From contig JAFVYP010000043.1 of NCBI GenBank assembly GCA_017508555.1, forward strand, positions 1 to 47,044: a stretch of DNA of 47,044 nt. Reading direction: 5' to 3'. This DNA comes from Lentisphaeria bacterium. Its GTDB lineage: Bacteria; Verrucomicrobiota; Lentisphaeria; Victivallales; Victivallaceae. Positions 1 through 47,044 of the stretch are shown here, one piece after another. Under the pieces are notes generated by a model that did no database searches, was not told the origin of the DNA, and was given only the letters and a program-made list of their open reading frames with translations. The position numbers were made by a program, and so were the translations under genes. Every line of letters starts with the position of its first letter. Position 1 is the stretch's first letter.

Positions 1-1
1 C

Positions 2-238
2 ATGCAGGGTCAGAAAAGACAGGGAGGGCGCCGCCGTGGAGCGGCCAAGCCGAAAGTTTGCCGGTTCTGCGAATCCAAGGTCAACTACATTGATTTCAAG
101 GATGCCGAAACTTTGATGAAATTCCAGACTGAAAAGGGCAAGATCCTGCCCCGCCGCATTACCGGCAACTGCCTGGATCACCAGAAGAAACTCGCCATCG
201 CCATCAAACGCGCCCGCGTTATCGCGCTGGTTTACTAA
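2..238 (+). CDS. rpsR: 30S ribosomal protein S18
   Basis: Small-subunit ribosomal protein that sits on the platform of the 30S subunit next to S6. The 78-residue product has the usual S18 length, a basic N-terminus and the conserved core around the sequence RRITGNC near residues 51-57. It keeps a CxxC pair near residues 20-23 and a later Cys/His pair (CLDH), the pattern of the zinc-binding S18 type. The ATG lies one base from the window edge, so an upstream start cannot be excluded. The stop is followed 18 bases later by rplI, and dnaB follows that, the classical rpsR-rplI-dnaB order. Confidence 0.95.
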
Positions 239-256
239 TTCAGGAGGAGGATACAA

Positions 257-709
257 ATGGCTCAAGTTAGTTTGATTCTGCTCGATGATGTCGAAAAGCT
301 GGGTCTCGCCGGAGACGAAGTCCATGTGGCTCCCGGTTATGCCCGCAACTACCTCATCCCCCAGGGACTGGCTGCCAAAGCCACTCCGGGAACGCTGCGT
401 CTGATCGAGTCCCGCAGGGCTCTGATCGCCGAGCGCCGCGCCCAGGCTCTGGCGGATGCCAAAGCCGCCGCTGAAAAGCTGGCTGCTGTTGAGATCTCCA
501 TTGCCATGCAGGCTACTGATGACGATCAGCTCTTCGGTTCTGTGACCGCCCGTATGGTCGCTGACGAACTGGCCAAGCTGGGCTTCAAAGTCGAGCACAG
601 CCGCATTACCATCGAGCCGGCCATCAAGGCCCTCGGCGGTTATGATATTGATGTGAAGCTTCACGCTGAAGTTTCCACCACTGTCAAAGTCTGGGTGGTC
701 CGTGGCTGA
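257..709 (+). CDS. rplI: 50S ribosomal protein L9
   Basis: Large-subunit protein that binds 23S rRNA at the base of the L1 stalk. The 150-residue product has the L9 N-terminal domain (residues 1-50, including the GYARNYLIP signature near 27-35), a long Ala/Lys/Glu-rich connecting helix and a C-terminal domain containing LFGSVT. Length matches the family. A very strong ribosome binding site, GGAGGAGG, ends about 7 bases before the ATG. The end overlaps the dnaB start by 8 bases, which suggests translational coupling. Confidence 0.97.
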   Translation: MAQVSLILLDDVEKLGLAGDEVHVAPGYARNYLIPQGLAAKATPGTLRLIESRRALIAERRAQALADAKAAAEKLAAVEISIAMQATDDDQLFGSVTARMVADELAKLGFKVEHSRITIEPAIKALGGYDIDVKLHAEVSTTVKVWVVRG

Positions 710-2153
710 AACAGCGGACACCCCGTTTTCCGGTGAGAGAAAATCTCCCGGATTTGATAAAGAGACACGTCCGGCAGGCATTTTGCCTGACCGGGCGCGT
801 CCGCATGCTGTCCAGGTGGAAAAAGCCGTCCTGGGCGCCATGCTCAGCGAACCGGAAACTTGTATCGACCTGGCTGTCGAGCAGTTCAACCGGAACGATG
901 TTTTTTATATGCCTGCCCACAGGGAGATCTACCGGGTCCTCCTTGAACTCCAGCAGAAAAAAAGCGGCAGTGTTGACGCTGTTACTGTTGCCCAGAAACT
1001 CCGCGAAGAGGAAAAACTCGATGCTGTCGGCGGAGAGCTTTATCTGGCAGAATTGATCGCTTCCGTCGCCACCACCGTCAATCTTGAATCCTGGTGCCAG
1101 ACCCTTCTCAAATTTGCCACGCTCCGCCGGATGATCAATGTCTGCAGCGATGCGCTGCTCAAATGTTATGACTCCAATGCCGATGCGGTGAAAGTGGTCG
1201 AAGAGATCGAGTCGGATATCTACAACGTCCGCGGAGAAGAGGCTAACCGTTCCATTGTCAGCATCGCGGATCTTGTTGCCGGACAGTTTGAAGAACTCAT
1301 GCAGATCGCCGAAGGCAAGCGTGAAGTGGGTATCCCCACGGGATTTGCGCCTATCGACGATTGTACCGGCGGCCTCAAACCCGGTGAAATGTTTGTTCTT
1401 GCGGCCCGTCCCTCCATCGGAAAAACCTCTCTTGCGCTCAATGTGCTGCGCAATGTGGCGATGAACCGTGAGAAACCCCGCGCAGTGGCTTTCTTCAGTT
1501 TGGAAATGACTGAACAGCAGATCGCCCGGCGTATTTTGTGTACAGAGTCCCAGATCCCGGAAAGTGTGTTCCGCAGTCACAGTTTCCAGTACAGTGATCT
1601 TGCCCGCATGACCGGTGCGGTGGATGCCATCAGAAAGGCCCAGATCTATATTGATCCCACCAGCGGATTGTCCATTGCTGAACTGCGGGCCAAAGCGCGC
1701 CGTCTCAAGGCGCAGAAAAATATTGAATTGATCGTTATCGACTACCTGCAGCTGATGCACGCAGACGGACGGATCGAAAGCCGTCAGCAGGAAGTCGCAG
1801 AAATATCCGGCGGTATCAAGAAACTGGCCAAGGATCTCAAGGTCCCTGTGCTGGTTCTGGCCCAGCTCAACCGTGACATCGACAAGGCCTCCGGGGCCAA
1901 TGCCAGGCCGAAACTGGCCAACCTGCGTGAGTCCGGTGCGATCGAGCAGGATGCCGATATTGTGAGCTTTCTTCACCGCAACCGTGAAGAGAGCAAAGGC
2001 GTGGCCAACTCTGCCAGCGTTGAAGCTGAATGGATCATTGAGAAAAACCGTAACGGAAGAACGGGCAACTTTAAGCTGCTGTTCTATCCGGCACGCATGG
2101 AATTTTTGCCGGCGGCGCCCTGCAGTGAGGAATTTGCGCCCCAGCAGCAGTAA
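702..2153 (+). CDS. dnaB: Replicative DNA helicase DnaB
   Basis: Hexameric ATP-dependent helicase that unwinds DNA ahead of the replisome and recruits primase. The 483-residue product has the DnaB N-terminal domain (about residues 25-130, PHAVQVEKAVLGAML) and the RecA-like C-terminal domain with a Walker A of the DnaB form (ARPSIGKTS near 235), the Walker B segment LIVIDYLQLM and the LRESGAIEQDAD arginine-finger region. The start is taken as GTG at 702, overlapping the end of rplI. No better-placed ATG precedes the conserved domain and the ribosome binding site is weak, so coupling to rplI is likely. No intein interrupts it. Confidence 0.96.
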   Translation: MAETADTPFSGERKSPGFDKETRPAGILPDRARPHAVQVEKAVLGAMLSEPETCIDLAVEQFNRNDVFYMPAHREIYRVLLELQQKKSGSVDAVTVAQKLREEEKLDAVGGELYLAELIASVATTVNLESWCQTLLKFATLRRMINVCSDALLKCYDSNADAVKVVEEIESDIYNVRGEEANRSIVSIADLVAGQFEELMQIAEGKREVGIPTGFAPIDDCTGGLKPGEMFVLAARPSIGKTSLALNVLRNVAMNREKPRAVAFFSLEMTEQQIARRILCTESQIPESVFRSHSFQYSDLARMTGAVDAIRKAQIYIDPTSGLSIAELRAKARRLKAQKNIELIVIDYLQLMHADGRIESRQQEVAEISGGIKKLAKDLKVPVLVLAQLNRDIDKASGANARPKLANLRESGAIEQDADIVSFLHRNREESKGVANSASVEAEWIIEKNRNGRTGNFKLLFYPARMEFLPAAPCSEEFAPQQQ

Positions 2154-2181
2154 AACGAAAAGAAAGATCAGGGGTTTTGAT

Positions 2182-4500
2182 ATGACTTTCAAGAGAGTGA
2201 CCGCAGTTGCGGCGGCTTTGTTTTTCGCCGTTTCCGGTGCGGTTGAAGTGAATAAAGTCACTTTCCGTCAGGAGGGCAAAAGCCGTCTGGCGGAGGTTCA
2301 GCTGACCAGTCAGGTCAAGCTGCACCCGGGGGTACAATATACGCGGCAGACTCTGGATGATGATATCAAGCGTCTCCACGCCACGGGCAACTTTTCGGAT
2401 GTGACCGCTGAGGCCGTTCCGGCCGGAAACGATAAGGTGGATATCGTCTTTACCGTCGTTCCCCGTCCCCGCATTGCCAAGATCCAGTTCAGCGGGAACG
2501 CCAAATTCAAGGAACACGAGCTGGGACGCGAGATCACCATTGCCGAAGGCAGTATCCTCAACGATCTGGCTCTGCGGGAAAGCATCGCCAAACTGCGCCG
2601 TTTTTATCAGGAACGGGGATATCGGGATGCGGTCATTCCGCCCCCGGCGATTGTTCCTGACGGCAGCGGCGATGTAACGGTGACGTTCAAAATCGAAGAA
2701 CATCTGCGTCTCAAGGTGCATGATGTGAAGTTTGAAGGGACAACGGTTTTTTCCCAGTGGGATCTGCGTCACAGTATCGCCACCCGTTTCAGTTATTTCA
2801 ACTATGTGCCGTTTCTCAATGATTATCTCAATCACGGCCTTCTTGACCGTCCTGAGCTTGAACTGGATAAAGCCCGTTTGAGGGATAAATACCATGATGC
2901 GGGTTATCTGGATTTTGCCATATCCAAAATCGACATCACGCCTCTTGCAGACGATCCTGAGTATGTGGATGTGACGTTCCATATCCGCGAAGGCAAACCC
3001 TACAAAGTGGGCAAAGTTGAGCTTGCCGGCGTGACGGTGTTCAAACACCGGGAGCCGGATGCCCGGATCCGCCTGAAAGCCGGGGAGATCTTCAGCAGGA
3101 CAAAAGAGGATGCTGCCTGCCGCGGGATCGCCGCTTTGTATGAGACTTTGGGTTATTGCGATGTCTCCTGCCGTGCTGTCCGGACGGAGGATTTTGAAAA
3201 GGGGACGGTCGATCTTAGATTTGAGGTGAGCGAAGGGCGTAAATACCATGTCCGCGATGTGATCATCGTGGGCAATACGGCGACCAAAGACAAGGTCATC
3301 CGCCGGGAACTGGCCATCCAGCCGGGAGATCCTGTGGATAGAAACCGTATTGCCGTCAGCCGTCAGCGCCTTCTGGGCATGGGCTATTTTGCAAAAGTCG
3401 AAGCTGTTCCTGTCAATGCGGATGCCCTGGATGAAAAGGATGTCCGTATCACTGTTCAGGAAAAGGATTCCCGTTACCAGTTCCGTATCGGTGCCGGTGC
3501 CAGTGATGTCAACTCTGTTTTCGGTATGGCCGAGATCTCTGCGGATAATTTTGATATCCTCAATCCCAAAGACTGGTTTTACGGCGGCGGTCAGCGTCTG
3601 CGTATCCGCGGCGTGTACGGTTTTGAAAATGCCGGCTTCAACGTGGATTTTGTGGAGCCCTGGTTCCTGGATAAACCCATCCGCTTTGAGCTTTCCGGCT
3701 ACATGAACGAGACGGAATACGAGGCCTGGGATGAGTGGCGCGTGGGCGGAAGGACCTCCTTCCAGCGGAAAATATTTGATGATTTCACCTCCATCGCGGT
3801 CGGTTATAAATTTGAAGTTGTCCGTGTGAAAAACGCCAACTACCGTCTGAAGGATTATTTCAAGGCAAACGATCTTTCCGGAACGTTCCTTGTCAGTCAG
3901 CCCTCCATCAACATCAACCGGGATACCCGGGACAGTCTGACCGATCCGACAGAGGGTTACAACATCAATCTTTTTGCCTCCATCACGCCGCAGGTGTTCG
4001 GTTCCAGCTCCAGCTATTACCGCATGGAGGCCAAGGGCAGCTACTACATCAGTTTCTTTGACAAAGCCATCGTTGCCATGGTGGGTGCCAAGATCGGAAC
4101 GGTGGCCAGTTTTGACCGCAACGAAGATGTGCCGGTGTTTGAGCGTTACTTCATGGGCGGCAGTGATTCTCTGCGGGGCTTTGAATACCGTTCTGTCAGT
4201 CCCACTTACCGGCGTGAAAGCATCGGCGGTCAGACCATGCTGCTGATGACCGCTGAGGTCAGCCATCCCATCTGGGGACCCATCCGCGGTGCCGCGTTCA
4301 TCGACGTGGGCAACGCCTGGCGCAACTCTTACAGCATGGGATTCAGCGATATCAATATCGGTGCCGGTTACGGATTGCGCATCAAGATCCCCCAGCTCAA
4401 TGTGCCTATCAAGCTGGATATCGCGTATCCCTGTCTGAACAATCAGCGGGATGAATCCAGTAAAGTGCGTATCCACTTCAACGTAGGATTTACCTTCTGA
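2182..4500 (+). CDS. bamA: Outer membrane protein assembly factor BamA
   Basis: Omp85-family protein that folds and inserts beta-barrel proteins into the outer membrane. The 772-residue product begins with a short Sec signal peptide (MTFKRVTAVAAALFFAVSGA). A series of POTRA repeats follows (about residues 20-430), then the C-terminal barrel, including the FMGGSDSLRGFEYRSV motif near 660 that corresponds to the conserved VRGF loop of Omp85 proteins. It ends in Phe, as expected for a barrel recognised by the Bam machinery. The start at 2182 was chosen because it puts the signal peptide at the N-terminus; the frame remains open upstream into dnaB. The stop codon overlaps the mazG start. The usual neighbours skp, lpxD and fabZ are absent, so the locus is rearranged. 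Confidence 0.95.
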   Translation: MTFKRVTAVAAALFFAVSGAVEVNKVTFRQEGKSRLAEVQLTSQVKLHPGVQYTRQTLDDDIKRLHATGNFSDVTAEAVPAGNDKVDIVFTVVPRPRIAKIQFSGNAKFKEHELGREITIAEGSILNDLALRESIAKLRRFYQERGYRDAVIPPPAIVPDGSGDVTVTFKIEEHLRLKVHDVKFEGTTVFSQWDLRHSIATRFSYFNYVPFLNDYLNHGLLDRPELELDKARLRDKYHDAGYLDFAISKIDITPLADDPEYVDVTFHIREGKPYKVGKVELAGVTVFKHREPDARIRLKAGEIFSRTKEDAACRGIAALYETLGYCDVSCRAVRTEDFEKGTVDLRFEVSEGRKYHVRDVIIVGNTATKDKVIRRELAIQPGDPVDRNRIAVSRQRLLGMGYFAKVEAVPVNADALDEKDVRITVQEKDSRYQFRIGAGASDVNSVFGMAEISADNFDILNPKDWFYGGGQRLRIRGVYGFENAGFNVDFVEPWFLDKPIRFELSGYMNETEYEAWDEWRVGGRTSFQRKIFDDFTSIAVGYKFEVVRVKNANYRLKDYFKANDLSGTFLVSQPSININRDTRDSLTDPTEGYNINLFASITPQVFGSSSSYYRMEAKGSYYISFFDKAIVAMVGAKIGTVASFDRNEDVPVFERYFMGGSDSLRGFEYRSVSPTYRRESIGGQTMLLMTAEVSHPIWGPIRGAAFIDVGNAWRNSYSMGFSDINIGAGYGLRIKIPQLNVPIKLDIAYPCLNNQRDESSKVRIHFNVGFTF

Positions 4501-5294
4501 TGGCTGCTGAATTTCCCTCTACTGCTGACGGCCTTCTGGCCGTACTCCGCCGTTTGCGGGCGCCCGACGGCTGTCCGTGGGACCGGGCCCAGACCCGTCA
4601 TACCCTGACGGCCCATCTGGCCGGAGAGTGTGCCGAACTGATCGACGCCATCGACCGGGAGGATGCCCCCGGCATCTGCGATGAAGCCGGGGACGTGTTG
4701 ATGAACCTGTTGCTCCAGATCTGCATTGCTGAGGAAAAGGGAGAGTTCACTCTTGCCGATGTCTGGAAGAGCGAGATCAGTAAAATGGTCCGCCGCCACG
4801 CTCATATTTTCGGAGAGGAAAGCGCCGCCACCCCTGAGGAGGTCACTGCCTTGTGGGAAAAGATCAAAGCCAAAGAGCGGGCCGGCAAACCCAAAGGCGA
4901 GTCCATTCTGGATGATGTCCCTCATTATCTTTCAGCCCTCACCCGCGCTGAAAAACTTCAGAAGAAAGCGGCCAAAACCGGTTTTGACTGGAGCTGTGAG
5001 CGTGACATTCTTGCCAAAATCAAAGAGGAAACCGGAGAGCTTGAAGAGGCGATGATCTCCGGTCAGGAAAATGATGTGGATGAAGAGCTGGGAGACCTGC
5101 TGTTTTCAGTCGTCAACCTGATCCGTTTCCGCAAACGGCAGGATGCTGAGGCTCTGCTGCGGGCAGCCAATTTGAAGTTTGAAAGCCGTTTCCGCTTTGT
5201 TGAAAAAGAATTGAAAGCTGCCGGAGAAAGCCTTGAAAGCGCGAATTTGGACCGCATGGAGGCTCTCTGGCAGGCTGCTAAAAAGGAGGAGTAA
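4500..5294 (+). CDS. mazG: Nucleoside triphosphate pyrophosphohydrolase MazG
   Basis: Hydrolyses NTPs and dNTPs to monophosphates and pyrophosphate, in house-cleaning or in lowering alarmone levels. The 264-residue length and two tandem MazG domains match the Escherichia coli type. The first has CPWDRAQT and the metal-binding run EcaELidAid...DEaGDvlmN; the second has KIKEETGELEEA followed by DEELGDLLFSVVN. The ATG overlaps the bamA stop (TGATG), so translation is coupled. The gene is followed three bases later by arnB, and the ribosome binding site of arnB lies inside its last codons. Confidence 0.94.
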   Translation: MAAEFPSTADGLLAVLRRLRAPDGCPWDRAQTRHTLTAHLAGECAELIDAIDREDAPGICDEAGDVLMNLLLQICIAEEKGEFTLADVWKSEISKMVRRHAHIFGEESAATPEEVTALWEKIKAKERAGKPKGESILDDVPHYLSALTRAEKLQKKAAKTGFDWSCERDILAKIKEETGELEEAMISGQENDVDEELGDLLFSVVNLIRFRKRQDAEALLRAANLKFESRFRFVEKELKAAGESLESANLDRMEALWQAAKKEE

Positions 5295-5297
5295 GAT

Positions 5298-6449
5298 ATG
5301 CGCAGTGAATTTTTACCTTTTACAAAACCTGCTGTGACAGAAGAGGATATCGCAGCCGTTAATGCAGTTCTGCGTTCCGGCTGGCTGACCAATGGTCCTG
5401 TGAATGCTGAATTTGAGGCTGCAGTGGCGGCCCTTTCCAACTGCAAGGGAGCTGTGGCTGTTGCTTCTGCCACGGGCGCGATGCATATTCTGCTTCAGGC
5501 ACTGGGGATCGGTCCCGGAGATGAAGTCATCACGCCCTCCATGACCTGGGTATCCATTGCCAATATGATCGTTCTTTCCGGTGCGACGCCTGTGTTTGTG
5601 GATGTGAATAAAGAGACGCTCCTGGTGGAGCCTGAAACGATCCGGAAAGCCATTACGCCCCGGACAAAACTGATCGTTCCCGTTCACTTTGCCGGAGCGC
5701 CCTGCGATATGGACGGTATCCGCGCTGTTGCCGGAAATATCCCCGTCGTGGAGGATGCAGCTCACGCTGTCGGTACCTTCTACAAAGGCCGTCATGTGGG
5801 AACGGGCAACCATGCGATCTACAGTTTCCATGCGATCAAAAACGTCACCTGCGGCGAGGGCGGCATGTTTGTTTCCGATGATCCGGAACTGTGTGACAAG
5901 ATCCGCCGCTGGAAGTTCCACGGGATCGGCATGGATGCCTTTGACCGGCAGAACAGAGGACGTTCTCCGCAGGCGGAAGTGCTTTCTCCGGGGTTCAAAT
6001 ACAATCTCACCGATATCTGTGCCGCGCTGGGATACAGCCAGTTCAAACGCTGGCAGAAGATCAATGCCCGCCGCACGGAACTGGCCATGCTTTACCGTGA
6101 AAAATTAGCCGCTGTTCCGGAGATCCGTCCCCTGGCCGATCCGGCTGGATATGATTTCACTCACGCCTGGCATCTCTTCGTTGTCCGGGTGGACACTCCC
6201 CGTATCGACAGAAATACTTTCATGGCCAAACTCAAGGAGCAGAATATCGGGACCGGACTGCATTTCCGCTGCGCTCATCTTCAGAAATTTTACCGGGAAC
6301 ATTTCGGTTTCCAGGAGGGGGTTCTGCCCAATACGGAATACAACAGTGACCGGATCTGTTCTCTCCCCCTCTTTCCGGATATGCTCGACAGCGACGTGGA
6401 TGATGTGATTTGCGCTATCAAAACAGTCCTCGCCGGAGCCGGGAAATGA
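5298..6449 (+). CDS. arnB: UDP-4-amino-4-deoxy-L-arabinose aminotransferase ArnB
   Basis: PLP enzyme of the DegT/DnrJ/EryC1 family that converts the UDP-4-keto-pentose to UDP-L-Ara4N, the lipid A decoration that blunts cationic antimicrobial peptides. The 383-residue product resembles the enterobacterial ArnB as I remember it over its whole length: SEFLPF at the start, [38 protein letters not shown], the PLP lysine K181 in [22 protein letters not shown], and GTGLHFR with SLPLFPDM near the end. The ribosome binding site GGAGGAG sits 8 bases before the ATG. An arnT-like gene and arnC follow directly, which supports this call over a generic sugar aminotransferase. No arnA or arnD gene is in the window. 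Confidence 0.92.
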
Positions 6450-8236
6450 CAGGATACGACTTCAACGAAAAACAATCCGGCTCTTCGGGAGTCCTGCTCT
6501 GGATCTTTGCCATCGTCTCCCTTTTCATGTTTCTGGGCGTCAATGCCCTCTGGGCTTCGGAGGACCGATGGGCAGAGATCGCCCGTGAGATGATTCAGAC
6601 CGGAGATTATCTTCATCCGGCGATCAACCGTCAGATCTATTTTGACAAGCCGCAGCTCTCGTACTGGTTCATCATCCCCTGGGCAAAACTTTTCGGCTTT
6701 ACAGAGCTTGCGCCCCGCATCCCCAGCGCGCTGGCGGCTCTGGCGGGCCTCTTCGGCACGCTGGCTCTGGCCCGGAAGCTCTTTGACAGCCGGACGGCTC
6801 TGTTGAGCGGATGGTTTCTTGCCTCCTGTTACGGTTTCCTTTTCTGGGGACGGACCGCCGCTGCCGATATGGCCAACATGTCTGCCGCCGTTCTGGCTGT
6901 CGCCTGGTTCTATCATTGTGAAGAAAAACCGAACTTCCTGAAATATCTGCTTTTCTGGTTCATTGCCTTCTGCGGCGCCCTGACCAAAGGACTGCCTGCG
7001 GTCGCTGTGCCGGTGGTGATGATCATGCCTTATCTTTTCAGAGAGAAACGGTTTCTCAAACATTTGAAATTCAGCAATTTTCTGGCGTTTTTCATGGGGC
7101 TTGGCTTTTATTTTCTGCCCTTTATTCTGGCATCGGAGATCCCTCCCGCCCCGGGAATGACTTTTCCGGAAGGACCTGTTTTAAGCGGTTTGGAGCTGGT
7201 TTGGAGAGAAAATATCATCCGTGTCGTCAAAGCCTTTGACCATAATGATCCCGTTTACAGTTACCTGTATCATCTGCCCCGTGTGCTGATCCCCTGGTCG
7301 CCCTTTTTTCTCATCGCCTTCGGAACGGCCGCTGCCGGATATAAAAAACTTTACAGCCGTCATCAGGAGCTTTTCCGGGGGGTCGTTCTCTGTTTCCTCA
7401 TGTTTACAGCCTCCTCTTCCCGCAGGTGGTATTACATCCTGCCTCTGGCGCCTTTCTGCTGTATTTTCACAGCGGCCATGTTTTACCGTGATCCGGAAAA
7501 CAAACTGGTCAAAATGCTCTTTTCACTGCTCCGGTACTGCCTGATCTTTGTTGGCGCCTGCGGACTGGCGGCACCGGTGATGCTGCCCGTTTTCAAGATG
7601 ATGTTCAAGATCACGCCGCCCCTTCTGGCCTCTGTTGCCATTCCCGTTGCGGGTTTGCTGATCCTTGTGATCTGCATGATGGATAATCAACCCGGCAGTT
7701 CCGTTGAAAAGAAAACAGGTATGCCTTACCATATCGGTTCTGTTGTCTGCGGCGTGGCTGTGGTCATGGCGGCTGTGTTTGGCGCCGTTATGCCGGGAAT
7801 GACTGTTTTCCGGACGGAAAAACCCTTTATTCTGGCGGCCCGTCCCTTACTGGCTGGTATTCCGGAAAAAGATATCGTCTTTTTCCAGACGGATAATCTT
7901 GCCAAGTTCCAGTATTATTTGCAGTGGGATGAGGCGGCGGCGATCATCAACAAGCAGAAAAAGGGCGAAAAGAGCCGTTTGAAAGAGTTCATCCATTCTC
8001 GCGCCGGCCGCCGTGTGGCGCTGCTGTGTTACGACCGCCCCCGGGAGATCCAGCCCCTGTTTGCTGAATTGGAACAGGCTCAAATCAATACAAAAGAGCT
8101 GAAACCCGTCCTGAAAGAGGCCGGCAGTGATAAGCAATGGGTGCTTTTTCTCATTGATGTACCTCTCCGCAAGACGGAAAACTTAAAAAATACCGGAGAG
8201 ATCCCGGATAAAAAAGGAAGAAAAAAAGATGCTTGA
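6446..8236 (+). CDS. ArnT-like lipid A aminoarabinose/glycosyl transferase, GT-C fold membrane protein
   Basis: Predicted inner-membrane transferase that moves a sugar from undecaprenyl phosphate to lipid A on the periplasmic face. The 596-residue product has many hydrophobic helices in its first 430 residues and the N-terminal loop signature of the ArnT/GT39/GT83 group ([18 protein letters not shown], then FDKPQLSYW), followed by [15 protein letters not shown]. The C-terminal 150 residues are soluble and lysine-rich at the end. The start at 6446 gives a 4-base ATGA overlap with arnB; an upstream in-frame start would overlap arnB by 40 bases. Position between arnB and arnC supports an ArnT role. 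Substrate identity is inferred, since GT-C transferases are hard to separate by sequence alone. Confidence 0.82.
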
Positions 8237-9197
8237 AAAAGATCATACCGTCAATTACATTTCCGTTGTTGTCCCTGTTTATAATGAGGAAGGTTGTCTC
8301 CAGGAGCTGATCGACCGCACGCTGAAAGTGCTGGATTCCATGAACAAAAAATTTGAGTTCATCCTGATCGACGACGGCAGCCGCGACAGTTCCCGGGAGA
8401 TCATCACCCGTGCTTCTGAGGCCCGTCCCAACGAAGTTATCGGCTGTATCCTCAACCGCAATTACGGACAGCACTCCGCGATCATGGCGGGATTTTCCAT
8501 GGTGCGCGGTGATCTTGTCATCACCCTCGATGCCGATTTGCAAAATCCTCCGGAAGAGATCCCCAATCTGGTGGCTGCTGCCGAAGCCGGCAACGATGTG
8601 GTGGGAACCATCCGTCAGAACCGCAGGGATACGCTTTTCCGCAAAGTGGCTTCAAAGATTGTGAACCGCGTTGCCCGTGCCGCTACTGGTGTCCACATGA
8701 ACGATTACGGCTGTATGCTCCGCGCTTACCGCAGATTTGTGGTGGAAGCCATGCTCCAGTGCAATGAACGCAGTACCTTCATTCCCGTTCTCGGCAACAG
8801 TTTCGCCCGGACGACCTGTGAGATCCCTGTGGCTCACGCCGCCCGCAAAGTGGGTGACTCCAAGTATTCCCTGTGGAAACTTATCAATTTGCAGTTCAAT
8901 CTGCTGACCTGTATGACCACTGTTCCTCTGCGCATGCTGACCTATTTCGGACTTCTGGCCGGTTTCAGCGGATTTCTTTTGAGTTTGTATATCATCATCC
9001 GCCGTTTCTGCTGGGCGGACGGCGATCAGTGGGCCAACGGCGGTGTGTTCACACTCTTTGCCGTGATGTTTATTTTTACGGGTATCCACATGGTGGGCAT
9101 CGGCGTTATCGGAGAGTACATCGGCCGTCTTTATACCGATGTCCGCGCACGGCCCCGCTACTTTGTGGAAGAGGTCACCGGACGCAAAGAGGACTGA
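8229..9197 (+). CDS. arnC: Undecaprenyl-phosphate 4-deoxy-4-formamido-L-arabinose transferase ArnC
   Basis: GT2 enzyme that loads formylated aminoarabinose onto undecaprenyl phosphate on the cytoplasmic side. The 322-residue product has an N-terminal GT-A domain with [34 protein letters not shown] and the [12 protein letters not shown] metal-binding stretch. Then come [11 protein letters not shown] and ERSTFIP, and two C-terminal membrane helices ending in [19 protein letters not shown]. These segments look close to enterobacterial ArnC as I remember it, closer than to the general DPM1/GtrB group. It overlaps the preceding gene by 8 bases and has an AAGGAAG ribosome binding site. Together with arnB and the arnT-like gene it forms three steps of the L-Ara4N pathway. 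Confidence 0.9.
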
Positions 9198-9198
9198 T

Positions 9199-9441
9199 AT
9201 GAAAAACACCGGAAAAGATCCCGGTATGCTTCTGGGGCTGGGACTGGACAACACCGACGGCCACAAGCGTATCACTGAAGGAGATAACTTCTGTCTCGTC
9301 GGCGGTTCGGAGGAGACCCATGACCGCATGACGGAAACGGCTATCAAGTTCAATGAAAAATTGAGCCGCCGCGGAAAACATGTGAGTGAACTTTCTCCTG
9401 AAGAGTTCAACGACCTCATGCGCGAAGCCTCCGGCCGTTGA
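9199..9441 (+). CDS. Small conserved-looking hypothetical protein (80 aa)
   Basis: This ORF starts at the ATG one base after the arnC stop and ends just before a strong terminator, so it is the last gene of the arn transcription unit. The product is soluble, with no signal peptide or membrane helix. It has a Gly/Asp-rich N-terminal half (LGLGLDNTDGHKRIT, NFCLVGGSEETHD) and a charged helical C-terminal half (MTETAIKFNEKLSRRGKHV, then ELSPEEFNDLMREA). The balanced amino-acid use and coupling to arnC argue that it is a real gene. I do not recognise a function. Similar short proteins may exist in other PVC bacteria, but this cannot be checked here. Confidence 0.72.
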   Translation: MKNTGKDPGMLLGLGLDNTDGHKRITEGDNFCLVGGSEETHDRMTETAIKFNEKLSRRGKHVSELSPEEFNDLMREASGR

Positions 9442-9470
9442 AAACAAATCCCCCGGAAATACCGGTATTT

Positions 9471-9501
9471 CCCCTGCGGTTCCCCGCAGGGGGTTATTTT
9501 T
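9471..9501 (+). terminator. Rho-independent terminator of the arn transcription unit
   Basis: A perfect 9-bp stem (CCCCTGCGG at 9471-9479 pairing with CCGCAGGGG at 9484-9492) closes a 4-base TTCC loop and is followed by GTTATTTTT. It lies 30 bases after the small ORF. The stop codon of the convergent fcl gene overlaps the T-run, so the same hairpin may also slow transcription from the other side. Confidence 0.9.
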
Positions 9502-10435
9502 CGCGGAAATCTGTTGAAGCGGAAAATTCTCTGACCGTTCTTTCTATACCGGCATCAAGGGTGATTTTGGGATACCAGCCAAGCTCATTTGCGCGGCTTG
9601 AATCCATCAATTTGCGGTACATCCCATCCGGTTTGGAAGGATCCCAGCTGATCTTTCCTGTATAGCCGGCAGCGGCTGCGATTTTTTCAGCCAGCTCCCT
9701 GATCGTGATATCGGAACCGTATCCGATGTTGATGACCCGGGGATCGTTGTGATTTTCCATAAAATACACAACGGCATCGGCAACGTCATCCACATGCAGA
9801 AATTCCCGCAGCGGGACGCCGGTCCCCCAGAGCGTGATCTCCCGGACACCGTCGCGGACCGCCTCTGTAAAACGGCGGATCATGGCCGGAAAAACATGAC
9901 TGTGCAGCGGATGATAATTGTCATTTGTCCCGTACAGATTGCAGGGCATCAGACTGATGGTGTTGAAGCCGTATTCCCTTGTCAGATAACAGCAGAGTTT
10001 GTACCCTGTGATCTTGGCAAGGGCATACGCCTCATTGGTCGGCTCCAGAGTGCCCGTTAAAAGATATTCCTCTTTGATGGGCTGGGGCGCCTGCGCCGGA
10101 TATATACAGCTGGAACCCAGAAAACAGAGCTTTTTGACGCCGTGTTTCCAGGCCTCTGTGATGACGTTGTTCTGGATCTGAAGGTTTTGTATCAGAAATT
10201 CCGCCGGATAGGTGTTGTTGGCCATGATCCCGCCGACTTTTGCCGCCGCAAGAACGACATACTCTGGTGTTTCCGAATCAAAGAATGCCTTGACCTGAAG
10301 GGGATCACACAGATCAAGCTCCGTGTGTGTTCTGCACAGCAGATGCCCGTATCCTTTGCGGCGGAAAGCCCGTTCAACGGCACTGCCGACCATGCCTCTG
10401 TGGCCTGCGATGTAAATTTTTGAATTTTTATCCAT
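9494..10435 (-). CDS. fcl: GDP-L-fucose synthase
   Basis: Short-chain dehydrogenase-type epimerase/reductase that turns GDP-4-keto-6-deoxy-mannose into GDP-L-fucose using NADPH. The 313-residue product has the Rossmann motif GHRGMVGSA at the N-terminus, the family motif LGSSCIYP, the catalytic YALAK (YxxxK) and the GTGVPLREFLHVDDVA segment typical of Fcl/WcaG. ATG at 10435 was chosen; a GTG at 10447 would add four residues and neither has a clear ribosome binding site. It lies about 14 bases downstream of gmd and completes the two-step pathway from GDP-mannose. The product probably feeds the polysaccharide genes downstream. Confidence 0.95.
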   Translation of the reverse strand: MDKNSKIYIAGHRGMVGSAVERAFRRKGYGHLLCRTHTELDLCDPLQVKAFFDSETPEYVVLAAAKVGGIMANNTYPAEFLIQNLQIQNNVITEAWKHGVKKLCFLGSSCIYPAQAPQPIKEEYLLTGTLEPTNEAYALAKITGYKLCCYLTREYGFNTISLMPCNLYGTNDNYHPLHSHVFPAMIRRFTEAVRDGVREITLWGTGVPLREFLHVDDVADAVVYFMENHNDPRVINIGYGSDITIRELAEKIAAAAGYTGKISWDPSKPDGMYRKLMDSSRANELGWYPKITLDAGIERTVREFSASTDFREK

Positions 10436-10449
10436 ATCCGGCACCACAG

Positions 10450-11502
10450 TTAAAAACCGATTTCGTATCCGGGTTTATCCAGCAGGCGCAAGTCGCCATC
10501 GACCATCAGATCGACCAATTCATTGAATTTGACTTTGGGGGTCCAGCCTAACTTGTCCTTTGCCTTTTGCGCGCATCCCTGCAGCTGTTCCACCTCTGCG
10601 GGACGGAAATAACGGGGATCTATACGCATGACGATTTTTCCCGTTGTCGTGTCGATGGCCACTTCATCCGTTCCCTTTCCCCGCCATTCGATCAGGCGTC
10701 CGACGCGGGCAAAGGCCCGTTCGATGAATTCTCTGACCGAGTGCATTTCGCCGGTGGCAACGACGTAGTCATCAGGCTGCTCCTGCTGAAGCATCATCCA
10801 CATCATTTCCACATAATCTTTAGCATATCCCCAGTCGCGGCGGGCATCTATATTGCCCATATAAAAACACTCCTGCAATCCTCTGTGGATACGGGCGACG
10901 GCCATGGTGATTTTACGGGTGACGAAAGTCTCTCCCCGCCGGGGGGATTCATGGTTGAAAAGAATACCGTTGGAGGCGTGCAGACCGTAGGCTTCCCGGT
11001 AATTTTTTGTGATCCAGAAGCCGTACTGTTTGGCCACAGCGTAGGGACTGCGCGGATAAAACGGCGTGTTTTCAGTCTGGGGGACCTCCTGGACAAGTCC
11101 GAAGAGTTCCGAGGTGGATGCTTGATAAAAGCGTGTCTGGATACCGGTCTCTTTGATGGTATCCAATATGCGCAGAACGCCCAGAGCGTCGGCATCAGCC
11201 GAGTATTCCGGGACATCAAAACTGACCTGAACATGGCTTTGGGCTCCGAGATTGTAGATCTCTTCAGGCCGGATTTTTTCAAAAAGGCGGTTGAAATTGC
11301 TTGTGTCGGTCAAATCTCCGTAATGGAGAAACAGACGGACATCCTGATTGTGAGGATCCTGATAGATGTGGTCGATCCTCATGGTATTGAAGGTGCTGGC
11401 GCGGCGGATGATCCCATGGACTTCGTAGCCTTTGGCCAACAGCAATTCAGCAAGATAAGAACCATCCTGACCTGTTATTCCGGTAATCAATGCACGTTTC
11501 AT
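10450..11502 (-). CDS. gmd: GDP-mannose 4,6-dehydratase
   Basis: Converts GDP-D-mannose to GDP-4-keto-6-deoxy-D-mannose, the first step to GDP-L-fucose. The 350-residue product has the family N-terminus [20 protein letters not shown], then [13 protein letters not shown], the catalytic [10 protein letters not shown] (YxxxK), [16 protein letters not shown] and [13 protein letters not shown]. These segments are hallmark Gmd sequences. The ATG at 11502 was preferred to a TTG one codon upstream. AGGAG lies at 11513-11517 on the plus coordinates, about 10 bases before the ATG. Transcribed from the promoter at 11544-11572, with fcl following. Confidence 0.97.
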
Positions 11503-11543
11503 CAAAGATTTTCTCCTAAAATATCAATGCTGTCTGACTTTAT

Positions 11544-11572
11544 AATATAGCAGTTTCAAGTTCTCAATTCAA
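11544..11572 (-). promoter_or_regulatory. Sigma70-type promoter of gmd-fcl
   Basis: On the minus strand, TTGAAT (11572-11567) is separated by exactly 17 bases from TATATT (11549-11544). Transcription would start near 11537, leaving a leader of about 35 bases before the gmd ATG. It lies in the AT-rich gap that also holds the oppositely directed promoter of the GTPase operon. Confidence 0.7.
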
Positions 11573-11642
11573 GAATATATTTCAAATTACATCTTTTGAA
11601 AATCTTATTTATGTGACATTCAAAAAAGAGGAAACAAATAAC

Positions 11643-11671
11643 TTGCAATTTCAAAACAAAAGAGATATATT
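11643..11671 (+). promoter_or_regulatory. Sigma70-type promoter of the nine-gene GTPase/channel operon
   Basis: TTGCAA (11643-11648), a 17-base spacer and TATATT (11666-11671). The predicted start near 11678 gives a leader of about 65 bases that contains a small hairpin (11703-11718). The promoter diverges from that of gmd, with about 70 bases between their -35 elements. Confidence 0.72.
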
Positions 11672-11702
11672 ATCCCTGGATTAGTGTAACTTCAGAGAAT
11701 GT

Positions 11703-11727
11703 TTGCGGTGTTCCGCAAGTGTTTTTA
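11703..11727 (+). promoter_or_regulatory. Leader hairpin with T-run, possible attenuator
   Basis: TTGCGG (11703-11708) pairs perfectly with CCGCAA (11713-11718) around a TGTT loop and is followed by GTGTTTTT. This is the shape of a weak intrinsic terminator, located between the predicted transcription start and the first gene of the operon. It could trim read-through or limit expression. The 6-bp stem is short, so the effect may be partial. Confidence 0.45.
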
Positions 11728-11742
11728 TTTAAGGGAAATATC

Positions 11743-12804
11743 GTGAAAAAATATCTGTTTATATTATTTGTTTTTCTGGCGGGAACAGGCTGTTTCGCCG
11801 CCAAATTCAGCGATCTTTCAAATGATGATGCCGGTCAGCTTGTTTTCCGCCGGTCAGATGCTGCCGTGTTTGTGTTTCAGCAGACGGTGGAGGGAAAGTA
11901 CTGGAAAGTCAGTGTGTTCAGAGGCAGCGGTGAAGGAAAGCTGCATCCCGCCGAATGTGAAGTGCTTGAGTTTTCTGATGATGCCATTGAACCGGCAGAT
12001 ATGGTCATCCACCTGATCTACTGGAATCTTGCCCGTCCGGGTTCATCCAAGGCCAGGGCTCTTTACAGGATCTGTCAGAAGGTCAGTTCTCCGCTGGGAG
12101 ATAAGGTCAATTCATATTACACGGAACGGAATGACAGCATGCGCCGTCTGGCGCTCGCCCGCAATGATTATCTTTCTGATATCAGAACTGTGGACAGATA
12201 TGATGATACAGCGTCTCTTATGAACTCTCAGGCGCAGGGGGCAGGCAACTCCAATAGTACTGCGGCTCTTGTTAAAACGCCGGCATCTGTGGCGCAGGAT
12301 TACATCGACAAGGCCTTGATGATCCTTGAAAACAATGCGGCTCTGGCGGTCATCCAATCCCTGGCCGATAATGACCAGAACCTTATGGCTGCCTTTATTC
12401 TTTTCTGTGATTTTCAGCGGGCTTTCTACAACCGGATCCCCCGCATGAGCAGAAAGGATGTTGATGCCGTTCTCAAAGAGCTTAATAAAACCGGACTGGA
12501 ACTGATCGAAAAATACCGGCAGAAACGTTCCGTCAACAGAAAACGCGAAACGGACTTCAAGGCACTGTGTCCCCGCAAACACGGTCCCTGGGAATATGCT
12601 GTTCCGGCAGGGATCAACGAGATGCTTCGCCGGGTGCAGTCCGCTTATATCGCCTTCGGCAGATTGAATACCTGTTCCGCCATGAGTGAGTTTCCCGAAT
12701 GGGGCAATGCCGCTCTGGAAGTTATGCAGATGACAAATTTTGTCGAGCTGGAACGGAAATTTGATTCCGCGATCAGAATGTATCAGAGACGTATTAAACC
12801 TTGA
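11743..12804 (+). CDS. Secreted protein of unknown function, first gene of the GTPase/channel operon
   Basis: The 353-residue product starts with a clear Sec signal peptide (KKYLFILFVFLAGTGCFA) and is probably periplasmic. The Cys before the cleavage region does not fit a good lipobox, so lipidation is doubtful. The mature part is mostly helical, with no catalytic motif that I recognise. A Ser/Asn/Gln-rich stretch near residues 160-175 probably links two helical regions. GTG at 11743 was chosen because AAGGGA lies about 7 bases upstream and it places the signal peptide at the N-terminus; another GTG at 11719 would add eight residues. The next gene begins 11 bases after its stop. Its place in the operon suggests a periplasmic partner of the membrane complex, but that is inference. 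Confidence 0.82.
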   Translation: MKKYLFILFVFLAGTGCFAAKFSDLSNDDAGQLVFRRSDAAVFVFQQTVEGKYWKVSVFRGSGEGKLHPAECEVLEFSDDAIEPADMVIHLIYWNLARPGSSKARALYRICQKVSSPLGDKVNSYYTERNDSMRRLALARNDYLSDIRTVDRYDDTASLMNSQAQGAGNSNSTAALVKTPASVAQDYIDKALMILENNAALAVIQSLADNDQNLMAAFILFCDFQRAFYNRIPRMSRKDVDAVLKELNKTGLELIEKYRQKRSVNRKRETDFKALCPRKHGPWEYAVPAGINEMLRRVQSAYIAFGRLNTCSAMSEFPEWGNAALEVMQMTNFVELERKFDSAIRMYQRRIKP

Positions 12805-12815
12805 GGTTCAGGCAG

Positions 12816-14591
12816 ATGAACAATTATTACATATACAAAGATGAAGTTCTTGTGGGTCCGTATTCTCTTGAAGAACTCCGGAAAATGCTGGCTGGCAAAA
12901 TGATTACAGGGGAAACCGTTGCGCAGATTTCCGGCGGCCCCCGGGACGGTACTTATCTGCCTGTCAGCGAGTTGATCGGCAGCAGTGTGGATCCGGTCAC
13001 GCTGACGACGACCAATGTGGCGCCCCTTTTGAGTATGGATGGCGATGTGATGCGCATTGCCTGTCCTGTCTGCGGACAGCATTACAAGATCCCCTGCGAG
13101 GAATATTCCTCCGACAAATACAGATGTCTCAAATGCGAAAGCGTTTTCCGTCTGCCTCCCCGGCCCGCTGCCGCCGGAAAAGAGCCGGAAAAATCCGCTG
13201 AAAAAGAGTTCTATTTCGATTCCGAGATCCCTGAAGGAGATCTTCTCTGTCCCCATTGCTGGAAAAGTTTCGATCAGGATTACGTGCTTTACATATCCGT
13301 CCACCCCTCCCTTTTCGGAGATCCTGTTCTGGGGGAATATGTTCAGAAGCGCTTTGTTCCCACGGTGTTCAATCAGTCGGGCCAGCCTCTGGATCAGTGC
13401 GGTCTTCCGGCAACTGAAATGGCCTGTCCCCGCTGCCATTTGCGTATTCCCGCCAGTTTGCTGGATACGCCGGCGTTGTACTTTTCCATTGCAGGCGCCA
13501 CCTCAAGCGGCAAGTCTTACTACCTGACTTGTCTGACCCATCAGCTGCGCAAGGTGCTGCCGGAATATTTCGGCGCGGCTTTTTTTGATGTGGATCCCCG
13601 GCTCAATGAAACGCTCAATACCTATGAAAAACAGCTTTTCATGTCCCTGACGCCGGAAAAACTGACGGCTCTGCCCGCGACACAGATCTCCGGAGACGGT
13701 ATCTCCGACAGGGTGCGCCTGGATGATATCGAGATCGAGCTGCCCAAGCCTTTCGTTTTTGAATTCCGCAGTAAGGACAGCATTGATGATATCAATATGA
13801 TCTTTTATGACAACTCCGGAGAAATGTTCATCCCCGGCCGCGATGAGTGGGTCAATCAGGCGACGTTCCATCTTTCGCACTCCCACGGGATCGTGTTTTT
13901 GTTCGATCCCACCAGTGATGCCGCCATGCGTTTGAAATTGTGCGATATCCGCGACCCCCAGGTTTCCAAAAATCCCCGGGTGGTGGATCAGACCATTCTG
14001 CTCAATGAAATGATAAACCGTATCCGGCGCCATGCCAATATGGTCAGTTCCGAAGGCTGCAGCATCCCCCTGACCATTGCCGTCGGCAAGTACGACACCT
14101 GGCAGGATAAGTTCAGCAAAGAGGTCTCTTCCATCAGTTATGTCACCACAGGAGAGGACGGCGAAAATATCCTGAATATGGATAACATTCTGGATGTCTC
14201 CTTTGCCTTGAGAGAGCTGATGCTCAAATACGCTCCCGGCCTTGTCAATGCGGCAGAAAGTTTCTTTGAAAAGGTCTGTTTTGTTCCTGTGAGCAACTTC
14301 GGAACGATCGCTGAACAGAATGAAAACGGTGTGATCGGTATCGTGCCTGAAAAGATCACTTCCGTCTGGGTGGAGGTCCCTCTGCTGCTGATGCTTTCCA
14401 ACAACGATCAGCTGCCCGCCGGACACGCCGGAGAACAGGGGGAACCCCTGGGAACCGTCTTCAAAAACAGCATCGTCTTTGAACATCCGGAAAGCGGCCG
14501 CCGGACCAAACTCCCCCGCAATTACAGCGGCGCGTTACTGAAGATCGGCGGTAAATCCTACCGGCTGCCGGAAATCGACACAGAACAGTAA
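12816..14591 (+). CDS. GYF/zinc-ribbon TRAFAC-type GTPase (double-GTPase family-like)
   Basis: The 591-residue soluble protein starts with a GYF_2-like domain (about residues 1-50, YYIYKDEVLVGPYSLEELR). A zinc ribbon follows (C83, C86, C104, C107), then a second possible metal site made by two CPxC pairs (C145/C148 and C204/C207). The P-loop domain begins directly after: Walker A GATSSGKS at 227-234, a G3-type DNSGE at 332-336, LFDPTSD further on, and GKYD at 424-427 in the place of NKxD. This matches the DO-GTPase group linked by Aravind and colleagues to GAP1 proteins, as I recall it; the subfamily name is from memory. The gene after it encodes a GAP1-N2-like protein, which supports the call. 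The likely role is a GTP-driven switch at the membrane complex encoded downstream. The ATG at 12816 was chosen over an in-frame start five codons upstream because it begins exactly at the GYF domain. Confidence 0.83.
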   Translation: MNNYYIYKDEVLVGPYSLEELRKMLAGKMITGETVAQISGGPRDGTYLPVSELIGSSVDPVTLTTTNVAPLLSMDGDVMRIACPVCGQHYKIPCEEYSSDKYRCLKCESVFRLPPRPAAAGKEPEKSAEKEFYFDSEIPEGDLLCPHCWKSFDQDYVLYISVHPSLFGDPVLGEYVQKRFVPTVFNQSGQPLDQCGLPATEMACPRCHLRIPASLLDTPALYFSIAGATSSGKSYYLTCLTHQLRKVLPEYFGAAFFDVDPRLNETLNTYEKQLFMSLTPEKLTALPATQISGDGISDRVRLDDIEIELPKPFVFEFRSKDSIDDINMIFYDNSGEMFIPGRDEWVNQATFHLSHSHGIVFLFDPTSDAAMRLKLCDIRDPQVSKNPRVVDQTILLNEMINRIRRHANMVSSEGCSIPLTIAVGKYDTWQDKFSKEVSSISYVTTGEDGENILNMDNILDVSFALRELMLKYAPGLVNAAESFFEKVCFVPVSNFGTIAEQNENGVIGIVPEKITSVWVEVPLLLMLSNNDQLPAGHAGEQGEPLGTVFKNSIVFEHPESGRRTKLPRNYSGALLKIGGKSYRLPEIDTEQ

Positions 14592-14618
14592 GGCCAGCAG
14601 AAAGAAAGCGGATAAAAT

Positions 14619-16841
14619 ATGTATGAATTGATTTACACATCCACGCCGCAGGGGCTGATCGCCGGCCGTTCCGGATTTTCCACCGTGGCCCTGACGGAGG
14701 GGTTTCCGCCGAACCTGATCTCTCCCATCGAAAATTTGAGCGGATATAAAACGCTGTTTCCGCCGGAGGATGAAAGAGCCGGTTCCAATCCCGTCAACTA
14801 CTCCTGTCAGCATTATTATTTCGGCAGGACTTTGTATATCGTTCTGAGCCGCATCGCCTTTGCCGGTTTGAGTTATACCGGACGCAGCAATGTTCTGGCG
14901 CATCATCTGCTTTTCACGCCTGAGGAACTTCAAAGTATCCCGGGCGGCTCCGCCGCCATTCTCCGGGCAGAGGAAAATTTTACCCCCTGGAGCGGAACAC
15001 CGGGAATGCTTCCGCAGAAAAGTCTCAAAAAAATCGTGACAGCTCCGCTGCTGGAAGATGGAGCCAACTGGGCTGAACTTGCCGGAGATTGCTATTTTTC
15101 TCCTTATACCGCCGATCTTTTCAACCGGAATGTGCCGATCCTGCTCTCTTTTGATCCTTTGAAGATCTCCGGCAAGAGGATCCTGGATCTGATTGCGGAA
15201 ACCTCTTCGCATCTGACTCAGGAGGAGCTGCTGCAATTTACATTTACGACTTACAGCTATTCTTCCGCCATCGCCAATCCGCTGGCGTTCCGTGCGTATC
15301 CGGAGGGATCTGTCCTGCTTGAAAGCGCCCGCCGGTTGAGTTCGGATTCTGTCATCAATCTGGGCATGCCCAATACTGTTCCCGCCGGATGGCGTCCTCC
15401 CGGTACAGAACCCGTTGAGGAACTGCTGCCGGAAGAGATGTGGGATACAGAGCCTGCTGTTGCCGCTATTGAGATCCTTGAACCCGAAGCGGCTGAGATC
15501 CGGCCCGTCCCTCAGCAAACGTATGCTCCGGAAAAAGAGCTGCCTCAGGTTTCCGCTGAAAAGAAACGTTTTTTACCGGTCATTATCGCCGTTCTTATTA
15601 TTGCCGCCGCCGCTGCTGTCGTTTGGCATATTGCCAGTTTCAACGGAGCCAAAGAGCGTGAAAGTGAGGATAATTTGATCGTTCAGGAGGAAAGTAAGGC
15701 GGTCCGGCCGGAAAAAACATTGCCGGAATCCCGAAATGTTCCGCAGAAAACACTGCCGGCAAAACCGGTCATGCCGACAAAGAAAAGAAAGGCCGCCGCT
15801 TTGCCTGCGGCACCTGTGGTCAAAGCGCCGGCCGGGGCGCAGACGGATGGGGAACTGCTTTCCCGCCAAGAGGTTTTTCAGCTGTATCTCTCCCTTTTCC
15901 GGGGGAAAAGTTTTATGCTGCCCGCCGGACTTCGGAAAGCAGACCGTCTGACGCTCACCATGGGTGATCCCGGCGGAGCCGGGAGCGCAGATTGGCAGAG
16001 CGCTGTCAAAGGAAACGGCAGTGCCGCGGTCACAGTTTATCCGCTCAAGGAGAAAAAGGGGGATTTTTCCACCACACTTGCCGCAGATTTTTCTTCCGCC
16101 AATGTTATGAAACTTTCTCTTGACAAGGGATATTTTTCCATAACGCTTCCTCAGGCGGCCAAGCTGTCTCCCTGTATGGAAAATGTCAGTGCGGTGGTTT
16201 TTTCCGGAAACGGCAGAAGGCTTTTCCGGGCCGATCTCAGAAAGTTCCCGCCCTATTTCAAAGATATCCTTTCCGGAAATCCCGGAAAACTGACAGTGAA
16301 AAAACAGGGGGGTGTTTATTCTGTCAACTGTATCCTTTCTGAAGGCATGTGGCTTTTCAGACGCCGTTTCGATTTGACTGTGAACGGGAAAGCTCAGGGC
16401 GGCAGTACATTCCGGAGCCGGGAGCTGCCTGTCAAAATACTGGATTTTTCCGGTATCCTCACGGATATCCTGACAAGGAATCAGGCGTTGACAAAACTCC
16501 GGATGGCAGAAAAAAGTTATCAGGATTTTTTGCGTAAGAACGCTGATCTTCTGATACAAACGGCAGAGGGGGCGGATCAGACGTTTTCTCAGAGCCGGAT
16601 GGCTCAAAAACAGAAATTGGAAGAGCGCAGAGAGAACGCCGGTCATTTCTACGAGCAGCAGAACAGGATCCTTGCGGAAAAGCTCAATGCCGCGTCTCCG
16701 GTACTTTTCAGAAAATTGGCTGAGGATATGGAATCAAATCAAACGATCGACATCAGACGGATGGACAACCTGAGCGCAGCTGATCTTGCGGCAGATATCT
16801 CGATCGGGGTAATTGAAAGGCAAAAAGATGAATCAAACTGA
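14619..16841 (+). CDS. GAP1-N2-type GTPase-associated membrane protein
   Basis: The 740-residue protein begins with a segment that I recognise as the N-terminal type 2 domain of GTPase-associated protein 1: ELIYTSTPQGLIAGRSGFSTVA, LSGYKTLFPP, NPVNYS, LSRIAFAGLSYTGRSNVLAHHL (residues 2-95), followed by an alpha/beta region to about 250. A Pro/Glu-rich linker leads to one strong membrane helix (about 318-341, LPVIIAVLIIAAAAAVV). Beyond it lie a basic linker and a C-terminal region of about 330 residues, predicted to be outside the cytoplasm, with no recognised domain. The domain arrangement implies that the cytoplasmic part meets the GTPase encoded just upstream and passes a signal across the inner membrane. 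It overlaps the next gene by 14 bases. Confidence 0.82.
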   Translation: MYELIYTSTPQGLIAGRSGFSTVALTEGFPPNLISPIENLSGYKTLFPPEDERAGSNPVNYSCQHYYFGRTLYIVLSRIAFAGLSYTGRSNVLAHHLLFTPEELQSIPGGSAAILRAEENFTPWSGTPGMLPQKSLKKIVTAPLLEDGANWAELAGDCYFSPYTADLFNRNVPILLSFDPLKISGKRILDLIAETSSHLTQEELLQFTFTTYSYSSAIANPLAFRAYPEGSVLLESARRLSSDSVINLGMPNTVPAGWRPPGTEPVEELLPEEMWDTEPAVAAIEILEPEAAEIRPVPQQTYAPEKELPQVSAEKKRFLPVIIAVLIIAAAAAVVWHIASFNGAKERESEDNLIVQEESKAVRPEKTLPESRNVPQKTLPAKPVMPTKKRKAAALPAAPVVKAPAGAQTDGELLSRQEVFQLYLSLFRGKSFMLPAGLRKADRLTLTMGDPGGAGSADWQSAVKGNGSAAVTVYPLKEKKGDFSTTLAADFSSANVMKLSLDKGYFSITLPQAAKLSPCMENVSAVVFSGNGRRLFRADLRKFPPYFKDILSGNPGKLTVKKQGGVYSVNCILSEGMWLFRRRFDLTVNGKAQGGSTFRSRELPVKILDFSGILTDILTRNQALTKLRMAEKSYQDFLRKNADLLIQTAEGADQTFSQSRMAQKQKLEERRENAGHFYEQQNRILAEKLNAASPVLFRKLAEDMESNQTIDIRRMDNLSAADLAADISIGVIERQKDESN

Positions 16842-19800
16842 CAGGCTTATTGAAGAGATCAAGATCCTTCTGCAAAGCAAAGACCTTTCTGACGGTCCGC
16901 AGCTGCATCGGCTGTATGACCGGGGCATGGATATTTTTTCCAAACTCAATGAGGCGCTGGACCAGTGCCAGACGCTGCGTGATAACGGGGCTATGACTGA
17001 AGCCAGCCGTTTGAATTACTCCTACGAGCCCTCTCTCGTGCGCGTGGCGGAAATGCTGGATTGTCCGGAGTGCCGTCAGTTTTTTGATATCTGCCGGGAT
17101 TACGGTCTGGAGTATCCCCGTTATCCGGATCAAAATCTGCTTGACATTTTAAGCGCTCCTGTTTCCAGCGGAGACAAGCACCTTCACTCTCTTCTGCAGG
17201 ATTACCGCAAAATCGCCCGGAACGGCTCCAAACAGGAACGGATCGCTCTTTTGAGAAAGATCGTTGAAAAACTGCCCAATTCCCGGCGCTGGCTCAACGA
17301 TCTGCTTTCTGCCGAGCGGGGCCGCCTTCAGGAGATCGAACAGGCTCTGGCGCAACTGCCCTCTGATGAAAATGAACTGAAGACTCTGGAAGGGTTTTAC
17401 CGGGAACTCAATGCACCTGAACTGCGGGTTTCTCCCAAGCCTGAACTGCTTGAAAAGATCAAAAACCGTCTGCTGCCCCTGCAGAAGTCCCGGCTTACCG
17501 GAGAGATCAATGACAAACTCCGTCAGATGCAGGATTGCTGTATGGAACGGGATTTTGTCCGTTTGAGAGAACTTTTTGACAGCTGGCAAACCTTTTGCAG
17601 CAATCCGGCGGTGCATCTGTCGCCCGAACAGCAGCAGGCCGTCCGGGATATGGAAAAACTTCTGACCGTTCAGGAGGAGGAGTCCCGGAAGGATCGGGAA
17701 TTTCAGCAGCTTGTCAGACGCATTGAAAGAAAACTGGCCGACAACTGTACTTTTGCCCAGGTGGCGGGAGATTACAATCAGCTGCGGCTCCAGGATCACG
17801 ATCTGCCCGAAAATCTCCTTCAGCGTCTGGAAGTTCTGGAGGAGGATTCCAGACGCCATGAACACTTCCGCAATGTCCGCCGCTGTGTTTACGGCGGAGG
17901 CGGCGCGCTTTTTATCATCGTTCTGGTCGTCGGTGCCGTTCTGCTGACGCAGCAGCATCTGGCTGTGAAACACAATTTCAATAATATGAGCAATTTTATT
18001 GCCGAGGGAAAACTGGAAGAGGCTGTGGCCGTTTACAAAGACTTGAAAAAGTCCTCTCCGCGGGTGGCGGCCGATGCCCGCCTGATCGCCCTCTGCAATG
18101 AGGCGGAGCAGAAGATCCGTGAAAATAAAGAGGAAAAGGCTTTCCGTATCCAGGAGTTTTCCCGTCTGCTCCGGCAGATCAAAAATCTTGCTCCTGCCGA
18201 TGACCTCTTTGACAACTCGCGGAAATTGGATCATTTTATGGCCTCTGCCCGCAAGATCATGCAGGATCAGCCGCAGAAAGCCCTGGATGAATTCCGGGAA
18301 CTGGAGACCGCCATCGCCCGCAGGCGCACTCAGCTCAAGCAAAAACGGGAAAAGCTCTTTTTCGACTTTTGCCGCACGACCCGTCAGGAGGCTGATAAGA
18401 TCATCACCACGATTGCCGGGAAAGAACTTTTCAGTGTCCGCGCCGCTTTTGAAGGGCTGAAAAACCGTTTTGCAGACCGGATGCAGCAGTCGCCCTTTAT
18501 GCCCGAACACATCCGCAGCCGTGAGAAAAAGGATTGGGATCTTGTCTGCAAGCGTTTTGAGGCGGCTCTGAAAAAGGAGACGATTCTTCAGCAGCTGCAA
18601 AAGCCCGCTTCTTTTGACAGTTACATCGCGACCCTGGAAAAATCCCGTTACGATGAACCTGCCGTTGCCATGATCTATCAGCGGGCCCTCGCCGCCAAAG
18701 ATCTGTGGGTGCGGGAGTGCAGAAATTACAGGGGGTTCATTCCGGAGAAGTCAGATATCGCGGATGCTTCCGCCAAATTCAATGACGGTTTCTTCAAGCA
18801 GGATCTGGCCCGCATTGTTCCGGCGACCCGGCGCAGTGCCGGTTTGCGGGACTTTTTCGGTCAGATCAGAAAACTCAGCAAACTGCGTGAGATTGTTTTT
18901 TCCACCTCTGCGGGAGAGGATTATTTCTTCTATACCGAAAAAGAGATCGTTTGGGAGCGTCTCTCCCGTCCCCGCCGTCTCAATATCTCCTTCGAGGATA
19001 TGGAAAAGGGAGCTTTTTATACGTTCAAATTTGATTTTGCTGCCCGGAAAGATCCTTTTGTGCCGGTGAATGTTCCCACGGATCTCTCTTACAAAATGCC
19101 TGAAAAATTTGCTGCGCTCTGCGGACAGACAACCTTGGATTCCAAGTTTGAAGTTCCCTTCTGGCCCGGCAGAACGTTCGCCGAAAAGTTCCATGCGCTG
19201 GGCAGTGACGGTCCCGGTATCTGTGAGAATCTTCAGCAGGCCCTTGTTTGGGTTTCCGGTGCGGATAATATAACCAATCCTTTCCTGAAAGAGATGTTCA
19301 CCCTGCGCCTTCTGGAAGCGCTCTGCGCCTGTTCCCCCTTCTTTACAGAGGGCAAAGAGGCGCTGGCCAGGCTCAAGGATCAATATGTGCAGAGACAGAG
19401 CAACTGGCGTTCTCCCCAAAGCCAGCCCTCCCGGAAACAGGAGATGGAGCAGGTGAACGAACTGCTGGCGCAGCTGGATCTTGCCCGTATCGTTGAAGCA
19501 CGGAAACTCCGGGCGGATTTTCTCTGTGCTTTCCATGCCCGCAAACTGGTTCCGGCGGGGGTGGTGAAAGAGTTGTCCGGTGAGAAGGTGCAGATCTCTT
19601 ATTTCCTCAAAAAGGCTCCTGTTGAAATGATGGTCATGGATCAGCAGGGACTTGTGCTGCTTTCTTCTGCGCTCCGTCAGGGGATCGCTGCCGGAGAGGA
19701 CAGACGCCATCTCTTTCAGGGACAGGTCCTCTGGACTTTCGGAGACGATATGCGTACGGTCGATTTTGTCAGAAAATGGATCGGCGAGGCCCGGAAACTC

Positions 19801-19866
19801 AATATTGAACTGGGCGTCAAACCCAGGATCTTCCCCGGAGGACTTACGATCGGAGGCATCAGGTGA
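16828..19866 (+). CDS. Large single-pass, helix-rich membrane protein of unknown function
   Basis: The 1012-residue product has a cytoplasmic-looking N-terminal half of about 350 helical, charged residues, one membrane helix near 354-376 (GGGALFIIVLVVGAVLLTQ), and a C-terminal part of about 635 residues that begins with long Lys/Glu/Gln-rich helices of coiled-coil type and ends in a mixed alpha/beta region. No enzyme motif was recognised. ATG at 16828 was chosen because AAAGG lies 7 bases upstream; a TTG at 16813 would add five residues. It overlaps the preceding gene by 14 bases and the following one by 4, so its synthesis is coupled to both. Its size and single helix suggest a scaffold spanning the membrane. 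Confidence 0.85.
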   Translation: MNQTDRLIEEIKILLQSKDLSDGPQLHRLYDRGMDIFSKLNEALDQCQTLRDNGAMTEASRLNYSYEPSLVRVAEMLDCPECRQFFDICRDYGLEYPRYPDQNLLDILSAPVSSGDKHLHSLLQDYRKIARNGSKQERIALLRKIVEKLPNSRRWLNDLLSAERGRLQEIEQALAQLPSDENELKTLEGFYRELNAPELRVSPKPELLEKIKNRLLPLQKSRLTGEINDKLRQMQDCCMERDFVRLRELFDSWQTFCSNPAVHLSPEQQQAVRDMEKLLTVQEEESRKDREFQQLVRRIERKLADNCTFAQVAGDYNQLRLQDHDLPENLLQRLEVLEEDSRRHEHFRNVRRCVYGGGGALFIIVLVVGAVLLTQQHLAVKHNFNNMSNFIAEGKLEEAVAVYKDLKKSSPRVAADARLIALCNEAEQKIRENKEEKAFRIQEFSRLLRQIKNLAPADDLFDNSRKLDHFMASARKIMQDQPQKALDEFRELETAIARRRTQLKQKREKLFFDFCRTTRQEADKIITTIAGKELFSVRAAFEGLKNRFADRMQQSPFMPEHIRSREKKDWDLVCKRFEAALKKETILQQLQKPASFDSYIATLEKSRYDEPAVAMIYQRALAAKDLWVRECRNYRGFIPEKSDIADASAKFNDGFFKQDLARIVPATRRSAGLRDFFGQIRKLSKLREIVFSTSAGEDYFFYTEKEIVWERLSRPRRLNISFEDMEKGAFYTFKFDFAARKDPFVPVNVPTDLSYKMPEKFAALCGQTTLDSKFEVPFWPGRTFAEKFHALGSDGPGICENLQQALVWVSGADNITNPFLKEMFTLRLLEALCACSPFFTEGKEALARLKDQYVQRQSNWRSPQSQPSRKQEMEQVNELLAQLDLARIVEARKLRADFLCAFHARKLVPAGVVKELSGEKVQISYFLKKAPVEMMVMDQQGLVLLSSALRQGIAAGEDRRHLFQGQVLWTFGDDMRTVDFVRKWIGEARKLNIELGVKPRIFPGGLTIGGIR

Positions 19867-20792
19867 AGGATAATTCCGGCAACAAGATCTGTTATGTGAA
19901 AAAAAACGGTCTGATCACCGGTCCCTTTTCGATCATCACCCTGAAGGCCCGGATCAATACCAATTCCCTCAATGGCGGGGATATGGTCTCTTTTGACAAG
20001 GTTTCCTGGAAGAGACTGGATGTCCTTTTCCCCCATCTGGCCCCGCCGGAACAGCGCGTTTACACGGCCGGAGAGGAAACGGCCGCCTGGCAGGAGACCT
20101 GCGGATATGCTGTTGGCTCTCAGACAGCGGATCCCGGTGCTGTCCCCGGCGGCAGCGATCCCGGTGCTGCCGGAACAGCTGACCGTTTTATCCCGGCTTA
20201 TCCGGCACATCTGGCGGCCCGGTTTTTCTGTGAACTGGCTGTGGTGTTTGCAAGCGTCTGGGATTTTCCCCTGCTCTTTCCGGCCATTGCTCACGGATTC
20301 CGGAAAATGACATGGATGGCGTGGGGCATCAATATTTTCTGGGCTGTTCTCATGGTGGTCCTTTTCGGTCGGGAATACAGCCGTCATTTCAGCTGGTTTT
20401 TCTCTCCTTTGATGGCGGTGCTTGCCGTTGTGACCGTTTTCGGGATGGCCGCCGGATTTGCCTGGTGTGTGGAAAAATTCTGCAGCAAGAAAGCCGCCCG
20501 CAAGAAACTTGATCCTGAGTGGCAGCTTTTCCGGCTTGCCGTCTTTATGGATTCGGCCTTCATCCTCAACGCGTTCATCGCATTGGGACACGGATTCGGT
20601 CACGCTCAGCAGCTTTGGGTTTTTCTGTTTCTGCTTCTTACAGTCTCTCTTGTTGTCTGCTGCGGAACAAATCAGCTGCGGTTTTATCTGGAGCGGACAG
20701 CTTCCATCAAAAGTGAGCGGCTCCTGTTTTTCTTTTCGCTCTATACCGTTTTGTTGACAATAACAGCTTATTTTTTATTGAAATTGATTTGA
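19863..20792 (+). CDS. GYF_2-domain multi-pass membrane protein
   Basis: The 309-residue protein starts with a GYF_2-like domain (about residues 9-58, CYVKKNGLITGPFSIITLK) related in pattern to the one on the GTPase. A Gly/Ala/Pro-rich linker (about 75-110) follows, then about six hydrophobic helices between 118 and the C-terminus (for example FFSPLMAVLAVVTVFGMAAG and WVFLFLLLTVSLVVCC). The start is the GTG of a GTGA overlap with the preceding gene. The two GYF-type domains in one operon may bind the same partner, perhaps a proline-rich linker such as that of the GAP1-like protein. That pairing is inference. No catalytic motif is visible. Confidence 0.82.
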   Translation: MKDNSGNKICYVKKNGLITGPFSIITLKARINTNSLNGGDMVSFDKVSWKRLDVLFPHLAPPEQRVYTAGEETAAWQETCGYAVGSQTADPGAVPGGSDPGAAGTADRFIPAYPAHLAARFFCELAVVFASVWDFPLLFPAIAHGFRKMTWMAWGINIFWAVLMVVLFGREYSRHFSWFFSPLMAVLAVVTVFGMAAGFAWCVEKFCSKKAARKKLDPEWQLFRLAVFMDSAFILNAFIALGHGFGHAQQLWVFLFLLLTVSLVVCCGTNQLRFYLERTASIKSERLLFFFSLYTVLLTITAYFLLKLI

Positions 20793-20805
20793 AAGAAGGT
20801 ATTTT

Positions 20806-21666
20806 ATGAAACAAAAACAGCTTTCCAGAAGATTGAGTGACATTGAGTGCATCTGCGGTTTCAAAAGCCGTAAATTTACCGATGTCAATGCGTTGTTTTC
20901 CTTTTTGGCAGGCGTGCTGCTGTTCGGAGCGTTCTATTTTCCGCTGAGTTTTTTCCGGGGAAAACACTGGGCGATCGACATGTTTTTCCACGGGGGGACG
21001 GAAAACCGTTCCAGTATTCCCTATTACACGGTTTTTCTCGGCTGCTGGGCGCTGGCCATTTTGCTGGTGAAACTGCAGAAACTGAGCGTGCAGAAGAAGG
21101 CGCTTGAACTGGATATCCTGCCGGATGATCCCAATTTTGTCCTTACCTGCGCCACGGCACGGACGATTTTGGGCAAGATCAGTATTCTGGTGGTTCATCC
21201 CGAAGATTTCGTTCTTCTCGACCGCATCCAGCGCGCCCTGATGAATTTGAAAAATCTGGGCAATGTCAGCGCCGTTGCCGAATGTCTCAACACCCAGGCG
21301 GAAAACGATGAAAATTATCTTTCCGGCAGTTATACCGTTCTCAAAGGTTTTATCTGGGCGATCCCCGTCCTCGGATTTATCGGAACGGTTCTGGGTCTTG
21401 CTGAAGCCATCGGCGGCTTCGGCGCCGTTGTCAAAAAAGGGGTCGATCCCCAGGGATTGATCGCCGCTCTGGGCAACGTAACGGGAGGTCTTTCCACCGC
21501 CTTTGAAACGACGCTGATCGCTCTTGTCATGGCGCTTATCATCCAGCTGCTGATGACCGTTGTCCTCAACAAAGAGGAGTTGTTTCTCGACCGCTGTTCC
21601 GATTACTGCCACCGCTGCATCATCAGCAAGATCAAAAGCATCGACCTGGCAGGGGATGAGGATTAA
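20806..21666 (+). CDS. MotA/TolQ/ExbB family ion-channel subunit
   Basis: The 286-residue inner-membrane protein has two N-terminal hydrophobic helices (about residues 27-47 and 69-85), a cytoplasmic loop of about 90 residues, and the two conserved channel helices. The third helix carries PVLGFIGTVLGLAEAI and the fourth LSTAFETTLIALVMALI, the pattern of the MotA/TolQ/ExbB proton channel domain. Such subunits form pentamers around two Asp-bearing B subunits and turn ion flow into motion. Here two different candidate B subunits are encoded directly downstream. The loop is longer than in plain ExbB, closer to MotA or ZorA. The gene is 13 bases after its neighbour with the ribosome binding site GAAAGAAGG. 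Confidence 0.9.
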   Translation: MKQKQLSRRLSDIECICGFKSRKFTDVNALFSFLAGVLLFGAFYFPLSFFRGKHWAIDMFFHGGTENRSSIPYYTVFLGCWALAILLVKLQKLSVQKKALELDILPDDPNFVLTCATARTILGKISILVVHPEDFVLLDRIQRALMNLKNLGNVSAVAECLNTQAENDENYLSGSYTVLKGFIWAIPVLGFIGTVLGLAEAIGGFGAVVKKGVDPQGLIAALGNVTGGLSTAFETTLIALVMALIIQLLMTVVLNKEELFLDRCSDYCHRCIISKIKSIDLAGDED

Positions 21667-21674
21667 GTTTTTTT

Positions 21675-22505
21675 ATGAGTAAAAAAGACAATTCACCGGC
21701 CATATCCTTTTTCAGTTTTCAGGATATCATCACCTCCATCACCGGGATCATGTTCCTGGTGGTCATGATGCTGGTGCTGATGATCCTCATTCAGCCTGAC
21801 GCGGCGCAGAAGCAGAAGGAACAGGCCGTTTCGGATCAGCTGAAAACCCTTCGTGAGGAAATGCAGAAGCTGAAAACGGCCCTTGATGAACTCAATCAGC
21901 GTTCAGAGGTCCAGCGCAAGCGCATTGATGAACTCAAGAAGCTCAAAATGGAAACGCTGCCGGAACTCAAGGCCTCCCTCATCGAGAAGCTCAAGGCGGC
22001 GGATATGAACATGATCCGTCTGATGGATGAAAACAAACGCTTCATCCTTCTGCGGAAAGAGGAAAGCACCTCCGGGGAAAAACTTCAGGAAAAATTCAAG
22101 GAGACCGCCGATATCAACCTGAAACTCAAAGAGGTCCTCAAACAGCTTGAAAAGGAGACCGCTGACTATCAGAAACTCAGTGAGAAATATCAGGCCGTGG
22201 TCAAGTTTGTCTGGAACAAAAGCAATCCCAAGCGGCCGATCCTGCTGGAGTGCAGCGACAGCGTCATCATCGGCAGCTGTCTGGATGGAAAATTTGCCAA
22301 CAAAAGTTTCAATGATTACAACAGCTGTATCAGCTGGTGCCGCAGTTTTCCTGTGAATGATACCTATTTTATTCTGCTGCTCAAACCCTCCTCCTTCAGT
22401 TACGCTGAAAAGTTCTCTCTGGCGCTTTCCAAAGCCGGTTATGAGCGGGGGCGGGAGGTTTTGCCCAACGATCAGACCATGTTGTTCAAGGAGCCTGTCA
22501 AATGA
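21675..22505 (+). CDS. MotB/ExbD-like stator subunit with coiled coil, copy 1
   Basis: The 276-residue protein has one N-terminal membrane helix carrying an acidic residue at its start (FSFQDIITSITGIMFLVVMM, Asp near residue 16), the place of the ion-binding Asp in MotB, ExbD and TolR. A long Lys/Glu/Gln-rich coiled coil follows (about 40-175). It ends in a compact domain of about 90 residues with the motifs KRPILLECSD and TYFILLLKPSSFSYAEKFS. It does not show the peptidoglycan-binding OmpA motif. It starts 8 bases after the MotA-like gene and its stop overlaps the next gene by four bases. It probably forms the rotor or peg inside the channel pentamer together with the next protein. Confidence 0.82.
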   Translation: MSKKDNSPAISFFSFQDIITSITGIMFLVVMMLVLMILIQPDAAQKQKEQAVSDQLKTLREEMQKLKTALDELNQRSEVQRKRIDELKKLKMETLPELKASLIEKLKAADMNMIRLMDENKRFILLRKEESTSGEKLQEKFKETADINLKLKEVLKQLEKETADYQKLSEKYQAVVKFVWNKSNPKRPILLECSDSVIIGSCLDGKFANKSFNDYNSCISWCRSFPVNDTYFILLLKPSSFSYAEKFSLALSKAGYERGREVLPNDQTMLFKEPVK

Positions 22506-23428
22506 GCCGGAAACAGTCAGAAGATTCCAGTCTTGAACTGCTGCTGGATACCATGTGCAATACTTTCGGCGGGGTCATGTTCATCGCCATTTCTCTGGCG
22601 GTCATGATCTCCATGCGCAATGCCGTTGCGCAGCAGGCGCCGGATCATACAGCAGAAATAGAAAAACTCAAAAAAGAGACCGCCGTCCTTGCGCAGCAGC
22701 TTGCCAGCCGGATGAAAGAGACGGATGAACTTGTCCGGACAGCCCGGCGGATGAAAGATGATCCCCGTTTGCAGATCGTCAATGAGATCGCCTTTCTGGA
22801 GCAGCAGCTCAAAGAGAAAAAACTCAAAGAACAGCTTCTGGAAAGGCAGGCGCAGTTGAGCAGAACGGAGCTGGATAATACCAAGCTCAAGACGCAAAAG
22901 ATCTCCGATTCTCTTCTGGAAGCGCAGAAGGAGGAAAGTCTGCTCAGTCAGAAAAAGGATACCCTTGACAAGCAGTTGGCGGAACTGAAAAACCGCATCA
23001 GCGGTATGACGCCTCAAAACATGGTGTTCAATACGCTGGTCAAAAAGGATCAGACACCTTACTTTATTCTGCTGCGGGACGGCAAATCCTGGGCCGTGGG
23101 GCCTGAGATCCGCGATGGCGTTTCCCGGCCTCTCGGCAGTGTCAGCCATACCGTTTCCGGAGGGCGTGTCATCTGCCGTCCGGCGGGAGAGGGCGTACCG
23201 GTCTTTTCCGGTGACGGATTCAGTTCCGGCTTTCAAGCACTTCTCAAAAGTATTCCGGCCGACCGTATTCCTGAATTTGTCCTTGCCAGGGGGGAGGCGG
23301 AAAACTTTTACAAGCTGCGGAACATTCTCAAAAACGAGGGTATTTTCCATGGATTTTATCTGCAGCGTCAGGAAAACGGCGATTTCAGTTATCAATTAAC
23401 CAATGTAAAGACGCGCTATGAATATTGA
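22502..23428 (+). CDS. MotB/ExbD-like stator subunit with coiled coil, copy 2
   Basis: The 308-residue protein repeats the architecture of the gene before it. An N-terminal membrane helix carries an Asp (LELLLDTMCNTFGGVMFIAI, Asp near residue 16). A coiled coil follows (about 50-165), then a C-terminal domain with PYFILLRDGKSWAVG and a later EFVLARGEAENFYKLRNIL, which aligns by eye with the YFILL segments of copy 1. The two proteins are therefore probably distant paralogues. The ATGA overlap with copy 1 suggests equal synthesis, as expected for a heterodimer. The last 11 bases overlap the vWA gene. Confidence 0.82.
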   Translation: MSRKQSEDSSLELLLDTMCNTFGGVMFIAISLAVMISMRNAVAQQAPDHTAEIEKLKKETAVLAQQLASRMKETDELVRTARRMKDDPRLQIVNEIAFLEQQLKEKKLKEQLLERQAQLSRTELDNTKLKTQKISDSLLEAQKEESLLSQKKDTLDKQLAELKNRISGMTPQNMVFNTLVKKDQTPYFILLRDGKSWAVGPEIRDGVSRPLGSVSHTVSGGRVICRPAGEGVPVFSGDGFSSGFQALLKSIPADRIPEFVLARGEAENFYKLRNILKNEGIFHGFYLQRQENGDFSYQLTNVKTRYEY

Positions 23429-24440
23429 GATCAAAAAAATGCTTTACCGGAGCGGTATCCACTTCGGCTTTTATTTTCTGGTGATGCTGATCGGTTTTCT
23501 GCTGCTCGTTTCCGGAGGCGGCTTCGGCTCCGGTTCGGGAACAGGAACCGGGAGCGGCAACGGCTCCGGCGGACGGGGCGGCGGTTCCGGCAAAGGGGCT
23601 GCTGAAAGCGGCTGGGGGCCCGGAGCGGGGAAGGATGGTTTGACCGGAACAGGCAATATCCGTGTTGAGGGAAAAGAAGAAGCCGGTTCCGGCGGCACGG
23701 AGGAAAAAGCCAAACCTGAAGAAAAAAGTTCTCCGCAGGCAGCGCCGGGACCGGCTGCCAGGCAGCCCGCGCCGCAGAAAACGCTCATAACCGTTGTCGG
23801 ACAGGGGGATCTGTCGGAAGATATGCCGATGATCCACGTGCCCGGAAAACCGGCACCGGCAGCCAAAGGGAGTGCGACGCCGGCGGCCAAAGGCTTTTTC
23901 GGTGTCAAGGTCGGCGGCAGTTCCCGTGTTCTGTTTCTGCTGGACGTTTCCGGCTCTATGGGGGCGGGGACAAGCGAGGGAATGCGCCGTATAGATCTGT
24001 TGAAAAAAGAGATGGCCAGGACTCTTCAAGATGGTTATAAAGAGGCTGTTGCGGGAAAAAGCAGCAATGGTGTGTTCCGGATCGTCACCTTTGAAAGTTC
24101 CTGCGGATTTTATCCCAATTCCACGCGCAGCTGTTATTACCGCAACAGGAGCGATGTGGAGGGTGGTCTCCGTTTCATCAGCAACATGAATGCCGGAGGC
24201 GGAACAGCCATGCTGCTTGCGTGGAAAACGATCCTGCCGATCATTGCCGCCAACAAGATCACGACGGTCTGTTTTCTGTCGGACGGTGCGCCCAATGACT
24301 GTTCACCGCCACAGCTGCTTGACCTGCTGAAAAAATCCGCGCCTGAGCTTGTGATCCACGGCATCGCCATGGGATTGAAGTCAGATTTGCTCCAGGCGAT
24401 CTCCAAGCAGCACGGCGGGACCTACCGCGAAGTTTACTGA
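23418..24440 (+). CDS. Membrane-anchored vWA-domain protein with glycine-rich linker
   Basis: The 340-residue protein has one N-terminal membrane helix (about residues 13-33), a striking Gly/Ser-rich tract (about 34-75), a Lys/Pro/Ala-rich linker to about 160, and a von Willebrand factor A domain. The metal-ion-dependent adhesion site is complete: DVSGS beginning at D176, the Thr of NAGGGTAML and the Asp of LSDGAPND. By the inside-rule the vWA domain should face the periplasm. vWA domains bind partners through a Mg-bridged acidic residue, so this protein may contact one of the other extracytoplasmic parts of the system. It is the last gene of the operon, with a terminator directly after the stop. 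Confidence 0.88.
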   Translation: MNIEIKKMLYRSGIHFGFYFLVMLIGFLLLVSGGGFGSGSGTGTGSGNGSGGRGGGSGKGAAESGWGPGAGKDGLTGTGNIRVEGKEEAGSGGTEEKAKPEEKSSPQAAPGPAARQPAPQKTLITVVGQGDLSEDMPMIHVPGKPAPAAKGSATPAAKGFFGVKVGGSSRVLFLLDVSGSMGAGTSEGMRRIDLLKKEMARTLQDGYKEAVAGKSSNGVFRIVTFESSCGFYPNSTRSCYYRNRSDVEGGLRFISNMNAGGGTAMLLAWKTILPIIAANKITTVCFLSDGAPNDCSPPQLLDLLKKSAPELVIHGIAMGLKSDLLQAISKQHGGTYREVY

Positions 24441-24461
24441 CCGCGCAGCGCGGGCTTTTTT
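24441..24461 (+). terminator. Terminator of the nine-gene operon
   Basis: CCGCG (24441-24445) pairs with CGCGG (24449-24453) around a CAG loop and is followed by GC and six T. It starts on the base after the vWA stop codon. The stem is short but wholly G/C. Confidence 0.75.
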
Positions 24462-24500
24462 CCGGGGGGAAAGATATCCTGAAAAGTCAGGGGGGATAGC

Positions 24501-24529
24501 TTGTAATTCTCCGGGAAATGTAGTATATT
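24501..24529 (+). promoter_or_regulatory. Sigma70-type promoter of the polysaccharide cluster
   Basis: TTGTAA (24501-24506), a 17-base spacer and TATATT (24524-24529), with a predicted start near 24536. It follows the terminator of the previous operon by about 40 bases. The 220-base gap between the operons holds only this promoter and a leader. Confidence 0.72.
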
Positions 24530-24663
24530 ATTGTGGCAGTTAAAGAAACGGTCCGGCTTGTTTTTGTTTGGTATGTGATGTTGAAAATGGGATGAACAAG
24601 GCAGACCCGGCTGTTGAAGTTATCTGCGGCGTTTTTTCTTTTGAAGCTGGACACAATACTGAT

Positions 24664-26550
24664 ATGGATATTTTTTATAACATAGCTGTTCCTTATATGT
24701 TCTTGCCCTTGCTGGGACTTTTTTTATCTGCGGGGTTGACCTGCGGAGCGATCAGGCTTCTTCCCCGCCTGAAAATGGTTGACATCCCCCGGGGGAGACA
24801 TCAGCATGAAAATATCGTTCCCAGAGGTGGCGGGATTGCTGTCGGTATAGCTTTTTTTACCGTGACAGCACTTTTGCTGTGTTTTTTTTCCCGGAGAGAT
24901 CTTCAGCTCTTTCAGGAGTTACAGCAGTTTCTGCGTAATTTTTCCCTGCCGGCTGCGGTGATATTGGCCGTCGGACTTTTGGATGACAAGTTTGAGCTGC
25001 GGAGTTATGTCAAGCTGACGTTTCAGGTATTGGCAGCGCTGATGTTCTATTTTGAAGGATGCGGGATCGCTCTGCTGTTCGGATATGAACTGCCTATTTT
25101 TCTTTCTCTCCCGATCACCGTCCTCTGGTGTGTTACGATTATCAATGCCTTTAATCTGATCGACGGTGTTGACGGTGTGGCGGCTGGCTTGGGTGTCATA
25201 TCCTCATTTCTGCTTGCCGCCTGGTCTGCTGTTTCCGGATATAATGATACAATGGTCTTGATCCTGTTATGTTTCGGCATGAGCTGTCTGGGTTTTTTGC
25301 GGTACAATTTTGCTCCGGCCAAGATCTTTATGGGAGATACCGGAAGCATGTTTATCGGCCTGTTTTTTGCCTATGTCAGTATGCAGTATTCGACAAAATC
25401 CGTCACATTCACAGCGCTGATGGTTCCTCTTGCAGCGGTAGGCGTGCCCATATATGACGTTTTTCTTGCCGTCTGGCGGAGAACCTGGCGCAAGTATGTC
25501 AGTAAGAACGCGGACAGCAATATCATGCAGGGAGATCACGATCATCTGCATCACCGGATCCTGAAAGAGACGGGTCGGAGCGGAAAAACAGCTTTGATCA
25601 TTTACGGCTTGTCTCTGACATTATCCCTTCTGGCGATGGTCACAGAGTTTCTGCGGACAAGTTTTCCCACACTGGTTTTTGTGGTGCTTCTTGTGGCCAT
25701 ATTTGCCATGATCCGTTATTCCAACATTGAACTGTACGATACGCTGACCAGTGTTGCCCGGGGCGTGGATGTTCCGCACCGGAATTTTCTCTTTGCGGCG
25801 CTTCATCCGGCCCTGGATGCGCTGCTTGTGCTGCTGGCGTTGTTTATCTGTCAGCATGTTTACGGCAGTAAACTGCTTTCTTTTTCCTGGGGCCCCTGGT
25901 GGTATCTGCTGTTTTTGAGTCCTTTTGTCCTGGTGCTGTGTTTTTCAGGAATATACCGGACATTCTGGCTGCGTGCCGGGATCCTTCAATACTACAAATT
26001 GACGCGTCTGCTGATTACAGCCGGAACCGCCGGATATGTTCTGAATGGTTTTATCTGGCATTATTTCATGGGGATCGGAGGTCGGGAACTGTTTTCTGCC
26101 AGCGGTTATTATCTGGTATTCTGGATGATGGCGGCGGGATTTATTCTGGCGGAGCGTTTTCTGCTGCATTATTATGAAAGTTTCGGATACAGAAGATTAT
26201 TCATCCGCAATCAGGGGAAACACTCTCCTATGCCGAGAGTTCTGATTTACGGCGGCGGATTATCCTGCCGCATGTATGTTTCCTACATGTACTGCAACTT
26301 CGGCAGAAGAGGTGAAGCCGTCAAGATTGCCGGGATCATGGATGACAATCCGGCATTGAAAAATCTGAATATTTACGGTTTCAAGGTATATGGCGGCATC
26401 AGGGAAATCGAGTATATTTACCGGAAAAATCATTTTGACCGTGTCGTGATCGCCTGTGATGATTTGGCTCCTGAAAATTTGGAAAAACTGAAAAAGTTCT
26501 GTGCAGCAAAGAATATTGAACTGAAAAAATTCATTTGCACCGAACAATGA
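24664..26550 (+). CDS. WecA-type phosphoglycosyltransferase fused to a CapD/PglF-type N-terminal region
   Basis: The N-terminal half (residues 1-330) is a WecA/TagO-type enzyme that starts glycan synthesis by putting a sugar phosphate on undecaprenyl phosphate. It has about ten helices, the acidic motifs DDKFELRSYVKLTFQ and NAFNLIDGVDGVAAG, the FMGDTGSMF segment and HDHLHHRIL, the histidine motif of the UDP-HexNAc group. From about residue 370 come four more membrane helices and a Rossmann-like module (RVLIYGGGLSCRMY, then VKIAGIMDDNPALKN, VYGGIREIEY) like the N-terminal region of CapD/WbpM sugar dehydratases, but without their C-terminal catalytic dehydratase domain. The 628-residue length is about double that of WecA. 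ATG at 24664 puts the first helix at the N-terminus; ATG at 24592 is an alternative with 24 more residues. Confidence 0.85.
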   Translation: MDIFYNIAVPYMFLPLLGLFLSAGLTCGAIRLLPRLKMVDIPRGRHQHENIVPRGGGIAVGIAFFTVTALLLCFFSRRDLQLFQELQQFLRNFSLPAAVILAVGLLDDKFELRSYVKLTFQVLAALMFYFEGCGIALLFGYELPIFLSLPITVLWCVTIINAFNLIDGVDGVAAGLGVISSFLLAAWSAVSGYNDTMVLILLCFGMSCLGFLRYNFAPAKIFMGDTGSMFIGLFFAYVSMQYSTKSVTFTALMVPLAAVGVPIYDVFLAVWRRTWRKYVSKNADSNIMQGDHDHLHHRILKETGRSGKTALIIYGLSLTLSLLAMVTEFLRTSFPTLVFVVLLVAIFAMIRYSNIELYDTLTSVARGVDVPHRNFLFAALHPALDALLVLLALFICQHVYGSKLLSFSWGPWWYLLFLSPFVLVLCFSGIYRTFWLRAGILQYYKLTRLLITAGTAGYVLNGFIWHYFMGIGGRELFSASGYYLVFWMMAAGFILAERFLLHYYESFGYRRLFIRNQGKHSPMPRVLIYGGGLSCRMYVSYMYCNFGRRGEAVKIAGIMDDNPALKNLNIYGFKVYGGIREIEYIYRKNHFDRVVIACDDLAPENLEKLKKFCAAKNIELKKFICTEQ

Positions 26551-26587
26551 GGTATAATAACATCAATAAAAATATAATTATTGAAAA

Positions 26588-28027
26588 ATGCTGTTTAACT
26601 CATACTATTTTTTACTTGTTTTTTTCCCGGTAGTTTTTATTGGCTATTGGTTTTTTATACGGTTAAAATGTTTTGAAGCGGCGAAAATACTGTTAGTGTC
26701 AGGCTCCATTTATTTCTATGGTTTTTTCAAACCGGGATATGTGCCGATTTTTGTCATTTCGATTCTGATAAATTACTGTTTGTGCCGGAAAATCCAGACG
26801 GCAAAATCTGAAACAGTACGCCGTTGGGTAACGGCTTTGGGATGTGTGATGAATTTAGGCGTCTTGGGTTATTTCAAATATACAGGATTTCTGTTTGAGA
26901 ATTTGAATTTACTTTTTGATTGGCAATTTGCAATCCCGAATATTGTATTGCCTTTGGGAATAAGTTTCTATACTTTCCAGCAGTTGTCATTTCTCATTGA
27001 CTGTTATCGTGGTGACCGGACAACATATTCACTGACAGATTATGCGCTGTTTGTCACCTTTTTCCCGCAGCTGATCGCCGGACCGATCGTGCTTCCAAGT
27101 GAAATGCTGCCGCAGTTTGCAGATCCTGCCCGCAAAGCAATAAATTGGCAGAACATGAATCAAGGGTTGTTTTTGTTCGCCTGCGGCTTGGCAAAAAAAT
27201 GTTTTATTGCTGACAGTTTGGCATTTATCGTCACTCAAGGATTTGATACAGGAACTCAACTGACCTTTACTGAAGGCTGGCTCGTATCATTGTCATTCAC
27301 ATTCCAGCTGTATTTTGACTTTTCCGGATATTGTGATATGGCCTCCGGTATTGCCAGGATGTTCAATATCGATCTGCCGTTGAACTTTAATTCGCCCTAT
27401 CGGGCAACAGATTTTCAGAGTTTCTGGCGCAGATGGCACATGACGCTGGGACGTTTTATGATGAACTATCTGTATATTCCATTGGGAGGCAACAGAAAGG
27501 GAACGGTCCGGACGCTGTTGAATCTGCTGATCGTTTTTTTGGTCAGCGGCTTGTGGCACGGTGCAGGTTGGCTGTTTCTGATTTGGGGCGGCTTGCACGG
27601 ATCGGGCATTTTGATCCACCGGTTGTGGCGGTATGTCATGGAGAAAAAATTCAACGGCTGGAAATTGCCAAAAATACCTTCAATTCTGCTGACCTTCTTT
27701 TTTGTCAACATTTTTTGGATCTTTTTCCGGGCAACGACATTGCGGCGGGCTTGGGATATTGTCAAAAGCATGTTTGACTTTGCTCACATGACAGGCTTTT
27801 CCAAAGATTTCCGGCGTGTTATGGGGAGTTTTGATATTTCCCGGGATCTGCTCTTTGCAATTTTTGCCGCAGCTGCGGTGATTGTATTTTTGTTGCCCAA
27901 TTCAGCAAAATGGCAGCGTTTTTTTGAAAAACATCCCTGTTTACGGATCATCACAACAGCGGGTTTTTTCTTTATCGGTTTTATTTGCATTTCAAGAAAA
28001 TCTCCATTTCTGTATTTTAATTTTTGA
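26588..28027 (+). CDS. MBOAT family membrane O-acyltransferase
   Basis: Multi-pass acyltransferase of the AlgI/DltB type that moves an acyl group, often acetyl, to an extracellular polysaccharide. The 479-residue product has about ten helices, the motif SFWRRWHMTLGRFMMNYLYIPLGGNR and the near-invariant active-site His in SGLWHGAGW (H324). It opens with LFNSYYFLLVFFPVVFIGYW, the common N-terminus of bacterial AlgI-like proteins. The next gene encodes a likely SGNH-type partner, the arrangement seen for AlgI with AlgJ or AlgX and DltB with DltD. The base composition is clearly AT-richer than in the genes before 24 kb. Confidence 0.93.
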   Translation: MLFNSYYFLLVFFPVVFIGYWFFIRLKCFEAAKILLVSGSIYFYGFFKPGYVPIFVISILINYCLCRKIQTAKSETVRRWVTALGCVMNLGVLGYFKYTGFLFENLNLLFDWQFAIPNIVLPLGISFYTFQQLSFLIDCYRGDRTTYSLTDYALFVTFFPQLIAGPIVLPSEMLPQFADPARKAINWQNMNQGLFLFACGLAKKCFIADSLAFIVTQGFDTGTQLTFTEGWLVSLSFTFQLYFDFSGYCDMASGIARMFNIDLPLNFNSPYRATDFQSFWRRWHMTLGRFMMNYLYIPLGGNRKGTVRTLLNLLIVFLVSGLWHGAGWLFLIWGGLHGSGILIHRLWRYVMEKKFNGWKLPKIPSILLTFFFVNIFWIFFRATTLRRAWDIVKSMFDFAHMTGFSKDFRRVMGSFDISRDLLFAIFAAAAVIVFLLPNSAKWQRFFEKHPCLRIITTAGFFFIGFICISRKSPFLYFNF

Positions 28028-28035
28028 GGTGCTTC

Positions 28036-29094
28036 ATGCAGGAACGGACTCAGTTTTTTATAACTCTGGCAGTGACAGCTCTGTTGTTATCCTGCTGCGT
28101 TCTTTTGTATTTTTCCTATCAGGATTTATACCGCGCAGGCAAAATTGGTTCTACGGATGAACGTGAATTCAACGCAGTTATCGGCAGATATTTCAAATTC
28201 GATTCAGTGATTGTGGGGACAAGCATGTCGGAAAATTTCAAATGCTCTGAATTTGATAAAGTCACTGGCGGATATTCTCAGAAAATGACTACAAATGGCG
28301 GAGATATTTCGGAAATATCTTTTATGGCACACTATGCTTTTCAGCATCAGCAAATAAAAAATGTGTTGTTGGATCTGTTGGTGTACAGCTATTTGTATCC
28401 TGAACCTAAATCTGCTCAGCTGAACAAAAAAAAATATGAAAACAATCTGTCTGCAATGGATCATTTGTACGATAGCGTAAAATTGTCTGTAATATTGAAA
28501 ACTGTCTTGGCCGGTAAAAACAGTTTCGCCGGTGATAAGTTTGATCGGGATAAAATATACAGCTGGGCAGATTTGACTCCTTGCGGAATTAGGCCCTTTT
28601 TGCTGTCTTTATTTGAAACAGACTTTATTTTGAAAAAGCATCGTGAAGAAATGAAAAATTACAATGCAGAAACTGTCGAAAAAAATATTTGCAAGTATTT
28701 GTTGCCAATGATTCAGAAACATCCTGATATTACATTTTATCTGTACTTTCCGCCATTTACGCCCTTAGAGCTGTTACTTTCTCCATCAGCTCATAAACAT
28801 TTTCGAAAAACAATTATGGATAAACTTTTACAATATTCCAATGTGAGGTTATATGATTACCAGTCTGCTGGAAGCATTATAAATAATAAGTATAATTATA
28901 AGGATATAACGCATTATTCATCTGAAGTCAGTTCATTTATTATAAAACAAATGAAAGTTAATAAATTTCTGGTGACACGGGAAAATAGACAGGAAGCAGA
29001 AAAAAGATTTGATAATATTCTTGCGTCTGTGAATCAGGAGATGCTGTGGAGAGACTTGCAAAAACAGTATGATGCAATGAAAAATGACAAATAA
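28036..29094 (+). CDS. SGNH/AlgX-like partner of the MBOAT acyltransferase
   Basis: The 352-residue protein has one N-terminal membrane anchor (about residues 7-29) and a domain outside the cytoplasm. It shows an SGNH-type start, VIVGTSMSENF with the likely nucleophile S63, and an Asp-His pair DITH (D290, H293) near the end, as in GDSL/SGNH hydrolases and in AlgJ, AlgX and DltD. It probably receives the acyl group from the MBOAT protein and transfers it to the glycan. ATG at 28036 was chosen because GAGG lies 6 bases upstream. The gene starts 8 bases after the MBOAT stop and is AT-rich. Confidence 0.78.
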   Translation: MQERTQFFITLAVTALLLSCCVLLYFSYQDLYRAGKIGSTDEREFNAVIGRYFKFDSVIVGTSMSENFKCSEFDKVTGGYSQKMTTNGGDISEISFMAHYAFQHQQIKNVLLDLLVYSYLYPEPKSAQLNKKKYENNLSAMDHLYDSVKLSVILKTVLAGKNSFAGDKFDRDKIYSWADLTPCGIRPFLLSLFETDFILKKHREEMKNYNAETVEKNICKYLLPMIQKHPDITFYLYFPPFTPLELLLSPSAHKHFRKTIMDKLLQYSNVRLYDYQSAGSIINNKYNYKDITHYSSEVSSFIIKQMKVNKFLVTRENRQEAEKRFDNILASVNQEMLWRDLQKQYDAMKNDK

Positions 29095-29136
29095 AAATAT
29101 TTACAGATACTTTCCCGAAAAATAAAATATATTTCT

Positions 29137-30684
29137 ATGAGTACACAACAAAAAAATATCAATAAACAACGCATTGTTAAAAATACACTGATACTTTATG
29201 TGCGTATGATTTTTGTAATGATTACAGGATTTTATACGCTCCGTCTGCTTTTGACATCGCTCGGTATTGAAGATTACGGGCTTTATAATGTTATTTTCGG
29301 CTTGGTTACCGCTTTCAGTTTTTTCAGCGGAGCTATGCAGTCCACCGTCCAGCGTTTTCTTTGTTATGAAATGGGAGAGGGAAGCATTGATAATGTGAAA
29401 AAGGTTTTTGGTGTGAGTGTCTTCCTTTTTCTTCTGGTTGCTTTGGCCGTTTTTATTCTGGCAGAAACGGCAGGATTGTGGTTTGTCGATCATCGTATGA
29501 GTATCGCGCCTGATAAGATGGATACGGCCCGCACGATCTATCATATCAGCATTTTTATGGTCATATTCAAACTGCTGCAAATACCTTATGTATCTGCGGT
29601 GACATCGCATGAAAACATGGGGGTATATTCGTGGTTCTGCATTGGCGATTCTTTTCTTCATTTGGTATCTGTATTGGGACTTAAATTTGTCATGGCAGAC
29701 AAATTGATTTGTTTTGTCGCATTTTACACCATCAGCAATTTGTTGATTTTGATCTTATATGTACTTTACTGTTGTAAGAAGTATGAGGAATGTCGTGTTT
29801 TCAGAAAATTTGACCGGCAATATTTGAAGGACATGGGCTCCTTTTTTTCATGGAGTCTTTTGGGTGCAACGGCCAATGTTCTCAAACAGCATGGATTGAA
29901 CTTATTGCTTAATCTTTTTTACGGCGTCGTTCTGAACGCGACTTGGGGTATTGCTACTCAAGTTGGAAATGCTGCAAATCAATTGGTTGCAAGTTTTCAG
30001 CAGGCATTTAATCCGCAAATTTTGAAATCATATACGACTTCTGACAAAAAAGCATATTTTGAATTGCTGCAAAGCTGCTCGAAATACTCTTTCATGCTTG
30101 TCTGGCTGATCGCATTACCCGTCTTGTTGCAGACAGAATTTTTGTTGAAATTGTGGCTGGGTGCTGAATTACCGACTGATGTTGTCATTTTTACCCGTTT
30201 GATGATTGTATATATGTTGTTTGAAGCATTGAGTTGTCCGCTGTGGGTGGCTGTTCAGGCCGTAGGAGATATCAATCGCTATCAGATTGAAATTTCGTGC
30301 ATTTCCGGCTCAAGTTTTATATTTTCACTGATCGCACTTGAATTTGGAGCCGCGGCAGTGTCCGTGGCAGTCATAAGTGCAGCTGTCAACATGCTGGCAC
30401 TTATTTACCGGATTTTTTATTTGCAGAAAAAAATCGGATTTTCAGTGAGTGGGTACTGGCTGAAAGCATTATTGCCGGTCATGGTCGTGACTCTGGGCAG
30501 CGGTATCTGTGGTGTGGTCATCAACCGGTTTTCCGGAGAAAGCTGGTTAAATGTAATATTGTGCTTGATTTTGTCCTCGGTCGTGAATGTTGTAATAATG
30601 CTGCTGTTTGCGCTTTCCGGTCAGGAACGAAAATATTTAAGGAATTATTTTTATCAAAAGATTTTTTCCGGGAGTGGTTCATGA
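29137..30684 (+). CDS. Wzx-type polysaccharide flippase (MOP superfamily)
   Basis: The 515-residue protein is predicted to have 12-14 membrane helices and the general layout of the oligosaccharide flippase family: a basic N-terminus followed by NTLILYVRMIFVMITGFYTLRLLLTSLG written as one helix plus loop, and a later NAATWG-like segment (VVLNATWGIATQVGNAANQL). Flippases of this kind move undecaprenyl-linked repeat units across the inner membrane. The surrounding initiating transferase and glycosyltransferases fit that job. The gene ends two bases before the next start. No wzy-type polymerase was recognised nearby. Confidence 0.86.
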   Translation: MSTQQKNINKQRIVKNTLILYVRMIFVMITGFYTLRLLLTSLGIEDYGLYNVIFGLVTAFSFFSGAMQSTVQRFLCYEMGEGSIDNVKKVFGVSVFLFLLVALAVFILAETAGLWFVDHRMSIAPDKMDTARTIYHISIFMVIFKLLQIPYVSAVTSHENMGVYSWFCIGDSFLHLVSVLGLKFVMADKLICFVAFYTISNLLILILYVLYCCKKYEECRVFRKFDRQYLKDMGSFFSWSLLGATANVLKQHGLNLLLNLFYGVVLNATWGIATQVGNAANQLVASFQQAFNPQILKSYTTSDKKAYFELLQSCSKYSFMLVWLIALPVLLQTEFLLKLWLGAELPTDVVIFTRLMIVYMLFEALSCPLWVAVQAVGDINRYQIEISCISGSSFIFSLIALEFGAAAVSVAVISAAVNMLALIYRIFYLQKKIGFSVSGYWLKALLPVMVVTLGSGICGVVINRFSGESWLNVILCLILSSVVNVVIMLLFALSGQERKYLRNYFYQKIFSGSGS

Positions 30685-30685
30685 T

Positions 30686-31882
30686 ATGAAGTATATTGAT
30701 CTGAAAAGTGATGCATGTACCGGATGTAGTGCCTGTGCCAATAAATGTCCGTCAAAGGCGATATTGATTTCACAGGATCAGTGTGGATTTTATGTGCCGC
30801 AGATTGATTTTGAAAAATGCACAGATTGCGGCTTATGCGGCAAAACGTGTCCGGTCGGACATAAAAAAGAATTTGAATGTTCTGATTTTAAGATAAAAGC
30901 CTATGCAGCGTATGCGAAGGATGAGGTTATAAGAAGAGAAAGCAGTTCCGGCGGCGTTTTTTCTGAATTGGCTCATCATGTGCTTGACAAAAATGGTATC
31001 GTTTACGGCGCGGCTTTTGATGAAAATTTCAAAGTAGTGCATATCGGTATCAGGCGAAAAGAGGAGCTTGTCCGGTTGCGTGGCAGTAAATATGTCCAGA
31101 GTTTTATTTCTGAAACGCTTTATGCGGAAATAAAAGAGGCGCTTGAATGTGAGACTCAAGTTCTTTTTTCCGGTACACCTTGTCAAATTGCAGGACTGAG
31201 ATCTTATCTGCAAAAAGATTACCCGAATTTGCTTTCAGTCGATTTGATTTGTCATGGCGTGCCGTCTCCGAAGTTTTTTGCCGACTATCTGATCTGTTTG
31301 GAAAATAAATACGGAAAGATCAAACAATATTTTTTCAGAGATAAAAACAAAAGTTGGAAAATCTTTAACAGTAAGGTTATTACTGAAAGAAAAAATATTA
31401 TAAAATACATGGGGCAAGACTTTTATTTGTACTTGTATCTGAACCATCTGCAGCCATTGTTGAGAAAATCCTGTTACCAATGTGAATTTGCAAGTAAAGG
31501 CCCTATTTCTGATATAACGATTGGCGATTTCTGGGGATATCAGGCATCAAAAACATTGCCCGATGATGATAGAGGTCTCAACTGTGTATTGTGCAGCACC
31601 TCCAGAGGAGAGGCGTTTTTTGAAGCAGTAAAGAAAAAATTCAACTGTGAAATCCATGGGCTTGAAGAAATCGAAAAAGGCAATCCTGTATTATTACATC
31701 CTGTAAAATACAGTCCCCGTGATCGGGATGAATTTTGGGATGTGTTCTTCAAAAAAGGGATCGGCGGTATCAGAAAAATTTATTATTCACCGTCATTGAA
31801 ATACCGTTTGATTTTGTTTCTCAAATTTAATTGCAGCTGGTTTTATAATTTGCTGCGCCGGGTGTACAGGTTGGTAAAATGA
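30686..31882 (+). CDS. FrhB-like Fe-S protein (coenzyme F420 hydrogenase beta subunit family), polysaccharide-associated
   Basis: The 398-residue protein starts with two ferredoxin-type 4Fe-4S motifs (C11, C14, C17, C21 and C45, C48, C51, C55). The FrhB-type N- and C-terminal domains follow, with SSSGGVFSELA, GTPCQIAGLRSYL, DLICHGVPSP and SDITIGDFWG. Members of this family sit beside pyruvyl transferases in many polysaccharide clusters, and their reaction there is unknown to me. The start at ATG 30686 is two bases after the flippase stop; GGAG lies about 11 bases upstream. The stop overlaps the pyruvyl transferase gene by four bases, which supports a shared task. Confidence 0.88.
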   Translation: MKYIDLKSDACTGCSACANKCPSKAILISQDQCGFYVPQIDFEKCTDCGLCGKTCPVGHKKEFECSDFKIKAYAAYAKDEVIRRESSSGGVFSELAHHVLDKNGIVYGAAFDENFKVVHIGIRRKEELVRLRGSKYVQSFISETLYAEIKEALECETQVLFSGTPCQIAGLRSYLQKDYPNLLSVDLICHGVPSPKFFADYLICLENKYGKIKQYFFRDKNKSWKIFNSKVITERKNIIKYMGQDFYLYLYLNHLQPLLRKSCYQCEFASKGPISDITIGDFWGYQASKTLPDDDRGLNCVLCSTSRGEAFFEAVKKKFNCEIHGLEEIEKGNPVLLHPVKYSPRDRDEFWDVFFKKGIGGIRKIYYSPSLKYRLILFLKFNCSWFYNLLRRVYRLVK

Positions 31883-33003
31883 AAATATTGATATTGACAC
31901 AACCCCTGATCGAAAACTACGGCGGTATATTGCAGAATTATGCTTTGCAGACTGTTTTGAAAAAAAGAGGACATTCTGTTTGTACGCTGGATTTTGAAAT
32001 GACCTTGCCGCTATTGCACCATGTTTTCAGGATCTTCTCCGTGATAAAGCAGATTTTACTGCGCATTGCCGGGAAAAATCATAACCGGACGATCCGTCAG
32101 TGGATGACCCGGAATGAAAAGAAAATTTGTTACAATAAAATATCCCGGTTTATTCAAACGCATATAAGCAGAACACATCGGGTCAGCCATTTGAAGGGGC
32201 TGCGGAAATATGAGGATTTTGAGGCTTATGTTGTAGGAAGCGATCAGGTGTGGCGTAAATCCTATTCTCCCTGTCTGCCTGTTTATTTTCTGGATTTTCT
32301 GCCGGAGAATAACAGCGCAAAAAAAATCAGTTATGCGGCCTCTTTCGGTTCAGCAAAGTTGGATTTGGCTCCGAAGGAAATAGAAAAATATTCTCGTCTT
32401 TTGCAGCGTTTTGATGCGGTATCTGTTCGGGAACCCTCAGGGAAATTGCTCTGCAAAAATAAATTCGGTGTTAATGCGGAAGTTGTTCCTGATCCAACTA
32501 TGCTGCTGACCGCAGACGATTACAGAAAGGTGATGGGAACTTACAAAGGGTGCGCCAAGGGAAAACTTGTAACCTATATTCTTGATGAAAACTCTTCCCA
32601 AACAACCCTCATCAATAAATTTGCCGCAGAACGAAATTTGGAAATCATTCGTTTGCGCGGAAGTTATACTGTAAATGATATCAAAAACAGTGTTCCGGAA
32701 AAAGCGGGGATCGACTTCTGGCTCGGTGCGCTCGAATCCGCAGAGTATGTTATAACGGACTCCTTTCACGGGACTGTTTTTTCCCTGATTTTCCAGAAGG
32801 AATTTTTTGTTTTTGTCAATCACGCCAGAGGGAAAGAACGTTTTGATATGCTTGATGAAAAATTTGATATCCAAAGCCGTTTTGTAGATCCGATGGCGGG
32901 AGAGATAATTTTACAAAGCAGTTTGAATTATACTGATATTGGAAAAAAACTTGAACAGTACCGGTTGGTTGGTGAATCTTTTTTGCTGAGAGCCGGTATG
33001 TAA
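31879..33003 (+). CDS. Polysaccharide pyruvyl transferase family protein (WcaK/CsaB-like)
   Basis: Predicted to add a ketal-linked pyruvate to a sugar of the surface glycan. The 374-residue product has the family N-terminus LTQPLIENYGGILQNYALQTVL, then VVGSDQVWR, SYAASFG, VSVREPSG, VPDPTMLL and the C-terminal ITDSFHGTVFSLIF, all typical of the pyruvyl transferase fold. It starts in an ATGA overlap with the FrhB-like gene. The pairing of these two genes is common in capsule and exopolysaccharide clusters. Confidence 0.92.
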   Translation: MKILILTQPLIENYGGILQNYALQTVLKKRGHSVCTLDFEMTLPLLHHVFRIFSVIKQILLRIAGKNHNRTIRQWMTRNEKKICYNKISRFIQTHISRTHRVSHLKGLRKYEDFEAYVVGSDQVWRKSYSPCLPVYFLDFLPENNSAKKISYAASFGSAKLDLAPKEIEKYSRLLQRFDAVSVREPSGKLLCKNKFGVNAEVVPDPTMLLTADDYRKVMGTYKGCAKGKLVTYILDENSSQTTLINKFAAERNLEIIRLRGSYTVNDIKNSVPEKAGIDFWLGALESAEYVITDSFHGTVFSLIFQKEFFVFVNHARGKERFDMLDEKFDIQSRFVDPMAGEIILQSSLNYTDIGKKLEQYRLVGESFLLRAGM

Positions 33004-33019
33004 GAGGAGATAATTGGAA

Positions 33020-34018
33020 ATGCCAAAAGTTTCTGTGGTGATTCCCGTTTATAATGTGGAAAAATATATTGAACGGTGTGTGCGCTCTCTTTTTGAGCAG
33101 ACCCTTGACTCCGTCGAATATATTTTTGTTGATGACGGTTCCCCTGACAACAGTATCTCTGTTATGGAAAAGGTACTGGCCGATTATCCCCATCGCAAAG
33201 AACAGGTGAAGATTATCCGGCATGAAGTCAATCAGGGAGTCGGTTTTGCCAGAAATCACGGCGTCGCTGCCAGTACGGGGGATTATGTGATCCATTGTGA
33301 CGCTGACGATTGGCTGGATTTGGAATTGTATGAGGCCATGTATAAAAAAGCGGCCGAAACCTGTGCGGATATGGTCCATTGCGGATTTGAACTCTGTTTT
33401 CCCTCCTCCCGTCGTCAGAAGTTCAATATTCCGGAAGCGCTGGGGCCGTCTGAGTTGATCAGCGCTTTGCTGATTGACCAGTCTCTGGGGTCTCTTTGCA
33501 ACAAAATGTTCAGAGGAACGATCGCCCGTTCTGCGAAAATCATTTGTCCGGATCATATTTTTATCAACGAAGATGTTTTGCGGGTTGCTCAAATGCTTCT
33601 GGAATGTAAAACCCTTGCTGTGGAGACAGAGTATTCTTATATGTACAGATATAATCCTCTTTCAGCCAGCAAAGGCCGGTTTTCCAGGAGAAAACTTGAC
33701 AGTATCCATCAGGCTGCGGATCTGATGAAAGAGGTTTTGCCGCAGGAAAAATTTTCAACAGCCGTCACGGAGCTTGAATGTAAAAATCTGATGTATCTGA
33801 TCCGGTATCCGGAAATAAGTTCCTCCGCTGAATTTTATTCCCGTGCCGGAAAGATCGGCAAAAAAAAGATCAGGACGCATGTGCAGAATTTGGGCAGGGG
33901 CTGCTGCGTATTTTTGAATATTGCTCTGGTCAGTTACCGTTTGTCGTGTTACCTTTACCGTATCGCCCAACCGGTAAAAGATTTTGTCCGGCGGCTTACA
34001 GGTAAAGACAGGATATGA
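33020..34018 (+). CDS. Family 2 glycosyltransferase
   Basis: The 332-residue protein has a GT-A domain with VSVVIPVYNVEKYIERCVRSL, FVDDGSPDNS, GVGFARNHGV and the metal-binding DADDWLD near residue 95. These are the hallmarks of inverting GT2 enzymes that build capsule or O-antigen repeats. A mainly helical C-terminal part follows. The ATG at 33020 lies 7 bases after AGAGGAGA; a TTG two codons upstream is less likely. It starts 16 bases after the pyruvyl transferase gene. The sugar used cannot be told from sequence. Confidence 0.9.
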   Translation: MPKVSVVIPVYNVEKYIERCVRSLFEQTLDSVEYIFVDDGSPDNSISVMEKVLADYPHRKEQVKIIRHEVNQGVGFARNHGVAASTGDYVIHCDADDWLDLELYEAMYKKAAETCADMVHCGFELCFPSSRRQKFNIPEALGPSELISALLIDQSLGSLCNKMFRGTIARSAKIICPDHIFINEDVLRVAQMLLECKTLAVETEYSYMYRYNPLSASKGRFSRRKLDSIHQAADLMKEVLPQEKFSTAVTELECKNLMYLIRYPEISSSAEFYSRAGKIGKKKIRTHVQNLGRGCCVFLNIALVSYRLSCYLYRIAQPVKDFVRRLTGKDRI

Positions 34019-34044
34019 TGAAACATTGTTGTTGAGAGGTTATT

Positions 34045-34791
34045 ATGATTCCCAAAAAAATTCACTACTGCTGGTTGGGGGGTGATCCGTTATCTCCCCT
34101 GGCAGAAAAATGTATTGCCTCCTGGAAAAAATATTGTCCGGATTACGAGATCATACTTTGGAATGAAAGCAATTATGATTTTACCAAACATCCTTATATG
34201 CGGCAGGCATTGGAGGCCCAAAAATGGGGATTTGTCCCCGATTACGCCCGCCTTGATATCGTTTGGCAGCATGGCGGGATCTATCTGGATACGGATGTTG
34301 AATTGGTGAAAAGTCTGGATGATTTGCTGGAAAACAAATTTTATGCCGGTTTTGAGTCTGATAAATTTGTGGCTCTGGGATTGGGGTTCGGCGCAGAAGC
34401 CGGACATCCGCTTTTGAAAAAAATGATGGAGGACTATGACAACTATTCTTTTGTCAATGAAGACGGTACGCTGAACCTGTTGCCTTCTCCTGCCATCCAA
34501 ACCGAGCTGCTGCTGAAAATGGGATTGTCTGCTGATACCGGTGATATTCAGACGATGACTGACGGCGTTGTGATTTATCCGACGCGTTTTTTTGCCCCCA
34601 GAAATGCCGCAAGGCTTCCGGAAGCATTGCCGGACTCTTATTCTGTTCATCACTACGCGGCCAGCTGGTGTGACGATCAGATCAAACGCAAATTACTGTT
34701 TGCTGTTAAAAAGATCATCAATGTCTGTTTCGGGGAAAAGGCTGTTTTTTTTGTCAAATTGAAACGGAAATTTTTTGATCGCGGAAAGTGA
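34045..34791 (+). CDS. GT32-type glycosyltransferase (DXD sugar-binding family)
   Basis: The 248-residue protein begins with IPKKIHYCWLGG and continues with YEIILWNESNYDF, a segment common to capsular GT32 enzymes. The DXD motif lies in ARLDIVWQHGGIYLDTDVELVKSLD near residues 70-92. Its length fits the OCH1-like bacterial group. It probably adds one sugar to the lipid-linked repeat in the cytoplasm. Its stop region overlaps a possible GTG start of the next gene, but a better start lies further downstream. Confidence 0.9.
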   Translation: MIPKKIHYCWLGGDPLSPLAEKCIASWKKYCPDYEIILWNESNYDFTKHPYMRQALEAQKWGFVPDYARLDIVWQHGGIYLDTDVELVKSLDDLLENKFYAGFESDKFVALGLGFGAEAGHPLLKKMMEDYDNYSFVNEDGTLNLLPSPAIQTELLLKMGLSADTGDIQTMTDGVVIYPTRFFAPRNAARLPEALPDSYSVHHYAASWCDDQIKRKLLFAVKKIINVCFGEKAVFFVKLKRKFFDRGK

Positions 34792-34820
34792 AAGCGTCTG
34801 TGTTCAGGGAAAATGTAAAA

Positions 34821-35855
34821 ATGAATATCGCAGTTATCGTCCCATCCAGAAAAAAGGCAGGACCTGTCATCGTTGCCGCAGATCAGATAAAATTGCTTTC
34901 TGAACGCGGACACAGCTGCAAGTTGTTTTATCTGGATGACGGTCCTGATGAAGTTCAGTTTGTTTGTCCGGCAGAAAAAATATCTTTGCGCACATCTGTT
35001 GACTTTTCTGCGTATGATGTTGTTCACTGCCACGGCTTGCGCCCCTGTTTTTACATTACCCGTCACAAACCTTTGTGCTGTAAAACGGCGTTTGTGACGA
35101 CACTTCACAGTTATATATTCCGGGATTTCTGCTGTACTTATGGGAAACTGAAGGGCATTGCCGGAGCGCTGGTCTATTTGTGCCTGCTTTTGCGTTTCGA
35201 TAAGATCATTACTTTGAGCCGTGATGCTCTCAGATATTACAAACGGTTGTTATTCTTCAAAAGGTTTGATTTTCTTTACAATACTGTTGATCCTGTTCTG
35301 AATAAATTGCCGGAAGAGCAATATCAGAAACTTATGAACTTCAAACAGGAGGCTGTTTTGCTGGGGATCAATGCTGTTTTGAGCCGCGGCAAGGGGCAGC
35401 AGCTTGTTTTGTCTGCATTGCCGGAACTGCCCGGCTGCAAACTTTTTCTTTTGGGCAGCGGTCCCAATGAGGCTTCTCTGCGCGCTCTGGCTGAAAAACT
35501 TGGTGTGGCAGACCGGGTTTGTTTTGCCGGATTCAGAAAAAATGCGGTGGATTATCTGCCGTATTATGATTTGTTCATCCTGCCGACTTATTCTGAAGGC
35601 TGTCCGCTGGCGCTGCTTGAAGCTGCTGCAAGCGGAAAAAAAATCGTTTGCTCAAACATCCCTGTTCTGGTGGAAATGTTCAAGGAGTCTCCTGTGGTAT
35701 TTTTTGATATAAATCATCCGGAAACGTTGGCTCCTGCAATACAGAAGGCTCTGGCAGAGGAAGAGGTGAGAGAAAAAATGAACTGTTGTTTTGAAGAAAA
35801 ATTTTCCAAAGAAGCTGTTGCGGAAAAATTACTTCAGATTTATGAAAGTTGTTGA
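34821..35855 (+). CDS. Family 4 glycosyltransferase
   Basis: The 344-residue protein has the GT-B fold of retaining GT4 enzymes. The N-terminal domain opens with MNIAVIVPSRKKAGPVIVAADQI written across its first strand and loop, and the C-terminal domain has LFLLGSGPNEASLRALAE, VCFAGFRKN and the acceptor/donor motif PTYSEGCPLALLEAAASGK with the E-x7-E pattern. ATG at 34821 with AGGGA upstream was preferred to GTG at 34788, which would add eleven residues unlike the family N-terminus. The sugar donor is unknown. Confidence 0.9.
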   Translation: MNIAVIVPSRKKAGPVIVAADQIKLLSERGHSCKLFYLDDGPDEVQFVCPAEKISLRTSVDFSAYDVVHCHGLRPCFYITRHKPLCCKTAFVTTLHSYIFRDFCCTYGKLKGIAGALVYLCLLLRFDKIITLSRDALRYYKRLLFFKRFDFLYNTVDPVLNKLPEEQYQKLMNFKQEAVLLGINAVLSRGKGQQLVLSALPELPGCKLFLLGSGPNEASLRALAEKLGVADRVCFAGFRKNAVDYLPYYDLFILPTYSEGCPLALLEAAASGKKIVCSNIPVLVEMFKESPVVFFDINHPETLAPAIQKALAEEEVREKMNCCFEEKFSKEAVAEKLLQIYESC

Positions 35856-35882
35856 AAAATTTTTGATGATAAACGGTGTGAA

Positions 35883-36695
35883 ATGAAATTTTCAGTTTTA
35901 CTTTCCAGTTATTTCCGGGATGATCCGGAAGAGTTGTCTGCCGCTTTGCGCAGTATCTGGGACGATCAGACCGTCAAGCCTGCAGAAATCGTCATCGTCA
36001 AAGATGGCCCGTTGACGCCCGAACTGGATTCGGTTATCGGCGGCTTTGCAAAAACAGCTCCTGTCAAAATCGTTCCGCTGCCTGAAAACAGAGGTCTGGG
36101 GCTGGCTCTGGCGGAGGGCGTCATTTGTTGCACTTATGATTATATTGCCCGCATGGATGGAGATGATATCGCCCTTCCTGACCGTTTTGAAAAACAAACA
36201 GCTTTTATGGAACAAAATCCTGATATTGCCATTTGCGGCGGTACAATCCGGGAGTTTTCCGGTTCGCCGGAAAATATGACAGGTTTTCGCCGTCTGCCGC
36301 AGAAAGATGCAGATATCCGCAGATTTTGCAAATGGCGCTCGCCTTTTAATCACATGACTGTCATGTACCGCAAAGAGGCGGTGATCGGGGCCGGAAACTA
36401 CCAGCATTTTCTCTCTTACGAGGACTACTGGCTCTGGGCCAGGATCCTTCAAACGGGCAGGAAAGCGGCCAATCTGCCTGATGTACTGGTCAATGTCCGT
36501 GCCGGATGCGGTATGCTCAACCGCCGCAAAGGATGGCGTTTTTTCAAAGCGGAGATCTCTTTAGCGGAAAAATTGTATGCGATCGGTATCCTCAACTTCG
36601 CTGAAATGCTGCGGAACATGTTTTTGCGGGCCGCCGTCCGCCTGATGCCGGGATGGCTTCTCGGATGGGTTTACACCCGTTTCTGCCGGAAATGA
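35883..36695 (+). CDS. Family 2 glycosyltransferase
   Basis: The 270-residue protein has FSVLLSSYFRDDPEELSAALRSI at the N-terminus, IVIVKDGPLTPELD, LPENRGLGLALAEG and the DGDDIALPDRFEKQ metal motif near residue 92. This is the pattern of short GT2 enzymes in O-antigen clusters, including the WbbL- and AmsE-like groups. A C-terminal amphipathic end (MLRNMFLRAAVRLMPGWLLG) may lie against the membrane. It begins 27 bases after the GT4 gene. Base composition here returns to the GC-richer level of the rest of the window. Confidence 0.9.
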   Translation: MKFSVLLSSYFRDDPEELSAALRSIWDDQTVKPAEIVIVKDGPLTPELDSVIGGFAKTAPVKIVPLPENRGLGLALAEGVICCTYDYIARMDGDDIALPDRFEKQTAFMEQNPDIAICGGTIREFSGSPENMTGFRRLPQKDADIRRFCKWRSPFNHMTVMYRKEAVIGAGNYQHFLSYEDYWLWARILQTGRKAANLPDVLVNVRAGCGMLNRRKGWRFFKAEISLAEKLYAIGILNFAEMLRNMFLRAAVRLMPGWLLGWVYTRFCRK

Positions 36696-36717
36696 ATATC
36701 AAAAAAAAGGAAAAAAG

Positions 36718-37539
36718 ATGGATGTTGTTGATAAAAAAACAGATACGGGAATGTCAAATTCTGCCGGAATGGGGAAAGCCGTATGGGCAGCATTGGCGGG
36801 GATCCTGCTTTTGAGCTGCATTTTGATCTTGCTGCAGAGAACGATGGAGCCGCAAATGGGACGGGATTCCTGTTATTATCTGGTTCTGGTCGATCTCTGG
36901 CATACCGGCGGTTTTCAAAGTGTTGTGGATTTTTTGGGAGAATTCTGGTTTCCTCCCCTGCATCTTTTTCTGCTTGTTCTTCTTGCCCGGGCCGGTTTAT
37001 CTCCGGAAAGCGCGGCCCTGGTTATCGGTATGGGATGTGGTATGCTCATGCCGCTGGTTTCCTTTGCCATTGCGCGGGAATTGTTCCATGATAAACGGCT
37101 TGCTCTTGCGGCGGCCCTGCTGACTGCGGTCAATCCGTCGATCATCGGTATGGCAGTGCAGGCCCAACGGGATGTTCCTTATCTCTTCTGTGCCGGGTGG
37201 TGTATTTTTCTGCTTATTGCCGCTGTCCGCCGCCGTCAATGGTTCTGGTGGTGCGGTGCCGGAGGTGTTTTCGGCGTATCCATGCTGATCCGCTATGAAA
37301 CGGCTGAATTCCTGCCCTTGCTTGGCATTTATCTGATCGCTGTTCTGTGGAAAAAACAACAGAAATGGTATTCTGTCATCCGCGATTTGAGCCTCTTTGC
37401 TGCAAGCGCTCTGATTTCCATGATTTTGCTGCTTTGGTGTTCCGGAACGCTGGATTATATGAGTCGGGCTTATTACCGTTACTTTGAAGGACAGACCGGT
37501 GCTCTTTTCAGGCTTTATAAGAAAGGAGAGAGGAAATGA
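36718..37539 (+). CDS. GT39/ArnT-like membrane glycosyltransferase, N-terminal half (split gene)
   Basis: The 273-residue protein has about seven hydrophobic helices. The first loop has MEPQMGRDSCYYLVLVDLW, matching the loop with the catalytic Asp in GT39-type GT-C enzymes, and later VNPSIIGMAVQAQRDVPYLF and GVSMLIRYETAEFLPLL. It stops at about half of the usual family length. The following gene, in the -1 frame, encodes more membrane helices and a soluble C-terminus, so together they look like one enzyme cut in two. The last codons hold a strong ribosome binding site for that second part. Confidence 0.8.
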   Translation: MDVVDKKTDTGMSNSAGMGKAVWAALAGILLLSCILILLQRTMEPQMGRDSCYYLVLVDLWHTGGFQSVVDFLGEFWFPPLHLFLLVLLARAGLSPESAALVIGMGCGMLMPLVSFAIARELFHDKRLALAAALLTAVNPSIIGMAVQAQRDVPYLFCAGWCIFLLIAAVRRRQWFWWCGAGGVFGVSMLIRYETAEFLPLLGIYLIAVLWKKQQKWYSVIRDLSLFAASALISMILLLWCSGTLDYMSRAYYRYFEGQTGALFRLYKKGERK

Positions 37540-38306
37540 TGACCATATTGGAAGTTTTTTATAAAGATATCCCGGCGATCGTCTTTGAGCCTCTGGCTGT
37601 GCTGGGATGGTGCGGACTTGTTCTGGCGCTGATTTCTTTCCGCAAAGAACGGAGCGTTCTGTATTTGACAGTGACCTTTTCACTTGTCTTTATGATCCTC
37701 TGGCGGATGGTGATCCAGATTATTTCTGCACGTTATGCTCAGATCCTGATATTTCCGATGACTGCGGCCGCGGCATTTTTTATTTTTCAACTGGAACATC
37801 TCCGCAGGATTTTTCCGGCTGTGCCTGAAAAATATGTCAAATGTCTTCCTGTTTGTATTCTGGGGATCCTGACTGTTGTGTGCATCCTCAAAAACTTGAA
37901 TTATAACACTTATACCCCGGTGATGGATATTTCCCGTCTGGTCAGGGAAGATCGTGTTCCCGGTAAAGCCGTTATTTATACCATGGATCTGGACCGCCTC
38001 AGACAGATCGAATATTATTCAGGGAAAGAGGTGCATCATCTCAAACCTTTTCCGAAAAATTATGACCGGGTCCTGACGCCGGCGCTGTGTCGGCAGATCA
38101 TGGCTCAGGCTGCGGAAAACGATGCCGCAGAAACTGTTTATATCTTTGCCGTTTCTGCCGGAAAAAAAGCGCCCATTGCCGCAAAAGAGGTCGGTATGTC
38201 CGACGCGGCATGGCGATTGTTTGCTGAAAAGCCTTTCAACCGTAAGGGAAAAAGGGTTTTCAGAGTTTATAAGTGTTCTCTGAAAAATCCGGCCGTTTCT
38301 CAATAA
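37536..38306 (+). CDS. GT39/ArnT-like membrane glycosyltransferase, C-terminal half (split gene)
   Basis: The 256-residue protein has about four membrane helices (for example LAVLGWCGLVLALISF, LTVTFSLVFMILWRMVI, AQILIFPMTAAAAFFIF), then a soluble domain of about 120 residues beginning near PVMDISRLVREDRVPGK. The segment YAQILIFP recalls the helix of GT39 enzymes before their soluble domain. It starts in an ATGA overlap with the N-terminal half, with AAGGAGAGG just upstream, so it is translated on its own. The two halves together would make about 529 residues, the normal size for the family. It is the last gene of the cluster. Confidence 0.75.
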   Translation: MMTILEVFYKDIPAIVFEPLAVLGWCGLVLALISFRKERSVLYLTVTFSLVFMILWRMVIQIISARYAQILIFPMTAAAAFFIFQLEHLRRIFPAVPEKYVKCLPVCILGILTVVCILKNLNYNTYTPVMDISRLVREDRVPGKAVIYTMDLDRLRQIEYYSGKEVHHLKPFPKNYDRVLTPALCRQIMAQAAENDAAETVYIFAVSAGKKAPIAAKEVGMSDAAWRLFAEKPFNRKGKRVFRVYKCSLKNPAVSQ

Positions 38307-38313
38307 CCCTCCG

Positions 38314-38354
38314 TCGGGGGGAGGCACCTTTTCATGTGAAAAGGTATTTCCCCC
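38314..38354. terminator. Extended hairpin between convergent genes, probable bidirectional terminator
   Basis: ACCTTTTCA (38326-38334) pairs with TGAAAAGGT (38337-38345), and outside it a run of G (38316-38321) can pair with CCCCC (38350-38354). It fills the 61-base gap between the split glycosyltransferase and dsdA. The core is shared with the long palindrome at the window end, so it may belong to a repeat family. Confidence 0.6.
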
Positions 38355-38367
38355 TTCCGCAGGAAGA

Positions 38368-39591
38368 TCATTCCGGCAGATAACGTCCGCCGGTTGTCCA
38401 TAAAATATGGGTCACACGGGCGGGATCGATCTTCCGGAGACGGCAGAAATCGCCGGAAAGAACCATTTCAGGACCGGCAAAGCCTGCGGCGGCAGAGGGT
38501 TCGATCTTCAGATTTTCCAGCGTTTTGGCCTGCTGCCTGAATTGCTCCATGCGCTCATCGGTCAGGGTGATGCATCCGGCCAGCAGATTCTTCATCAGTT
38601 TGCCCACGAAAGAGGAGGGACGGGCTACGGCAAGGCCGTCGGCAATGGTCTTGTTGGTGAGTCCGATATCATAGACGCTGATGGCGTCGTTTTTACCGGT
38701 TGCCAGTCCCAGAGCCATGCAGGGAACATCCACAGGTTCCGCGAAAAAGCAGTGGACGGCCTCTTTGAAAATCATTTTCAAGCCAAAACAGATCCCGCCG
38801 GGAGCGCCGCCGACACCGCAGGGCAGATAGACGAAAAGCGGATTGTCTTTATCCGGAAAGATCTGCCGCAGTCTCAGCTGATCCCGCAGTCTCAGCGCCG
38901 CAACGGAGTAGCCCAGAAACAGCTCCATGGAGTTTTCGTCATCGACAAAATAAGAGAAGGGATCCATTTGTGACTCTTTCCGTCCCTGTGCGACGGCTGC
39001 GGAATAGTCTCCTGCGTGTTCGATCACTTCGACGCCCCGGGAGCGCAGCAGCTGTTTTTTCCACTCTTTGGCCTCGCAGGACATGTGGACCTTGGCTTTG
39101 AATCCCAACGCGGCGGCGATGGTTCCGATGCTCAAACCCAGGTTGCCCGTACTGCCGACGGAAACGGTATAACGTCCCAGCAGTTCCCTGATGGCGGGGG
39201 TATTGATCTTGCGGTAGTTTTCTCCGCAGGAGAGGACCCCCGCTTTCAGACAGACCTCTTCGGCAAAGCACAGCACGTTGTAGATCCCGCCCCGGGCCTT
39301 GACGGAACCGGCCACCGGCAGGTCATGGTCGGCTTTGAGCAGAAGTTTGCCGCCGGGCAGAAGTTCTTTGCCCAGACGGGGGATATCCAGCAGACGGGAT
39401 TCGATCACGCCGAACTGTTCGGCCGCTTCTTCAAAAAGCTCCGCCAGAAGCGGGGCAAAGCGGAACAGACGGGCTTCGGCATCCAGAATGTCTCCAAGAC
39501 CGCAGGGAAGGGCTTCTCCCGGCTGTTCATAGTCAGGATTCAGCCAGCAGAGCGCCTGACGCTGACGCATTTTTTCAAGAAAAGTATCCAT
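38368..39591 (-). CDS. dsdA: D-serine dehydratase (D-serine ammonia-lyase)
   Basis: PLP enzyme that turns D-serine into pyruvate and ammonia, removing a toxic D-amino acid. The 407-residue product matches the DsdA pattern: LLKADHDLPVAGSVKARGGIY with the PLP lysine at K98, VGSTGNLGLSIG (the phosphate-binding loop), KVHMSCEAKEWKK, VDDENSMELFLGYSVAALRL, LFVYLPCGVGGAPGGICFG and DIGLTNKTIADGLAV. It is about 35 residues shorter than the enterobacterial enzyme, mainly at the two ends. The ATG at 39591 has AGAGG about 7 bases upstream. It has its own promoter and no dsdX or dsdC neighbour. Confidence 0.94.
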   Translation of the reverse strand: MDTFLEKMRQRQALCWLNPDYEQPGEALPCGLGDILDAEARLFRFAPLLAELFEEAAEQFGVIESRLLDIPRLGKELLPGGKLLLKADHDLPVAGSVKARGGIYNVLCFAEEVCLKAGVLSCGENYRKINTPAIRELLGRYTVSVGSTGNLGLSIGTIAAALGFKAKVHMSCEAKEWKKQLLRSRGVEVIEHAGDYSAAVAQGRKESQMDPFSYFVDDENSMELFLGYSVAALRLRDQLRLRQIFPDKDNPLFVYLPCGVGGAPGGICFGLKMIFKEAVHCFFAEPVDVPCMALGLATGKNDAISVYDIGLTNKTIADGLAVARPSSFVGKLMKNLLAGCITLTDERMEQFRQQAKTLENLKIEPSAAAGFAGPEMVLSGDFCRLRKIDPARVTHILWTTGGRYLPE

Positions 39592-39624
39592 ATCGTTTCC
39601 TCTTTAAGGGGGGTACTTGTATTA

Positions 39625-39653
39625 AATATACTCTTCCAGGATGGAACAGACAA
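39625..39653 (-). promoter_or_regulatory. Sigma70-type promoter of dsdA
   Basis: On the minus strand, TTGTCT (39653-39648), a 17-base spacer and TATATT (39630-39625). The predicted start near 39618 leaves a short leader of about 27 bases before the dsdA ATG. Confidence 0.68.
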
Positions 39654-39714
39654 GTTTTTTTTAGCTGTGTGTGAAAAAAAATCATGTTTTCGGAAAAGGG
39701 CGGGGGTGTTGCTG

Positions 39715-39743
39715 TTGCCAAAAGAGATATGTTGTGTTATATT
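39715..39743 (+). promoter_or_regulatory. Sigma70-type promoter of pyrH-lpxA
   Basis: TTGCCA (39715-39720), a 17-base spacer and TATATT (39738-39743). The predicted start is near 39750, about 64 bases before the pyrH ATG. It lies back to back with the dsdA promoter in a 222-base intergenic gap. Confidence 0.72.
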
Positions 39744-39813
39744 GTGAAAAGACAAGGTGCGTGTGCCTTGGATGCAGAAATGATATGCCAACTTTGATAT
39801 ACGGGGGTAAAAA

Positions 39814-40530
39814 ATGGGACAGTTCCGGTTCAACCGCGTTTTGCTCAAACTCAGCGGAGAGGCCTTGAAGGGCGATCTTGAGCATGGTTACAAGTCAGAA
39901 GCGATCAACGTGATCGTCAACCGCATCCGCAAAGTGCTGGATCAGGGCGTTGAAGTTGCACTGGTCGTGGGCGCGGGCAACCTGTGGCGCGGCCTTGCCG
40001 GCAGCAGCGGCGGCATGGACCGGGTCAAGGCAGACCACATGGGGATGCTGGCGACCATGATGAACGCCATTGCCCTTCAGGAACATTTCCGCATGGCTGG
40101 TGTCTCCTGCATCGTCCAGAGTGCTTTCGGCGTGGACGGCATGCTGCCCCGTTACAGTGCGGAAAATGCCCGTCAGGCGCTTTCTTCCGGCAAACTGGTC
40201 ATTTTTGCCGGCGGAACGGGCAATCCTTATTTCACCACCGATACAGCTTCTGCGCTGCGGGCCATTGAGACGGAGTGTGATGCTGTTCTCAAAGCGACGA
40301 AGGTTGACGGGATCTATTCCGATGATCCCAAAAAGAATCCAGATGCCGTCCGTTTTGATGAGCTTTCTTTCGATAAGGCTCTGGAACTGGATCTCAAGGT
40401 GATGGATGCCGCGGCCTTTTCTCTCTGCCGGGATAACGGCCTGCCCATCATCGTGTTCGACTTTGCCGAACCCGGCGCGCTGGAAGGCGTCCTTGCCGGA
40501 GACACCTCCTTTGGGACGATCGTCTCCTGA
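39814..40530 (+). CDS. pyrH: Uridylate kinase
   Basis: Phosphorylates UMP to UDP with ATP in pyrimidine nucleotide synthesis; the bacterial enzyme is a regulated hexamer. The 238-residue product has the amino-acid-kinase fold signature RVLLKLSGEAL at the start, LVVGAGNLWRG, DHMGMLATMMNAIAL, the FAGGTGNPYFTTDTASALRA substrate loop and KATKVDGIYSDDPKKNP. All are standard for PyrH and the length is normal. It is followed 23 bases later by lpxA rather than by frr or tsf, an unusual neighbour. Confidence 0.97.
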   Translation: MGQFRFNRVLLKLSGEALKGDLEHGYKSEAINVIVNRIRKVLDQGVEVALVVGAGNLWRGLAGSSGGMDRVKADHMGMLATMMNAIALQEHFRMAGVSCIVQSAFGVDGMLPRYSAENARQALSSGKLVIFAGGTGNPYFTTDTASALRAIETECDAVLKATKVDGIYSDDPKKNPDAVRFDELSFDKALELDLKVMDAAAFSLCRDNGLPIIVFDFAEPGALEGVLAGDTSFGTIVS

Positions 40531-40553
40531 AGCCGGATCGGGGAGTATCAGAT

Positions 40554-41375
40554 ATGGCCATACATCCCACCGCTGTCATCGCGCCCGGCGTCAAACTGGG
40601 TAAAGACGTGCATGTCGGTCCCTACGCGGTCATCGAACCGGATTGTGTTCTGGGGGACAACTGCTGGATCGACGCTCATGTCAAGATCGGCCGCTGGACG
40701 ACTGTCGGCGCCCGCACCCGGATCTATTTCGGCGCTCTTGTGGGAGATGATCCCCAGGATCACCGTTTCAAAGAGGGTACTTATGCGCCGACAGTCATCG
40801 GCTGCGATACCACGATCCGGGAATATGTGACGATCCACCGTTCGCCTTTTGAGGGAAAAGTGACCTCTGTGGGAGACGGTACGCTGCTGATGGCTTTTGT
40901 CCATGTGGGACATGACGGCCGTATCGGCAACAGGGTCACGGCGGCCAACCATACGGCTTTTTCCGGACATGTGATCGTGGAGGACGGTGCTGTGATCTCC
41001 GGACACGTTCTGGTGCATCAGTTCTGCCGCATCGGCGCCCTGGCCATGATCGGTGCCCGGACGATCATCCGGCAGGATATCCCTCCCTACTGCATGCTGG
41101 CTGAAAATGAGTGCGTCTGCGGGCCTAATGTTGTGGGATTGCGGCGGGCCGGATTCGATAACGCCCGGCGGTTTGCCATCCGCAAAGCGGTCAAGACCTT
41201 CTTTTTCAGAGGACTCAATGCCGCCAACGCCATTGAGGAGATCCTCTCTGAAAATCCCGGCAACGGAGATATTGAGCATTTTGCGGCGTTTATCCGCGCC
41301 ACAGAACGGGGCATCATGCCCGGAGATCCGAAACTCAAAGCCATCGGCTCTGCCGATAATGAGGAAGAAGAATGA
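40554..41375 (+). CDS. lpxA: UDP-N-acetylglucosamine O-acyltransferase LpxA
   Basis: First enzyme of lipid A synthesis; it moves a 3-hydroxyacyl chain from acyl carrier protein to UDP-GlcNAc. The 273-residue product has a left-handed beta-helix of hexapeptide repeats (IHPTAVIAPGVKLGKDVHVG, then VGDDPQDHRFKEG), the catalytic His in FVHVGHDGRIGNR (H120, equal to H125 of Escherichia coli) and VLVHQFCRIGALAMIGA. It ends in a helical C-terminus with GLRRAGFD. This shows that the organism makes lipid A, the acceptor for the arn-encoded modification. The stop overlaps the next gene by four bases. lpxC, fabZ and lpxD are not in the window. Confidence 0.96.
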   Translation: MAIHPTAVIAPGVKLGKDVHVGPYAVIEPDCVLGDNCWIDAHVKIGRWTTVGARTRIYFGALVGDDPQDHRFKEGTYAPTVIGCDTTIREYVTIHRSPFEGKVTSVGDGTLLMAFVHVGHDGRIGNRVTAANHTAFSGHVIVEDGAVISGHVLVHQFCRIGALAMIGARTIIRQDIPPYCMLAENECVCGPNVVGLRRAGFDNARRFAIRKAVKTFFFRGLNAANAIEEILSENPGNGDIEHFAAFIRATERGIMPGDPKLKAIGSADNEEEE

Positions 41376-42574
41376 AAAAAGTTCCTGTTTTACTGTTTTT
41401 GACCGGCTTGTTTTGCTGGAACTTTCTGACCGGCTGTGTTTCTCCGGAAAGTGTGCTGGGGAACAGTGAACGTATAGACGGTCCTGTCATCATCGGCGCT
41501 CTTCTGCCCATGACGGGCAGGGACAAAGAGTCCGGAGACCGGATGCTTGCAGGACTGCGTTTTGCTGAATATGAACTCAACAACCGCCGGGGGATCGGCG
41601 GCAGACGGATCAAACTGGTTCCCTACGATACCGGCAGCACCGGAGCCGGGGCCGCCGCCGCTTTTGAGGCCGCTGCCGGAGACGGCGCTTCCGGTATGAT
41701 CGCCGGATACTCCACTGCGGAAGCTGAGGCTGTGGCGCCTCTGGCTGTCCGGCACAGGATCCCTTCTGTTTTTCCCATGGCGACCACGGATGCCATCGGT
41801 CCTCACCCCTGTCTGGTGCGCTGCGCTTATACGGACCGGCAGCAGGGGGAGGGGCTGGCCGCTTATTTGTGGTACTGGCGGCAGCTGATCCGTATCAGCG
41901 TTCTTATGGATGCTGATCCGGAGGCCGCCTACGAGCGGAATACGGCCCGGGCCGCCGCCGAAGCTTTCCGGGATCTGGGCGGTGTCATTACGGCCGCGCC
42001 CCGTTACACGGGGGAGAATTTTGAAAAGGCTCTTGGAGAAGCGTTGATAACCGGACCCCAGGCGATCGTTGTTTCCGCCCGGGGTGCCAGAGCCGCCCGG
42101 ATGATCCGGGCCCTGCGTGAAAAAGGGTACGCCGGCGCGATCTGCGGGCTGGATGCCTGGGATACTCCGGCATTTTTCCGTGAGCTGGATAAAATGGATG
42201 ATCCCGGAGACTGTATTTACGTCTCTTTTTTCACCCCTCAGAGCAAGACAGAGGAATTCAAGGATTTTCAAGCCGGATTCCGTCAGAAATATTTCCACGA
42301 TCCCGGCAGTTGTGAGACCATGAGCTACGATGCGCTCAAGCTGCTGGCGATGGGGCTGAGTCAGGCCCGGACGCTGGATGATTTTACGGAAAACTGGCTG
42401 GCCATCCGCAATCATTTCGGCGCGGCGGCCACCTACACCATGCTGCCCCGCAGCGGTATCGACAGAACGCTTTTTATCAATGCTGTCGATCCCAAACACG
42501 CTGACGGCAGAGGCACTTCCGGACGTCTTATCCGCAGTTTCATGCACTCCAAACTGGCCAGTTACCGCTATTGA
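41372..42574 (+). CDS. Leu/Ile/Val-type ABC transporter substrate-binding lipoprotein (orphan)
   Basis: The 400-residue protein begins with a lipoprotein signal peptide ending in the lipobox LTGC (Cys22), so it is anchored in the membrane. The mature part has the periplasmic-binding fold type I: IIGALLPMTGRDKESGDRMLAGLRFAEYELN, GIGGRRIKLVPYDT, then IAGYSTAEAEAVAPLA and PSVFPMATTD, as in LivJ-like proteins. No permease or ATPase gene is near, so it may be a sensor or serve transporters encoded elsewhere. It starts in an ATGA overlap with lpxA. Its stop touches the stop codon of the convergent lacI-type gene with no space between them. Confidence 0.85.
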   Translation: MKKVPVLLFLTGLFCWNFLTGCVSPESVLGNSERIDGPVIIGALLPMTGRDKESGDRMLAGLRFAEYELNNRRGIGGRRIKLVPYDTGSTGAGAAAAFEAAAGDGASGMIAGYSTAEAEAVAPLAVRHRIPSVFPMATTDAIGPHPCLVRCAYTDRQQGEGLAAYLWYWRQLIRISVLMDADPEAAYERNTARAAAEAFRDLGGVITAAPRYTGENFEKALGEALITGPQAIVVSARGARAARMIRALREKGYAGAICGLDAWDTPAFFRELDKMDDPGDCIYVSFFTPQSKTEEFKDFQAGFRQKYFHDPGSCETMSYDALKLLAMGLSQARTLDDFTENWLAIRNHFGAAATYTMLPRSGIDRTLFINAVDPKHADGRGTSGRLIRSFMHSKLASYRY

Positions 42575-43681
42575 TTACTTCCAGGGGAGCGGCGTTTGAT
42601 TCGGCGGAACAAATCCCGCCAGTTCTCCGGCGTAAACAGGATCGCTCTGGTCATAGGTCAGGCCCAGATGCTCCACCATGGGCAGAACAGGCTCGTGGGG
42701 CAGCGGACAGCCGCAGCTGGGACCCGGACGGAAAACGGGCATGAGATACTCCGTCATCCGGGCGGGAGCTTTGCCGCTGATGCGTTCCAGCATGATCTCC
42801 ACGCTTCTTCTGCCCAGCAGTTCAAAGGGCTGGACGACTGTGGCCAGAGGAACGCCGGCAAATTCTCCGAAATTCAGGCCGTCAAAGCCGGTGACAGCTA
42901 TATCCTCCGGAACGCGGATGCCCCGCCTTGTCAGATAGGAGATCAATCTGCCGGCCACATAATCATTGGCGCAGCAGAACGCGGTGAGGCCTTTAGCCAT
43001 AACAAGGTGTTTCAGCTTTTTTTCACATTCTGTGACGGCGCTGATATCCACATAATTTTCTTCATCGAAAAGCAGACCTTCATCGGCCATGCCCAGTCTG
43101 ACGCCTTCGAGTTTTTCCGCACTGCTCAGACAGAACTGAGTCCCGTTGGTCACATAACCGATCTTTCTGTGGCCGTGACAGCGGATCAGGTGGCGGACGG
43201 CATTGCGGCAGCCGGAACATTTATCCACAGAGATCTCGCTTTTTGGCATGGACCCAACGGCCAGGACAGGACAGCTGTTGTTGCAGTGGGGGACGATGTT
43301 GTAGCAATCCAGCAGGATCACGCCCTCCACGCCCCGGCTTATGAGAGAATTGATGGCTTCGCAGTTGGTCCTGTCGTCATCCTGAATGTAAAAATAGACC
43401 TGATAATCTCTTTTTTGCAGATGTCTTGCCACGGTGGCCGCAAGATCCGGGAAACCGCCGGGGGAGACTGCCGGCTGGATGACGCCGATGGCATGGGAGC
43501 GTTTTCCCCGGAGACATCCTGCTGAAAAATTGACCACATAGCCCATCTTTTCAGCTGTTTCGCGCACCTCCTGCGCCCGGGCTTCGGTGACGCGGCCGTG
43601 GTATTTGTTGTTCAGCACCAGGGAGACGGTTTGAAGTGAGCATCCCAGCTGCTGGGCGATGTCTTTCAATCTTGTCCGCAT
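42575..43681 (-). CDS. LacI-family transcriptional regulator
   Basis: The 368-residue protein has the LacI-type helix-turn-helix at its N-terminus (residues 5-25, LKDIAQQLGCSLQTVSLVLNN), the hinge region and a periplasmic-binding-like effector domain with SHAIGVIQPA, VEGVILLDCYN, GHRKIGYVTNG and the C-terminal AVTGFDGLNFGEFAGVPLATVVQP. It carries more cysteines than usual (for example KCSGC near residue 180). ATG at 43681 was chosen since AGAGG lies 6 bases upstream and the HTH then starts at residue 5. It is divergent from the amino-sugar genes at 43969, which are its likely target. The effector may be an amino-sugar phosphate. Confidence 0.92.
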   Translation of the reverse strand: MRTRLKDIAQQLGCSLQTVSLVLNNKYHGRVTEARAQEVRETAEKMGYVVNFSAGCLRGKRSHAIGVIQPAVSPGGFPDLAATVARHLQKRDYQVYFYIQDDDRTNCEAINSLISRGVEGVILLDCYNIVPHCNNSCPVLAVGSMPKSEISVDKCSGCRNAVRHLIRCHGHRKIGYVTNGTQFCLSSAEKLEGVRLGMADEGLLFDEENYVDISAVTECEKKLKHLVMAKGLTAFCCANDYVAGRLISYLTRRGIRVPEDIAVTGFDGLNFGEFAGVPLATVVQPFELLGRRSVEIMLERISGKAPARMTEYLMPVFRPGPSCGCPLPHEPVLPMVEHLGLTYDQSDPVYAGELAGFVPPNQTPLPWK

Positions 43682-43706
43682 AAAAACCTCTTTTCTTTCA
43701 GGAGAT

Positions 43707-43735
43707 AATATAACTGTACGGCTGAATTTTTTCAA
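43707..43735 (-). promoter_or_regulatory. Sigma70-type promoter of the lacI-type gene
   Basis: On the minus strand, TTGAAA (43735-43730), a 17-base spacer and TATATT (43712-43707). The start near 43700 gives a leader of about 20 bases. Confidence 0.7.
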
Positions 43736-43856
43736 GCAGGACTCCGGCCGGGAGAGTGTATTATACATCTCCTGCTGCTCTCTGTTCTGCTGTATTCAGA
43801 GCCGTGCAGACTGCCTGAGCAAACCTTTTTTGGCGATAAATTCTGTAAAAAATCGG

Positions 43857-43872
43857 GTTTTTTGCAAAAAAC
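43857..43872. promoter_or_regulatory. 16-bp perfect palindrome, candidate operator
   Basis: GTTTTTTGCAAAAAAC is its own reverse complement, centred on GC. It lies 25 bases upstream of the TATAAT box of the amino-sugar genes, in the gap shared with the lacI-type gene. LacI-family operators are palindromes of about this length, but A/T runs make chance palindromes more likely here. Confidence 0.4.
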
Positions 43873-43896
43873 TGTGGAAAAAAAAACTTCCTGTGA

Positions 43897-43902
43897 TATA
43901 AT
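43897..43902 (+). promoter_or_regulatory. -10 box of the amino-sugar genes
   Basis: TATAAT at 43897-43902 has no good -35 partner (GTGGAA at the 17-base position). The predicted start near 43909 leaves a leader of about 60 bases. A weak -35 would fit a promoter that needs an activator or is under tight control. Confidence 0.5.
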
Positions 43903-43919
43903 ATATCATTGTCAAATAG

Positions 43920-43932
43920 TCTCTTTAAGAGA
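43920..43932. promoter_or_regulatory. 13-bp inverted repeat in the 5' leader, candidate operator
   Basis: TCTCTTTAAGAGA has 6-base arms around a central T. It lies about 12 bases after the predicted transcription start of the amino-sugar genes, where a bound repressor would block elongation. Confidence 0.35.
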
Positions 43933-43968
43933 AAAAAATAAACCTTTAATAATTTATCGGAGGTAAAA

Positions 43969-44895
43969 ATGCGTGCATTGTCCAAAGTCGCTCCCGAATG
44001 GTGGGATTACACAACTCTTGACAAATCCATCCTGGATGCAGCTGCCAAGATCACCATCAACGATCTGAAGAAACTGGAACGTCCCGGCTTCAAGATCAAT
44101 ATTTTCGACACCCTTCAGGAGTTCTATGCCGCTGAAGCTCTGGAGTATGTGAAGTGCTGGCAGCAGGCCACCGCCGCCAATCCGGCCGGTATCTGCGGTC
44201 CCATCGGTCCCACCGAGCAGCTCCCCATCGTTGCCCAGATCGTCAACGATCTCAATATCAATTTGAAAAACTGCCACTTCTGGGGCATGGATGAGTGGAT
44301 CGTCGATGGCAAAGCCGCTGACATCAACTTCCCCCTGGGTTTTGCCAAGGCTGATATGGATCTCTGCTTCAACCGTATCCGTCCCGAGCTGCGCATGCCC
44401 AAAGAAAACATGCACTTCCCCACGGAAAACACCGAAGAGTACACCAAGAGCTACGACCTGGCCCGCTGCATCATCATGCAGGGCGGACAGGGAGAGATCA
44501 AACACTGAGCTTTCAACGATCCCGTGCGCCGCGAAGGTGCCTACAAGGATAACCCGCCCAGCCCCGAAGAATACCGCAAGAAGGCCACCCGTCAGGTTGA
44601 TCTCCACCCGATCACGCTGATCCAGAATGCCCGTACCTCCGGCGGCGGCACGGTCCAGAACGTTCCCAACGGCGCCGTTACCGTCGGTCCCGTGGAGACC
44701 TGGAAGGCTGAAAACGTCTCCATCTGGCACCCCGGACACCATGACAATCCCTTCGGCCAGCGTCTGACCGCTTACATGATCTCCAACAAGATCGCTGACA
44801 GCGCTGTGCCCATGTCCCTGCTCTCCGATCACCCGAGCGTTATCTTCAACTATTACCGCGGCGGTTTCGGCGTCTGCGACGTGGAGATGCATTAA
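43969..44895 (+). CDS. NagB-like glucosamine-6-phosphate deaminase/isomerase with an in-frame TGA at codon 180
   Basis: The frame is open from ATG 43969 to 44895 except for one TGA (44506-44508); counting it as a residue gives 308 residues. A strong ribosome binding site, GGAGG, precedes the start. The product belongs to the NagB/6-phosphogluconolactonase fold, with [20 protein letters not shown] and [13 protein letters not shown] (the WGxDEw-like motif). The active-site loop reads GGQGEIKH, then the TGA, then AFNDP, matching the NagB loop with catalytic His followed by IAFNEP. The part after the TGA stays in frame, with coding-like codon use and more NagB-like sequence ([17 protein letters not shown]). 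So either the gene was broken very recently, or the TGA is read through, or it is a sequencing error. The expected reaction is glucosamine-6-phosphate to fructose-6-phosphate plus ammonia. PIG-L deacetylase and polyol dehydrogenase-like genes follow. Confidence 0.8.
44506..44508 (+). other. In-frame TGA codon within the NagB-like gene
   Basis: This TGA directly follows the codon for the conserved active-site His. About 16-32 bases downstream a small hairpin can form (GCGCC 44526-44530 with GGTGC 44536-44540, loop GCGAA), in roughly the place of a bacterial SECIS, but the loop lacks a clear GU signature. A change of one base from TGG (Trp) would explain the codon. Confidence 0.85.
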
Positions 44896-44897
44896 TC

Positions 44898-45704
44898 ATG
44901 GCTAAGACAGCATTTGCGATCGCCTGTCATCCCGACGATATCGAGTTCGGGATGGCGGGGACTCTCCTCAAACTCAAGAAGGCCGGCTACGAGCTCCATT
45001 ATATGACTATCGCCAACGGCAGTCTGGGAACCAATCAGTACGATTACAAGACCATCGTCGCCATGCGCCGCGAAGAGGCAATGGCCGCCGCCAAACTGAT
45101 CGGCGCCCATTACCATGAGAGCATCTGTGATGACGTGGAAGTCTTTTACTCCAAAGAACTTTATGCGCAGATCGTCCCCGAGATCCGTGAGGTCGATCCT
45201 GAGATCATCCTGACCCATGGTCCCTATGATTACATGGAAGATCACGTGAACGCCGGACGTCTGGTGGTCAGCTCTGCCTTTTTCCGCGGCATGACCAACT
45301 GCAAATGTTCCCGTCCTGTTCCGCCTGTGAACACCGATGTTGCGGTCTATCACTCTGCGCCTCACAGCCTCACCGATCAGCTGCGCCGTCCTGTTATCCC
45401 CGGCATGTTCGTGGATATCAAAGACGAAGTCCAGACCAAGAAGGACATGCTCTGCTGTCACCGCACCCAGAAAGACTGGCTGGATGTGAGCCAGGGCAAT
45501 GACGCTTATCTGGATGATATGGAGTCCCGTGCCCGCTATTACGGCAAGATCTCCGGCAAATTCACCTTTGCCGAAGGCTGGATCCGCCACAACCACCTGG
45601 GTTTCTGCGGACCGGATTTCAATCCCATGCTCGATGCCCTCAAAGAGGACTGCTTTGTCAATCAGAAGTTTGAGGATTCCCTCAAACTTGAAAATTATCT
45701 CTGA
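44898..45704 (+). CDS. PIG-L family deacetylase (N-acetylglucosaminyl deacetylase-like)
   Basis: Zinc-dependent deacetylase of the LmbE/PIG-L fold, acting on N-acetylglucosamine-type substrates. The 268-residue product has the metal motif CHPDD (H11, D13, D14), the THGPYDYMEDH segment with the third zinc ligand near H116, and a family-like middle part with RREEAMAAAKLIGA. It begins two bases after the NagB-like stop. In this place it could replace NagA, removing the acetyl group before the deaminase acts. Whether the substrate is phosphorylated cannot be told from sequence. Confidence 0.9.
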   Translation: MAKTAFAIACHPDDIEFGMAGTLLKLKKAGYELHYMTIANGSLGTNQYDYKTIVAMRREEAMAAAKLIGAHYHESICDDVEVFYSKELYAQIVPEIREVDPEIILTHGPYDYMEDHVNAGRLVVSSAFFRGMTNCKCSRPVPPVNTDVAVYHSAPHSLTDQLRRPVIPGMFVDIKDEVQTKKDMLCCHRTQKDWLDVSQGNDAYLDDMESRARYYGKISGKFTFAEGWIRHNHLGFCGPDFNPMLDALKEDCFVNQKFEDSLKLENYL

Positions 45705-45712
45705 GGTTCAAC

Positions 45713-46837
45713 GTGAGTACGTTTGTAGGAATTGGTCTCGGTCCCATCCAGACCGGTATTTTCCTCGCCGGAGCCGCTAAGGGCGGCTTCGACCGTATCG
45801 TGATTGCTGAAGTCAACGATAAACTCAAGGACGCTGTCAACAAAGTCGGAAGCGTGACTGTCAATATCGCCGCCGATGACAGAGTCTATACAGAGGTTTA
45901 CAAAAACGTTGAAGTTTACAATCCCAACGATCCCGGCGATCTGGAAAAACTCATTGAAGCTGCCGCGGAAGCCTCCGAGCTGGCGACGGCTCTGCCCAGC
46001 GTGAAATTCTATGCCTACTGTGCGCCCTGGCTCCGTCAGGGATTTGCCCGGCAGCCGGAACGCGTCCGTTTCTTCTACACGGCTGAAAACAACAACCATG
46101 CCGCAGAAGAGCTGGAAAAGGCCATGGAAGTCAAGTTCCCCAACACCTGGTATCTCAATACCGTTATCGGCAAGATGAGCGGCGTGGCTCCTGCTTCCGC
46201 CGACCGTCCCGGTCTTGCTCCCGAGGCTGAAAACGGACATCTGGTGGAGGAGTTCAATACCATTTATATTTCCAAATGTCCGGGGATCGAAAACCGCAAA
46301 GTGCAGAACCTCTATGTGAAGGATGATCTTTTCCCCTTCGAGGATGCCAAACTTTACGGTCACAACGCCACCCATTTCCTTCTGGCCACTTTGGGAAAAG
46401 CCAAAGGATGCGCCACGATGGATGAGATCCGTGCCTTCCCCGAACTGATCGAGATCGCCCGTCAGGCCTTCTTCAAAGAGTCCGGAACGGCCCTGCTTAA
46501 AAAATATGCCCATCTCAACGATGAGCTGTTTACGGAAGCCGGATTCAAAGCCTATGTGGATGGACTGCTTGTCCGTATGACCAATCCTTTCCTCAAGGAT
46601 GCGATCGACCGCATTACCCGCGATCCCGAACGCAAATTGAGCTGGGATGACCGGGTCATCGGAACCATGCGCCTGATTTTGAGTCAGGGCGTCACTCCCG
46701 CCAATTTCGCCGCCGGCGCCAAGATCGCCGCCTGCGAGTGGGCTGCCGGAGAGGACGTTAAAGCCAAATTGGCTGCCCTCTGGCCTCAGCCCTGGGGCGC
46801 TGAACATGACAAACTCATTGCGCTGATGGATCTTTGA
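45713..46837 (+). CDS. Mannitol-dehydrogenase-like (MtlD-type) oxidoreductase-family protein
   Basis: The 374-residue protein begins with a Rossmann-type loop (FVGIGLGPIQTGIFLAGAAKGGFDRIVIAEVND) and later has VKDDLFPFEDAKLYGHNATHFLLATLGKAKG, a segment that resembles the polyol dehydrogenase motif with the conserved Lys and His (K-x-x-x-x-N-x-x-H). The first glycine loop is unusual (GLGPIQTG), so NAD binding needs checking. I place it in the mannitol dehydrogenase family with moderate confidence. The start is GTG at 45713 with GAGG upstream, nine bases after the PIG-L gene. It may link the fructose-6-phosphate formed by the deaminase to a sugar alcohol, but that is inference. A terminator follows. 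Confidence 0.72.
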   Translation: MSTFVGIGLGPIQTGIFLAGAAKGGFDRIVIAEVNDKLKDAVNKVGSVTVNIAADDRVYTEVYKNVEVYNPNDPGDLEKLIEAAAEASELATALPSVKFYAYCAPWLRQGFARQPERVRFFYTAENNNHAAEELEKAMEVKFPNTWYLNTVIGKMSGVAPASADRPGLAPEAENGHLVEEFNTIYISKCPGIENRKVQNLYVKDDLFPFEDAKLYGHNATHFLLATLGKAKGCATMDEIRAFPELIEIARQAFFKESGTALLKKYAHLNDELFTEAGFKAYVDGLLVRMTNPFLKDAIDRITRDPERKLSWDDRVIGTMRLILSQGVTPANFAAGAKIAACEWAAGEDVKAKLAALWPQPWGAEHDKLIALMDL

Positions 46838-46854
46838 GTTCTTCAGCCCGTCAG

Positions 46855-46899
46855 AAAAGCTGCTGTGACCTTGACCGGGATACAGCAGCTTTTTTTTTC
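46855..46899 (+). terminator. Rho-independent terminator of the amino-sugar operon
   Basis: AAAGCTGCTGT (46856-46866) pairs perfectly with ACAGCAGCTTT (46882-46892) across a 15-base loop, and a run of T follows to 46898. It begins 17 bases after the last stop codon. Confidence 0.9.
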
Positions 46900-46927
46900 G
46901 CTTTGTTCCCGAGAAGGGTAGATGGCA

Positions 46928-46983
46928 TCGGGGGAAGAGGAAAACTTCTTTTCACGTGAAAAGAAGTTTTCCTCTTCCCCCGA
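46928..46983. repeat. Perfect 56-bp palindrome
   Basis: The sequence from 46928 to 46983 equals its own reverse complement, with 28-base arms and no spacer. The arms run from TCGGGGGAAGAGG outward to CTTCTTTTCAC at the centre. The core TTTTCACGTGAAAA resembles the hairpin at 38326-38345. From 46994 to 47007 lies a related short repeat, CTTTTC-AA-GAAAAG. The rest of the last 150 bases holds no gene that I can see. Confidence 0.9.
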
Positions 46984-47044
46984 ACCCCCAACTCTTTTCA
47001 AGAAAAGCGAAGTATTTTCAGTTCTGTATCATTGTATCTACCCA

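What the first reader, a model, noticed from the sequence alone, without database searches (positions are those of the whole stretch)
11643..24461. Nine-gene GTPase-GAP1-MotA/B-vWA operon: a candidate envelope-spanning, ion- and GTP-driven system
Seen: one promoter, nine same-strand genes with gaps of at most 27 bases and five junctions coupled by overlap or very close spacing, and a terminator on the base after the last stop. The products combine a GYF/zinc-ribbon GTPase, a GAP1-N2-like transmembrane protein, a 1012-residue single-pass protein, a GYF multi-pass protein, a MotA/TolQ/ExbB channel, two Asp-bearing B-type subunits, a membrane-anchored vWA protein and a secreted protein. Known: GAP1 proteins and their GTPases were predicted by the Aravind group to be parts of NTP-dependent conflict systems, and ZorA/ZorB in Zorya phage defence use a MotA/MotB-type motor. 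Inferred: this is a conflict or defence machine that senses an envelope event and answers through ion flow, without a visible nuclease or helicase effector. The exact combination is not one I can name.
Basis: partly seen in the sequence, partly recalled or inferred. Interest (0 to 1): 0.92.

Follow-up and report, generated by a model that had tools for sequence, protein, structure and literature searches.

The report
GTPase-switched ion motor of the cell envelope
A nine-gene bacterial operon joins a predicted GTP-driven conflict-system switch to a proton-motor of the TolQ/TolR kind, and the same gene set recurs side by side across several phyla, so it is very probably one real, undescribed envelope machine whose job (virus defence or surface work) is still unknown.

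Summary
The operon is real. Nine same-strand genes (11743-24440) are packed with gaps of 27 bases or less and end in a terminator. Core products: a GYF/zinc-ribbon DO-GTPase, a single-pass GAP1-N2 protein, a ~1000-residue single-pass helical-repeat protein, a TolQ/ExbB-type channel with both pore threonines, and two homologous TolR/ExbD-type subunits with an invariant transmembrane Asp, a coiled-coil stalk and (B1, predicted) a TolR fold.

Of 41 loci chosen by the channel protein alone with enough flank held, 36 have all five partners. In 388 genomes of the phylum, channel and GAP1 co-occur in 33 of 35 genomes (Fisher 2e-25); 0 of 40 distant channel relatives have GAP1 nearby. The set spans Lentisphaerota, Planctomycetota, Verrucomicrobiota and Desulfobacterota.

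The literature I could search describes the two halves separately (GAP1-N2 GTPase systems, eLife 2020; a PVC 'TPR + tolQ + tolR pair + vWA' cluster, MBE 2025), not their union. Defence is plausible but unproven: distribution is patchy, extracytoplasmic parts evolve fast and distant triads sit among defence genes, but no effector or defence-island link was found. Verdict: new variant of a known kind.

The parts
11743..12804 (+). gene 1: secreted protein with signal peptide, no known family; limited to the window's own lineage of the system
   Evidence: ORF and start; no Pfam above noise; homologues in Lentisphaerota loci L021, L028, L030-L033 and weaker ones
12816..14591 (+). gene 2: GYF domain + zinc ribbons + DO-GTPase (P-loop GATSSGKS, DxxGE, KxD)
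   Evidence: motifs and four Cys invariant in 36 homologues; DO-GTPase2 in 32/36
14619..16841 (+). gene 3: GAP1-N2 + GAP1-M (cytoplasmic), one TM helix near 319-340, fast-evolving C-terminal part inferred periplasmic
   Evidence: (GAP1-N2 in 40/40 homologues)
16828..19866 (+). gene 4: ~1012-aa protein, helical-repeat N half, one TM (350-382), helical plus beta C half; structural scaffold/sensor
   Evidence: AlphaFold pLDDT 86.8; only weak TPR-like/helical matches
19863..20792 (+). gene 5: GYF-domain multi-pass membrane protein (accessory; GYF membrane proteins occur in 26 of 41 testable loci)
20806..21666 (+). gene 6: TolQ/ExbB-type channel subunit A, four TM helices; T194 and T236 align with TolQ T145 and T178
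21675..22505 (+). gene 7: B1, TolR/ExbD-type subunit: TM helix with invariant D17, coiled coil 42-179, TolR-fold domain 185-264
22502..23428 (+). gene 8: B2, homologous to B1 over its length, invariant D16 in LLLDTMCNTFGG
23418..24440 (+). gene 9: membrane-anchored Gly-rich linker + vWA domain (accessory; vWA found in 19 of 41 testable loci)
24441..24459 (+). intrinsic terminator: CCGCGC-A-GCGCGG followed by GCTTTTTT

Best explanation
The operon encodes one envelope machine. Shown by sequence: a TolQ/ExbB-type channel (A) with two different TolR/ExbD-type subunits (B1, B2), each with the ion-carrying Asp, nearly always encoded beside a DO-GTPase, a membrane-anchored GAP1-N2 protein and a ~1000-residue membrane-anchored scaffold. 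Inferred: five A subunits surround a B1-B2 heterodimeric axle and are turned by proton (or sodium) flow; the long coiled coils carry the two TolR-like heads far into the periplasm; the GTPase, recruited at the membrane by GAP1 and the scaffold, acts as the on/off switch, and the fast-evolving periplasmic parts of GAP1, the scaffold and the stalks, plus lineage-specific vWA or secreted proteins, form the side that meets the target. Most likely use (inferred, only slightly ahead of its main rival): an inducible conflict/defence device that senses an envelope event and answers by force or ion flow.
For: Domain matches. Co-occurrence: 36 of 41 testable loci have all five partners; 33 of 35 channel-bearing genomes of 388 have GAP1-N2, odds ratio 133, Fisher 2e-25, 30 of 37 channel genes with GAP1 within 12 kb, and the two channel genomes without GAP1 (G058, G364) are cut by contig ends. 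Motor chemistry: Asp invariant in 55 B1 and 50 B2, pore Thr aligned with TolQ T145/T178, B1 head = TolR fold (Z 8.9 to 5by4, ranks first). Switch chemistry: invariant P-loop, DxxGE, KxD. Constant engine, variable outside: identity to four close homologues 76% GTPase, 71% GAP1-N2, 91/87% B transmembrane segments, against 23% GAP1 outer part and 32-35% stalks. Patchy: channel in 9 of 34 genomes of the genus; absent at the rarA site of G018, where G031 and G003 have it. Distant A-B1-B2 triads on two cyanobacterial plasmids lie by Cmr/CARF-HEPN/viperin and by methylase/SLATT/helicase genes.
Against: No experiment exists. No effector domain and no recurrent defence neighbours (no background control was run). 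The channel tree needs 7 phylum changes against a minimum of 4, i.e. mostly vertical. Two loci have GTPase-GAP1-scaffold without a motor (L018, L024), and some Desulfamplus and planctomycete loci are incomplete. Fast outer evolution also fits surface structures. Stoichiometry, topology and ion are inferred. The two plasmid loci are too few to be more than a lead.
Confidence: 0.42

Rival explanations
1. Surface-force machine, analogous to the Myxococcus Agl-Glt/Nfs machinery: a TolQ plus two TolR-type subunits controlled by a GTPase drives adhesion complexes, surface polymers or gliding; not defence.
For: Same motor gene count (AglR + AglQ + AglS; PMC3169522); GTPase-governed; helical-repeat scaffold, vWA adhesion-type domain, long periplasmic stalk; window operon lies inside a surface-polysaccharide gene cluster; near-vertical tree; PMC12204202 suggests gliding-like force transduction for PVC tolQ + tolR pair + vWA clusters.
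Against: GTPase is of the DO-GTPase family with GAP1, not MglA/MglB; no Glt-type homologue above noise; flanking polysaccharide genes are not a general feature; only about a quarter of congeneric genomes have it.
Confidence: 0.35
2. A Ton/Tol-like envelope maintenance or uptake system (force delivered to an outer-membrane partner), with the GTPase as regulator.
For: TolR/ExbD fold and TolQ-like pore; vWA anchored by one TM helix like TolA/TonB topology; PMC12204202 proposes this for vWA proteins.
Against: The TonB/TolA SHLS motif is absent from all 30 vWA relatives here; the own genome has another, stronger ExbB/TolQ-family gene on contig C155; not conserved in the genus as a housekeeping system would be.
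Confidence: 0.15
3. GTPase-GAP1-scaffold and the A-B1-B2 triad are two modules that only share an operon, without functional coupling.
For: Each half also occurs alone: motorless GTPase-GAP1-scaffold (L018, L024) and stand-alone triads (L110-L118).
Against: Linkage kept across at least four phyla, including divergently oriented pairs in Verrucomicrobia (L083, L103), and a sharp boundary: 0 of 40 distant channel genes have GAP1 nearby.
Confidence: 0.06

Closest known systems
GAP1-N2-type GTPase-centric conflict systems (Kaur et al. 2020, PMC7159879)
   Same: GAP1-N2 + GAP1-M protein with C-terminal TM, upstream DO-GTPase with zinc ribbons, TM-rich partners, GYF-TM proteins noted in planctomycetes
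   Different: No FNIII-repeat protein, tubulin, HSP70 or kinase theme; instead a TolQ/TolR-type motor and ~1000-aa scaffold. MotA, TolQ and ExbB are not mentioned in that paper's main text
[quoted passage not shown]
   Same: Gene order scaffold - channel - B1 - B2 - vWA looks the same as the second half of this operon; probably overlapping loci
   Different: That paper names no GTPase or GAP1 (GTPase 0 hits); its vWA family has the SHLS motif, ours does not. Its figure is not held, so identity of the loci could not be checked
Zorya (ZorA/ZorB)
   Same: Ion-motor pair of the same superfamily used in defence; weak profile matches
   Different: No ZorA tail, no peptidoglycan-binding ZorB domain, no ZorC/D/E/F/G effector; two B genes; GTPase switch
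Agl-Glt gliding motor of Myxococcus (AglR, AglQ, AglS; PMC3169522)
   Same: One TolQ-type plus two TolR-type subunits under GTPase control
   Different: Different GTPase family; no Glt homologues found; long coiled-coil stalks on the B subunits
Stand-alone zinc-ribbon-A/B1/B2 triads of Verrucomicrobiota and cyanobacterial plasmid triads (this work)
   Same: Homologous A, B1 and B2
   Different: No GTPase/GAP1; Asp usually missing from B1 (3 of 10 have it) but kept in B2 (9 of 9)

Membership tests
GAP1-N2 GTPase-centric systems (PMC7159879) | GAP1-N2 domain protein | tested here: met
   8e-22, over cut-off; 40 of 40 homologues
GAP1-N2 GTPase-centric systems (PMC7159879) | DO-GTPase with conserved Glu in Walker B and N-terminal zinc ribbons | tested here: met
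   DxxGE and four Cys invariant in 36 sequences; DO-GTPase2 profile in 32/36, though the window protein alone is below cut-off
GAP1-N2 GTPase-centric systems (PMC7159879) | FNIII-repeat component | tested here: not met
   no fn3 match in any of the nine proteins at E<=1
GAP1-N2 GTPase-centric systems (PMC7159879) | variable effector genes | tested here: inconclusive
   terminal genes vary (vWA, zinc-ribbon protein, lipoprotein) but no effector activity is recognisable
TolQ/ExbB-TolR/ExbD ion motors | MotA/TolQ/ExbB channel family | tested here: met
   PF01618 43.1 bits against cut-off 22.9
TolQ/ExbB-TolR/ExbD ion motors | pore Thr pair in A and Asp in the B transmembrane helix | tested here: met
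   T194/T236 align with TolQ T145/T178; Asp 55/55 and 50/50
TolQ/ExbB-TolR/ExbD ion motors | TolR/ExbD periplasmic fold in B | tested here: met
   B1 predicted model: TolR 5by4 Z 8.9 over 85 residues, ExbD Z 7.5; B2 inferred by homology with B1 only
TolQ/ExbB-TolR/ExbD ion motors | 5:2 assembly and ion-driven rotation | not testable with these tools
   needs cryo-EM and ion-flux assays
Zorya | ZorA with long cytoplasmic C-terminal tail | tested here: not met
   A is 286 aa and ends a few dozen residues after its last TM helix
Zorya | ZorB with peptidoglycan-binding domain | tested here: not met
   B1 outer domain is TolR-like; no OmpA/MotB match
Zorya | ZorC/ZorD, ZorE or ZorF/ZorG | tested here: not met
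   no PADLOC match in the operon
vWA force transducers of PVC bacteria (PMC12204202) | SHLS motif in the TM helix | tested here: not met
   0 of 30 relatives have S-x3-H-x6-L-x3-S; two have the His part. Spacing of the motif is from my own knowledge of TonB
vWA force transducers of PVC bacteria (PMC12204202) | TPR gene + tolQ + heterologous tolR pair + vWA order | tested here: inconclusive
   order matches if gene 4 is their TPR gene; Foldseek's best matches to gene 4 are TPR superhelices but weak; their figure is not held
Agl-Glt gliding machinery | MglA-family GTPase and Glt proteins | tested here: inconclusive
   GTPase matches DO-GTPase2; only a noise-level GltJ match to a Pro-rich region of gene 3 (E 0.068)

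The most novel reading that the evidence does not exclude
A second, Zorya-independent class of motor-based immunity in diderm bacteria: a GTP switch (DO-GTPase/GAP1) licenses a heterodimeric TolR-type ion motor with two active Asp residues, so that GTP state, not an attached nuclease, sets ion flow or force across the envelope on attack.
Probability: 0.27. Interest if true: 0.87.

Novelty: new variant of a known kind. Interest (0 to 1): 0.63.

Why it matters
GAP1/DO-GTPase systems are predicted conflict systems with no tested mechanism that I could find. Physical linkage to a motor whose ion-carrying residues are known gives them an immediately testable output: ion flux and force, expected to be abolished by single Asp-to-Asn changes. 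It also joins two separately described orphan gene sets (GTPase-centric conflict systems and PVC tolQ/tolR/vWA clusters) into one machine and adds a GTP-controlled member to the 5:2 ion motors.

Tried and rejected
Rfam scan of the window: nothing. PDB sequence profiles: channel, scaffold and GAP1 without convincing match, B1/B2 only coiled-coil noise, GTPase only Der at E 0.05. Scaffold fold search: helical-repeat matches below the level I would trust. Hypothesis that the system is housekeeping: disfavoured for the genus by patchiness (9 of 34), although assemblies are incomplete. Hypothesis of rampant recent transfer: not supported by the tree. Defence-island hypothesis: 119 proteins from operon flanks scanned, only isolated generic matches such as kinase/PP2C-type models; no background control. 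Plasmid or phage carriage: only distant channel relatives on 5 plasmids, none in phages. Canonical Zorya, Tol-Pal and Agl-Glt membership: failed or inconclusive tests above. Apparent absence of GAP1 beside the channel in G058 and G364 traced to contig ends.
Full report
What is there. The window is contig 197 of a draft genome (2.46 Mb, 77% complete); its nearest named relatives are gut and rumen Lentisphaeria MAGs. Nine genes run from 11743 to 24440 with junctions of +11, +27, -14, -4, +13, +8, -4 and -11 bases, followed at once by a terminator-like hairpin. The flanks are surface-polysaccharide genes: GDP-mannose dehydratase and an epimerase upstream, glycosyltransferases, MBOAT and a pyruvyl transferase downstream. 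No RNA family matches.

Protein identities. Gene 3 is a clear GAP1-N2 protein (8e-22) with a sub-cut-off GAP1-M match. Gene 6 is a clear MotA/TolQ/ExbB channel (4e-11). Gene 2 has GYF, zinc-ribbon and DO-GTPase2 matches that fall below Pfam cut-offs singly, but 32 of 36 family members match DO-GTPase2, best 7e-9, and P-loop, DxxGE, KxD and four cysteines are invariant. Forty of forty GAP1 homologues match GAP1-N2. The channel's pore region aligns with TolQ (37% over 51 columns, hhalign 59%) and ExbB (36%) but hardly with E. coli MotA (0.9%); T194 and T236 fall on TolQ T145 and T178, the residues known to line the ion path (established knowledge of TolQ/ExbB). B1 and B2 are homologous to each other (hhalign 99.6%, though coiled coil contributes) and have an invariant Asp in the single TM helix: 55 of 55 and 50 of 50. 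AlphaFold of B1 (pLDDT 89.6) gives a TM helix, a coiled coil of about 138 residues and a small alpha/beta head; TolR 5by4 ranks first (Z 8.9, 85 residues, rmsd 3.0), ExbD follows at Z 7.5 among other common alpha/beta folds. Gene 4 is modelled well (pLDDT 86.8) as helical repeats, one TM helix and a helical/beta C half, without a convincing known fold.

Is it a system? Starting from the channel protein alone, the named-genome scan found 288 relatives, of which the best 80 were kept. Profiles built from ten genus/order loci and then from the wider set were run over their flanks. Of 41 loci with at least 9 kb upstream and 3 kb downstream, 36 have GTPase, GAP1, scaffold, B1 and B2; GYF membrane proteins occur in 26 and vWA in 19. 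In an even sample of 388 genomes of the phylum, 37 channel genes scoring over 250 bits lie in 35 genomes, 33 of which have GAP1-N2 (6.5 expected from the 72 of 388 base rate); 30 of 37 have GAP1 within 12 kb; the 40 further channel relatives examined, all between 110 and 210 bits, have none nearby. The two channel genomes without GAP1 are contig-end cases. The core occurs in Lentisphaerota, Planctomycetota, Verrucomicrobiota (sometimes with the two halves divergently oriented) and Desulfobacterota; a Nitrospirota contig shows part of it. MAG binning errors are possible, for example the record titled Syntrophus (L051).

Where the motor came from. The distant channel genes below the boundary that I looked at belong to stand-alone triads A-B1-B2, often with a zinc ribbon fused to A and without GTPase or GAP1. 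In these, B2 keeps the Asp (9 of 9) but B1 usually does not (3 of 10); two Asp-bearing B subunits are thus characteristic of the GTPase-linked form and its nearest kin. Two cyanobacterial plasmids carry homologous triads (A 99.7%, B1 97%, B2 98% hhalign probability) with a longer A tail, beside type III-B CRISPR/CARF-HEPN/viperin genes and beside methylase/SLATT/helicase genes. This is a lead towards defence, not proof.

How it evolves. Within the genus the channel is in 9 of 34 genomes. Near relative G018 shares the flanking genes upstream (including rarA) but has other genes where G031 and G003 carry the operon. The channel tree is near-vertical between phyla, yet two deep lineages coexist inside one genus. 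Against four close homologues, identity is 76% for the GTPase domain, 71% for GAP1-N2 and about 90% for the B transmembrane segments, but 23% for the outer part of GAP1 and 32-35% for the stalks (topology inferred). A constant engine with a changing outer face fits a sensor or an attack surface, but also a species-specific surface structure.

Mechanism proposed. Shown: the parts, their conservation and their linkage. Inferred: A5 around a B1-B2 axle; ion flow through the Thr/Asp path; heads held up to about 20 nm from the membrane if the coiled coils are continuous (138 residues at 0.15 nm; the model has a break near 88-92); GTPase docking on GAP1-N2 and the scaffold to switch the motor. Purpose: defence/conflict 0.42, surface-force machine 0.35, Ton/Tol-like maintenance 0.15, uncoupled neighbours 0.06.

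Comparison. Kaur et al. (PMC7159879) defined the GTPase-GAP1 core and predicted conflict roles; the main text does not mention MotA, TolQ or ExbB, and the FNIII component that they give for GAP1-N2 systems is not found here, so I do not file this under their described themes. A 2025 paper (PMC12204202) reports, for PVC bacteria, a TPR gene, tolQ, a pair of heterologous tolR genes and a vWA protein, with no GTPase; this probably overlaps the second half of the operon, which lowers novelty. Zorya (PMC11890865) differs in tail, ZorB domain and effectors; Agl (PMC3169522) shares the one-TolQ-two-TolR plan. Literature searches found no description of the union; only open-access PMC text was searched.

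Noticed in passing
L136 (Anabaena pANACY.03) 5818-8397; L137 (Microcystis p1) 5539-8136: Relatives of the A-B1-B2 triad with a long A-subunit tail sit next to type III-B Cmr/CARF-HEPN/viperin genes and next to N6-methylase/SLATT/PLD-Snf2-helicase genes: a possible separate motor-based defence cassette in cyanobacteria.
   Followed up: partly
L110-L118: Stand-alone triads (zinc-ribbon A + B1 + B2) of unknown function are spread through Verrucomicrobiota among unrelated neighbours; B1 often has Ser where the GTPase-linked B1 has Asp.
   Followed up: partly
L018 9203-16591 and L024 3143-11688: GTPase-GAP1-scaffold loci without any motor gene nearby; in G008 (L018) no channel homologue was found in the whole draft genome.
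   Followed up: partly
L029 1129-9521 (G011): A GAP1-N2 locus of another kind in the same genus, with a divergent GTPase and no motor.
   Followed up: no
L071, L072, L074, L076 (Desulfamplus): Channel gene with B1/B2 displaced by several kb or missing, or without GTPase/GAP1: rearranged or decaying copies.
   Followed up: no
L055, L057 and L105 flanks: The operon lies beside a rarA/mgsA ATPase gene in two congeneric genomes and again in a Limisphaerales genome; possible preferred site or coincidence.
   Followed up: partly
window 28024-29091 and 29137-30681: Two ORFs inside the polysaccharide cluster without any Pfam match at 1e-5.
   Followed up: no
G061 contig C38 (L122, L123): Parts of two copies of the system lie on one 38-kb contig, about 20 kb apart, each cut by a contig end.
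   Followed up: no
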